Shown here in pieces: positions 1-44,454 of a stretch of 44,454 nt of DNA. Position 1 is the first letter of the stretch. Each line of letters opens with the position of its first letter. The DNA lies in the NCBI GenBank assembly GCA_004297985.1, contig SCRA01000053.1:1-44454 (forward strand), read 5' to 3'. A program made the position numbers and the translations under genes. Origin of the DNA: a bacterium (GTDB taxonomy: Bacteria; Vulcanimicrobiota; Vulcanimicrobiia; Vulcanimicrobiales; SCRA01). The notes beneath the pieces are model-generated. The model made no database searches. It worked only from the letters and a program-made list of their open reading frames with translations, and was not told the origin of the DNA.

Positions 1-2
1 TT

Positions 3-104
3 GGAGCCGTGGCGCGCCTTCCGCAGTACGCCCGCACCTATGGCGTTAGCCGCAGCACCCTAGCGGAGGTGAAGCGCGAACTCGGCCGTACGCGCGTCAC
101 ATGA
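3..104 (+). CDS. C-terminal end of an unidentified gene (left edge)
   Basis: An open frame enters from the left edge and stops with TGA at 102-104. The 33 residues visible (ending RELGRTRVT) contain YGVSRSTLAEVKRELG, which reads like the turn and recognition helix of a helix-turn-helix. Codon third positions are GC-rich as in neighbouring genes. The tail overlaps by 8 bases the stop of the oppositely oriented alcohol dehydrogenase remnant. Too little is present to name a family, so this may be a regulator, a recombinase tail or chance. Confidence 0.35.
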   Translation, partial: GAVARLPQYARTYGVSRSTLAEVKRELGRTRVT

Positions 105-547
105 CCAGCACGGCGCGGAAGCGCGCCTTGCCGGTGGCGACGCGTTCGTACGCTTCGGCGGCTTGATCGATGGGGTAGCACTCTTCCATCACCCGCACCT
201 TTCCACGCGCCGCGAGATCGAGCGCCTCGTACAGGTACTGCGCCCCGTTCTGCCCCGACGCCACGATCCGCCCCCGCTGCTCGAACAGCCGCTCCGTTGT
301 TCAGCGCCCCGCGCACGTGCACTTCCAGCTCGTGCCAACGCGCCATCGCACTCAACATCGCGATGTTGAGCATACTGCGCGTCTTCAGGCTCAAGCCGGG
401 ACGTACCCAGACGTTACCCCAGCAATGCTCCGTCGTGAAGTCGATGAAGTGCTGCATGAAGGCGTCGGCTGCGGCCTTGCCTCGATCCACGTACGCCGCG
501 CCCAGCACCTCTCTACGAATGCGGTTTCCCTCGGCAATGCGGTCCAT
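97..547 (-). pseudogene. Chimeric scar: CMD-family N-terminus joined out of frame to an alcohol dehydrogenase C-terminus
   Basis: From ATG 547, with an AGGAGAGG ribosome site just upstream, the first 85 residues read as a carboxymuconolactone decarboxylase-family protein (residues FTTEHCWGNVWVRPGLSLKT, then RSMLNIAMLSA and HVRGALNNG). That homology stops near base 295. A different frame then continues from about 300 to TGA at 97-99 and reads as a medium-chain zinc alcohol dehydrogenase C-terminus (RGRIVASGQNGAQYLYEAL, then YPIDQAAEAYERVATGKARF). A CMD protein is normally about 120-130 residues and would need about 40 more. The joint is seen directly; that it arose by deletion between two genes on the same strand is inferred. 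The ADH part has no start of its own. Confidence 0.8.
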
Positions 548-621
548 GTCCTCTCCTCTCGGTTGTTGGCACCGCTCTCGGACGATATGGATCATCTGGA
601 TGGATAAATAGGGTCCAGATT

Positions 622-630
622 TGGTATACT
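622..630 (+). promoter_or_regulatory. Extended -10 promoter of the MazE-like gene, leaderless start
   Basis: TGG followed by TATACT (625-630) matches an extended -10 element. The start codon ATG is at 637, so transcription would begin at or one base before the A of ATG and the message would be leaderless. No convincing Shine-Dalgarno sequence lies in the six bases between, and there is no good -35. Confidence 0.5.
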
Positions 631-636
631 TCGAGT

Positions 637-864
637 ATGCCCAAGATATCCATGCTCATCCCGGACGCCGACCTGGCCGCAATCGATGAAGTGGCCGACC
701 ATAACCGGACGGCCTTCATGATACGCGCCGCCCTCGATGCTGCCGCCCGCATCAAGCGGCAGCGCGAAGACGCCGAGATACGTCGCATCTGCTCGACCAC
801 CGCCGAGCGCGATATCCGTCTCGCCAAGAAGTTCGAATCGACGCTCGGAGATGGTCTGGAGTGA
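637..864 (+). CDS. MazE-like antitoxin (ribbon-helix-helix type)
   Basis: A 75-residue protein. Residues 1-35 (PKISMLIPDADLAAIDEVAD, then NRTAFMIRAALDAAAR) have the strand-helix-helix pattern of RHH DNA-binding antitoxins. The C-terminal half is charged and helical and ends KKFESTLGDGLE, the region expected to bind and neutralise the partner toxin. Its TGA overlaps the ATG of the MazF-like toxin, so the two are translationally coupled. Family behaviour predicts it neutralises the downstream RNase and represses its own promoter. A fragment of a second copy of its last 12 residues is found at 6849-6892. Confidence 0.85.
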   Translation: MPKISMLIPDADLAAIDEVADHNRTAFMIRAALDAAARIKRQREDAEIRRICSTTAERDIRLAKKFESTLGDGLE

Positions 865-1211
865 TGCCGCCCCACTACCTTCGCGGCGATGTCGTATGGG
901 TCGATCTCAATCCGACGACAGGCTCCGAGATCAACAAGCGCCGCCCATGCGTCGTCATTCAGCGCGACGCCGCAAACGAAACGTCGCCGACCACGATCGT
1001 CGCTCCCATCAGCAGCGCGCGCGGCGCCAAAGGCAATATTCTCAACGTCTTTATCGCAGCTGGCACCGGTGGCACGAGCAAGGACAGCCTAGTCGTCTGT
1101 AACCAGATTCGGACCGTTGACTCGGCACGAATCAGCGGCAAGATCGGCTCGCTTCCCGCTCCAATCATGGCCGCCATCGATCAGGGCCTCCGCCTCATCC
1201 TCGACATTTGA
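864..1211 (+). CDS. MazF/PemK-family endoribonuclease toxin
   Basis: A 115-residue protein, the usual size for the family. The N-terminal strand with RGDVVWVDLNPTTGSEINKR followed by RPCVVIQRD is the classic MazF SH3-like core, then NETSPTTIVAPISS and the C-terminal KIGSLPAPIMAAIDQGLRLIL. It is predicted to cut single-stranded RNA when freed from the antitoxin encoded immediately upstream. Start: ATG 864 overlaps the antitoxin TGA; a GTG one codon earlier (861) is possible. Everything needed for an active toxin appears intact, unlike the second copy at 6892. Confidence 0.92.
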   Translation: MPPHYLRGDVVWVDLNPTTGSEINKRRPCVVIQRDAANETSPTTIVAPISSARGAKGNILNVFIAAGTGGTSKDSLVVCNQIRTVDSARISGKIGSLPAPIMAAIDQGLRLILDI

Positions 1212-1261
1212 CGCGGAGTAGCGTTTCCGCCCATCCAGCCTGCACCGCCAAACCCGCGCCC

Positions 1262-2692
1262 TCAGTGCAAGAAACTTATGAGGTTCGCCACGTTCGGCGT
1301 TCCCAGCCCCGTCGGAATGTCGTACCCTGAGCCGGCCGAGAAGCCAGGCCCATCGAACTTGTTGTCACCGGCGGTAATGTCGTGGAACGCCGAGAGATAC
1401 TCCCCGGCGTTGGCCCCGATCGCATACAGCTTGGGGTTGATGAAGCCCACTGCGTGGCCGGCCGATTGATTCGCCAACGCAGCGATGGCCGCCCACTGCG
1501 GCGCGCCCTCACTGGTCCCACCGAAGAAGTAGAACCCGTTCTGCCCGCTATTGGGTGGGAAGAACCCAATGTACACGAGCACGGACGTATACACCGAGGC
1601 GTTGTACGCGACGTCGGAGGTTGTCCGAGCCACGAGGTGCGATAGCGCCTGCTGGTACGCTGGGGCGGCGAAGATAACGCTGGGGGCGCCGCCGGTGGCT
1701 CCAAAGGGTCCAACGGTGCAGCCGAATGCACACGCGTCACCGTCGTTCCAGACGTTCTCGTGTTGATACGCCCCGGTATCACCAAGGAAGAGATTCGTGC
1801 CGCCGACCGCCGTAACCAGTGGATCGGACGCGGGGAAGCCCGCGTTGGCAAAGCCTAAGCCGTTCGTCGCGCCATTGTCGCCAGAGGACGCGAAGACCGT
1901 GATGCCGGCGGCCTGCGCGGCCTGGTACACGCGATCCGCTTGCAGCAACTGCAAGTTATTGCCGCGGCCGGCGATGCTCCCCTCGGCGCTGCCGAAGCTC
2001 AGCGACATCACGCTGCCGAGATGGTTGTCGACGACATAGGCCTGCGCCACGTTGAGCGCGTTGCCGAAGTTACTCGGCGCGATAACGAGGTCAATGGTCG
2101 CGCCGGGCGCGACCGCGTGCGACCATTCGACATCAAGGCTCGTCTCGAACGCCCAGCCGAGCTGATTGCTGTGCTGTTTATCAGGCTTCGTGGGAAAGAC
2201 GGGCGGCGCGCCCATGGGGTAGATGATGTTCAACGTGGGGTCGGGCAGTCCGAACTCCAGATCGAAGATGTGGAGATCCTCGCGAATCGTCGGGCTGCCA
2301 AACGCGTCGACGATCACGATCGTCTGCCCGCTGCCGTCCAGCGCCGCGGGGACATCGTAACCCGCGCGGATCTCGGCGGGGGTGTAGCACGCCACACCGA
2401 ACTGCGTCACGCATTGCGAGGGCGTGAACGGAAATGCAGCGGGACCTTCGCTTGCCAACGCCAGCCTTCGCGGCGGATTGGCCTGGTAGATGATCGGCGT
2501 GCCGTTCGGCGCGCCGGCTGGCGCCGTTAGAAATCGCGCAGCGGCTATCGTACGGCTAGCACTGCCGAGCAAGGCGTTGGTCGGCGCAACGGGCGTTGTG
2601 GATCTTCCGCCTCCGCCTGAGCATGCGGCGAGCAGCGCCGCCGTCGCACATAGTACCAGAAGCCGAGCACTGAAACGACCCCAGAGTGCCAT
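1262..2692 (-). CDS. Sedolisin (S53) family serine-carboxyl protease, lipoprotein, no long prodomain
   Basis: A 476-residue extracytoplasmic protease. The N-terminus is a lipoprotein signal (LLVLCATAALLAAC, lipobox Cys24) followed by a Gly/Ser linker. The peptidase domain begins near residue 95. Sedolisin residues are visible: Glu183 and Asp187 in AFETSLDVEW, oxyanion Asp272 in SSGDNGA, and nucleophile Ser394 in GGTSEGAPQW. The C-terminal calcium-site region is present (FHDITAGDNKF and SAGSGYDIPTGLGTPN). Kumamolisin relatives carry a roughly 180-residue activation prodomain; only about 70 residues separate the lipobox from the catalytic domain here, so the prodomain is missing or very reduced. 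ATG 2692 is chosen because it gives the signal peptide. A C-terminal fragment of a paralogue lies at 22078-22366. Confidence 0.93.
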   Translation of the reverse strand: MALWGRFSARLLVLCATAALLAACSGGGGRSTTPVAPTNALLGSASRTIAAARFLTAPAGAPNGTPIIYQANPPRRLALASEGPAAFPFTPSQCVTQFGVACYTPAEIRAGYDVPAALDGSGQTIVIVDAFGSPTIREDLHIFDLEFGLPDPTLNIIYPMGAPPVFPTKPDKQHSNQLGWAFETSLDVEWSHAVAPGATIDLVIAPSNFGNALNVAQAYVVDNHLGSVMSLSFGSAEGSIAGRGNNLQLLQADRVYQAAQAAGITVFASSGDNGATNGLGFANAGFPASDPLVTAVGGTNLFLGDTGAYQHENVWNDGDACAFGCTVGPFGATGGAPSVIFAAPAYQQALSHLVARTTSDVAYNASVYTSVLVYIGFFPPNSGQNGFYFFGGTSEGAPQWAAIAALANQSAGHAVGFINPKLYAIGANAGEYLSAFHDITAGDNKFDGPGFSAGSGYDIPTGLGTPNVANLISFLH

Positions 2693-2985
2693 CTCAAGCC
2701 TCCCTACTCGACAGCTTGGGAACTGCGGGCTGCTCTGATCTCTTACCCGTGCGAGCTGCCGGTAAACAGAGACTCGACCGTGTGGTCCTATGTGCTCTCG
2801 GGCGTCCATCCCTCCGGCGGGCCGATCGTCGATGCCTCGGGTCCGAACTTCTCGACGTAGCGCGGATGAACATAGCCACACGGCTATATGCTTGCCAAGT
2901 CAATCGCAGAGGCGCCAGGTAGATCAACAATAATCGTTGACTAACGCCAGGGGATCGAGTACGCTGGCAGGGGAGGCGACGTACG
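2693..2985. other. Intergenic stretch with a possible short gene remnant
   Basis: This separates the divergent sedolisin and Xre-RES genes. On the plus strand 2771-2860 an open frame reads STVWSYVLSGVHPSGGPIVD and ends at TAG. It has the look of a coding remnant but no start and no family I can name. A weak promoter for the antitoxin is suggested by TTGACT at 2937-2942 and TACGCT at 2961-2966. Confidence 0.3.
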
Positions 2986-3366
2986 ATGCCATGGAGCCCA
3001 CTCGTCGAGCACATCAAGCAACCGAAGAAGCCGCAGGCACTCAGCGACGTGCGCCAACTTCTGGCGCGACTCGTCGACGCCTTCGGCGTTAATGAGCTTG
3101 GCAGGCTCCTCGATGTCAGCCCGGCCATGATCACCCGATGGAGGCGCGCCACGCCGATCAGTCCCGAGATGGCTCGCCGCATCATCGATCTGCACGACGT
3201 GCTCAATCGTGCGCTGCAGATCTTCCGCCCGCGTCAAGCGATGCTCTGGCTCGTTGGATCGGAGCCCTTACTCGACGGAGCCCGACCGATCGATGTGCTC
3301 GTCATGCACGGAGCGGCACCGGTCATCAATGCGCTTACCGCCTTCGAGCGGGGCGTCTACGTGTGA
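2986..3366 (+). CDS. Xre/MbcA/ParS-type antitoxin of the RES toxin
   Basis: A 126-residue protein with a helix-turn-helix in the first half (NELGRLLDVSPAMITRWRRA) and the C-terminal toxin-binding domain typical of RES partners (WLVGSEPLLDGARPIDVLVM and NALTAFERGVYV). The end of this domain usually plugs the active site of the toxin. A strong ribosome site GGGGAGG sits at 2970-2976. The stop overlaps the toxin GTG by four bases (GTGA). It likely represses its own operon. Confidence 0.9.
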   Translation: MPWSPLVEHIKQPKKPQALSDVRQLLARLVDAFGVNELGRLLDVSPAMITRWRRATPISPEMARRIIDLHDVLNRALQIFRPRQAMLWLVGSEPLLDGARPIDVLVMHGAAPVINALTAFERGVYV

Positions 3367-3905
3367 GGTTCTATCGCGTCTTCCCGTTTGACCCCAGCGC
3401 CGCCGTGGACCAACCCGGCGGCGCGATGTTCGTCCCCATGGGCGGCGACAATCGCCTCGGCAACGCCGATCTCTACCACGAGCTCTATCTCGCCAGCCAC
3501 GCCGAAGCAGCCGTCGCCGAGACGTTTGGCCGGCTCGCGGTTTGGGAGCCGGAGATGCTCGTCACCGCCAAGGGCTCCATCTACGCTCTGGCTACATACG
3601 ACCTTGCCGACGGTACGCCAGTCGCCGACCTCGACGATACGGCGCTCCTGGCTGAGATGGGGCTCCGCCCTACGGACGTCGTGAGTCGCGATCGCCGGCA
3701 CACGCAGCACTGGGCACGCGAATTGTTCACGCGGCACCGATGGAGCGGCGTGAGCTGGTGGTGTTACTACCACCCACAATGGACGATCTACGCGCTGTGG
3801 GACGTCGGCAGTTTGCGACTAGCCTCGCCTCCCGAGCCCTTGCACGGCTCGCACCTCGCGCTCCGGCGGGCCGCTGAGACGATCGTCCGAAGCCTACACG
3901 CTTAG
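3363..3905 (+). CDS. RES-domain toxin (NAD-degrading or ADP-ribosyltransferase-like)
   Basis: A 180-residue protein. The N-terminal RFYRVFPFDP and later NLYH-like segment (NADLYHELYLASHAEAAVAET) carry the conserved Arg, Tyr and Glu regions of the RES domain, and the C-terminal half contains WSGVSWWCYYHPQWTIYALWD and a terminal PEPLHGSHLALRRAAE. Family members deplete NAD+. The GTG start at 3363 overlaps the antitoxin stop and fits translational coupling; a longer in-frame reading to 3138 is rejected because it lies inside the antitoxin. A C-terminal fragment of a paralogue is at 22367-22488. Confidence 0.9.
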   Translation: MRFYRVFPFDPSAAVDQPGGAMFVPMGGDNRLGNADLYHELYLASHAEAAVAETFGRLAVWEPEMLVTAKGSIYALATYDLADGTPVADLDDTALLAEMGLRPTDVVSRDRRHTQHWARELFTRHRWSGVSWWCYYHPQWTIYALWDVGSLRLASPPEPLHGSHLALRRAAETIVRSLHA

Positions 3906-3915
3906 CGGTGGTCGG

Positions 3916-4269
3916 CTACAGCCCTAACGCGAGAGCGATGCGGCGGCGGAGATTTGTCAACTGATCTGCCGTGATGCGCGAAGACGTTTCTTGAACGCGC
4001 TTGAGCGACACGCTGGTCACGTGATGCGCCAACGCCCATGAAGTCGCCTCCGCACCGTTACCATCCGTGGGATCGATGCGCTCGGCGAAGGCAGGATACG
4101 CCAGCGCCTCATCCCGCGTCAGCGGAACGACCAACGTATTCGGGTAACGGTCGGGGAAGAGTTCGTCGTCCTCCACGACGACCGCGGACCGAATCTTGGT
4201 AGGCTCACTTGGCACGGCTCCAGCGCGCCAGTCCACGAGCACGATCGTGCCGGCCGCTGGACGCCTCAC
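3916..4269 (-). CDS. PemK/MazF-like toxin
   Basis: A 117-residue protein starting RRPAAGTIVLVDWRAGAVPS and containing RSAVVVEDDELFP, NTLVVPLTRDE and the helical end NLRRRIALALGL. The beta-rich core with the early V-D-W motif and the later VVPLT strand matches the PemK-like clade that differs from the MazF at 864. The start overlaps the stop of the upstream RHH gene by four bases. A nine-residue copy of its C-terminus is found as debris at 6797-6826, showing that a second copy once existed. Confidence 0.8.
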   Translation of the reverse strand: MRRPAAGTIVLVDWRAGAVPSEPTKIRSAVVVEDDELFPDRYPNTLVVPLTRDEALAYPAFAERIDPTDGNGAEATSWALAHHVTSVSLKRVQETSSRITADQLTNLRRRIALALGL

Positions 4270-4508
4270 GGCAGCTCGCCGAGCGGACGACCGTAAGTCT
4301 CCACCTCGGTTCGCGCCTCCGGGTGCTCCAGGAGATAGGAAACAACCTTCTCGCCCTCGGCCCGGATCGCGGCGCGCCGCAAGCGCCTAGCCTCCGCTTC
4401 GGCGAGACCGCGCACGAAGGCGCTCAGCCCCGTGCCCCGCTGGCGGGCCGCTGCTTCGAGAACCTTGCGGTCACGCTCGTCGAGCCGAATAGTCAAGGTT
4501 TCTGCCAT
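4266..4508 (-). CDS. Ribbon-helix-helix antitoxin for the PemK-like toxin
   Basis: An 80-residue protein. Residues 1-40 (ETLTIRLDERDRKVLEAAAR and GLSAFVRGLAE) show the RHH/CopG pattern with an alternating-residue strand then two helices. The C-terminal part (EKVVSYLLEHPEARTEVETY) is the likely toxin-binding arm. It is first in the two-gene operon with 3916-4269 and probably represses it. No clear promoter is visible. Confidence 0.85.
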   Translation of the reverse strand: MAETLTIRLDERDRKVLEAAARQRGTGLSAFVRGLAEAEARRLRRAAIRAEGEKVVSYLLEHPEARTEVETYGRPLGELP

Positions 4509-4528
4509 GTCCCAAGCGTAACACGAGG

Positions 4529-4894
4529 ATGTCTTACATACAAGTAACGCACTTCAGTATTCTAGACGTGACCAGAACACAGGACACCGTTGGCCTCGGC
4601 GCTGACGACCCTGACGTGTTCGCGTACGCTCGCAAAGAAGATCGCGTCCTCATGACCTTCAACTGCAGAGATTTTCGAGTTCTCGCAGACGCCGAGCCCG
4701 ATCATCCCGGCTTACTGCTGGTCTATCAGAACAAAGCTCATTCTGACATGCGAACGGCGGGGATCGTCTCCGCAGTCGGCAATATTTGGCAGACGTACGC
4801 CAATGGCGTTCGAGGCATGATTCTCACCCTCAACGACTTCCAGTGGCAGAACACGAGTCCGGAACAGTCACGTATCTCGCCCGCTCGAGGCTGA
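4529..4894 (+). pseudogene. DUF5615 / Mut7-C-like PIN-fold protein, N-terminally truncated
   Basis: The frame contains GADDPDVFAYARKEDRVLMT, FNCRDF and PDHPGLLLVYQN, the recognisable middle of DUF5615-type PIN-fold proteins that sit in toxin-antitoxin loci. The family normally opens with a short strand ending in two acidic residues (L-DED or L-DEN) that form part of the putative active site. That segment is absent, and the first 12 residues of the frame look unrelated. The C-terminus (TYANGVRGMILTLNDFQW) is intact. Its usual DUF433-type partner is not present. I read it as a decayed module; a functional shortened protein is less likely. Confidence 0.65.
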
Positions 4895-5094
4895 CGACGC
4901 CGTGATGCGCATCGTCTCTCGCACCCGCCTCACCGAGGGCGCGCGGCTCCTCCAGGATTGGCTCGCGAGCGCTTTCGCTCCCAGCTAGCCTACGGCGGCG
5001 GCGGGGCACCGCTAGCCGGCAGCACTCTGTCGGCCAACCAGTTGGCACACACGTTCCGTACTCTCGAAGCATGATGCGAAGGACACCACGCTCA
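4895..5094. other. Non-coding stretch with two small hairpins
   Basis: Between the DUF5615 remnant and the Xre gene. Two inverted repeats are visible: GCCGGCA/TGTCGGC near 5014-5033 and GCCAAC/GTTGGC near 5034-5047. Neither is followed by a T-run. No supported gene. Confidence 0.35.
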
Positions 5095-5571
5095 TCACGC
5101 TTTCTTGCGACGGGACGGTCTCACGCCCTGTCCCGCGGCCAATTTCGCCGCGAGCAGGCTGACTTTGCGCGCGAGTACGGGCAGTTCATCGAGGAGGCTT
5201 CGCAATCGCTTCACCTCCTCCTCGAGCGCCGCAAGGCGGTCGGCTTCCATCGCACGTTCACGCTCGCCGCTGGACGCGCCCACCGATCGCGTGAACGTGT
5301 CGGGATCGCGGTCCGCGAGCTCGTCCACCGAAACCTCGAGAACATTTGCGATCTCCACCAGCGTCGTGATGGTCGGGTTGAGGCGCCCCGACTCGAGACG
5401 CGAGACGGTCGAGACGTCGACCGCCGCTCGATCGGCGAGCTGGCGCTGCGAAAGCCTACGCCGTTTGCGCAACACGGCGAGGCGGCTCCCCAAGCCTTGA
5501 AGCCAGCTCTCGCCCGACGAAGGACGCCCGGTGGAAACGGAAGCACTCTTCGCGACGCCGTGCTTGGACAT
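5095..5571 (-). CDS. Xre-family transcriptional regulator with C-terminal coiled coil
   Basis: About 158 residues from ATG 5571 (an ATG at 5580 is also in frame). An HTH_3 domain spans roughly residues 25-85: RLAVLRKRRRLSQRQLADRA, then AVDVSTVSRLESGRLNPTIT and VEIANVLEVSVDELADRDP. The remainder is a charged helix (EADRLAALEEEVKRLRSLLD) suggesting a dimerising coiled coil. It is divergent from the small HTH gene at 5657, and the shared 85-base gap holds a perfect 14-bp palindrome at 5588-5601. It probably binds there and controls both directions. No toxin partner lies in the same operon. Confidence 0.85.
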   Translation of the reverse strand: MSKHGVAKSASVSTGRPSSGESWLQGLGSRLAVLRKRRRLSQRQLADRAAVDVSTVSRLESGRLNPTITTLVEIANVLEVSVDELADRDPDTFTRSVGASSGERERAMEADRLAALEEEVKRLRSLLDELPVLARKVSLLAAKLAAGQGVRPSRRKKA

Positions 5572-5587
5572 GGCGTGCAACGTTCTC

Positions 5588-5601
5588 TTGCGTTAACGCA
5601 A
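5588..5601. promoter_or_regulatory. Perfect 14-bp palindrome, putative Xre operator
   Basis: TTGCGTTAACGCAA is its own reverse complement. It lies 17 bases upstream of the ATG of the Xre gene on the minus strand and about 20 bases upstream of the -35 of the plus-strand promoter. A second, looser inverted pair TGCGTA (5610-5615) and TACGCA (5639-5644), which shares the TGCGT core, brackets that -35. Confidence 0.6.
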
Positions 5602-5621
5602 AGACCCGTTGCGTATAAGCC

Positions 5622-5650
5622 TTGACACGATGGGATCGTACGCATATAGT
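5622..5650 (+). promoter_or_regulatory. Near-consensus sigma-70 promoter, leaderless
   Basis: TTGACA at 5622-5627 and TATAGT at 5645-5650, spaced by exactly 17 bases. The expected transcription start (5656-5657) coincides with the ATG at 5657, so the message would lack a leader. The inverted pair TGCGTA/TACGCA flanks the -35, and its right arm touches the -10, as expected for a repressed promoter. Confidence 0.7.
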
Positions 5651-5656
5651 TGTTGC

Positions 5657-5866
5657 ATGGATGCAGCGCAGCGGCATACGCTGCGAACCCTCCTCAAAGA
5701 TCGCAATCGCTCCGAGATCGCACGTCGATTGGGAGTCGATCCAACGACGGTGCATCGCTGGTATCACGGGGATACGGTCCCGACAGGGCCGAGGTTACTG
5801 GAACTTGCGAGAGCACTCGGTGTGGACGCTGCCAGCATCGATTTTCCGCGCGACCGCAAGAGATGA
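5657..5866 (+). CDS. Small Cro-like helix-turn-helix protein
   Basis: A 69-residue single-domain protein: TLLKDRNRSEIARRLGVDPT then TVHRWYHGDTVPTGPRLLEL. This is a minimal lambda-Cro/Xre fold with no effector domain. ATG 5657 is preferred over the upstream ATGs because it matches the predicted transcription start and the domain boundary. Its stop overlaps the next gene by four bases. Together with the divergent Xre gene it resembles a CI/Cro switch. Confidence 0.75.
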   Translation: MDAAQRHTLRTLLKDRNRSEIARRLGVDPTTVHRWYHGDTVPTGPRLLELARALGVDAASIDFPRDRKR

Positions 5867-6186
5867 GAAACGTAGCGTGGTGCCGACGCCTCCCTCAGGA
5901 TGAAGCCGACGATGCGGCATCGCCTTGCACATGCTGCGTCCGCTGGCCCGCAACGATGTTCTTTGACGGCCGCGCCTATTGCAGCCGTTGTTTTCCACTC
6001 GTCGTTTTAAACGCGGCTCACGAGCGTCTAGGTACGGTGCTCCAGCGTGTTACCGCTGGTGCCGAGCTCGCCTACGACGAGGCCATCGCGCTCGACGTGC
6101 GTGAGGTGATCGCCATCGCCGGGATGTTCTGGTCCGCAGAGCTGCTGGAGGCGGCGGACACCGTGCGCCGGGAGATGGAACGCTAG
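5863..6186 (+). CDS. Unknown small protein with a zinc-ribbon-like Cys4 cluster
   Basis: A 107-residue protein starting at the ATG that overlaps the upstream TGA. Residues 22-44 hold CTCC and CSRC separated by about 15 residues, a spacing suited to one zinc ion; another Cys is near residue 7. The C-terminal part is helical (DEAIALDVREVIAIAGMFWS, AADTVRREMER). I do not recognise the family. Coupling to the Cro-like gene suggests that the HTH protein regulates or works with it; it could be a toxin-like partner, but nothing in the sequence proves this. Confidence 0.6.
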   Translation: MRNVAWCRRLPQDEADDAASPCTCCVRWPATMFFDGRAYCSRCFPLVVLNAAHERLGTVLQRVTAGAELAYDEAIALDVREVIAIAGMFWSAELLEAADTVRREMER

Positions 6187-6219
6187 GTTACGAGTCACGA
6201 TCCAGCTCGGTGTGCTTGG

Positions 6220-6651
6220 CTACTTCTTCAAAACCTTGCGGGGGCGCCCACCCTTGAGGCCGTTTCGCTTAGCCGCGGCCGCCTTGGCAGCCGAGGATAC
6301 AAGACCCCCCTCCTGCCCAAGCTTGGACATCCACGATCGGGTCCCGAAGATGCCAACCAAGAGGCTTGGGACAGAAAAGTCCACATCCAAGGCTTCCCAG
6401 TGCAGCCCCTCGCCAGAACGAGTCACCTCGACCTGAGAGACGAGCGCTGGATCAGCGCCGGCCAACCCCTGGAGGAGCGCTCGCGGAATAGCGACCGTGA
6501 CCCCGTTTCGCAGATCGAGCACCAAGCGGTCGGATTTCCGGTCATAGCGGCCCTTCACCGCCCGTGGCTCCGTGGCGTCGGCTCTTCGCGTCCTCTCGCG
6601 CACGGCAACGATGGCTTCGTCAGTGAGGGTCGCCTTTGAGGGAGCGTTCAT
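6220..6651 (-). CDS. DUF2442-family protein
   Basis: A 143-residue protein. The central part (VKGRYDRKSDRLVLDLRNGV, VAIPRALLQGLAGADP, LVSQVEVTRSGEGLHWEALD, VDFSVPSLL) matches DUF2442, a family normally encoded right after DUF4160 in small two-gene modules. The C-terminus is lysine-rich with an AT-hook-like GGRPRK, which suggests nucleic-acid binding. The start overlaps the stop of the truncated DUF4160 frame by four bases. Role in the cell is not established; an antitoxin-like role is proposed for such pairs. Confidence 0.8.
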   Translation of the reverse strand: MNAPSKATLTDEAIVAVRERTRRADATEPRAVKGRYDRKSDRLVLDLRNGVTVAIPRALLQGLAGADPALVSQVEVTRSGEGLHWEALDVDFSVPSLLVGIFGTRSWMSKLGQEGGLVSSAAKAAAAKRNGLKGGRPRKVLKK

Positions 6652-6734
6652 GATCCATCTCCGTGGAAACGCGGCTGGTGGTCATTGGCATAGATCCTGA
6701 CCTGGAAGCCATCTATGCGTAGAACGGTGGCCAC
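6648..6734 (-). pseudogene. DUF4160-family gene truncated to 28 codons
   Basis: From GTG 6734 the frame reads VATVLRIDGFQVRIYANDHQ PRFHGDGS and stops. The first 21 residues match the DUF4160 start (the family consensus has P-T-V-L-R-I, then Y-x-N-D-H-x-P). The following roughly 50 residues of the family are absent and the frame meets the DUF2442 start directly. Internal deletion that kept the overlap with DUF2442 is the simplest reading. A promoter with TTGACA (minus strand, 6764-6759) and TATATA (6742-6737) spaced by 16 lies immediately upstream. Confidence 0.7.
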
Positions 6735-6736
6735 AC

Positions 6737-6764
6737 TATATACCTAAGGCCTTGGGTTTGTCAA
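6737..6764 (-). promoter_or_regulatory. Sigma-70-like promoter of the DUF4160/DUF2442 module
   Basis: Read on the minus strand: TTGACA, 16-base spacer, TATATA. The -10 ends only two bases before GTG 6734, so that start codon would be at or upstream of the transcription start; the true translation start may be elsewhere, or the gene is no longer translated. Confidence 0.5.
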
Positions 6765-6796
6765 ACGCCTTCTTCATTCGTGCGCTCCTTACGATG

Positions 6797-6826
6797 CTAT
6801 AGCCCCAACGCGAGCGCCATACGGCG
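6797..6826 (-). pseudogene. C-terminal scrap of a second PemK-like toxin
   Basis: Reading the minus strand gives RRMALALGL then TAG, against RRIALALGL then stop at the end of the toxin at 3916-4269. The DNA on either side of these ten codons is not alignable to that toxin. Short, but position, frame and stop codon agree. Confidence 0.55.
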
Positions 6827-6848
6827 TCCTACACACGCGATCGTAGCC

Positions 6849-7239
6849 TCGCGAGAGGGTTCGAGCCCGTTCTGCGGGACGGGCTGGAGTAGTGCCGCCT
6901 CATTATCAACGTGGCGACATCGTTTGAGTCGACCTCGATCCGGCGGCGGGAGCGGAGATCAAGAAGCGTCGCCCTTGCGTGGTCGTTCAGCGAGATGCCG
7001 CCAACGAAACCTCGCCGACAACGATCATCGCCCCTCTCGGCGACGCGCACGGTACAACAGGGAATGTGCTCAACGTATTCGTCGCGGCCGGCATGGCCGG
7101 CACACGCAAAGATAGCGTCGTCATCTGCAATCAGATTCGAACCGTAGACGGCGCACGGATCGGCGACAAGATCGGCTCGCTTCCGGCGCGCGCCATGGCC
7201 GCTGTTGAAAAGGGCCTTCGCCTGATTCTGGATCTCCAA
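6849..7239 (+). pseudogene. Second MazEF-like locus: MazE tail plus MazF with an in-frame TGA
   Basis: First, 6849-6892 reads LARGFEPVLRDGLE then TAG, matching the last residues of the MazE-like antitoxin at 637-864; the rest of the antitoxin is gone. A GTG at 6892 then opens a MazF copy (PPHYQRGDIV, then stop, VDLDPAAGAEIKKRRPCVVV, QRDAANETSPTTIIAPLGDA) closely similar to the toxin at 864. Codon 12, which is Trp (TGG) in the intact copy, is TGA at 6925-6927. The copy also lacks its own stop: homology ends at 7239 and the frame runs on. An ATG at 6979 could only give a protein without the first beta strands. Non-functional is most likely. Confidence 0.85.
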
Positions 7240-7272
7240 GGCTGGCCCGCTAACTCTGCACCCCGAGCCGGC

Positions 7273-7356
7273 CTCTTGCCAAGCGCTGTCGAGACAGAGA
7301 TAGTCGCGGGCGTACCCCTTGACGCGAAAGCCGAGCCGCTTGAGCACGTTGCCGCT
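7273..7356 (-). pseudogene. C-terminal scrap of a RimJ-like GNAT acetyltransferase
   Basis: The minus strand reads SGNVLKRLGFRVKGYARDYL then CLDSAWQE, the typical last motif of ribosomal-protein-alanine acetyltransferases (S-x-x-V-L-x-x-L-G-F, then R-x-Y-L and a Trp). No start and no upstream domain exist: at about 7360 the sequence becomes the truncated CMD gene in another frame. Recognition rests on about 28 residues. Confidence 0.55.
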
Positions 7357-7364
7357 GCGGACGC

Positions 7365-7415
7365 GGCTCCCAGCACCTCTCTGCGAATACGCTCACCCTC
7401 GACGATGCGGTTCAT
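7365..7415 (-). pseudogene. CMD-family gene truncated after 17 codons (last gene of the catabolic operon)
   Basis: ATG 7415 overlaps the stop of the flavoprotein gene by four bases. The first 17 codons read MNRIVEGERIRREVLGA, nearly the same as the start of the CMD fragment at 547. After that the reading becomes unrelated DNA, the acetyltransferase scrap. The operon therefore once ended with, or continued through, a carboxymuconolactone decarboxylase-like gene that has been cut off by the neighbouring island. Confidence 0.75.
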
Positions 7416-9115
7416 CTCGCCTCCTCGTTGTCGTTGCTGGCGTGCATCGCGGCGAGGTACCCGAACGTCATCGCAAGCCCCAACTGCGAACCCGCCCCCG
7501 GATATTCGCCGCCCATGGCCGAGTGCATGTCGTTGCCGCAGGCGTAGAGGCCCTCGATAGGAGTCCCGGCGTCATCGAGTACCTGACTGTGCTCGTTCGT
7601 GCGCAGGCCCAGGCTTGTACCAAGGGGCGTCGGCACCACCGCCACCGCGTAGTACGGCGGCGCCTCGATCGGGCCCAGGCAGGGGTTGGGGCGATGCTCG
7701 GGATCACCGTTCCCGCGATCGTAGGCGTTGCCGCCCTTGTTGAACTCGGGATCGAAGCCGCTGCGCGCGAAGGCGTTGTGCTCCCGTACCGTGGCCGCCA
7801 ATCCGTCGGCGTCGACGCCGATCTTGCGTGCCAGTTCCTCAATCGTGGCGCCCGCGTGCAGGTACCCGCCGGCCAGGAAGCGCTTCAGCATGAACAACGG
7901 CGTTCGGGGCCAGATCATGCCTAGGCCGTACCGCGAGAGAAAGCGGCGGTCGCAGACCAGCATCGCGGGGATGCTGGGAACGCTGCGGTGCGAGCGGTAC
8001 ATCGCGCGCGTGAACTCGTGATACGAGACGGCTTCGTCGACGAAGCGGCGGCCGGCCGAGTTCACAGCCACCAGCCCAGGCTTGGCTCGATCCAGCACGA
8101 TGTGCGGGTAGACTGCCGTCGAGCCGTCGGCGCGCGTGGTAATCGAACTCGGGAACCAGAGCGCGTTGTCCTCGCCCGGCTGACCCAACGAGGCTCCGAT
8201 CTCCTGCGCCAGGAGCAGCGTTTCCCCGGCGCACCGCTCAAAGGCGGCGGTATACTCCGCTACCGGTTTTGGCAAGTAGCGCTCGCGCAGCTGCGCGCTC
8301 GCGGGGAAGCCTCCCCCGGCTAAGACGACGCCGCGCCTCGCGCGGACGGCGATGCTCGAGCCCCCGTGCTCGACGATCACTCCGCCCACGCGACCGTCGG
8401 TCCGTGCGAGCTTCGACGTCTCGCAATCGAACCAGATGGGGACGTCGCGCGTCAGCAAATTCTTGAAGAGCCTTGCCGCCAGCGCATTCCCCAACACCAG
8501 CCGCGTCCCGCGCTTGTATCGCACGCGGTCGGCCATATAGCGGGCAAAGAGACGCACCGCCAAGGCAAACCCATCCCACGATCCGATTCGCAGCAGGCGC
8601 GCCGCTTCACCCCGCGTCACCATCATGCCGCCGAAGAGTACTAGCTCCGGCAGCGGCCAGCCGACAAGGTCGAAGTCTGCGCCCAGGGTGCGTCCGTCGA
8701 ACGGTAACGGCTCCAGCGGACGCCCGCCTTCGGCCGCGCCCGGCAGCTCTTGGCGATAATCGGGGTGGTGGCGATAGATCGTGAAGTCGACATCGGTTCG
8801 CTCGCGCAGGTAGCGCAGCATCCGCGGCCCCGCGTCCACGAACGCCTCGCGCAACGCGCGCTCCGCGCGCCCGCCAACGAGCGCATCCAGGTACTCGAGC
8901 GCCCTCTCTCTATCCCCAGTGATGCCGATTCCCTGCTGCTGCGGATTGTCCGGAATCCACACGCTGCCGGAGGAGCGCGCCGTGGTCCCTCCCACGTACG
9001 CGCTCCGCTCGACGACGAGCGTGCGCAAACCCTCGATGGCCGACACGAGCGCCGCGGTCATGCCGCCTGCGCCCGCGCCCAGCACCACGAGGTCGTACTC
9101 CTCGTCCCATCTCAC
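7412..9115 (-). CDS. FAD-dependent oxidoreductase (FAD_binding_2; fumarate reductase / ketosteroid dehydrogenase-like)
   Basis: A 567-residue flavoprotein. The N-terminal dinucleotide fold is clear (YDLVVLGAGAGGMTAALVSA, then VVERSAYVGGTTARSSGSVW). The substrate domain lies in the middle, and the C-terminal FAD segment reads GLYACGNDMHSAMGGEYPGAGSQLG, the arrangement of 3-ketosteroid dehydrogenases and related flavoproteins. GTG 9115 is chosen: it overlaps the stop of the aldehyde dehydrogenase and puts the glycine motif near the N-terminus. A longer frame to 9334 would overlap the previous gene by over 200 bases. It probably introduces or reduces a C=C bond in the operon's substrate; the substrate is unknown. 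Confidence 0.88.
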   Translation of the reverse strand: MRWDEEYDLVVLGAGAGGMTAALVSAIEGLRTLVVERSAYVGGTTARSSGSVWIPDNPQQQGIGITGDRERALEYLDALVGGRAERALREAFVDAGPRMLRYLRERTDVDFTIYRHHPDYRQELPGAAEGGRPLEPLPFDGRTLGADFDLVGWPLPELVLFGGMMVTRGEAARLLRIGSWDGFALAVRLFARYMADRVRYKRGTRLVLGNALAARLFKNLLTRDVPIWFDCETSKLARTDGRVGGVIVEHGGSSIAVRARRGVVLAGGGFPASAQLRERYLPKPVAEYTAAFERCAGETLLLAQEIGASLGQPGEDNALWFPSSITTRADGSTAVYPHIVLDRAKPGLVAVNSAGRRFVDEAVSYHEFTRAMYRSHRSVPSIPAMLVCDRRFLSRYGLGMIWPRTPLFMLKRFLAGGYLHAGATIEELARKIGVDADGLAATVREHNAFARSGFDPEFNKGGNAYDRGNGDPEHRPNPCLGPIEAPPYYAVAVVPTPLGTSLGLRTNEHSQVLDDAGTPIEGLYACGNDMHSAMGGEYPGAGSQLGLAMTFGYLAAMHASNDNEEAR

Positions 9116-10554
9116 AACGGATGCACGCTCACCATCTTCAGATTGCTCATCTCGCGGATCGCGTAGCGGGGGCCTTCGCGCCCCCAGCCGCTGGCCTTCA
9201 CCCCGCCCGACGGCTCGTGGTCGGTGCGGGAGCGCGAGGGGGCGTTGATGTTGACGGTGCCGTACTCGAGCTCGCGCGCCGCGCGCATCGCCAGGGTCAA
9301 GGACTCCGTGAAGATCCCTGCTTTGAGGCCCCACGGGGTGGCATTTGCCGCCCGGAGCGCCTCACCGATCTCTTCGTACGGGATCACGGAAACCACCGGG
9401 CCGAAGACTTCGTCGCAGACCACCTTCATCGCCGGGCTCACGCCGCTCAGCACCGTCGGCCACACCAGCACCCCGTCGCGGCGTCCGCCGCAGTGGAGCC
9501 TCGCCCCTGCCGCCACAGCGTCATCGATCCACGCACAGATGCGATCGGCGGCGGGGAGCGTATTCAGCGGCCCAACGTTGGTCTCGGGATCGCGCGGATC
9601 GCCGACGCGCAGCGCGCGGGCTCTCTCCACCAGCGCGGCGGTGAACCGCTCCTCGATGGACGCGTGGACGTAGATCCGCTGCGTGGAGACGCAACTCTGA
9701 CCCGAGAGGCCGAAGGCCGCGCCCACCAGCAGCTCCGCCGCCCGCTCCCAGTTCGCGTCGCTATGAACGATCGTCGGCGCGTTGCCGCCCAGTTCCAGCA
9801 TCGTCCGCTTCAACCCGGCGTTGCGCACGATCTGCTCCGCCACGCGCCCGCTTCCGGTGAAGTTGATCAGCGCGACGTCGGGATGCGTGGTGAGAGCGTT
9901 GCCGACCTCCACCCCGCCGTGAACGATGTTGAAGACACCCGGGGGCACCCCCGCCTCCAAGGCGATCTCACCCAGTAGAGCGGCCACGCTCGAGCCCTGC
10001 GGATGCGGCTTGAGCACCAGCGCATCCCCCGCGGCGAGCGCCGGCCCCAGCTTGTGCGCCGCGAGGTTGAGCGGTGCGTTAAAGGGCGCAATGCCAGCCA
10101 CCACACCCATCGGCTCGTAAACCGCGAAGCCCGTCTTCCCGAGTCCGGCGAGGACCTGCTCCATCGGCACCACCTCGCCGCCGATGCGCTTGGCCTCCTC
10201 CGCCGACACCTCCATGGTCGAGACGGTACGCGCGACCTCTGCGCGCCCATCGCGGACCGTCTTGCCGGTATCGCGGCACATCACGTCCACGAACTGCGCC
10301 TCGCGCTCGCCCATCAGCCGCGCCGTCGCCGCCAGAATTTTCGCCCGCTCGTACGCGGGCGTGCGGCGCCAGCTCTCGAAGGCGCGGCGCGCGCCGGCAA
10401 CGGCCCGATCCACCTGGTCGAGCGTGCTCTCCACGACGTCGACCGCGGGGCGTCCGTCGTACGGAGAGTGCAGCCGCTGGGAGCCGCCGCCGTCCACCCA
10501 CGCGCCGTCGATGAGCGAGAGAATCCGGGGTAACGTGTCGACTTCGACCGTCAT
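9112..10554 (-). CDS. NAD(P)-dependent aldehyde dehydrogenase
   Basis: A 480-residue ALDH superfamily enzyme. Catalytic residues are all visible: Asn159 in APFNAP, Glu254 in TMLELGGNAP, Cys288 in GLSGQSC. The coenzyme-binding LKPHPQGSS and NFTGSGRVAE segments are normal. It oxidises an aldehyde to an acid in the cytoplasm. ATG 10554 is preferred; a TTG at 10560 overlapping the upstream stop is possible. Its position after a ThDP enzyme and before a flavoprotein suggests that it acts on the aldehyde released by decarboxylation of a 2-oxo acid. It differs from the P5C dehydrogenase at 24200. Confidence 0.92.
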   Translation of the reverse strand: MTVEVDTLPRILSLIDGAWVDGGGSQRLHSPYDGRPAVDVVESTLDQVDRAVAGARRAFESWRRTPAYERAKILAATARLMGEREAQFVDVMCRDTGKTVRDGRAEVARTVSTMEVSAEEAKRIGGEVVPMEQVLAGLGKTGFAVYEPMGVVAGIAPFNAPLNLAAHKLGPALAAGDALVLKPHPQGSSVAALLGEIALEAGVPPGVFNIVHGGVEVGNALTTHPDVALINFTGSGRVAEQIVRNAGLKRTMLELGGNAPTIVHSDANWERAAELLVGAAFGLSGQSCVSTQRIYVHASIEERFTAALVERARALRVGDPRDPETNVGPLNTLPAADRICAWIDDAVAAGARLHCGGRRDGVLVWPTVLSGVSPAMKVVCDEVFGPVVSVIPYEEIGEALRAANATPWGLKAGIFTESLTLAMRAARELEYGTVNINAPSRSRTDHEPSGGVKASGWGREGPRYAIREMSNLKMVSVHPL

Positions 10555-10556
10555 GC

Positions 10557-10856
10557 TCAAATCTCGATCTGGATCATCGCGCGCTCGCTGGGCTCAACGA
10601 TCCGGTTGGTCAGCGACTGGCGGATGTCATCGTGATAGGGATGCACCATGTAGTGCTTCCATGCGTCCCAATCGTCGAAATCCGCAACGAGGGCCACCGT
10701 AAAGCGGCGGTCCTCCGGGCCGACATTACGTCCGGCGGTGAAGCCGCGGATCACTGGGATCGCCGCGGGCATGCCGTGCCACCGCGCGATCAATTGATCC
10801 ACCTTCTCGTCCGGCACCCCGTCTCTGACCCTTCCGAAGAAGATGTGGCGAACCAT
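10557..10856 (-). CDS. Dabb-type (stress-responsive alpha/beta barrel) small protein
   Basis: A 99-residue protein: MVRHIFFGRVRDGVPDEKVD, GFTAGRNVGPEDRRFTVALV and DDWDAWKHYMVHPYHDDIRQ are typical Dabb signatures (the R-H-x-x-x-F opening and the H-P-x-H motif). The fold is a dimeric ferredoxin-like barrel. Relatives in catabolic operons act as small isomerases, cyclases or lyases, but the name alone does not prove catalysis. It ends next to the ALDH start. Confidence 0.85.
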   Translation of the reverse strand: MVRHIFFGRVRDGVPDEKVDQLIARWHGMPAAIPVIRGFTAGRNVGPEDRRFTVALVADFDDWDAWKHYMVHPYHDDIRQSLTNRIVEPSERAMIQIEI

Positions 10857-10872
10857 CGCGATACCGCCTTCT

Positions 10873-11277
10873 TCAACCCTGGGCTCTGGTATCGACGCGC
10901 GACATCTCTTGGGGCGGCGCGGAGACGACGACGAAGACGAGATCCTCGAGTCCCGTATTCTCGATACTGTGCAGCACCCTAGGGGGAATGTAGATCGCGG
11001 TGTGCGGCTCCACCACAACCCGCCGCTCTCCCAGCGTCATCAGCCCCTTGCCGCTCAGGATGTAGTAGACCTGCTCGGTCGTCTCGTGCGTGTGCTGCTC
11101 CACGTGCCCCTTGGGGGCATAGACGGAGATGCGGAAGTCGAAGTGCTTCGTGGCCGCATTCTCCGGGTTAACCAGCAACTTCGAGAGCGCGCCGTGGTGG
11201 CCGGGGGCCTCGATCCACGAGAGCTCCTCGAGTCTCACCACACGCGCCTCTGCGTTCGTCTGCGTCGTGCTCGTCAT
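10873..11277 (-). CDS. Single-domain cupin protein
   Basis: A 134-residue cupin. Motif 1 is seen as GHVEQHTHETTEQVYYILSG (His, His, Glu ligands) and motif 2 as PHTAIYIPPRVLHSIEN (the last His ligand). This metal site could support a dioxygenase, isomerase or sensor role. ATG 11277 shares a base with the stop of the ThDP enzyme upstream, so the two are translationally coupled. Confidence 0.88.
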   Translation of the reverse strand: MTSTTQTNAEARVVRLEELSWIEAPGHHGALSKLLVNPENAATKHFDFRISVYAPKGHVEQHTHETTEQVYYILSGKGLMTLGERRVVVEPHTAIYIPPRVLHSIENTGLEDLVFVVVSAPPQEMSRVDTRAQG

Positions 11278-13067
11278 CAGTCTTCTCCCCAACCAAAGTT
11301 CGGCATGGGATGTGGAATGGGCGGCAGGTCCCAGCTCCCGCTGGCGAGCGGCCGAATCTCACGATCGATCCGGACGTCGAGCACGGTTGGGCGGTTCGCG
11401 GCGATCGCCGCTTCGAGCTGCGGCGCCAAGTCCGCGGGCCGCTCCACCACCTCACCGGCCGCGCCCATGGAACGCGCCATCATCGCGTAGTCGGCGCTGA
11501 ACAGTCGTCCGCCCGTATCAGTGAAGCTCGTGGCCAGCTCGCGGTTCTGGCCGAAGTAGCCGAGCTGCTGATCGCGGATGGCGCAGTAGCCGAAGTTGTT
11601 CCAGACCAGCCAAACGACGGGGATCTGGTACTCCACCGCAGTCAGCACGGCACTGGCGTTCATCACGAACCCGCCGTCGCCGCAGACGGCCACTACGGGG
11701 CGGTCGGGGGCGGCGAGCTTCGCGCCCAGCGCCCCGCCGACGCCGAAGCCCATCGATGCGAATCCCCACGTTTGCAGCAGCGTGCGGCTTTTCCAGGCGT
11801 CGTACTCGGCGACCAGCCAGTTGTGGTGGACGCCCACATCGCTCAGCACGATGCCGTCGGCTGGAACCGCACGCCGCAGATCGGCGACTACGCGCTCGGG
11901 GCGCATCGGTACGGCATCGGAACTGCGCGGCGGTTCCGTTGCCGCCTCCCATTTCCGCCGCCAACCCGCGATACGGTTGAGCCACGCTTCACGGCGGCTT
12001 CCGTCCTCCGGCCGGCGAGCCAGAAGCTGCTCCAGCACGATGCGAGCATCTCCAATGATGGCGACGGCGGGTTGAAAGTTCCGGCCGATCTCGTTGGCAT
12101 CAATGTCGATATGGATCAGCTTGGCCGGCGGGATGCTGTAGGTGAAGCCGGGGAGCCACGCGCTGGTGGCGCGGTCGTCGAAGCGAGTCCCCAGCGCCAA
12201 GATGACGTCGGCATTGCGGCAGGCGGCGTTGGCCATGTAGGAGCCGTTGCGCCCGGTGGGGCCGAGACTGAGCGCGTGGCGCGCATCGAAGACGCCCTTG
12301 CCGAACGGAGTCGTGGCCACGGGAATGGCCATCGCCTCCGCAAATGCCACCAGCGCCGCCTCGGCGTTGCTCAGCTCCACGCCGTGCCCCGCCACGATCA
12401 CGGGGCGCTCCGCCGCGGCCAACAGGCGCATCGCCTCGACAATCGCGGCGGGATCGCCCGCGGGGCGCGCCCAGCGCGCCTCAGGCCAGTGGTCCTCGTG
12501 CTCGGCGGCGCCTTCGTCGACGGGCTCCACGAAGACGTTCAGCGGTACGTCGATGTGGACTGGCCCCGGACGTCCGTTGGTCATGAGCGCGAACGCCTGG
12601 CGCAGTGCAAGCGGAAGCATCTCCGCCCGCGTGGGCTGGAAGCTCCGCTTCACGTACGGGCGCACGACGTTCACGAAGTCCCCTTGGAAGTAGCGCCCGC
12701 TCTCCTGAAAGGGGCCGCGATTCCACTGGCCCGTGGGGACGTTGCCGGTGATGTTAAGCATCGCCGAGGAATCGGCGAACGCGGACGCGATGGCGACGAC
12801 GATGTTCGCCGATCCTGGGCCGCACGACGTAAACGTGGCAGCCGGCCGTTGAGCGATACGAAAATAGGCGTCGGCCATGAACGCCGCGACGGCCTCATGG
12901 TGGACCGAGATGGTGGTGATCTCGCCGTGGCGGTCGACGAGGCCGTCCAGCAGTCCCAAGATGCCGTGGCCACAGAGCCCAAACACGTACGGCACCTTCT
13001 GCCGAACGAGGAAGTCCGCGATGTAGGCGGCCCCTTTCGACGTCGGCCGCAGACGAGTTTCAGGCAT
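11277..13067 (-). CDS. Thiamine-diphosphate-dependent enzyme (acetolactate synthase / 2-oxo acid decarboxylase-like)
   Basis: A 596-residue three-domain ThDP enzyme. The N-terminal Pyr domain has the activating Glu58 (SVHHEAVAAFMADAYFR), the middle domain carries RPVIVAGHGVELSNAEAALV, and the C-terminal PP domain has the Mg-ThDP motif starting at VCGDGGF with Asn in NASAVLTAVEY. The family includes acetolactate synthase, benzoylformate decarboxylase, sulfoacetaldehyde acetyltransferase and oxalyl-CoA decarboxylase. No small acetolactate regulatory subunit is nearby and the context is catabolic, so decarboxylation or C-C cleavage of a 2-oxo acid is more likely than branched-chain amino acid synthesis. 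It follows TcuB by 12 bases. Confidence 0.9.
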   Translation of the reverse strand: MPETRLRPTSKGAAYIADFLVRQKVPYVFGLCGHGILGLLDGLVDRHGEITTISVHHEAVAAFMADAYFRIAQRPAATFTSCGPGSANIVVAIASAFADSSAMLNITGNVPTGQWNRGPFQESGRYFQGDFVNVVRPYVKRSFQPTRAEMLPLALRQAFALMTNGRPGPVHIDVPLNVFVEPVDEGAAEHEDHWPEARWARPAGDPAAIVEAMRLLAAAERPVIVAGHGVELSNAEAALVAFAEAMAIPVATTPFGKGVFDARHALSLGPTGRNGSYMANAACRNADVILALGTRFDDRATSAWLPGFTYSIPPAKLIHIDIDANEIGRNFQPAVAIIGDARIVLEQLLARRPEDGSRREAWLNRIAGWRRKWEAATEPPRSSDAVPMRPERVVADLRRAVPADGIVLSDVGVHHNWLVAEYDAWKSRTLLQTWGFASMGFGVGGALGAKLAAPDRPVVAVCGDGGFVMNASAVLTAVEYQIPVVWLVWNNFGYCAIRDQQLGYFGQNRELATSFTDTGGRLFSADYAMMARSMGAAGEVVERPADLAPQLEAAIAANRPTVLDVRIDREIRPLASGSWDLPPIPHPMPNFGWGED

Positions 13068-13079
13068 GGGCGAATCCTT

Positions 13080-14177
13080 TCAGGAGGTGCGCTCGACCTC
13101 GAGGCGGTGCTTGACGAGAGCGAGATAGCGATAGACCACGTGAACGAACTTGCCGTAGGGGGCGGTCACGAAGAGCACGCCAACCAGACCCAGGTGGATG
13201 CCCAGGAGCCACCCCATGACCTGCGTCCCCCGGAAGAGCAGCAGCGCCAGCCCGCTGATGGCCACCAAGTTCAGGAGCACCAAGAAGACGTAGTCCATGA
13301 CCGTCATCTCGGCCGCCGCCAGATCTTTGTCGCTGTTCACCTTCAGCACGGTGAGCCCGGAGCAGCCCACCACCAACATCACGCCGCCCACGATGCCGAA
13401 CATCACGGGAATGCTGAGGACGCGGAACGGCGGCATGATCCCCAGAAAATCCTGATAGATCGCCGCAAGCGTCGTGGCGATGAAGTCGGAGAGGAAGCCC
13501 CAGAAGACGAGCTGGTGAAACGTGCTGCGCAGCGACGATGCGGCGCGCTCGGGATAGTGGCAGCCGGCGCCCCCGCCCTTGGTATAGTGCAGCGTGACGG
13601 CTTCCCAAATCGCCCGTCCATGGGCGCGGACGTCCAGGAGATCACGCAGCGATTCGCCCGAATCTTTCCAGAACGCCAGTCCGCCGGCGATGGAGATCAC
13701 CAGCCCGTAGAGCGCCGCCGCCAGTCCCCCAGCCACCATCGCGACGTAGGGGACAACGCGGTAGAACGCGCCCGGGCCTTGATGAGCCGTGATGAGCACG
13801 CTCACGCCGATGGTGACGGCAACCGCGGCGAGGATGGCGGCAATGGCCGCTAGCGCGACGGTCGCCGTGCTCCATCCGCTGCTGCGGAGCATACGCGCGA
13901 AGGCGGCCGGCCTGCTGTAACGCTCGTAGGATTCGACCCGTGACTCCGCCAGCAGCTTGGGAATATTCACGCCGAATTCATGCGGCGGGGCATATTGACA
14001 CGCGTCGAGGCAGGCGCGGCAATCGTGGCAGACGTTGGAAATATACGCGAGGTCGCCTTGGCTAAACGTGTCGCGCAACTCGGCGGCCGGAAAGACCGCG
14101 CAGATGCTTTCGCAATAGCGGCAGGAGTTACAGACGTCGAACTGCCGTTGCGCTTCGCCTAACTTAGACTCGGACAT
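13080..14177 (-). CDS. tcuB: TcuB-like iron-sulfur / membrane electron-transfer protein
   Basis: A 365-residue protein with two CxxCxxC...C clusters near the N-terminus (CNSCRYCESICAVFP and CHDCRACLDACQYAPPHEFG), then about six hydrophobic segments with conserved His residues, ending FVHVVYRYLALVKHRLE. This is the TcuB/CitB layout: 4Fe-4S clusters facing the cytoplasm and heme-like membrane helices. In Salmonella, TcuB re-oxidises the FADH2 of TcuA and sends electrons to the respiratory chain. ATG 14177 overlaps the TcuA-like reading frame by 14 bases, as expected for partners. Confidence 0.9.
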   Translation of the reverse strand: MSESKLGEAQRQFDVCNSCRYCESICAVFPAAELRDTFSQGDLAYISNVCHDCRACLDACQYAPPHEFGVNIPKLLAESRVESYERYSRPAAFARMLRSSGWSTATVALAAIAAILAAVAVTIGVSVLITAHQGPGAFYRVVPYVAMVAGGLAAALYGLVISIAGGLAFWKDSGESLRDLLDVRAHGRAIWEAVTLHYTKGGGAGCHYPERAASSLRSTFHQLVFWGFLSDFIATTLAAIYQDFLGIMPPFRVLSIPVMFGIVGGVMLVVGCSGLTVLKVNSDKDLAAAEMTVMDYVFLVLLNLVAISGLALLLFRGTQVMGWLLGIHLGLVGVLFVTAPYGKFVHVVYRYLALVKHRLEVERTS

Positions 14178-16290
14178 GCCCTGCGGCTCCCTTTCCCGCG
14201 ATGCGCCCGAAGACGCTTCCAATCGTCAAGCCGAAACCGGCCAAGTAGCCTCGTGAGAGTATGTTGCCGGACATGCACTCTCCGGCAGCGTAGACGTTGT
14301 TGAACGGCGTTCCGTCGTGCAAGAGCACGCGCGCCTGCTCGTCTACCGTTACCCCCAAGTACGTGAACGTGATGCCCGGCCGCAACGGATAGGCCTTGAA
14401 CGGCGGAGCGTCGATGGGAAGCGCCCAATGGCTCTTCCGCGGCACGACCTCGTCGCTTGTGGCGCAGTCGTCGAGCTCGCCCGGCTTGAACTCTCCACCC
14501 TTCACAATCGCGCGGTTGTAGCGCTCGACCGTCTCGAGGAAGACCGCCCTGTCCACGTCCATCTGCTCAGCCAGCGCCGGCAGCGAGTCGGCGTGCAGCG
14601 GCCGGAAGACCGATGGGATGTAGCGGCCGACGACCTTGGAGTCGACGATCGCGTACGCCGTCTGATCGGGCTGCTCGGCCACCAAGCGCCCCCAGATGGC
14701 GTAGCGCTTCGGCCAGAGCTCCTCCCCCTCGTCGTAGAAGCGGCGGCCGCGCTTGTTGACGACGATGCCGAACGGGATCGCATCGACACGGGTGATGATG
14801 CCGCCGTCGTACCGCGGCGATCGCGCATCGACCGCCACGGCGTGGGCGCCCTTGGGATCGCCCACGGGCTTCGCTCCGCACGCAAGCAGAGCGGCTAAGG
14901 TGATCCCGTCGTTGTGGGGCGTGCCGCGGATGATGAAGTTGTCGGCCGGATCGCCCCAATAGCGCTTCAGCCAGGAGCGGTTTGCCTCGAAACCACCGGT
15001 CGCCACCACCACGGCCCGGCAGGAGACCCGTGTCTCGACGCCCGCGATGTCCGCGACGACCGCCGTGACCGTGCCGTTCTCGATCTCCAGTGCACGCGCC
15101 GTTGCGTCGTACAGGACATCGACGCCCATATGCTGCGCGGTGTCGTAGTAGGCGTTGATCAGGGTCTTTCCGCCACCCAGGAAGAAGACGTTGGTTCGCG
15201 AGAGGTGCAGCGCGCCGCGCAGCGGCTTCTGCCAATGCACGCCGTGGCGTTCCATCCACGGGGGGAGATTGGCCGACTCGCGCAGCGTGAGCTCGGCCAA
15301 GACTCGGTTGGTCTCGCCGCCGGTCACGCGCAGAAGGTCCTCCATGAACTCTTCTTCCGTATAGCGTCCCGTCGTATAGGCGCTTGCGGAGTCATGCGTG
15401 TAGCGGATGTCCCGCGTATGGCGCGTGTTGCCGCCGCGCAGGTGATACGGCGCTTTCTCCAACAGCAGGACGCTCGCGCCTTGACCTCGCGCCGATAACG
15501 CCGCGCAGAGCGCGGCGTTTCCGCCTCCCAGCACCACCACGTCGGCGCTGAGGCTGCGCCGCTCCACCGGGCGCGGAAACCCGGCCTCCTCCAGGCCCAC
15601 ATACGCCTCGACCAGACGCGTGTCCGAGAGCAGGTCCGCCGCCGGCCCCGAGACGGTCATGCGGCCGTCTTCAACTACGCAGGCGCGCTGCGCGAATTGC
15701 AGCGCGGCGCGCGCGTTCTGCTCGACCACCAAGATCGTGAGGCCGTCGGCGTGGAATCGCGAGAGCGCCGCATACAGCTCGCCGACCACCTTCGGCGCCA
15801 ATCCGGTAGAGGGCTCGTCGAGCAGCAGCAGCCGCGGTTTGCCCATGAGGGCTCGCGCGATCGCCACCATCTGCTGCTCTCCCCCGGAGAGCAGGCGGCA
15901 GGGCGTCGCCCGCAATCGCTCGAGCTTGGGGAAGATCTCGAAGATGCGCTCGATCCGGGCGGCGCGCTCGGAGGCCGGGGAGTCGAACGCCCCCATCTCC
16001 AGATTCTCGTCGACGCGCATCTCCGCGAAGAGCTCCCGGCGCTCCGGTGCGTAGCCGATCCCAAGTCTCGCGCGATGGTAGGTCGAGAGCCCGGTGAGCG
16101 GCCGGCCGTTGAAGCGGACCTCGCCGCGCGTCGCCGCGATCTGCCCCATGATGACCCGCAGCAGCGTCGTCTTGCCGGCGCCGTTGGCGCCGATCACCGC
16201 CACCGCCTCCCCTTCGCCGACGCTCAAGTTGACGTCGTGGAGAATCGGAAGCTGCTTGTATCCCGCGCACACATTCTCCAAGCGCAGCAT
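14164..16290 (-). CDS. LivF-type ABC ATPase fused in frame to a TcuA-like FAD dehydrogenase
   Basis: One uninterrupted 708-residue frame. Residues 1-232 are a complete LivF ATPase: Walker A GANGAGKT at 34-41, signature LSGGEQQ at 134-140, Walker B LLLLDEP around 154-160. Residues 248-708 are a complete TcuA-like flavoprotein starting at ADVVVLGGGNAALCAALSAR and ending with NVYAAGECMSGNILSRGYLA. No stop separates them; the joint is near GLEEAGFPRPVERRSLS. A GTG (codon of Val in PVERR) with GGAGGAGG 17 bases upstream might give separate TcuA, but the spacing is poor. Import of the acid and its dehydrogenation would be tied together in one protein. ATG 16290 is chosen; ATG 16305, overlapping the upstream stop, is possible. 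Confidence 0.88.
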   Translation of the reverse strand: MLRLENVCAGYKQLPILHDVNLSVGEGEAVAVIGANGAGKTTLLRVIMGQIAATRGEVRFNGRPLTGLSTYHRARLGIGYAPERRELFAEMRVDENLEMGAFDSPASERAARIERIFEIFPKLERLRATPCRLLSGGEQQMVAIARALMGKPRLLLLDEPSTGLAPKVVGELYAALSRFHADGLTILVVEQNARAALQFAQRACVVEDGRMTVSGPAADLLSDTRLVEAYVGLEEAGFPRPVERRSLSADVVVLGGGNAALCAALSARGQGASVLLLEKAPYHLRGGNTRHTRDIRYTHDSASAYTTGRYTEEEFMEDLLRVTGGETNRVLAELTLRESANLPPWMERHGVHWQKPLRGALHLSRTNVFFLGGGKTLINAYYDTAQHMGVDVLYDATARALEIENGTVTAVVADIAGVETRVSCRAVVVATGGFEANRSWLKRYWGDPADNFIIRGTPHNDGITLAALLACGAKPVGDPKGAHAVAVDARSPRYDGGIITRVDAIPFGIVVNKRGRRFYDEGEELWPKRYAIWGRLVAEQPDQTAYAIVDSKVVGRYIPSVFRPLHADSLPALAEQMDVDRAVFLETVERYNRAIVKGGEFKPGELDDCATSDEVVPRKSHWALPIDAPPFKAYPLRPGITFTYLGVTVDEQARVLLHDGTPFNNVYAAGECMSGNILSRGYLAGFGLTIGSVFGRIAGKGAAGHVRV

Positions 16291-16291
16291 C

Positions 16292-18034
16292 TCAGATCCC
16301 GGCATCGACGGCCGCCTGCTCACCGACTCCCAAGTATGCCTCAACGACATCCGGGTCGCGAAACACCAGCGCCGGCGGGCCCTCCGCGATTGTCTTACCG
16401 AAATCCAACACCTGCACCCGCGAGGCAAGGGGCGCAATCGCCGGCAAGACGTGCTCGATCGCAACGATGGAGCATCCCTGTCTCACCACCTCCGCCAAGA
16501 CGGCATGCACGCGCCCGATCTCCTGCGGCGTCATGCCCGCCATCGCTTCGTCCAAGAGGAGAACCCGCGGATGCAGCGCCAGCGCACGAGCGATCTCCAA
16601 GAGGCGCTGCTGACCCGGCGAGAGGCGCTCGGGAAGGGAGGCCCACTGATCGAGCAGCCCGACTTGGGAGAGGATCCTTGCCGTTTCGGCTGCGGCGACA
16701 CGCCGCGAGCGGTTGAGGCTCGACGACGCCAGCAGCACCGTCTCCCAGACGGTGAGCGATGGAAAGACGCGACTGGTTTGAAACGTGCGCGCGATTCCGG
16801 AGCGCGCGACGATGTGGGGCTTGATGCCGGTCAGCTCGCGGTCGCCGAAGTAGACCTTCCCTTCGGTAGGGCGCGCGAAGCCGGACAGCAGGTCGAAGAG
16901 CGTGCTCTTTCCCGCGCCGTTTGGACCGATAATGGCGAGAATGCTTCCCTCCTCCGTGGTGAGGTTGACGTCGCCAACGGCCACAACGCCGCCGAACTGC
17001 TTGCGCAGGTGCTCGCCGCGCAACCGCGCATTGCGCCCTTTGCCGAAGGCAGCGCCGAGCGGAGGCCGAGTCCCGGGCGGGACGCCCGGAGCAGGCGGCG
17101 GCGACCACACGGGGCGCCGCTGCAGCCAGCCGAACCGGTTCACGATAGAGACAAGACCGCCTGGCGCAACGATGACCACCAGAATCGTGATCGCCCCGAG
17201 GATGATCTGCTCTTGCATGGGGAACCGGGCCCACAGCACCTGCCCTAGCAGCGAGATGAGGATCGCGCCGATGACCGGCCCCCAGGTCGATCCGATGCCG
17301 CCGACCAGCACCATCAAGATCGTCTGCAACTCGATCGTTCCGTTGAACGCGCTGGTGGGGTCGACGTAGGCGATGTTCCAGACGTAGAGCGCTCCGGCCA
17401 GACCCGCCAGGCAGCCGCTGATGCAGAACGCCGCGACCTTGACCGCATCCGCATGGACGCCGGCGCCTTTGGCGGCAGCCTCGTCGTCGCGAACGGCCAT
17501 CAGCTGCAAGCCGAGGCGCGAGCCCATGAGCAGGTGGGTCAGCAGCACCGCGCCGCATGCCAGCCCGAGGATGGTCAACGTCGTCTCGAGCGCGTTGCCG
17601 GTGGTCGGGACGGATTCGCCCATCGCGCCTCCGGTGGCGCCCATGCTCGTCGCGGCGATCTGACCGATGCGCGCGAGGCCGAACATGCCCAGCGCAAAGA
17701 AAATTCCTTGCAGCCGCAGCATGATCGCGCCGAGCGGGGCCGCGACGACGGCGGCGCCCAACCCGGCGAGCGCGGCCGCGGCATACCATGGGACGTGCAG
17801 GTTCACGATCAGGCCCGCGGCTAGGTATGCCCCGAGGCCGAAGAACGCGACCTGCCCGAATGAAACGTACCCGGTGAGCCCGCTGATGATGTTCCAGCCG
17901 CACGCCAAGACGATGAAGATCGCCGTCGACGTGAGCACTTGCACGGCATAGCCGCTGCCGTTGAAGGCGATGGCCACCGCGACGGCCAGCACCGCGGCGA
18001 ACGCCATCAACTCGACGCCCCGCATCCGCTTCAT
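16292..18034 (-). CDS. LivM permease fused to LivG ATPase (branched-chain amino acid / organic acid ABC transporter)
   Basis: A 580-residue protein starting at ATG 18034, which overlaps the LivH stop by four bases. Residues 1 to about 315 are a multi-spanning LivM permease (GWNIISGLTGYVSFGQVAFF, LQTILMVLVGGIGSTWGPVI). After a proline-rich linker (PPPAPGVPPGTRPP), residues from about 345 on are a LivG ATPase with GPNGAGKS, signature LSPGQQRLLEIARAL and the LivG-type VLLLDEAMAGM. LivM-LivG fusions are known in this transporter family. With the separate LivH, LivF and binding protein a full transporter is encoded. Readings upstream of 18034 lie inside livH. Confidence 0.92.
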   Translation of the reverse strand: MKRMRGVELMAFAAVLAVAVAIAFNGSGYAVQVLTSTAIFIVLACGWNIISGLTGYVSFGQVAFFGLGAYLAAGLIVNLHVPWYAAAALAGLGAAVVAAPLGAIMLRLQGIFFALGMFGLARIGQIAATSMGATGGAMGESVPTTGNALETTLTILGLACGAVLLTHLLMGSRLGLQLMAVRDDEAAAKGAGVHADAVKVAAFCISGCLAGLAGALYVWNIAYVDPTSAFNGTIELQTILMVLVGGIGSTWGPVIGAILISLLGQVLWARFPMQEQIILGAITILVVIVAPGGLVSIVNRFGWLQRRPVWSPPPAPGVPPGTRPPLGAAFGKGRNARLRGEHLRKQFGGVVAVGDVNLTTEEGSILAIIGPNGAGKSTLFDLLSGFARPTEGKVYFGDRELTGIKPHIVARSGIARTFQTSRVFPSLTVWETVLLASSSLNRSRRVAAAETARILSQVGLLDQWASLPERLSPGQQRLLEIARALALHPRVLLLDEAMAGMTPQEIGRVHAVLAEVVRQGCSIVAIEHVLPAIAPLASRVQVLDFGKTIAEGPPALVFRDPDVVEAYLGVGEQAAVDAGI

Positions 18035-18906
18035 ACGCGACCCGCCTTTCCCAGCAGGCCTTGGGGGCGGAAGATCAAGACTGCGATGAAGAGCAGGTAG
18101 ACCACTGCTGCGGCGGCGTTGGACCCTAGGAAGAAGCTGGCAAAGGCTTCGGCAAGCCCCAGGGTTGCCGCAGCGAGAACCGCGCCGACGTAGTTTCCCA
18201 ATCCGCCGAGCGCGATCACGGTGAACGCCTGTACGGTGAGGTAGGAGCCGCTGCTGGCTTGGAAGGGAATCAGCGGAATCGTCAGCGCGCCCGCGGCTCC
18301 GGCCATCGCGGAGCCCATCGCGAAGCTGACGATGCGGATCATGCGAATATTCAAACCGCAGCTGGCGGCGCCCAGTTCCGACTGCGACGTCGCGCGCAGT
18401 GCCTTCCCCGAGACAGTCTTCGTCAGCCAGAAGTGCACGGCGCCGGCCAAGAGGCATGCGACGATCGAGCAGACAAGCAGATTCTCAGGAATCGGCAGGT
18501 CCCCGATCGCGATCGAGCTCTGGAGAAATGGTAGGGACTGCACCTGACCGCCCCAGAGGAGCAGCGCAAGGTTGGAGACGATGTACGAGAGGCCGAAGGT
18601 CGCCAGCAGCGTTCGCAGCTCCGCGTTCCCGCCGCGGGCTGCCAGACGTTCGAGGATGCCGGATTGTACCGCAAGCCCCACGGCGAACAACAGCAGCGCC
18701 GCAACCGGGAACGCCACTATCGGTGACAGATGGTAGGCCGCGAAGAGCGAGAACGCCACCAGGCCGCCGGCGACGATGAAGTCGCCGTGGGCAAGGTTCA
18801 CCACCTTCATCACGCCGTAGATGAGATTGAGTCCCTCTGCCATGAGGAGGTAGACACCTCCCCATAGCAGACCAGTAACGATCAGAAGCGCGTAGTCGTG
18901 AAGCAT
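18031..18906 (-). CDS. livH: LivH-type permease
   Basis: A 291-residue integral membrane protein with about eight hydrophobic segments and the LivH signature near the N-terminus (GLNLIYGVMKVVNLAHGDFI) and in the middle (QSELGAASCGLNIRMIRIVSFAMGS). It pairs with the LivM half of the next protein to form the channel. It lies 21 bases after the binding-protein gene. The substrate cannot be told from the permease. Confidence 0.92.
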   Translation of the reverse strand: MLHDYALLIVTGLLWGGVYLLMAEGLNLIYGVMKVVNLAHGDFIVAGGLVAFSLFAAYHLSPIVAFPVAALLLFAVGLAVQSGILERLAARGGNAELRTLLATFGLSYIVSNLALLLWGGQVQSLPFLQSSIAIGDLPIPENLLVCSIVACLLAGAVHFWLTKTVSGKALRATSQSELGAASCGLNIRMIRIVSFAMGSAMAGAAGALTIPLIPFQASSGSYLTVQAFTVIALGGLGNYVGAVLAAATLGLAEAFASFFLGSNAAAAVVYLLFIAVLIFRPQGLLGKAGRV

Positions 18907-18927
18907 TGCGGTACGTCGTCGATCCGG

Positions 18928-20139
18928 TTACTTCCAGGCGGGGTGCGGCAACTGGGCCGCGGCGTCAGAGAACTCCTTCGGCCAGACCAGTATCTGCTTG
19001 CCGTCTTGCCATTGGAGGACGTACGACGAGTAGCCCACTTGGAGCCCGGTTGGGCTCAGTTTGAACGGTCCGCAGACCGTCTGCAACGAGAAGTTGTGGA
19101 GCTCGTCGCGGATCTTGCCCTGATCGAGACTCCCCACTTTCTTGACCGCGCTGGTGAGCGCTATGACGGCCGAGTATGCCACTGCGGCGTGGTAATCCGG
19201 CATCATGCCGAACTTCGCCTTGAACGCGCTCACGAATGCCGCATTACCGGGCGTCTTCAGCGTGGGGAACCACAGCGTGGTGCCGAGCACGCCTTGCGCG
19301 GCTGATCCCAGCGCCGTGTTGAACTGCGGCTCGACCGGTCCGATGCTGAACGCGAACATCTTGGCGTTGATGTTCTGAGCCTTGGCCGCGCGCACGATCC
19401 CCTCGGCGTCGATCAGGTACGTGGCTCCGACGATCACGTCGGGATGCGCGGCGGCCGCCTTCAACACGAGTGGTCCGAAGTCGGTGGTGCTGGGCGGGTA
19501 CGACTCCTTGAAGACGACCTTGATGCCCTTGGCGCGAGCTTCGTCTTCAATGCCGCGCGCCAGCTCTTCGGGGAACTGGGTCTCTTGAATCAAGAGCGCC
19601 ATCGTCTTGTAGCCCTTGGCCGCCGCCAAGTCGATGACGGGCACCATGTACTGCGGCGTCTGGGTGATAGCCTGAACCAGGTAGGGGAATTGCCCCTGAT
19701 ACGGCTCGACGTTCGCGCCGAGCGCGGGCATCACCATCTTCGCGCGCGTGACCAGCGGCGCCACGGCGGCTACGAGGTCGGCCTCGTAGGGGCCGAGCAG
19801 CAGGTCGACGTGATCGCTGGTGATGAGCTTCTGATAGAGCTGAACCGCGGTCGACGGATTCCCTTGATCGTCGTACGAGACGAGCTTGAGCTGCCGCCCC
19901 AGGACGCCGCCGTGGCTATTGATCTCCTCGACCGCCAGCTGATAGCCGCGCAGCTCGAAGAGCGCCGGGGCCGCAAAAGGCCCGGTCTCCGTGATCGAGA
20001 GCCCCACCGCGATGGGCGAGGTATCGGCCGCAGCCGCCTTCAGCGGTGCCGCACCCATGGAAATCGCGAGCGTTCCGATGAGTGCGAGCCACGCCGTCGT
20101 GACTCTTCGACGGAGTGTTCCAGTGTCTCGTGGTGCCAT
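18928..20139 (-). CDS. LivK-like periplasmic substrate-binding protein
   Basis: A 403-residue protein (Peripla_BP_6). A twin-arginine-like start (RRRVTTAWLALIGTLAISMG) is followed by an AAA site, then the mature start (IAVGLSITETGPFAAPALFE, LRGYQLAVEEINSHGGVLGR). GGAGGAGG lies ten bases before ATG 20139; a TTG at 20148 is possible but too near the ribosome site. In HAAT transporters this subunit sets specificity; aromatic acids, dicarboxylates, urea and amino acids are all known ligands. TcuA/TcuB context suggests a carboxylic acid. Confidence 0.92.
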   Translation of the reverse strand: MAPRDTGTLRRRVTTAWLALIGTLAISMGAAPLKAAAADTSPIAVGLSITETGPFAAPALFELRGYQLAVEEINSHGGVLGRQLKLVSYDDQGNPSTAVQLYQKLITSDHVDLLLGPYEADLVAAVAPLVTRAKMVMPALGANVEPYQGQFPYLVQAITQTPQYMVPVIDLAAAKGYKTMALLIQETQFPEELARGIEDEARAKGIKVVFKESYPPSTTDFGPLVLKAAAAHPDVIVGATYLIDAEGIVRAAKAQNINAKMFAFSIGPVEPQFNTALGSAAQGVLGTTLWFPTLKTPGNAAFVSAFKAKFGMMPDYHAAVAYSAVIALTSAVKKVGSLDQGKIRDELHNFSLQTVCGPFKLSPTGLQVGYSSYVLQWQDGKQILVWPKEFSDAAAQLPHPAWK

Positions 20140-20189
20140 CCCGTTCAAACCTCCTCCGCACAGGGCGTTGCATTGGGTCTATGGATGTT

Positions 20190-21131
20190 TCATGAGACGA
20201 CGCTCGAGGCGCGGCGCAGGTCGTCGACATATCGACGCATACCTTCCTCGAGCGAGATGCGTGGTTGGTAGCCGACCTCTCGCCGTGCACGCTCGATGCT
20301 GAGCGCCCCTTTGACGGGAGCCGGGAAGCCGGGAGCAAACTCGAGCAGCCCGTTCCCCACCTCGATGCGGGCCCCCGGTATGTTTGCGGCGATGAGCTCT
20401 GCCAGATCGCCGAGGCGGACTGCGCGCCCGCTGCTGATGTTGTACGCCTGGTGGTCGAGCCGCGGCGCTTCGATCAGACGCAGCAAGCCGTCGACGAAGT
20501 CGTCGACGTGCGTGTAGTCGATGCGATGGTCGGCGCCCGTTTCGGACAGGGCGACACCCGTCGTCAACGCGTCGAGGATGAGCTTGGTCTCGAAGCGCAG
20601 GCGCGGCATGCCGGCACCGTAGACCCAAGAGGTCCGCACGTTGACCATCTCGACGCCGAAGCGGCGCCGGTAGTAGCCCGTGTACCATTCGGCGGCCACC
20701 TTGGTAATGCCGTACGGCGTCGCCGGCACCAAGGGGTGCGCTTCGTCGGCCGGCTCGTAGCCAAACGAGCCGTAGCACTCCTCGGAGCTGATCATGAAGG
20801 CACGGGGCACGCCCCGCAGCCTCATCGCTTCGAGCACGTGCACGGTGCCTGCGACGTTGACGTGCACGGTCGCCGCTGGCTGTTCCATCGAGAGGACCCC
20901 GCCCACGATCGCGGCGGCATGGACGATGACGTCGGGACTGGCCGCGTCGACGGCGTCGAGGACCGCGTGGAAGTCGCAGATATCGCCGGTCACGGTCTCC
21001 ATGCCGGATACGTCCGCGCGCGCTTGCGCCTGATGCGTGTCGAAAAGCGTGACGCGATGGCCGGCCTCGCGCAAGCGACGCGCCAGGCGCGCTCCGAGGA
21101 AGCCCCGCCCGCCGGTGATGAGAACGTGCAC
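20190..21131 (-). CDS. Extended short-chain dehydrogenase/reductase (epimerase/dehydratase family)
   Basis: A 313-residue NAD-binding protein. The opening VHVLITGGRGFLGARLARRL carries GxxGxxG, and the active-site YGITK (Tyr-x-x-x-Lys) follows the Ser-containing FMISSEECYGSFGY. The closing region resembles UDP-sugar epimerases and DenD-type hydroxy-acid dehydrogenases. In a catabolic operon oxidation or epimerisation of a hydroxylated acid is plausible. GTG 21131 shares one base with the regulator's TAG; the open frame upstream lies inside that gene. Confidence 0.85.
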   Translation of the reverse strand: MHVLITGGRGFLGARLARRLREAGHRVTLFDTHQAQARADVSGMETVTGDICDFHAVLDAVDAASPDVIVHAAAIVGGVLSMEQPAATVHVNVAGTVHVLEAMRLRGVPRAFMISSEECYGSFGYEPADEAHPLVPATPYGITKVAAEWYTGYYRRRFGVEMVNVRTSWVYGAGMPRLRFETKLILDALTTGVALSETGADHRIDYTHVDDFVDGLLRLIEAPRLDHQAYNISSGRAVRLGDLAELIAANIPGARIEVGNGLLEFAPGFPAPVKGALSIERARREVGYQPRISLEEGMRRYVDDLRRASSVVS

Positions 21132-21868
21132 TAGCCCGTTCTCCGGTGATGCCAGGTGCCGTGTCCGCTCTCGATGACGCGGCAAAGGGCCTCGACGGCG
21201 TGGTCGAGGTGGGCGCGCATCGTCTGCTCGGCCCGCTCCGGATCTCTGGCCGCGATGGCCTCGAGGATGTCGGTGTGCTCCTTCAGCGAGCACTCCGCAC
21301 GCCCCGGCGCGAGGATCGAACGGTACTGAAAGCTGACGCTCTGGGACTTGAGCATGCCGATGAGCTTGGCGGCCATGGCATGGCGCGACATGCGAACGAT
21401 GGTCTGGTGCAGGCGCACATTGACGTTAGCGTATTGCAGCAGGCCGCCGGCTTCGTAGTAGCCTTTGAGCTCCTGCATGATCCCACGCAGCTCGGCGATC
21501 TCTTCGTCGGTGGCGTTCAGGGCCGCGTATCGCGCCGTCAGGCCTTCGAGGACGGCTCTGGCCTCGACGATCTCGATCGCCTCCTCGTGGGAGATCAGGC
21601 GCACATGCGCGCCCCGATTGCGCTCCCGCACGACCAAACCTTCCTGCTCCAGCCGCGCGAGCGCGGTGCGCACGTTGGCCCGATTGGTGCCCAAGAGCTC
21701 CGCGAGATCGTTCTCGATAAGCCGCTCGTTGGGCAAGAACTGGCCACCGGTGATCGCCTCGCGCAGGCGGGAGGCGTAGTCCTCGTCGGCCACGCGCCGG
21801 TCGTTTGCGCGGCCGGCTGGGCTTAGCAACCGTCCCCCCGCACTCTTAGAATGATCGGATTCCCTCAC
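21131..21868 (-). CDS. GntR-family transcriptional regulator (FCD domain)
   Basis: A 245-residue regulator. Winged HTH near residues 25-85 (ASRLREAITGGQFLPNERLI, ENDLAELLGTNRANVRTALA, LEQEGLVVRERNRGAHV), then an all-helical FCD ligand domain (EIVEARAVLEGLTARYAALN, HQTIVRMSRHAMAAKLIGML, LKEHTDILEAIAARDPERAE). FCD regulators sense organic acids. GTG 21868 is preferred because AGAGGAG sits eight bases upstream; a TTG at 21919 gives a longer reading. It heads the 14-kb operon and lies 55 bases from a 28-bp near-palindrome that is a likely autoregulatory operator. Confidence 0.92.
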   Translation of the reverse strand: MRESDHSKSAGGRLLSPAGRANDRRVADEDYASRLREAITGGQFLPNERLIENDLAELLGTNRANVRTALARLEQEGLVVRERNRGAHVRLISHEEAIEIVEARAVLEGLTARYAALNATDEEIAELRGIMQELKGYYEAGGLLQYANVNVRLHQTIVRMSRHAMAAKLIGMLKSQSVSFQYRSILAPGRAECSLKEHTDILEAIAARDPERAEQTMRAHLDHAVEALCRVIESGHGTWHHRRTG

Positions 21869-21922
21869 GCAAAAGCTCCTCTGGCTATAAGGCGCCGGAT
21901 TGCGGTTCGAGCGCTTCAAGAG

Positions 21923-21950
21923 TTGGCTAAATTGTTAACATAATAGCCAA
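21923..21950. promoter_or_regulatory. 28-bp near-palindrome, putative GntR operator
   Basis: Outer arms TTGGCTA (21923-21929) and TAGCCAA (21944-21950) share their centre with an inner TGTTAACA; only three base pairs inside mismatch. It sits in an AT-rich stretch unlike the surrounding DNA, just upstream of the regulator that begins the operon. Confidence 0.65.
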
Positions 21951-22077
21951 CAATAAACAAGATAGTGTGAGAATATTTTCACTCGGAGGGAAATCGGGAG
22001 GCGAGCGACCTAGCGGCTAGGCTCGTCGCTCTCCCTTATGAGGCGCCAGAGCGACACTTGCTACCTAGCGCCGCCGA
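21951..22077. other. AT-rich intergenic DNA upstream of the catabolic operon
   Basis: No open frame of note. This should hold the operon promoter, on the minus strand to the right of the palindrome, but no clear -35/-10 pair is visible. Confidence 0.35.
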
Positions 22078-22366
22078 TCAGCGCAACTGGCCGATCAGGT
22101 TCGCCACGTTCGGCGTCCCCAAGCCCGTCGGTATGTCGTATCCGGAGCCCGCCGAGAAGCCTGGACCGCCGAACCGGTTGTCGCCGGCCGTGACGTCGTG
22201 GAATGACGAGGCGTACGCTCCGGCGTTGGCGCCGATCGCGTAGAGCTTGGGGTTGATGAATCCCAGCGCATGGCCCGCCGACTGATTCGCCAGCGCCCCG
22301 ATGGCCGCCCACTGCGGCGCTCCTTCACTGGTCCCGCCGAAGAAATAGAAACCGTTCTGCGGAGAG
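22078..22366 (-). pseudogene. C-terminal fragment of a second sedolisin
   Basis: Reading the minus strand from the joint gives SPQNGFYFFGGTSEGAPQWA, ALGFINPKLYAIGANAG and SAGSGYDIPTGLGTPNVANL, nearly the same as the last 93 residues of the protease at 1262-2692. The nucleophile Ser and calcium-site loop are there; the Glu/Asp half, signal peptide and start are missing. At 22366/22367 it is directly joined to the tail of a RES toxin on the opposite strand. Confidence 0.9.
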
Positions 22367-22488
22367 CTATCTACGCGCTCTGGGACATCGGCGGATTGAC
22401 GTTGGCCTCGCCTCCGGAGCCGTTGAGCGGCTCGCATCCGGCGCTGCACCGGGCAGCTGAGGTCATCATCCGAACCCTACGCACCTAG
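22367..22488 (+). pseudogene. C-terminal fragment of a second RES toxin
   Basis: The plus strand reads AIYALWDIGGLTLASPPEPL then SGSHPALHRAAEVIIRTLRT and stops, matching the last 39 residues of the RES toxin at 3363-3905. No start codon or N-terminal active-site residues exist. Confidence 0.88.
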
Positions 22489-22531
22489 CGAGAACCTCCT
22501 CATCACGCCTATCGCAAAGCGTGCGGGACCG

Positions 22532-23089
22532 CTACGGTGGAGGCGGGGGACCGTCGCCGCGCCACACCACGGTTAGCGATGAGGCGATCTTCGTCGCTTC
22601 GTCGAGGTCGAGGCGCCCGACACGGCCGCCAACGGCCAGCGAGATGCCGATCTGACCGTCGTAGATGAGCCAGACGTACTGCTGGTAGAGCGTATCGGAG
22701 TCGCCGACGAGGTACTCGACCTTCATGCGCAGCCCTGGCATGCCGTTGGGCATCTGCAGCTTGTCGCGCGCGTCGACGAAGACCTTGGAGAGCCGCGAAC
22801 GCATGTCGTTCTCGGTCACCAGCGCAAACGCGGCGAGCGTGCTCCCGGGGTCGAGGTCTTCGTCGAGAGCGATGAACGCTTGATCGGCGTAGCTCCCTTG
22901 GACCCAGAGCCCGATGTGCGTGACGGAGTTTGCACCGCGGCCGGCCTTCGCCTCGCGCCATCCTGCGGGCACGACGAATGTGAAGCCGTCCGTCGCGATC
23001 GTACGACCACCGTCGGCGAGTGCGGGCAGCGCCGGCAGCGCGTAGAGCGCGCCGGCGCCCATCGCGGCGAGCATGGTCCTGCGATTCAT
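22532..23089 (-). CDS. Secreted PsbP/DcrB-like protein of unknown function
   Basis: A 185-residue protein with an RR-containing signal peptide (MNRRTMLAAMGAGALYALPA, LPALA), which could be a Tat substrate. The mature part starts with the beta strand GFTFVVPAGWREAKAG common in PsbP/DcrB-like folds, and ends in a proline run. ATG 23089 overlaps the stop of the esterase gene by four bases, so the two are co-transcribed. Confidence 0.65.
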   Translation of the reverse strand: MNRRTMLAAMGAGALYALPALPALADGGRTIATDGFTFVVPAGWREAKAGRGANSVTHIGLWVQGSYADQAFIALDEDLDPGSTLAAFALVTENDMRSRLSKVFVDARDKLQMPNGMPGLRMKVEYLVGDSDTLYQQYVWLIYDGQIGISLAVGGRVGRLDLDEATKIASSLTVVWRGDGPPPPP

Positions 23090-24132
23090 TCTCTCTCCAA
23101 CCTCTCCAGCAGTGCGGGATAGACCTGTTCGTGGCGGTAGAGCACGCTCATGTGGTCGTCGTCGAACTCCTCGTGCTGGACAGCGACTCCATGCTCGCGC
23201 AGGCACTCCACCAAGATGCGCGCACCGAGATCGAGGGCGTACTGATCGCGCCTCCCGCAGTCGACGTAGAGCGCGCGCAGCGCACGAAGCTCGGCGATCC
23301 GCTCACCGCAGACCAGCGCCGGATCGAACCGCAGCCATCGCGCCCAGATCTCCTCGCGCAAACGTCCCGTACGCAGATCGAACGGAAACTCGAAGTCGAA
23401 GGGTTCCCGCGCATCGCGGCGCGGTGAGTACGCCGCAGCCATTCCGATGACGTTCATCACGTCGACCGAACCGTCGCTCTTCTTCTTCTCCGCGTCGAAG
23501 GCGGCAACGAAGTTCGCCAGCCCGCCGGAGCGCTCGAGCGCGCGCTGCACCTTCACGAAGTCGGGAAGGTAGCAGTATTGGAAGTAGGCATCGCCGCTCT
23601 GCGAGGCGGCCGCCGCGAAGTGGCCCGGGTGCTCCATGACGAGATGCAGCGTGCCGAAGCCGCCGCTCGACTTGCCGAAGAGCCCGCGCCCCTCCGGGCG
23701 CGCGACCGTACGAAACGTACGGTCGACGAAGCCGACGACGTCGCGCACCACGTAGTCCGCATAGTTGCCGTTGAGCGCGCTGTTGACGTACTGGCTCCCG
23801 CCGTAACGCGTCAAGCCGTCGATCAACACGAGGATCGCCGGCGGTACCCGCCTCTCGGCGATCAGCCGGTCGAGCCACTGGATCGGATTGAGCGACCAGA
23901 CCCGCGCGGCGGCGAGCGCGGCCGCCGAGCCCGTGAAGCCGTGCAAGCAGTACAGCGTGGGATAGCGGCGGCTTCCCTCGGGATCGTAACCGGGCGGAAG
24001 GTAGACGGGGAGCGGGCGACGACTGGGGTCGCCCAAGGCATTACCAGCCAGCGCCGTGCTCTCGATCTCCTCGACGACAACGGTCCCGGAGAGCGCGAGC
24101 AGACGCTGCAGGTCGGAAGGCCTCGTGTGCAT
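23086..24132 (-). CDS. Putative esterase (esterase D / FrmB-like alpha/beta hydrolase)
   Basis: A 348-residue hydrolase. YLPPGYDPEGSRRYPTLYCL then HGFTG forms the oxyanion region, the nucleophile elbow is GLFGKSSGGFG (Ser155), the acid is probably Asp in YVDCGRRDQY and the His is in FDDDHMSVLYRH. PF00756 members include S-formylglutathione hydrolase, enterobactin esterase and mycolyltransferases. No signal peptide is visible. ATG 24132 is chosen (MHTRPSD); longer frames have no better ribosome site. It is divergent from the P5C dehydrogenase. Confidence 0.85.
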   Translation of the reverse strand: MHTRPSDLQRLLALSGTVVVEEIESTALAGNALGDPSRRPLPVYLPPGYDPEGSRRYPTLYCLHGFTGSAAALAAARVWSLNPIQWLDRLIAERRVPPAILVLIDGLTRYGGSQYVNSALNGNYADYVVRDVVGFVDRTFRTVARPEGRGLFGKSSGGFGTLHLVMEHPGHFAAAASQSGDAYFQYCYLPDFVKVQRALERSGGLANFVAAFDAEKKKSDGSVDVMNVIGMAAAYSPRRDAREPFDFEFPFDLRTGRLREEIWARWLRFDPALVCGERIAELRALRALYVDCGRRDQYALDLGARILVECLREHGVAVQHEEFDDDHMSVLYRHEQVYPALLERLERE

Positions 24133-24199
24133 CGCGCGGAGGTTCGCCGCGTCCCCGGCGCAAAACTCCCGAGTCTGACTGAAGGAGGATTCCCCGACC

Positions 24200-25774
<1,575 letters not shown>

Positions 25775-25856
25775 TGCAAGCGGGCGCCCGGCATAGGTTT
25801 GCGGTCTCCTCCCTCGGGAGATAAGATGCCCAAGCGAAGGGAGGGGACCGCAGACT

Positions 25857-26108
25857 ATGCACCTGATCGTCTGGCTCATCATCGGTTTGATCGCGGGCGC
25901 AGTGGCGCGCACGATCGTTCCGTCGGCCGTCGGCGGCGGCTGGCTCACCGACATCATCGTCGGCATGATCGGCGCCGTCATCGGTGGGTGGGTGGTCACG
26001 CTCTTCGGCGCGGCCGCCAGCGGTGGATTCATCTGGTCGATCATCGTCTCCATCATCGGAGCGGTGATTCTCCTCTGGATCGTCCGCATGATCCGCCGCA
26101 CCGCGTAG
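25857..26108 (+). CDS. GlsB/YeaQ/YmgE-family small membrane protein
   Basis: An 83-residue protein with three hydrophobic helices (LIVWLIIGLIAGAVARTIVP, DIIVGMIGAVIGGWVVTLFG, WSIIVSIIGAVILLWIVRMI). The glycine-zipper pattern and the early I-x-G-x-x-A-G matches the transglycosylase-associated family. It is induced by stress in several bacteria; the molecular role is not known. Good ribosome site AAGGGAGG upstream. Confidence 0.88.
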   Translation: MHLIVWLIIGLIAGAVARTIVPSAVGGGWLTDIIVGMIGAVIGGWVVTLFGAAASGGFIWSIIVSIIGAVILLWIVRMIRRTA

Positions 26109-26147
26109 CACGACACCGCCGCACGGAGAACGCCCGCAGCGGAGCGA

Positions 26148-27770
26148 ATGGGGGGTGCGATGCGCCTCCTCGCCCCGTTGCTCTGCGCGGCATGTGCTTT
26201 CGCGCTTCTCACCGGCTGCAGCTCGCAGGCAACGCCGCGCACGGAGGCCGGCGTGGTGCATTTCAACCTCGCCGCCGATCCCACCAGCCTCGATCCGCTC
26301 TTCGCCGTGCAGGATGCCGCCTCCGTCGACCAAGAGGTGGCGCGCCTGTGCTTCGAGCCGTTCTTCGATATCGATCCCAACGGCAGGCGCATCCCGGAGC
26401 TCTTGCGCGAGATCCCCACGCGCGCCAACGGCGGCATCTCGCGGGACGGACAGAGCATCACCTACCGCCTACGCCCTGGGGTGAGGTGGCAAGACGGCGT
26501 AGCGGTTACTTCGCGCGATGTGGTCTTCACGTTGCACGCGATCATGGATCCGCGCAACCCCGTTCGCTCGCGTGCCGGCTACGGTCTCATCGATAGCGCT
26601 ACGGCCCTCGATGCGCGGACGGTGGTCTTCCATCTGCGCCACCGCTGGGCTCCGGCCGTAGAGACCCTCTTCTCCTACGGCAGTGTACCGGAGTACGTGC
26701 TTCCGGCACACGTGTTGGCTCCGCTTGGCCCGTTGCTCCATGCGCCCTTCAGTGCCTCCCCGGTCTGTGACGGCCCGTACGTTCTGCAATCGTGGCGCCG
26801 TGGCGACCGCCTTACCTACATCGCGAACGAGCACTACTGGCGCGGCGCGCCGAGGATCAAGCAGCTAGTCGTGCGCATCGTCCCCGATCCCGGGACGAAC
26901 TTCACGATGCTGCAGGCCGGTGCGAGCGACTGGAATCTCATCGCGCCCGCGCAGCAGCCCGCGCTCGCCGGCGTGAGCGGTCTGCGGTATGCTTTCGCGC
27001 CCTTGGCCTTGGTGGCGGGAGTGGCGATCAACCTCACCCATGCGCCGCTCGACGATATCCGCGTACGCCGCGCGCTGGCTGCAGCCATCGACCGCGCCAC
27101 GATCAGCAAGAAGATCACCTTGGGGCGCTACCCCGTCACCGACAGCGACCAGCCGCAACTCTCCTGGGCCTACGATCCACACGCCAAGCTGCCCGCGTAC
27201 GATCCGGCCGCGGCCTCCCGTCTGCTGGAGAAGGCGGGCTGGCACCGCGGGTCAGACGGCATCCGCAGCAGAGACGGCAAGCCGCTCACGTTGACGTACG
27301 TGCAATTTCCCGAGAGCACCACCGGCGTGCGCGCTGCCACGGCGATTCAGCTCGATCTGCGCGCTGTAGGCGTCGATGTGCAGATCAAGTCCGTCTCCAA
27401 TGCCCAGCTCTTCCTCCCCAAGAGTGAAGGCGGTCTGCTGGCTGCCGGCGATTTCGATCTCGCATACGTGCCGTGGCCCATGGGCGCCGATCCCGACGAC
27501 AGCGTCATGCTCACGTGCAACGGACCGTCGAACTACATGCGCTACTGCAATCGGCGCGTCGACGCCCTGGAACGCGACGCGCTGAGCACCTACGATCAGG
27601 TTGCGCGCAAGCGCGACTACGAGCGCATCCAAGAGATCGTGGCCCACGACGTGCCGGTCATCTACCTCTTCAACCCTACGTACGTCTACGCGTATCGCGA
27701 CCGCCTGCGCAACTTCGCGCCCAGCGGCTTCTCTCCGACGTGGAACGCCTGGCGTTGGGAGGCGCGATGA
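26148..27770 (+). CDS. Family 5 extracellular solute-binding lipoprotein (peptide/nickel type)
   Basis: A 540-residue protein. The signal LLAPLLCAACAFALLTGC has a lipobox with the lipidated Cys followed by SSQ. The mature part begins VVHFNLAADPTSLDPLFAVQ and contains the SBP_5 pattern (YRLRPGVRWQDGVAVTSRDV, HLRHRWAPAVETLF, RRALAAAIDRATISKK). It delivers peptides or similar ligands to an ABC importer, but no permease is next to it. Start: ATG 26148, or ATG 26160, which gives a cleaner signal peptide. The stop overlaps the GNAT gene by four bases. Confidence 0.92.
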   Translation: MGGAMRLLAPLLCAACAFALLTGCSSQATPRTEAGVVHFNLAADPTSLDPLFAVQDAASVDQEVARLCFEPFFDIDPNGRRIPELLREIPTRANGGISRDGQSITYRLRPGVRWQDGVAVTSRDVVFTLHAIMDPRNPVRSRAGYGLIDSATALDARTVVFHLRHRWAPAVETLFSYGSVPEYVLPAHVLAPLGPLLHAPFSASPVCDGPYVLQSWRRGDRLTYIANEHYWRGAPRIKQLVVRIVPDPGTNFTMLQAGASDWNLIAPAQQPALAGVSGLRYAFAPLALVAGVAINLTHAPLDDIRVRRALAAAIDRATISKKITLGRYPVTDSDQPQLSWAYDPHAKLPAYDPAAASRLLEKAGWHRGSDGIRSRDGKPLTLTYVQFPESTTGVRAATAIQLDLRAVGVDVQIKSVSNAQLFLPKSEGGLLAAGDFDLAYVPWPMGADPDDSVMLTCNGPSNYMRYCNRRVDALERDALSTYDQVARKRDYERIQEIVAHDVPVIYLFNPTYVYAYRDRLRNFAPSGFSPTWNAWRWEAR

Positions 27771-28327
27771 GCGGCGTGACGATGATCAACATGCTGGTGG
27801 ACTTGGACGACCAACTCTGGTCGCGCGTGCCGCCCGCGCTCTATCGCGAGACGCTGGACCGCGGCGTCGTGCTGCACGAACGCCAGGGCGCCACGCCTTC
27901 GCAACGCGCATGGCTACGCCGCACCTTCGGCGGCCTGTGGGCCGACGAGGTCGCCACGGGGTACGCCTGGTTCGCTACCGACTGGGACGGCAACGAGCTC
28001 GGCTTCGCCGCCTACGACTGCCGCTTGGATTTCCCATGGCTGCGGAAGTGGCGCAACGAGCCCGGTGTGGGCATCTTCGGACCGGCGGGGGTGGCGGAGG
28101 GCGAGCGCCGGCGCGGGCTCGGCTCGCTGCTGTGCCTCTTGGCCCTGCAGTCGCTCAAAAACCAAGAATGCACTCACGCCTTGATCGGCGCGGTGGGCCC
28201 CGAAGCGTTCTACGAGCGGGTCTGCGGCGCCCGCCGCGTCGAGGAGTTCCCGCGTTCCCAGGTGCTCGGTGCAGGGTTGCGTCACGTGCTACAATCGGTG
28301 GCGACGGGGAAGTGGCGGAACCGGTAG
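27767..28327 (+). CDS. GNAT-family N-acetyltransferase, 3' end overlapping tRNA-Leu
   Basis: A 186-residue protein. The GNAT acetyl-CoA loop is seen in GVAEGERRRGLGSLLCLLAL (R/Q-x-x-G-x-G/A pattern), followed by HALIGAVGPEAFYERVCGAR. ATG 27767 overlaps the stop of the binding-protein gene. The last seven codons and the TAG (28306-28327) lie within the 5' part of tRNA-Leu, so this C-terminus is written by tRNA sequence. Substrate unknown. Confidence 0.8.
   Translation: MSGVTMINMLVDLDDQLWSRVPPALYRETLDRGVVLHERQGATPSQRAWLRRTFGGLWADEVATGYAWFATDWDGNELGFAAYDCRLDFPWLRKWRNEPGVGIFGPAGVAEGERRRGLGSLLCLLALQSLKNQECTHALIGAVGPEAFYERVCGARRVEEFPRSQVLGAGLRHVLQSVATGKWRNR
28290..28295 (+). promoter_or_regulatory. 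-10 element for tRNA-Leu inside the GNAT gene
   Basis: TACAAT ends 10 bases before the mature 5' end of the tRNA. No good -35 at the right distance; the tRNA may also be read through from the upstream genes. Confidence 0.35.
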
Positions 28328-28389
28328 ACGCAGACGCCTCAAAAGCGTCCGGGGGTGACTCCGTGTGGGTTCGAGTCCCACCTTCCCCA
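28306..28389 (+). tRNA. tRNA-Leu (anticodon CAA)
   Basis: Acceptor arms GGGGAAG and CTTCCCC pair perfectly. The anticodon stem GACGC/GCGTC holds the loop CTCAAAA, giving anticodon CAA. A long variable arm (CGGGGGTGACTCCG) and T arm GTGGG TTCGAGT CCCAC are as expected for class II tRNA-Leu. The discriminator A is followed by TAA, so CCA is not encoded, unlike the two other tRNAs in this window. Confidence 0.95.
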
Positions 28390-28398
28390 TAATCCCCA

Positions 28399-28662
28399 CC
28401 TCGCAGGCTCGGCGGGGACCCCTATTGGTTGGAAGTGTTCCGCGCCACTCGGCGCGGTTTGTACCTCGCAGGCTCGGCGGGGATCCCTATTGGTTGGAAG
28501 TGTTCCGCGCCACTCGGCGCGGTTTGTACCTCGCAGGCTCGGCGGGGACCCCTATTGGTTGGAAGTGTTCCGCGCCACTCGGCGCGGTTTGTACCTCGCA
28601 GGCTCGGCGGGGACCCCTATTGGTTGGAAGTGTTCCGCGCCACTCGGCGCGGTTTGTACCTC
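28399..28662. repeat. Four tandem 65-bp repeats, each with a GC hairpin
   Basis: Units begin at 28399, 28464, 28529 and 28594 and are identical apart from one base in unit 2 (GGGATCC for GGGACCC); a four-base start of a fifth follows. Each unit contains CCGCGCC-ACTC-GGCGCGG, a seven-pair stem with a four-base loop followed by TTTG, like a weak intrinsic terminator. Because 65 is not a multiple of three, open frames across it switch frames and are not genes. It fills the tRNA-Leu to aroA gap. Confidence 0.93.
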
Positions 28663-28699
28663 ATAGGCGCAGCCTGCTCGGGACGCGAATGCCCGTGGG

Positions 28700-29992
28700 A
28701 TGTCATCCGCGTCCGCTACCCGCTTCCGTCCCGGGCCGTTGCGCGGCGCATTGCGCGTCGCCCCAGACAAGTCGATCTCGCATCGCGCCCTGCTGATCGG
28801 AGCGCTGACGCGCGGCCGCGTACATCTCTCGAATCTCAACACCGGAGCCGATCTCGAGGCCACGCGCGAGGCCGTCCGCCGCCTCGGCGCGCGCATCGAC
28901 GGCGAGGGCGCCGACGTCACGCTGGACGCTCCTGCGCGTCTCCATCAACCGGGCACCGTCGACTGTCTCAACTCGGGAACGACGATGCGCCTGCTCATGG
29001 GCATCCTCGCCGGCGCCGCCCTTCCCGCGCGGCTGACCGGCGACGACTCCCTTTCGCGCCGGCCTATGGAGCGCGTGGCCGGTCCCCTGCGCGAGGCAGG
29101 GGCGCTCATCACCACGACGGATGGGCGTGCCCCCGTCGAGCTTGCAGCGCACACGGGCCTGCATGCGGTGGAGCACCACTTGCGCGTGCCCTCGGCGCAA
29201 GTGAAGACGGCGCTGCTGCTCGCTGCGCTCACCGCCGGCACCTCCGCCGGCATCACGGGCGACGAGCGCTCGCGCGATCACACGGAGCGCATGTTGCGCT
29301 ATCTCGGCGCCTCGATCACCTGGGACGGCGCGCGCATCGCACTCACTCCCTCCACGCTGAACGCGCGCGACATCGAGGTGCCGGGTGATCCCAGCGCCGC
29401 CGCCTTCGCCATCGTCGCCACGCTCGTGACACCGCATTCGGAGGTACGCATCGAGCGGCTCTGCCTCAACCCCACGCGCGACGGTCTGTTGCGCGCGCTG
29501 CGGGCGATGGGCGCCGACCTCGCCATCCTCGATGCGCGGGACGTCTGCGGTGAGCCCGTGGGCGACGTCATCGCGCGCTCCAGCACCCTGCATGCCATCG
29601 ATCTCGAACCCTCGCTGCTGCCGACGATGATCGATGAAGTCCCCGCCCTGGCCGTCGCCGCGGCCTTCGCCCACGGAACCACGCGTATCCGCAACGCCGC
29701 CGAGCTGCGCGTCAAGGAGAGCGACCGCGTGGAGACGATCGCCGCAATGCTAGAGGCCGCCGGCGTGGCCGTCGCGCGCCATCCCGACGGGCTCGACGTC
29801 ACCGGTGTCGAGCGCTTGAACGAGCGCATCGAGGTGGCTAGCCACGGCGACCATCGGATCGCCATGGCCGCCGCGGCGCTCGCCGCCGGAAGCCCGGCAG
29901 GCGTGCACGTCGACGACGCCGACTGCGCGCGCGTGAGCTATCCGCAGTTTCACGAAGCCTGGGAGGCGCTGCAGCAGGGCGCCGCGCGATGA
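28700..29992 (+). CDS. aroA: 3-phosphoshikimate 1-carboxyvinyltransferase (EPSP synthase)
   Basis: A 430-residue enzyme. Diagnostic segments are all present: DKSISHRALLIGAL, LNSGTTMRLLMGILAG, GDDSLSRRPMERV, VPSAQVKTALLLA, PGDPSAAAFAIVA, LRVKESDRVETIA and HGDHRIAMAAAAL. It joins PEP to shikimate-3-phosphate in aromatic amino acid synthesis in the cytoplasm. NSGTT rather than NAGTA, and the SLSRRPM motif, place it closer to the class II (CP4-like) branch than to the E. coli type. Stop overlaps the next gene by four bases. Confidence 0.96.
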   Translation: MSSASATRFRPGPLRGALRVAPDKSISHRALLIGALTRGRVHLSNLNTGADLEATREAVRRLGARIDGEGADVTLDAPARLHQPGTVDCLNSGTTMRLLMGILAGAALPARLTGDDSLSRRPMERVAGPLREAGALITTTDGRAPVELAAHTGLHAVEHHLRVPSAQVKTALLLAALTAGTSAGITGDERSRDHTERMLRYLGASITWDGARIALTPSTLNARDIEVPGDPSAAAFAIVATLVTPHSEVRIERLCLNPTRDGLLRALRAMGADLAILDARDVCGEPVGDVIARSSTLHAIDLEPSLLPTMIDEVPALAVAAAFAHGTTRIRNAAELRVKESDRVETIAAMLEAAGVAVARHPDGLDVTGVERLNERIEVASHGDHRIAMAAAALAAGSPAGVHVDDADCARVSYPQFHEAWEALQQGAAR

Positions 29993-31026
29993 GCGATGCG
30001 GCCACGACCTACGACCAAGCCGAGTTCGAACGGGAATCAGAGCGGCTAGCCTCGCTGGTCTGGGATGCGATGGGGATCTCGTCCGGCGACCGCGTGCTCT
30101 TCTGCGGCTACGGCCCCGACATCGCCATCGTCCGCCGCGCCGCTGCCGAGGGCGCGCAGATCACCGTCATCGAGTCACGCGACGAGCTCATGAAACGCTA
30201 CGAGGATCTCGGGGTTACGGTCTTGCGCGGCAGCACCTCCGCCATCCCCGCGAGGGGCAACAGCTTCGAAGTAGCCGTCGCCAATAGCTACCTGCACGAG
30301 ATCGATCCGCTCTTCCACGCCAATGTCATCCAGGAGTTGGGGCGCGTGGCGGCGCGCGTCGTGATCGTCGAGCCGATGCCGCCCAGCGACGCTATCGGCA
30401 AGCGTATCGCCACGCTCTACTCGCGCGCCAAGCGCGAGCTAGGACAGTTCGAGTACTACCAGGCACCGAGCTACTGGCGCAAGCTGCTCTCCATGAGCAA
30501 GCCGCAGATCGCGGAAGCGGTCTTCGCTTTTACCAAGACGCCGCCGCACGAGTACCTCGTCGACACCTTGAAGCTGCTGCTCGATACGATGAAGGTCGAG
30601 CAGACGCCGCAGTACTATATCGACCAGCTCCACGAGCTCGCTGCCAAGCCCGGCGCGCAGATGCTGCCGCAGGGGCGGCTGGTGCTGATCGGCGTCGCCG
30701 AGAAGGACGGCGCGCTCCCGGCCAAGAGCATGGCGGCGCTGCTGGCCGTGGGCCACGCAGGCCCGGCGAAGCCGGCGCCCACCCCCGAGCCACCACCGCC
30801 GGTTACCCCGGTCGTCCCCCAAGAGACAGCGCCACCGATCGTTCAGCCGGTCAGCGGCACGGCACCGGAGCCGGAGATGGGCGAAACGTTCGCCCCATCA
30901 GCCGAACGTGCGGAGACGTCCTTCGGCCTCCCCGAGGAGGAGGCGCAGCCGTTTGGCGCGCCCGGCATCGATCAGCCACCGCTTGGCTGGCACTGGGAGC
31001 CGCCCGAGGAGAGCGGGCCCATCTAG
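29989..31026 (+). CDS. SAM-dependent methyltransferase-like protein with proline-rich tail
   Basis: A 345-residue protein. Residues 20-150 resemble a class I methyltransferase: DRVLFCGYGPDIAIVRRAAA as motif I, then TVIESRDELMKRYEDLGVTV and a VIVEPMPPSD strand. Motif I is degenerate, so activity is uncertain. The last 90 residues are proline- and acid-rich, low-complexity, ending GWHWEPPEESGPI, and are probably disordered. Coupled to aroA by a four-base overlap; no link to the shikimate pathway is known. Confidence 0.6.
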   Translation: MSDAATTYDQAEFERESERLASLVWDAMGISSGDRVLFCGYGPDIAIVRRAAAEGAQITVIESRDELMKRYEDLGVTVLRGSTSAIPARGNSFEVAVANSYLHEIDPLFHANVIQELGRVAARVVIVEPMPPSDAIGKRIATLYSRAKRELGQFEYYQAPSYWRKLLSMSKPQIAEAVFAFTKTPPHEYLVDTLKLLLDTMKVEQTPQYYIDQLHELAAKPGAQMLPQGRLVLIGVAEKDGALPAKSMAALLAVGHAGPAKPAPTPEPPPPVTPVVPQETAPPIVQPVSGTAPEPEMGETFAPSAERAETSFGLPEEEAQPFGAPGIDQPPLGWHWEPPEESGPI

Positions 31027-31361
31027 GCTAGGAGGTCGAAGATGGTACGCACATTGCCGATGATGCTGGCGACGGCCTGGCCGCCTACGCGACGCAGACG
31101 CTCGCGCTCGGCCGAGGCACCCTGAAGCGAGGCCAACGCCTGCGAGGCACGCCGCGAGAGTTCGTTGAACTGGGCACGCGTACTCTCTAGACCCCGCAGA
31201 TCGGCGCCCGCCGCGGAGATCCGCTGGAGGAGCGGATGCTGGAGGCGCGCCTGGATCCGGCGCACGCGCAATGCCAACACCATGCTGTAGGCGGCAAGCA
31301 CGAGCAGCACGCCGATAACGACGGCGAGGGTAACCCAACCCGCGATCGCGTGCGCCGTCAT
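31023..31361 (-). CDS. Small membrane-anchored coiled-coil protein
   Basis: A 112-residue protein: an N-terminal membrane helix (GWVTLAVVIGVLLVLAAYSM) followed by a long helix (QARLQHPLLQRISAAGADLR, SRRASQALASLQGASAERER). This is a DUF948-like layout seen in envelope-associated proteins. Starts four bases after the FmdB-like gene and is tail-to-tail with the methyltransferase-like gene. Confidence 0.6.
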   Translation of the reverse strand: MTAHAIAGWVTLAVVIGVLLVLAAYSMVLALRVRRIQARLQHPLLQRISAAGADLRGLESTRAQFNELSRRASQALASLQGASAERERLRRVGGQAVASIIGNVRTIFDLLA

Positions 31362-31365
31362 TGCC

Positions 31366-31710
31366 TTACGCCGTCTTCTCCGAGGCCTTGGTCTTGGGGG
31401 CAGGGGCTGCGTCGCTCTTGGCGGCGCCGTCGCTCTTGGCCGCGCCATCGCTCTTGGCGGCGCCATCGCCCTTGGCCGCGCTCGACTCGCCGGAGCCGTT
31501 GGAGCTCGGCTCGCTTGACGAGGCGGCATTGCTGCTGTGCTTGTAATCGGTGGTATAGAATCCTGAGCCCTTGAAGTGGATCCCGCCGATGTGGTAGACC
31601 CGCTCCAGCACCCCGCCGCATGCCGGGCAGGTGCCCGCCTTCTCGTCGAAGCCGTGGCGGATGTCGTGGCGAACGCGACAATCCTGGCAGACGTACTCGT
31701 AGAGAGGCAC
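31366..31710 (-). CDS. FmdB-family zinc-ribbon protein with repetitive C-terminal tail
   Basis: A 114-residue protein starting at GTG 31710, which has AAAGGAG at good spacing. The FmdB pattern is clear: PLYEYVCQDC, then CPACGGVLERVYH and GIHFKGSGFYTTDYK. The four cysteines bind zinc. The tail is a six-residue tandem repeat (AAKSDG-like, four copies), coded by an 18-bp repeat at about 31408-31482. FmdB proteins are linked to regulation of amide or formamide uptake but the function is not fixed. Confidence 0.88.
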   Translation of the reverse strand: MPLYEYVCQDCRVRHDIRHGFDEKAGTCPACGGVLERVYHIGGIHFKGSGFYTTDYKHSSNAASSSEPSSNGSGESSAAKGDGAAKSDGAAKSDGAAKSDAAPAPKTKASEKTA

Positions 31711-31783
31711 GAAGGAACTCCTTTGGTCTGGTAGACCGGCTAGCCCTATTCTACCGAAGATTAGCAACCACCGTCAACGACTG

Positions 31784-32248
31784 CTAAAAGTCCGCGAGCA
31801 CGCGGTCCGGGTGGTTCTCGAATTCTACGAGGCCCTTGAAGTGGACGACCGAGGCGGAGAGCTCGCTCTCCGCCTTGCGCCGCCGCGCCAAGCGATCGAG
31901 CTGGGCGCCGAGCCAGCCGCCGTACGTGGGGTAAGCGAGCGCTATGGTCAGGCGGGCCCGCGTCCCCTTGCGCTCGACGCGAAGCTCCCAACTGCGCCGG
32001 CACGAGTAGGCACTCTCGAGATGGAGCAAGTGCCCCTGCAAGAAGCGCTCGACGACGAAGATCTCCTCGCCGCGCCCCAAAAGGGGCGCCTGCATCGCGA
32101 CTTCGCTGCCTTGGCTGAGCGGGCGATCGCCGTCGATGCGGCGGACGCTACGCGCCAGCGAGAGCCACACCGGCCACTTCTCCACCTCGCAGAGCAAGGC
32201 GAAGGCGGCGCCGGCGTCGGCGACGATCTCCTCGCTGGCCTGTACCAT
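31784..32248 (-). CDS. SRPBCC (START-like) domain protein
   Basis: A 154-residue single-domain protein: the opening QASEEIVADAGAAFALLCEV and EKWPVWLSLARSVRRID, the middle GEEIFVVERFLQGHLLHLES and the final long helix (GGWLGAQLDRLARRRKAESE) are typical of polyketide cyclase/dehydrase-like SRPBCC proteins, which bind a hydrophobic ligand. ATG 32248 is chosen; ATG 32278 is an alternative. Divergent from the flavin reductase gene at 32322. Confidence 0.75.
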   Translation of the reverse strand: MVQASEEIVADAGAAFALLCEVEKWPVWLSLARSVRRIDGDRPLSQGSEVAMQAPLLGRGEEIFVVERFLQGHLLHLESAYSCRRSWELRVERKGTRARLTIALAYPTYGGWLGAQLDRLARRRKAESELSASVVHFKGLVEFENHPDRVLADF

Positions 32249-32321
32249 GGTTGAGCGTTGGTGGGCGGCGTGCTTCATCCCTGCGCAAGAGTTCTCGCCG
32301 GCCGGTAACGAAGCAAGGGGG

Positions 32322-32936
32322 ATGAACCTCGTCCCTAGTGAGCGGCCGTGGCAAGACATCTATCAAATTCTGATCGACACGGTTCTGCCGCGGCCGATCG
32401 CTTGGGTTTCGACGCTGGGGCTCGACGGCGAACGGAACCTCGCCCCGTTCTCCTTCTTCATGCCCGTGACCGCGCGCCCGATGACGCTGGCCTTCGCGCC
32501 GATGCGCCGCGGGCACACGCCCGAAGTCAAGAAAGACACGCTGCGCAACATCGAGGCCAGCGGCGAGTTCGTCGTCAACGTCGTCACGCGCCGCCACGCC
32601 GATGCCGCGCACCACTCGGCGCACCGCCTTCCTATCGACGCCGACGAGTTCGAGCGCGCGGGGGTGAGCGCGGCGCCGTCGATCGATGTGGCTCCGCCGC
32701 GCGTAGCCGAGTCTCCCGTGAGCTTCGAGTGCGTGGCGCACCGCATCGTCGACCTCGGCGACGAGGCCGGCAGCGGGCATCTGGTCATTGGACGCGTGGT
32801 ACGCGTTCATCTCGCCGATGAGCTGCTCGACGATCGGGGGCGCGTCGTGCGCGGACGATTGGAGCCGGTAGGGTTGGTCGGGGCGGACGACTACCTAGGG
32901 CTCGACGGCCTGTTCGAGCTCGTCCGCCACGACTAG
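32322..32936 (+). CDS. Flavin reductase-like (FMN-binding split-barrel) protein
   Basis: A 204-residue protein. The conserved PRPIAWVSTLGLDGERNLAP, FSFFMPVTARPMTLAFAPMR and KKDTLRNIEASGEFVVNVVT segments form the FMN site of this family. The last part (LVIGRVVRVHLADELLDDRG, VGLVGADDYLG) also matches the DIM6/NTAB group. A GGGGG run precedes ATG 32322. It may supply reduced flavin to a monooxygenase, but no such partner is adjacent. Confidence 0.88.
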   Translation: MNLVPSERPWQDIYQILIDTVLPRPIAWVSTLGLDGERNLAPFSFFMPVTARPMTLAFAPMRRGHTPEVKKDTLRNIEASGEFVVNVVTRRHADAAHHSAHRLPIDADEFERAGVSAAPSIDVAPPRVAESPVSFECVAHRIVDLGDEAGSGHLVIGRVVRVHLADELLDDRGRVVRGRLEPVGLVGADDYLGLDGLFELVRHD

Positions 32937-32947
32937 CGTCTGCTGAA

Positions 32948-34117
32948 CTACGCGCCGAACTCGCCGGCGGCGAAGCCCTGCGCGAAGTGCGTCAGCATGC
33001 TTACGCCGATCGGCAGCGCCTGCTCGTCGAGCTTGAACTCGGGGCTGTGGATCATCGCCGTGGCGCCGATCTTCTCGTTGCGCACGCCGAGGCGGCAAGA
33101 GACGCCGGGAACGCGCTCGGTGTAGAAAGCGAAGTCCTCGCCGCCCATCGAGGGCAGCATGCTCTCCAGCACGGTGAGCGCAGGCTCCTTGGTCTTCAGA
33201 TAGGCGGCATAGGCCGGCGTCAACGCTCGATCGTTCGCGAGCACAGGGTAGCCCAAGCTGAACTCCACGCTTGCGGTGCAGCCATATGCGGCCGCGGCGT
33301 GCTCGACGATGCGGCGAATCTTCGCGTGCGTCGCCGTGCGGATCGCGGGATCGAGCGTGCGCACCGTCCCCGCCATGCGTACGCGATCGGCGATGATGTT
33401 GTTGCGATAGCCCCCCTCTATCTTACCGATGGTCACCACCACCGAAGCCAGCGGATCGGTCTCGCGCGCAACCACGTTCTGCAAGGCGAGGATGACGTTG
33501 CCCGCCGCGGGGATGGCATCCACCGAGCGATGGGGATGGGCGCCGTGGCCGCCGACGCCGCGGATCTCGATCTGCACTTCGTCGGCGGCGGCGTTCGTCG
33601 GGCCCGCCGTCACCCCGACCGTTCCCGTGTCCAAGCGCGGATCGACGTGGAGCATGGCGATCGCCTCGACGCTCGGATCGTCTAAGCAGCCCTGCTCGAT
33701 CATCGGCTTCGCGCCCCCCGGTCCCTCTTCGGCGGGCTGAAAGAGGCAGACGACGGTGCCGCGCAGGGCTGCGCGCTGCGCGGCCAGCGCCGTTGCAGCA
33801 CCCAGCAGCATCGCCACGTGCGCGTCGTGGCCGCAGGCATGCATCAGCCCGGAGCGCTCCGAGGCGAACGGCTCGCCGGAGCGCTCGTCCAGCGTCAGGC
33901 AATCCATGTCGGCGCGCAGGGCGACCACCCGTCCAGGAAGCGCGCCGCGTACGACGCCCACCACGCCCGTCTTGGCGAGGCGACGGTGCTCGATGCCCGA
34001 TGCATCGAGGGTGCGCTCGATCAGCGCGGCCGTGCGCTCCTCTTCGAAGCCCGGCTCCGGGTGAGCATGAATGGCGCGCCGCCAGGCGACGACGCGCTCG
34101 GTAATCTCGGTCAGCAT
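32948..34117 (-). CDS. M20-family amidohydrolase (hippurate / N-acyl-amino acid hydrolase-like)
   Basis: A 389-residue metallohydrolase. Metal-site segments visible: LMHACGHDAHVAMLLGAA, LFQPAEEGPGGAKPM, AMLHVDPRLDTGTVGV, and MGGEDFAFYTERVPG near the end; the dimerisation domain carries GVGGHGAHPHRSVDAI. It hydrolyses the amide bond of an N-acylated amino acid. ATG 34117 has GGAAG upstream and follows pilN by 32 bases, so it is the last gene of the pilus operon without obvious functional tie. Confidence 0.9.
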   Translation of the reverse strand: MLTEITERVVAWRRAIHAHPEPGFEEERTAALIERTLDASGIEHRRLAKTGVVGVVRGALPGRVVALRADMDCLTLDERSGEPFASERSGLMHACGHDAHVAMLLGAATALAAQRAALRGTVVCLFQPAEEGPGGAKPMIEQGCLDDPSVEAIAMLHVDPRLDTGTVGVTAGPTNAAADEVQIEIRGVGGHGAHPHRSVDAIPAAGNVILALQNVVARETDPLASVVVTIGKIEGGYRNNIIADRVRMAGTVRTLDPAIRTATHAKIRRIVEHAAAAYGCTASVEFSLGYPVLANDRALTPAYAAYLKTKEPALTVLESMLPSMGGEDFAFYTERVPGVSCRLGVRNEKIGATAMIHSPEFKLDEQALPIGVSMLTHFAQGFAAGEFGA

Positions 34118-34149
34118 GGCTTCCACTTCGCCGCCGCGCGGCGGCGTCC

Positions 34150-34659
34150 TTACCGCGTCTCGATCTGGAAGCGCAACGCGGCCGCGCCTGCTGGGCGTTG
34201 CGCGTCGAGCAGCCGTGGGGCGCCGAAGACCTGCGAGCGGTCGAGCGAAGCGAGAACCTCGCCCACGGTGGCAAAGCCAGGGGCCCGCCCCGCGATGCGC
34301 AGCGTGCCGTCGTCCGCCAGCTCGAGCGACGTCAGCCACGAGGCCGGCGGAAGGTCGGCGGCGAGTTGCGCGAGCGCGGCGGCAAGCTTCGGCCCCGTAG
34401 CGCGCAGGCGCTCGCCCTCGATCACACTGCGTTCAAGGTGCGACACCTCGCTGCGCAGACGGCGGACGGGGGCGGCACGCGCCTCCGCCGCGGTACGCTG
34501 CGCGGTGGTCCATGCCGCGAGCTCGGTCGAGCGCGCTGCGGCGATGTGCGCGCCGGCAGCGGCCGTCGCCAGCGCCAGCGCAAGCATCGGCAGCGCGCGC
34601 GGCGCACGGGCCAGCCACGCGGCGGAAGACGGCTCACGCTCGAGCAGGTTCACGCGCAC
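34150..34659 (-). CDS. pilN: PilN-like pilus assembly protein
   Basis: A 169-residue protein. GTG 34659 gives a start with VRVNLLEREP, matching the V/I-R-x-N-L-L opening that PilN uses to contact PilM. One membrane helix follows (LPMLALALATAAAGAHIAAA), then a coiled coil (AQRTAAEARAAPVRRLRSEV) and a ferredoxin-like end (LTSLELADDGTLRIAGRAPG). An in-frame ATG at 34698 would overlap pilM by 49 bases. No pilO follows. Confidence 0.75.
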   Translation of the reverse strand: MRVNLLEREPSSAAWLARAPRALPMLALALATAAAGAHIAAARSTELAAWTTAQRTAAEARAAPVRRLRSEVSHLERSVIEGERLRATGPKLAAALAQLAADLPPASWLTSLELADDGTLRIAGRAPGFATVGEVLASLDRSQVFGAPRLLDAQRPAGAAALRFQIETR

Positions 34660-35519
34660 GATGCCATGCTCCGTAGACTCCAGAGCGCGAGGCCGCATGC
34701 CGTCAGCCAGCGTGGCGCGCTGGCGCGCACGTAGTCCAGCGGATGCTCATCCGCCGAGACATCCGCGCGCAGTTCGGCAAGCGAGACCGCTCGGCCCAAA
34801 GCGCTTGCGAGCCGTTCTACGATTCCGTCCTCCAAGGCCAGCGTGCCGGCAACGACGACGCGGCGCGCAGCGCCGAAGCCGCGGCTGGCCGCGAACTCGA
34901 GCGCCTCCGCGAGCGGTGCGGCCAACTCCGCGCAGGTGCCCCAACTCGGGAGCGGCCGCACGAACGGCACGGCCTCCGTCACCAGATGCACCACGGCCCG
35001 CCGCTCGCCGGCATCCACGATCGCATCGCCGGACTGCGCACCTATCGCTCGGGCCAAGGCCAACGTTGCCACATCGACGGCGCGCACGCGTAGCCCAGCA
35101 GCCTCCGCACGCGCGGCAGCCGCACGTACCTCCGCTTGCGGCGCCGCCGCAAGGAGCCAACCGCCTGGGAGCGCGCTCAGGTCCACAGCCAGGGCTACGT
35201 CGCGGTCGGGCGCGAGGCGCTCCGCCTCCAGGCGCGCCGCGGCGCGCCGCTCGCTCGCCGGCATCGAAGGGAGGTGCACCGCGTGGAGGAGCGCGCGCTC
35301 CGCGGCAAGACTCGTGACGCACAGCCGGTGCCGCCACCCGTTGGCGTGCACGGCGGCGGTAAGCGCCTCGGCCGGCTCGCGGCCGCCGAAGGCCTCGAAG
35401 ACGACGCGGCGCAACTCGGCGCCGCGCGCGGTGGAGCGCACCTCACAGAGCGCGAAGCCTTCGGCATCGAGGTGAACTCCTAAAGGGAGGGGAGCGCGCG
35501 CGAAGATCGCCACGCGCAC
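34650..35519 (-). CDS. pilM: PilM-like (ASKHA-fold) pilus assembly protein
   Basis: A 289-residue protein with an actin-like layout typical of PilM: opening LGVHLDAEGFALCEVRSTAR, middle RHRLCVTSLAAERALLHAVH with LPSMPASERRAAARLEAERL, and the phosphate-loop-like DAIVDAGERRAVVHLVTEAV. In type IV pili it forms a cytoplasmic ring that binds the PilN N-terminus. The next gene encodes that partner. Divergent enough that family assignment depends partly on context. Confidence 0.7.
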   Translation of the reverse strand: MRVAIFARAPLPLGVHLDAEGFALCEVRSTARGAELRRVVFEAFGGREPAEALTAAVHANGWRHRLCVTSLAAERALLHAVHLPSMPASERRAAARLEAERLAPDRDVALAVDLSALPGGWLLAAAPQAEVRAAAARAEAAGLRVRAVDVATLALARAIGAQSGDAIVDAGERRAVVHLVTEAVPFVRPLPSWGTCAELAAPLAEALEFAASRGFGAARRVVVAGTLALEDGIVERLASALGRAVSLAELRADVSADEHPLDYVRASAPRWLTACGLALWSLRSMASCA

Positions 35520-35547
35520 GCAATGCCCGCGCGGCGGAGCGGCTAGA

Positions 35548-36225
35548 CTACTCGATCAGCTTGCCGAGCGCGTCGGCGTCTTTGATGACGATGAAGGCGG
35601 TGCGCATGTCGATCACCTGCTCGTCCCAGAACTTGTTGAGCGTGCGGTTGACCGTCTCGCGTGTGGTCCCCACCATGCTCGCCATCTCTTGATTGGTGAG
35701 CCGTTGGGTGATGCGCGTGCCGTCGGTCGTCTTCTCACCGAACTTCTCCGCCAGCTTCAGCAGCAGCGCGGCCAGACGGCTGCGGATGTCTTGATAGGCT
35801 GAGGCCGCGATCTGTTGATTGGCCTCGCGCAGGCGTTCGGAGAGCGCGATGACGAGCGACCGGCCGATGGAGGGGTTCTTGCCCAACAAGTCGAGGAAGT
35901 CGGCGCGTGTAACCAAGCCCACTTCCACGTCCGAGAGCGTCTTGACGGAGGCGGAGCGCAGCGACGAGTCGAGCACCGCCATCTCCCCGAAGAAGTCGCC
36001 TTCTTTGAGGATGGAGAGGATCGTCTCTTTGCCCTCTCCGGTCATGTGCGAGACGGCTACGGAGCCTTTGAGCAAGATGTAAAACGAGTCGCCAGGGTCC
36101 CCTTCATAGACGATGATCTGATGCTTGGGGACGCGCCGCGTCTGCACGAGCTTACCGACTTCGGCGATCTGCTCGTCATCGAACCCGGCAAACAGCGGGA
36201 TCTTGCGGAGTACCGAGAGATCCAT
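35548..36225 (-). CDS. Crp/Fnr-family transcriptional regulator
   Basis: A 225-residue regulator. The cyclic-nucleotide-binding domain spans about 1-125 (LFAGFDDEQIAEVGKLVQTR, YEGDPGDSFYILLKGSVAVS, GDFFGEMAVLDSSLRSASVK). The FGEMA...RSA cassette has the Glu and Arg that contact cAMP-like ligands. The C-terminal winged HTH is in LTNQEMASMVGTTRETVNRT. No Fnr cysteines are present. It lies between the prepilin peptidase and pilM on the same strand, so it may control the pilus operon or a wider regulon. Confidence 0.92.
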   Translation of the reverse strand: MDLSVLRKIPLFAGFDDEQIAEVGKLVQTRRVPKHQIIVYEGDPGDSFYILLKGSVAVSHMTGEGKETILSILKEGDFFGEMAVLDSSLRSASVKTLSDVEVGLVTRADFLDLLGKNPSIGRSLVIALSERLREANQQIAASAYQDIRSRLAALLLKLAEKFGEKTTDGTRITQRLTNQEMASMVGTTRETVNRTLNKFWDEQVIDMRTAFIVIKDADALGKLIE

Positions 36226-36275
36226 GCGGGCATGTTCTCCCGGCGCCTGTTCACTCCTTGGGACAGGCGAGCAAG

Positions 36276-36713
36276 TTACCGCAACCCCGAGCGCTCCACC
36301 AGTACGACGGTCAGGCATCCGAGTGCTAAGAAGGGGGCAAAGGCGACACGCGCTCCCCACGGCAGGCGACGCGCCGCCACGAGGGCGAGCGAGATGGCCG
36401 CGCCCCAGACGAAGGCGCAGCCGAGCGCCAGGACGCCGGCGGCGGGGCCGAGCGCCGTGCCGATCAGCGCCGCCACCTTGGCGTCCCCGATGCCCATGCC
36501 GCGCCCCCGCGTGACGGCCACGAGGGCCGCGGGCAGCGCGGCGCAGAGCAGCGCACCGACAAGGGCGTCCACCAGGCGCCCGCCGGAGAGCGCCAGCAGC
36601 GCCAACGCCGCCAGCGGCGGGTAGACGGCGACATCGTAGACGTAGCCTTCGCGCAGGTCGGTCAGCGTGTGGACCGTAAGCGAGAGCGCGAGGACCAGCG
36701 TGACGGCGCTCAC
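36276..36713 (-). CDS. Short prepilin peptidase (A24 family)
   Basis: A 145-residue membrane protein. The two catalytic Asp motifs are visible: TDLREGYVYDVAVY near residue 18 and RGRGMGIGDAKVAALIG near residue 75, the second being the GxGD motif. The N-terminal methyltransferase domain with CxxC pairs found in PilD is absent, as in CpaA/TadV-type enzymes. It should cleave the pseudopilin encoded just upstream, with which it overlaps by four bases. Confidence 0.88.
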   Translation of the reverse strand: MSAVTLVLALSLTVHTLTDLREGYVYDVAVYPPLAALALLALSGGRLVDALVGALLCAALPAALVAVTRGRGMGIGDAKVAALIGTALGPAAGVLALGCAFVWGAAISLALVAARRLPWGARVAFAPFLALGCLTVVLVERSGLR

Positions 36714-37210
36714 GGATTCTCGTTGGCGTTCTCGGCCGATTGCAGGCCGTTCGACGAGGAGTAGACCAGGTAGTCGGCATTGGCTTGGACTTGCCCCGCG
36801 GTCGCCGGATTGTCGCGATCGGTCAGCGCGCGGCTCGTGCTCGGGTCGTGGCCGCCCTCGTCTTCGACGATGTAGCGCGCGGGTGCATTACCACTTGCGA
36901 CGACGACGCGCACCGTATAGGGCTTGTTGTTCGCGGGGTCGAGCGGCGTCTGGCCAAGATAGCTATCGGCGGCTGCGGCGCCGCCCGCGAACAGCGCCGG
37001 CGTGACCGTACCGCTGTTCGGATAGGTGCCGTTGTCGGCGTAGTAGAGTTCCATCGCCGTAGCGATCTGGCGCAGGTTGCTCTCGCAAGCGGCCGTCACG
37101 CCTTGCGCGCGCGCGTGGATGAAGTTTGGGATGATGACCGTCGCGAGCACGGAGATGATGGCCACCACGACCATCAGCTCCATCAACGTGAACCCCGGTG
37201 AACGCCGCAT
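36710..37210 (-). CDS. Type IV pilin / pseudopilin (GspG-like)
   Basis: A 166-residue prepilin. The class III signal is clear: MRRSPG then FTLMELMVVVAIISVLATVI, with cleavage after Gly and Glu at mature position 5. The mature part begins ARAQGVTAACESNLRQIATA and YYADNGTYPNSGTVTP, like the major pseudopilin GspG and minor pilins. The C-terminal globular domain has a PxxDPANNKPYT loop. It is the only pilin in the operon. Confidence 0.92.
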   Translation of the reverse strand: MRRSPGFTLMELMVVVAIISVLATVIIPNFIHARAQGVTAACESNLRQIATAMELYYADNGTYPNSGTVTPALFAGGAAAADSYLGQTPLDPANNKPYTVRVVVASGNAPARYIVEDEGGHDPSTSRALTDRDNPATAGQVQANADYLVYSSSNGLQSAENANENP

Positions 37211-37271
37211 CGCTACCGCCTCTCTGGTGGCACCGCAATGCCCCGCGCGCACGGGGCGCAGACGCGCGGCG

Positions 37272-37985
37272 CTATTGCAGCTCGCGAGCCATCTTCTTCA
37301 ACGCGCGGCTGAGCAGCCGCGAGACGTGCCGCTGCGAGCACCCGAGATGAACGCCAAGCTCCATTTGTGTACGCCCTGCGCCGAACGTCGCCAACACGAG
37401 CAGCCGCTCGCGCTCGTCGAGCCTGCCAAGCGCAACGTCGAGAGCCACGCGGTCGGGTGTGGAGAGACCGTACGCCGGAGCCTCGCGCACTTTGGTGAGC
37501 TCTTCGGAGTGTTGCGAGCGGCGCGCGCGCTCGGCCTCCTCGACGTCGACGGTCGCGATGCCGAGCGCCGCGGCAACCTCTAAGGTCGTCGGCTCGCGCA
37601 GCATGCGTTGGCGCAGGTCCTCGCGCGCAGCGGCCGCGCGCCGTTCGGTGGAACGCAAACGGCGCGGCACACGCACCAGCGGCGTGGCGTCGCGGATGTG
37701 GTGGAGGAGCTCGCCCAACACCATCGTCCATGCGTAGGCTTCGAACGGAACGCCTTCGCCTGGGCGAAAATACTCGGCCGCCTTGATCAGCCCCAATGCG
37801 GCAACTTGCTCCGCGTCCTCGCGCTCCAGGCCGTCGCGGCGCAAACGCAGAGCGGCCCGGCGGCACAGATACCAAAAGTGTTCCACCAGCGCGTTGCGGT
37901 CGCCGACGGCTCGGGTGCACAGCCAGCGTGTGAGCACCGCCTCACCGGTTCTCACGAAGTACTCCGCGGCGGGGTTCACGGTCAT
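37272..37985 (-). CDS. Sigma-70 family factor (group 3, SigF/SigB-like) within the pilus operon
   Basis: A 237-residue sigma factor. Region 2 is REDAEQVAALGLIKAAEYFR then FEAYAWTMVLGELLHHIRD and PLVRVPRRLR; region 3 holds REPTTLEVAAALGIATVDVE; region 4 is RLDERERLLVLATFGAGRTQ then LGVHLGCSQRHVSRLLSRAL. This is the sporulation/stress (group 3) architecture rather than ECF. ATG 37985 overlaps the PilC stop by four bases. No anti-sigma gene is next to it. It may direct transcription of this operon or of genes that act with the pilus. Confidence 0.88.
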   Translation of the reverse strand: MTVNPAAEYFVRTGEAVLTRWLCTRAVGDRNALVEHFWYLCRRAALRLRRDGLEREDAEQVAALGLIKAAEYFRPGEGVPFEAYAWTMVLGELLHHIRDATPLVRVPRRLRSTERRAAAAREDLRQRMLREPTTLEVAAALGIATVDVEEAERARRSQHSEELTKVREAPAYGLSTPDRVALDVALGRLDERERLLVLATFGAGRTQMELGVHLGCSQRHVSRLLSRALKKMARELQ

Positions 37986-39205
37986 CGAAGGCTCCCGATC
38001 AAGGAATAGAGAGGAACGAAGACGGCCAAGGCGATGGCGGCCACCACGCCGCCGAGCAGTGCGATCAACATAGGTTCGATCAGCGTCGTAAGAACGTGAA
38101 GCGCGGCCTCGGCCTCGACGTCGTAGAACTCCGCGACCGACTCCAAGAGCGCGTCGAGCGTGCCGCACTCCTCGCCGACGCGGATCATGTGCACGAAGAG
38201 GGCGGGAAAGAAGCCGCCGGAGACGAGACGCTGCGCAAGGCTTTCACCTTCACGCAACGAGAGACGCAATTCATGTAACGCCGAGGCGGCCAAGGGACTC
38301 CCCGCGCTCTGCGCGGCGAGATCGATGGCCTCTAGGGTTGGGAGGCCGCCGCGCAAGAGAGCGCCCAGTGTCCGCGAGACGCGCGAGACCACGATCGCAC
38401 GGCGCAGCGTTCCGACCAACGGAAGGCCAAGCGCCAGGCGCTCCACGACGCCCGCGGCGCGAGCGGAGCGCGGGAGCGCACGCACGCCGGCGGCCACGGC
38501 AATCAGGGTCCCCGTCGCGGCGATGAGCGCGACAGGAGAGCGAATCACACGTCCGGCCGCGAGTAGAAACAGTGTCGAAGGCGGCAGCGGCGCCGACATC
38601 TCGGCAAAGAGGCGCGCCAGCGCCGGTGTCAGCGTGCCGATCAGCAAGACGACGGAGAGCAACGCCGCGACCGCGAGCACCGCTGGGTAGGTCAGCGCCG
38701 CGGCAACGCGGCGCCGTACGCCGTGGTCGCGCGCCACCACGCACGCCACGCGCTCGAGCGTCTCGTCGAGGATGCCTCCGGCCTCGCCCGCACGGATCAT
38801 CGCGACGTGCACCGGGGTAAACAGACCCGCGCGCTCCGCGGCACGCGAGAACGATTCACCGCGGATCAGGCTGGCATGCATGCGCGCCAAGGCGGCCTTG
38901 AGCGCCCGGCCTTCCTGCTCCTCCGCCAAGACGTCGAGGATACGGAGCACCGGAACGCCCGAACGCGTCATCACCGCGAACGAGCGCATGAAGCCGACGA
39001 GCTCGCGCCCTGCAACGGCTCGTGAGGCCGTGGGGAGAATCGCAAGGCGATGGCGCGGCCGGCTGAGGCACACGCGAATCGGAACCAGTGCACGCTCGCG
39101 CACGGAGGAGACGGCCGCCTCGCGTGAAGCGGCCTGCACTTGGCCGCGTACGCGCACGCCGTCGGCACGGCGCGCGAGGTACTCGAAAGACGCGGCTTCA
39201 GCCAT
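37982..39205 (-). CDS. pilC: PilC/GspF-family inner membrane platform protein
   Basis: A 407-residue protein with two T2SSF repeats: the first around FMRSFAVMTRSGVPVLRILD and FSRAAERAGLFTPVHVAMIR, AGEAGGILDETLERVA; the second around LGALLRGGLPTLEAIDLAAQ and GFFPALFVHMIRVGEECGTL. Three membrane segments are visible (one being VLTTLIEPMLIALLGGVVAA). It anchors the extension and retraction ATPases. It overlaps the PilT gene by eight bases. Confidence 0.93.
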   Translation of the reverse strand: MAEAASFEYLARRADGVRVRGQVQAASREAAVSSVRERALVPIRVCLSRPRHRLAILPTASRAVAGRELVGFMRSFAVMTRSGVPVLRILDVLAEEQEGRALKAALARMHASLIRGESFSRAAERAGLFTPVHVAMIRAGEAGGILDETLERVACVVARDHGVRRRVAAALTYPAVLAVAALLSVVLLIGTLTPALARLFAEMSAPLPPSTLFLLAAGRVIRSPVALIAATGTLIAVAAGVRALPRSARAAGVVERLALGLPLVGTLRRAIVVSRVSRTLGALLRGGLPTLEAIDLAAQSAGSPLAASALHELRLSLREGESLAQRLVSGGFFPALFVHMIRVGEECGTLDALLESVAEFYDVEAEAALHVLTTLIEPMLIALLGGVVAAIALAVFVPLYSLIGSLR

Positions 39206-40271
39206 CGGCCGGCCCCTGGTCGCGCAGCACCTCGCGCAGGCTCTCTCGCTCGATCAGGCCGCGCAACGCCAGATCCTCGAGATGGCTTGCCAGCGTCTGC
39301 ATCCCCACAGCGCGTCCCGTCGCCATCGCGTTGCGCAGCTGGTGGGTCTTCTCCTCACGTATGAGGCTACGTACGGCCTGCGTAGCCACAAGGATCTCAA
39401 CGGCCGCCGTGCGCCCCGCGCCACCCGCCCGCGGCACCAGCCGCTGGTAGACGATGCCCGCCAATACCTGGGCGAGCAGGCGGCGTACGTGATCGCGCCG
39501 CTGACCCGCGGCCAGATCGACGATCCGCTCGACGGCGCCGTCGGCGCCACGTGCATGGAGCGTGGTAACGACCAGATGCCCCGTCTCCGCGGCCGTCAGC
39601 GCCGTCTCTACGGCGACTCCGTCGCGCAACTCTCCGAGAAAGATGACGTCGGGATCTTCCCGCAGCGCCGCACGAATACCGGAGGCGGCATCGTCGACGT
39701 CCACTCCGACCTCGCGCTGCGTCACGAGACTACGGCGGCCGCGTAGGCGGTACTCGATCGGTTCCTCGATGGTCACGATATGGCGCGCGCAGGCGACGTC
39801 GACGGCGTCGAGCAGCGCCGCCGCCGTCGTCGTCTTTCCGCTGCCGGTAGCCCCTGCGATCACGACGAACCCCGCGCGTAGAGAGGCAAATTCCAGCACG
39901 CGGCGAGGCAGTCCCAGATCGGCAGTCGAAGGAACCGCACCGCCTAGCGCGCGCAACGCGATGCGCTGCCCGCCCGCGCGGAAAAGGTGTACGCGGACCA
40001 CTCCGAACTCGGGGTCGTCGACGGCGAAGTCGAGGTGCTGCTCGGGCTCGCCGCGTTGCGCGTGCGGCCGCCGCAGCGCAAGGCACGCCGCCAATGCCTG
40101 AACGTCGTACTCGGAGAGCAGCGGCATCGTCAGCGGAGTAATCGCGCCATCAACGCGCACCATGGGCGGATACCCCGCGGCAAGGTGCAAGTCCGACGCG
40201 CGCCCGCGAAACATGACGCGCAAGAGTTCGTGCAGGCGCAGCTCGGCGAGATCGGCGGGGGCGCTCAACAA
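39198..40271 (-). CDS. pilT: PilT-like retraction ATPase
   Basis: A 357-residue ATPase. The PilT-type start (LHELLRVMFRGRASDLHLAA, GYPPMVRVDGAITPL) leads to Walker A GATGSGKTTTAAALLDA, the Asp box TIEEPIEYRLRGRRSLVTQR, Walker B DPDVIFLGELRD and the His box GHLVVTTLHARGADGAVERI. It powers pilus retraction, needed for twitching or DNA uptake. Overlaps the PilB-like gene by seven bases. The AIRNLIRE-type element is seen as AVRSLIREEKTHQLRNAM. Confidence 0.92.
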   Translation of the reverse strand: MLSAPADLAELRLHELLRVMFRGRASDLHLAAGYPPMVRVDGAITPLTMPLLSEYDVQALAACLALRRPHAQRGEPEQHLDFAVDDPEFGVVRVHLFRAGGQRIALRALGGAVPSTADLGLPRRVLEFASLRAGFVVIAGATGSGKTTTAAALLDAVDVACARHIVTIEEPIEYRLRGRRSLVTQREVGVDVDDAASGIRAALREDPDVIFLGELRDGVAVETALTAAETGHLVVTTLHARGADGAVERIVDLAAGQRRDHVRRLLAQVLAGIVYQRLVPRAGGAGRTAAVEILVATQAVRSLIREEKTHQLRNAMATGRAVGMQTLASHLEDLALRGLIERESLREVLRDQGPADG

Positions 40272-41233
40272 TGCGTGCCCGCCCCATGCTCGCGCAACTC
40301 GTACCGGGCGATGCGCCCTCCGCCCGGGCGCGGGACCAGGCGTTGGGCAACCACACAGCGCAACGCCGCGTCGAGCGTTTGCGGCTCCACTCCGAGATCG
40401 CGCAGGCGCGCCACTGCGCCGTCCGCATCGTTGACGTGAATCGTAGCCAAGACGAGATGACCCGTCAAGGCTGCCGAGACGGCTAGGCGGGCGCTTTCAC
40501 CGTCGCGGATCTCGCCGATCACCATGACGTCGGGATCCTGACGGAGCAGCGCACGCAGCGCTATCGGGAAGGTCATGCCGGCGCGGCTATGCACCTGTAC
40601 CTGCGTGATCTCCGGAACGTAGCGCTCGACGGGATCCTCCACGGTGGTGACGTTGCGCCGCTGCGGCTCGAGCAGCGGTATGGAGGCATAGAGCGTGGTG
40701 GTCTTGCCGCTTCCCGTGGGGCCGGCGATGAGCACGAGGCCGTGCGGTGTCCGGAGCGCCGCTTCGTAACGTAGGCGCTCGGCAGCGAGCATGCCAAGTT
40801 CCTCGAGCGTGCGTAGGCCGCCGTCGCGGTCGAAGAGGCGGATCACCAGTTTCTCGCCGAGCACGCCGGGCAGGGTGGCGATGCGCGTCTCGTATGTTCG
40901 CTCGCCGCGCGCGAAGGCAGTGCGTCCGTCCTGCGGCAGGCGCCGTTCACCGAGATCGAGCTCGCCGATGAGCTTCACGCGGGCGCAAAGCGCGATGAAG
41001 AGGCCGCTAGGGAGGGTCAAGTGCGGGCGCAGCGTTCCATCGATCCGAAAGCGGATGCGCCCGCCGACGGCCTGCGGCTCCAAGTGGATATCGCTCGCCC
41101 CCGCGGTAATCGCGCGGTCGATCAGCGAGTCGAGCGCGTAAACGGTCGATCCACGAGCGGGATCGGGGTGGAGCGGTGCTATCGATGCGATGGGAACACC
41201 CGCCTTCCAACGCAAGGCTTCTGCGGTAATCAA
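40265..41233 (-). CDS. Short PilB/GspE/ComGA-like assembly ATPase
   Basis: A 322-residue ATPase. ASDIHLEPQAVGGRIRFRID is the GspE N2 signature, followed by Walker A GPTGSGKTTTLYASI, Asp box TVEDPVERYVPEITQVQVHS, Walker B DPDVMVIGEIRD and His box GHLVLATIHVNDADGAVARL. It lacks the N1 domain and the four-Cys zinc motif of PilB, and the region after the His box is short, so it is nearer ComGA in size. Start is TTG 41233: a stop codon lies two codons upstream and no nearby ATG/GTG exists. This TTG is in the 3' arm of a hairpin. Confidence 0.88.
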   Translation of the reverse strand: MITAEALRWKAGVPIASIAPLHPDPARGSTVYALDSLIDRAITAGASDIHLEPQAVGGRIRFRIDGTLRPHLTLPSGLFIALCARVKLIGELDLGERRLPQDGRTAFARGERTYETRIATLPGVLGEKLVIRLFDRDGGLRTLEELGMLAAERLRYEAALRTPHGLVLIAGPTGSGKTTTLYASIPLLEPQRRNVTTVEDPVERYVPEITQVQVHSRAGMTFPIALRALLRQDPDVMVIGEIRDGESARLAVSAALTGHLVLATIHVNDADGAVARLRDLGVEPQTLDAALRCVVAQRLVPRPGGGRIARYELREHGAGTHC

Positions 41234-41250
41234 CCGCTACTTGGCGGTTG
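41231..41250 (-). promoter_or_regulatory. Leader hairpin enclosing the start codon of the pilus operon
   Basis: On the transcript the arms CAACCGC and GCGGTTG pair perfectly around a six-base loop CAAGTA. The last three bases of the 3' arm are the TTG start codon. With the predicted transcription start near 41254, the leader is only about 21 bases and consists mostly of this hairpin. Confidence 0.55.
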
Positions 41251-41260
41251 CTTGGCCCGC

Positions 41261-41289
41261 ATGGTACACGATGCCCGGATAGTCGTCAA
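41261..41289 (-). promoter_or_regulatory. Sigma-70-like promoter of the pilus operon
   Basis: Read on the minus strand: TTGACG, a 17-base spacer, TACCAT. Transcription would start around 41254. A 14-base inverted repeat GTCTTT-GT-AAAGAC at 41317-41330 is centred about 34 bases upstream of the -35 and could be an activator site. Confidence 0.6.
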
Positions 41290-41601
41290 GAGTGTGAGCG
41301 GCATCGCTTGCGTAAAGTCTTTGTAAAGACGCAGGAGACGGCTAAAACCCATTCCCGCGGGGCATTTCCCGGTGATGGCCGGCGCGCGACGACGACTCAG
41401 CAGTCATCGAACGTTGTCGCGTCTCTTACAAGGTCGGAGAGGCTTCCGACGCCCTCCAGATCGGCCCTCCTGCGTATCGCGCTTTCGCACCCATTATTTT
41501 TCAATTTTGGGTGAGCTGGAAATGAGGGGCGACTCCGCATGGATTCATGCCCCGGGTGTTCCGCAGGGGCCAGGAGTGTGCGGCCGAATCCCTCACCCAT
41601 T
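41290..41601. other. Intergenic region between the pilus operon and a plus-strand unknown gene
   Basis: Contains the inverted repeat at 41317-41330, an AT-rich patch around 41488-41513, and the nonamer ACCCATTAT twice (near 41490 and 41594), the second just before the ATG of the next gene. No supported gene. Confidence 0.4.
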
Positions 41602-42456
41602 ATGGGCGACCATGGGTGGCTACTGTCGGCGGAGAGCGCGCGGCGATTCCGGTCGGGGTTGCGCCAGATCCGCGACATCGGTCAGCGGACGAATGCGGAC
41701 CTCGCCACTGCGGCGGGAGTCTCGCTCTTCGATGTCCAGCACGCGCTGGAGGAGAGCCGCGGGCTGGACGCACGCCTGGCCCTGCGATTGTGGAGCGCGG
41801 CCCGCGAACTTGCCGGGAGCGATGCGCCGTGCTTGCGCGCAGCGGATCAGCGGATGCGCCGTGCGCTCCCGCAGGCACTCCTGCCCGAGTTCAGCGCACC
41901 GCCTATCGCGGCGCCTGCGTTTGCCTTGGCGCCGGCCGCTCAACTCCTGACCGATGCCCTCATGGGGGCGACCTCGCTGCCGCGCAGCCAGCGAGGGCGA
42001 GCCGAGGCGGCACTCCTGCGTGCGCTACGACGGCTGACCCGGTGGCAGCGGGAGCGTGCGCGCAAGGTTCGCCAGTTCGGCGGGGCGCAGCGCGACCTCG
42101 GCGACCTCTCCGGTCGATCCATGCCATTCGTGTCCTGGGCGGAGGGCGAGGTCGTTCGTTTGCGTCTACGATGGCGCGCGGCAGAGGAGCAGGCTCTTCT
42201 TCGTGCGGGCGACCTCAAAGCCGTGGGCAGGCTGCGAGCGCGCCCGCTCCGGAGGCAACGTCTCCCGCTCGTCCATGACGCCGCACGTCACCAGGGGAAG
42301 CCTTCGGAGATGGGCTGTGCGCGCGGGACGCGGGCGGCGTGCTGGCGCGAGCCTCGCACGGCCGAGGAGTGGCTCATCGTCCTTCTGGATACCAGCGCCG
42401 CGCGGGGCGGCCCGATTGATTCCCAGCACGATCGCCAGCGGGTTGCCCGGGACTAG
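41602..42456 (+). CDS. Unknown protein with an HTH-like N-terminal segment
   Basis: An open frame of about 284 residues from ATG 41602 (an ATG at 41539 is in frame). The first 80 residues have well-biased codons and look helical, with an HTH-like stretch (IGQRTNADLATAAGVSLFDV then QHALEESRGLDARLALRLWS). The rest is rich in Arg and Ala (RGRAEAALLRALRRLTRWQR). I recognise no family. The C-terminal third looks less protein-like and may be frame-shifted. Confidence 0.4.
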   Translation: MGDHGWLLSAESARRFRSGLRQIRDIGQRTNADLATAAGVSLFDVQHALEESRGLDARLALRLWSAARELAGSDAPCLRAADQRMRRALPQALLPEFSAPPIAAPAFALAPAAQLLTDALMGATSLPRSQRGRAEAALLRALRRLTRWQRERARKVRQFGGAQRDLGDLSGRSMPFVSWAEGEVVRLRLRWRAAEEQALLRAGDLKAVGRLRARPLRRQRLPLVHDAARHQGKPSEMGCARGTRAACWREPRTAEEWLIVLLDTSAARGGPIDSQHDRQRVARD

Positions 42457-42532
42457 TCCGGCGCTACGTCACGTTACGTCACGGCGTGGCCCGCCATCGC
42501 CTGGCGCCGGCTTGGCGCCCTGCCGGGGACTA

Positions 42533-42562
42533 GCGGAGGTAGGGCCGCCTGCTTACCTCCGC
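42533..42562. other. Perfect nine-pair inverted repeat
   Basis: GCGGAGGTA (42533-42541) and TACCTCCGC (42554-42562) with a 12-base loop. No T-run follows on either strand, so it does not look like an intrinsic terminator. A direct repeat TACGTCAC, two copies, sits about 65 bases upstream near 42464-42480. Confidence 0.5.
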
Positions 42563-42622
42563 GGAATAGGCCCGCTATGGTCTGGCTACCCTTTGAGGAC
42601 GATCCCGGAACCGGCGGCACCT

Positions 42623-42946
42623 ATGAGCGTGTTCACCAGGTCGTACTCCCCAATGAAGTCGGCGTGGAACGGCGGGTCGTCGTCCGATGGACGAAGGCAC
42701 ATCGAGCGATTTTCGGTGACTCTCGAAGAGGTTCGAGGTCGGCTATCCTGTTCGGTTGTTCGCTTCGACGATCACCTCGGGTATCATCGGCATAAGCCGG
42801 GCTGGCCGCAACCCTCGGAGGAAATTGCCGAAGACTTGAGTGCGGTGCCCCGGAACCGGCAGATCGAGCATGCGGTCGGGAAACTCCGGGAATGTTACAG
42901 AGAGTGGGAGGACGAGATTCGCCCGTTACTCGGGGAGGAACCATGA
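42623..42946 (+). CDS. Unknown small protein, first of an overlapping gene pair
   Basis: A 107-residue frame from ATG 42623. The middle (HIERFSVTLEEVRGRLSCSV, VRFDDHLGYHRHKPGW) is a beta-rich core with a V-R-F-D-D motif followed by a His cluster; the end is helical (HAVGKLRECYREWEDEIRPL). The V-R-x-D-x-x-H-x-x-x-H pattern recalls small DUF proteins found in toxin-antitoxin-like pairs, but I cannot name the family. Stop overlaps the next gene by four bases. Confidence 0.5.
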   Translation: MSVFTRSYSPMKSAWNGGSSSDGRRHIERFSVTLEEVRGRLSCSVVRFDDHLGYHRHKPGWPQPSEEIAEDLSAVPRNRQIEHAVGKLRECYREWEDEIRPLLGEEP

Positions 42947-43173
42947 AGCGTATGAAGCCGGTCAAGAGCATTGACGATGCCTTCGAAGCGGCAGCGGTCT
43001 TGGGCCGTGCGCTCATGGAGGACCCCGAGGGCGCGACTGCGGTCCTGGCCGGCGCTACGGAATCGGTGCCGATGGCCGTGGCCGAGGACGGCAGCGAAGC
43101 GATCTTTCGAATCACTATGCGCGCCGAGCACGCATGCGCCAGCGAGGTCGAAGAGCTCGTCTCCGTTCCATAG
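42943..43173 (+). CDS. Unknown small protein, second of the pair
   Basis: A 76-residue acidic protein (KSIDDAFEAAAVLGRALMED, AVAEDGSEAIFRITMRAEHA). GGGGAGGAA gives a good ribosome site, and the ATG overlaps the upstream TGA. Family unknown. Two small coupled genes inside an accessory region fit a toxin-antitoxin or regulatory pair, though nothing catalytic is visible. Confidence 0.5.
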   Translation: MKRMKPVKSIDDAFEAAAVLGRALMEDPEGATAVLAGATESVPMAVAEDGSEAIFRITMRAEHACASEVEELVSVP

Positions 43174-43308
43174 CACGCGCCCGGCGCGTTGGTGAGGAAG
43201 AACATAGGACCGTTGCAAGGCGGTCCCATGTTCGTGTGGAGAATCTCATGCCGTCGTGGCGAGCGCCTGGGGGTGGCCGCCAGAGCCTTGTGGTAGAGTC
43301 GCCCTACG

Positions 43309-43600
43309 ATGTCACAGGGCAAGCGCGTTCGCCGCACGATCTACGCCCCCCGCGCCGTGCTGCTGCGCAAGGTTGCCGACGAGCGAGCCAGGTCCGGCGG
43401 CGCGCTCAAGCCGCGCACCAAGGGCACCGTGGCCGCGTTCCTGGAGCGCTGGCTGCAGGACGTGGCACGGCCGACCGTGCGGCCGGGGACCCCGCTGCTC
43501 TACCAGGGGCTGGTGCGCCGGCATATCGCGCCGCGCATCGGCCACCAGCAGCTCGCCGCCGACCGCTTGGACGAGGCATTTACTGCCCCCAAGGGCGGGA
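43309..43600 (+). pseudogene. Eroded tyrosine recombinase (phage integrase) N-terminus
   Basis: The frame opens GKRVRRTIYAPRAVLLRKVA and contains TVAAFLERWLQDVARPTVRP then YQGLVRRHIAPRIGHQQLAA, the SAM-like core-binding domain of tyrosine recombinases. The entire catalytic domain (R...H-x-x-R...Y) is missing; after about 43600 the frame runs into the terminator and tRNA-Gly. It lies 3' of tRNA-Gly(TCC), a usual integration site, so it marks an old integration. Confidence 0.75.
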
Positions 43601-43651
43601 AGCGGCGGAAACAGACTGTAGAATTGCATGTCACCTTGACCTACCTAGCAG

Positions 43652-43690
43652 GCCAAACAAGAAGCCCCAATCCCTTACGGGACGGGGCTT
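43652..43690 (-). terminator. Terminator of tRNA-Gly
   Basis: On the minus strand AAGCCCC and GGGGCTT form the outer stem, with an inner CCC-GTAA-GGG hairpin, and the sequence continues TCTTGTTTGG, a partial T-run. It starts six bases after the encoded CCA of tRNA-Gly. Confidence 0.7.
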
Positions 43691-43695
43691 CAACG

Positions 43696-43771
43696 TGGAG
43701 CGGGAGACGAGGCTCGAACTCGCGACATCCAGCTTGGAAGGCTAGCGCTCTACCAACTGAGCTACTCCCGC
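43696..43771 (-). tRNA. tRNA-Gly (anticodon TCC)
   Basis: Acceptor arms GCGGGAG and CTCCCGC pair perfectly. The anticodon loop CTTCCAA gives TCC. T arm TCGCG... AGTTCGAGC ... and discriminator T are followed by encoded CCA (43698-43696). Length 76 with CCA. Confidence 0.96.
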
Positions 43772-43777
43772 ATGTCG

Positions 43778-43793
43778 GGCGCCAATTGGCGCC
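43778..43793. other. Perfect 16-bp palindrome between lipoprotein gene and tRNA-Gly
   Basis: GGCGCCAATTGGCGCC is self-complementary. It lies between the minus-strand lipoprotein stop and the tRNA-Gly 5' end. It has no T-run, so either a weak terminator or a protein-binding site. Confidence 0.45.
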
Positions 43794-43823
43794 TGGACCG
43801 GCGACTCCCTTCCGGCGCGGCGT

Positions 43824-44240
43824 CTACTTGAGCATAGCGCAGGGGTTCTCCGTGGACGGGGAAGGCTGCCCCGCGCCCAAAGGCTCCACGCGATAGCCGG
43901 CGATCTTTCCGTCCTGATCCAGTTTCATGCACACCAGCATCGAGCCGTGCGAGAACTTGGCGGCGTAGCCGTAGACCCCACCGGTTCCGCCGGTCTGGAC
44001 CTGTTCCAGGCCCTGATAGTCGCCCTGCGCGTGCATCTTGTCGGAGAGCGCACCCACCGAGCTGCGCGTCAATTGCGGACGAATCAGCGCGTTGAAGCGC
44101 TCGGCCACGTGGCTGATATCGTTGCTGTAGACGGCCTTGGTCACGGTGTCGGCAAGGTTCTTCGGGGCGTTAGCCCGCGAGCAGCCCGCCACCAGCGCAA
44201 GCACGAGCATCGGCAGCCCAACGCGTCGCATGTTCATCAT
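43824..44240 (-). CDS. Small secreted lipoprotein (DUF3887-like)
   Basis: A 138-residue protein with a lipoprotein signal (RVGLPMLVLALVAGC, lipidated Cys in AGCSRA). The mature part (NLADTVTKAVYSNDISHVAE, RFNALIRPQLTRSSVGALSD, KFSHGSMLVCMKLDQDGKIA, GYRVEP) shows the NTF2-like strand-helix pattern of DUF3887-type proteins. Function unknown. It lies between two tRNA genes on the same strand. Confidence 0.75.
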   Translation of the reverse strand: MMNMRRVGLPMLVLALVAGCSRANAPKNLADTVTKAVYSNDISHVAERFNALIRPQLTRSSVGALSDKMHAQGDYQGLEQVQTGGTGGVYGYAAKFSHGSMLVCMKLDQDGKIAGYRVEPLGAGQPSPSTENPCAMLK

Positions 44241-44297
44241 CTCTCCCTTCTTACCCGCTTACCTGCTTCTCCCATCAATGTTCGCGCGAGATGCAAT

Positions 44298-44327
44298 CGG
44301 CGTGCCCCCGATCACAGGGACACGCCG
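44298..44327 (-). terminator. Hairpin after tRNA-Tyr
   Basis: Stem CGGCGTG/CACGCCG with a further inner CCC/GGG pairing, 11 bases downstream of the encoded CCA of tRNA-Tyr. The T-run is weak (ATTGCAT), so it could be a processing or termination hairpin. Confidence 0.5.
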
Positions 44328-44337
44328 ATCGCGTACA

Positions 44338-44425
44338 TGGTGGGCAGGGCTGGATTCGAACCAGCGTAGCGCTCTCGCGCGCCAGATTTACAGTCTGGTG
44401 CCATTAACCACTCGGCCACCTACCC
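44338..44425 (-). tRNA. tRNA-Tyr (anticodon GTA)
   Basis: Acceptor arms GGGTAGG and CCTGCCC pair with one G-U. Anticodon stem CCAGA/TCTGG holds CTGTAAA, anticodon GTA. A long variable arm marks bacterial tRNA-Tyr. T arm GCTGG TTCGAAT CCAGC. Discriminator A, CCA encoded (44340-44338). A TAGAAT -10 is visible upstream at 44448-44443. Confidence 0.96.
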
Positions 44426-44454
44426 GCGGCCCACGATTGAGGATTCTACCATAG

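Follow-up and report, generated by a model that had tools for sequence, protein, structure and literature searches.

A LivF-type ABC transporter ATPase and a TcuA-type dehydrogenase joined in one reading frame in a draft bacterial genome

Nucleotides 16290-14164 on the minus strand of the 44,454-nucleotide stretch of DNA analysed here (the window) form a single frame of 708 codons, starting with ATG at 16290 and ending with the stop codon TAG at 14166-14164. The frame contains, in order, a complete LivF-type ABC ATPase (residues 1-233), a short joint (residues ~234-246) and a complete TcuA (residues 247-708). Judged from the sequence, the LivF-TcuA fusion in the DNA looks real and lineage-specific, and unites two ordinary proteins. 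It probably gives rise to one two-domain LivF-TcuA protein at the cytoplasmic side of the importer. What is new is the combination of domains; both families are already known. The preliminary description of this DNA had claimed an in-frame joint of two intact domains, and this was borne out by the single open frame, by the family assignments of both halves and by the presence of their motifs. The features of the region are listed in Table 1.

Table 1. Features of the fused frame and of the surrounding gene cluster, in coordinates of the window.
Feature	Position	Strand	Basis
Second flavoprotein, 3-ketosteroid-dehydrogenase/fumarate-reductase type	7412..9334	minus	conserved in G123
Aldehyde dehydrogenase (ALDH), cluster-conserved	9112..10560	minus	conserved in G123
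Dabb (stress-responsive A/B barrel) protein, cluster-conserved	10557..11018	minus	
Cupin protein, cluster-conserved	10873..11292	minus	Cupin_2; 67-69% identical in G120 and G123
ThDP (TPP)-dependent acetolactate-synthase-like enzyme	11277..13067	minus	profile match; 78-80% identical in G120 and G123
TcuB, membrane 4Fe-4S partner	13080..14177	minus	TIGR02484, 336 bits (cut-off 246.6); good SD, AAGGGAG
TcuA, FAD-dependent tricarballylate dehydrogenase moiety (residues 247-708)	14167..15552	minus	NCBIfam TcuA, invariant residues, AlphaFold, fold match
Joint (residues ~234-246), predicted unstructured	15553..15591	minus	low pLDDT in both models, no in-frame stop, codon usage
GTG codon 242, only plausible internal start for free TcuA	15565..15567	minus	
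LivF-type ABC ATPase moiety (residues 1-233)	15592..16290	minus	Pfam ABC_tran, NCBIfam LivF, relatives, AlphaFold
LivM-LivG fused permease-ATPase	16292..18034	minus	BPD_transp_2 and ABC_tran in a single frame
LivH permease	18031..18906	minus	BPD_transp_2
LivK-type substrate-binding protein	18928..20148	minus	Peripla_BP_6, 4.8e-71
GntR/FCD regulator	21131..21919	minus	relative (60%) flanks TcuA in G120

Pfam ABC_tran matched the 708-residue protein at 2.1e-33, and NCBIfam LivF PRK11614 (NF008626) covered residues 1-232 with 211.1 bits (1.5e-62) against a cut-off of 441. Because this score lies below the cut-off of the branched-chain amino acid LivF equivalog, the ATPase is regarded as LivF-type and not as a certified branched-chain amino acid LivF. 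The half has the Walker A (GANGAGKT), signature (LSGGEQQ) and Walker B (LLLLDEP) motifs and the full-length ATPase fold of the LivF (HAAT) type, LivK, LivH, LivM and LivG are encoded with it, and it is 65% identical to the stand-alone LivF genes of two genomes of the phylum (G120 and G123). Thus, compared with LivF of the LivKHMGF (HAAT) systems, it shares all ATPase motifs, the full length and an operon of the order LivK-LivH-LivMG-LivF, but it differs in lacking its own stop, in carrying a C-terminal enzyme and in scoring below the equivalog cut-off. The TcuA half exceeded both curated cut-offs of its family widely, with 661.9 bits (cut-off 369) over residues 248-706 for NCBIfam TcuA PRK08274 (NF006130) and 561.7 bits (cut-off 372.55) for TIGR02485, and the FAD motif GGGNAA was found in it. 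TcuB, which had been claimed to lie directly next, does so, its start overlapping the end of TcuA by 14 nt. Of the positions that do not vary among the relatives, the LivF half retained 45 of 46 (8 LivF relatives compared) and the TcuA half 116 of 117 (19 TcuA relatives; the sole change is F557Y), so neither half looks decayed as judged from these positions.

The two halves were aligned and folded apart, since a joint alignment of both misplaced the LivF rows. Two AlphaFold runs were made, one given the LivF relatives and one given the TcuA relatives. With the former, residues 1-233 were modelled confidently (pLDDT mostly >90), and with the latter residues ~247-708 (pLDDT mostly >85); residues ~234-246 had low pLDDT and were unstructured in both models. 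The fold of the TcuA model matched flavocytochrome c fumarate reductases and urocanate reductase.

The joint peptide, EAYVGLEEAGFPRPVERRSLSADVVVLGG, is predicted to be flexible and about 10-15 residues long. LivF proteins in relatives and paralogues end at about 230-242 residues, shortly past a YLG motif, and TcuA relatives start near the FAD motif. In the fused protein the corresponding YVG is at residues 230-232 and the FAD strand runs from about residue 249. Therefore, the 708 residues correspond to a whole LivF (about 240 residues) and a whole TcuA (about 465 residues) placed head-to-tail with nothing lost, and the linker consists of their own tails. Given that LivF-type proteins end where they do, yet the frame here continues across the joint with coding-type codon usage, the joint, at the level of sequence, is more than a chance read-through.

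The joint was seen in only one genome, a metagenome-type draft of 90 contigs, and every other TcuA found is a separate protein. Both facts would fit a sequencing or assembly error, in which a wrong base hides a true stop or the contig is chimeric and two ordinary genes are present, and one changed base at codon 230, 234, 235 or 243 would indeed give a stop. We regard such an error as quite improbable. The two other frames are free of stops between codons ~206-210 and ~299-321, so a single-indel error cannot explain the open frame and a frameshift artefact was ruled out. A hidden stop is possible at very few particular bases, and a chimeric contig would have to be broken twice (at LivF/TcuA and at TcuB/TPP) within one conserved cluster.

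Relatives were sought among 149 genomes of the phylum. Close relatives of both LivF (65% identity) and the TPP enzyme (78-80%) were found in two of them, G120 and G123, which belong to the same taxonomic order as the source genome. In both, LivF stops at a TGA 8-10 residues past YLG and the TPP gene begins 16 nt later, directly 3' of LivF. The order in G120 (contig 22) is GntR regulator / TcuA-TcuB-LivK-LivH-LivMG-LivF-TPP-cupin-Dabb, and that in G123, on a short contig, is LivMG-LivF-TPP-cupin-Dabb-ALDH-flavoprotein. The window has the order LivK-LivH-LivMG-LivF::TcuA-TcuB-TPP-cupin-Dabb-ALDH-flavoprotein, with the GntR gene upstream. The cluster of Liv importer, TPP, cupin and Dabb genes (plus, in some, ALDH and flavoprotein) was thus found in three genomes of one taxonomic order (7412-20148 of the window and loci L031/L065 and L041), with TcuAB at two different positions in it. 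The G120 cluster is related to that of the window and transcribed in the same direction, but its LivF and TcuA are separate genes, TcuAB lying upstream of LivK and LivF ending in TGA before the TPP gene, whereas in the window LivF is followed first by TcuAB and then by the TPP gene, the LivF stop is missing and TcuA is in frame. Given this different placement of TcuAB, the fusion falls exactly at the rearranged border. In a phylogenetic tree, the TcuA of the window grouped with that of G129 (68% identity; support 87/87) and not with that of G120, which, at this moderate tree support, suggests that the TcuAB pair was acquired or moved separately. The presence of TcuAB and this Liv system in one cluster in two orders supports a shared pathway. 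LivM and LivG are likewise fused in operon order, in the window and as a single frame also in G120; both partners of that fusion are transporter components, whereas in LivF-TcuA one partner belongs to the transporter and the other is a catabolic enzyme.

A continuous frame might still yield a second product if ribosomes also start at GTG codon 242, giving LivF-TcuA together with a free working TcuA and leaving the fused form without a special role. This codon precedes the FAD strand by 9 residues, which is roughly the position at which other TcuA proteins begin, and a strong GGAGGAGG is present upstream of it. However, the spacing of this sequence to the GTG is 16-17 nt, which is beyond the usual, and the site at normal spacing (4-10 nt) has an SD-like energy of -4.3, an ordinary value that is equalled or bettered by 29% of the codons in the ORF. 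The TcuB and TPP genes, unlike GTG242, carry proper ribosome sites. Since there is no stop at the joint, TcuA could not be translated by termination and reinitiation. With no well-placed ribosome site at GTG242, one long protein is the likelier product and free TcuA a possible second one; we consider the double output conceivable but rather unlikely.

If the LivF-TcuA joint were part of a conserved functional family, that is, a transporter-dehydrogenase complex with members elsewhere, one would expect it in independent genomes. About 1,660 genomes were searched, and no LivF-TcuA fusion was found in the 55 other TcuA-bearing genomes among them, in samples of five phyla. There was no fused frame in ten further TcuA-bearing genomes within the source phylum, in eight from the order and thirty from the phylum of a Telmatospirillum locus, in five from the phylum of an Acidobacteriia locus, or in the one TcuA-bearing genome each of the Bacillota and archaeal samples. 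Every genome match to the full-length query began at residue 201 or later, nearly all at 235-249. The match that began at 201 (in G430) had no ATPase upstream, and long open frames around TcuA in G125, G152, G156 and G430, which by their length were candidates for a fusion, were without an ATPase match directly upstream. Two further long frames, of 651 codons in G488 and 628 codons in G559, were rejected because their matches began at 245 and 248, respectively, and for G559 also on inspection of the locus. When 72,556 plasmids were searched with a query centred on the joint, none among the best 5,000 records covered 80% of it; in another plasmid search one record was reported as covering at least 80% of the query. 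The joint query matched Shinella plasmids best; in these, tcuA and an adjacent ABC gene are two distinct genes with 176 nt between them, and the product of the ABC gene belongs to a different type from the LivF half.

Thus, the same joint was not found in independent genomes among those searched, and the absence of fused frames and of joint-covering plasmid matches makes a conserved family highly improbable, although the importer and TcuAB are linked by the cluster in two genomes. The preliminary description had proposed a search of other genomes for the same joint and had named homologues that are always two separate genes as evidence against it. The genes were separate in every other genome searched; in our view this argues against a conserved fusion but not against the fusion itself, because comparison with relatives reveals its likely cause, the new position of TcuAB within the cluster. 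The searched genomes are a small part of known species and further cases may therefore exist. The statement that no such fusion had been described agreed with our literature searches, in which no LivF-TcuA fusion was found, and with the genome searches above.

For Salmonella, PMC10468695 describes TcuA as a tricarballylate dehydrogenase in close association with the membrane, and TcuB as a FADH2:quinone oxidoreductase; Lewis and Escalante-Semerena 2006 is cited there for tcuABC and TcuA. The TcuA half in the window belongs to the same family and is likewise followed by TcuB, but it is joined to an ABC ATPase, and in place of the Salmonella transporter TcuC the cluster has a Liv-type ABC importer.

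We infer a single polypeptide, its assembly into the importer and a tricarboxylate-like acid as substrate. The partner of the LivF half would be the LivG portion of the fused LivM-LivG protein, beneath the LivH/LivM permease, and TcuA would hang off the C-terminal, cytoplasmic end of LivF. The tethered TcuA would then oxidise the imported acid and pass electrons to TcuB in the membrane, so that oxidation would be located at the importer with one TcuA per importer. The ATPases of ABC importers have their C-termini on the cytoplasmic side, pointing away from the permease. MalK and MetN carry extra domains at this end, which by analogy makes a C-terminal enzyme sterically plausible. The extra domains of MalK and MetN are regulatory, whereas that of LivF-TcuA is predicted to be a redox enzyme. 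We know of no other covalent link between an ABC importer ATPase and a catabolic redox enzyme, and found none. A functional dehydrogenase tethered to the importer, with ATP-driven uptake physically coupled to the first oxidation and electrons passing to membrane TcuB beside the importer, seems unlikely. A catalytic gain through channelling may exist, or the fusion may be neutral. Should the protein be functional, it would provide a naturally occurring test case for substrate channelling by enzyme-importer tethering. The cluster itself links TcuAB with a Liv-type importer, a TPP enzyme and an aldehyde dehydrogenase, and is a lead on the possible use of tricarboxylate-like acids by these uncultured bacteria.

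In the source genome (3.2 Mb), relatives of the LivF half among the ABC ATPase genes number in the dozens (84 query matches in total). Many of them lie in LivG-LivF pairs, which suggests that Liv-type importers are greatly expanded in this genome. Elsewhere in the window we observed a subtilase-like peptidase with a weak Pfam match (1265-2881, minus strand), a RES-domain protein (3138-3902, plus strand), which by family we take to be the toxin part of an Xre-RES system, genes for an SBP_bac_5 solute-binding protein (26148-27770, plus strand) and an EPSP synthase-family protein (28700-29992, plus strand), and a set of type II/IV secretion or pilus genes (37982-41233, minus strand) with one T2SSF and two T2SSE-type ATPases.
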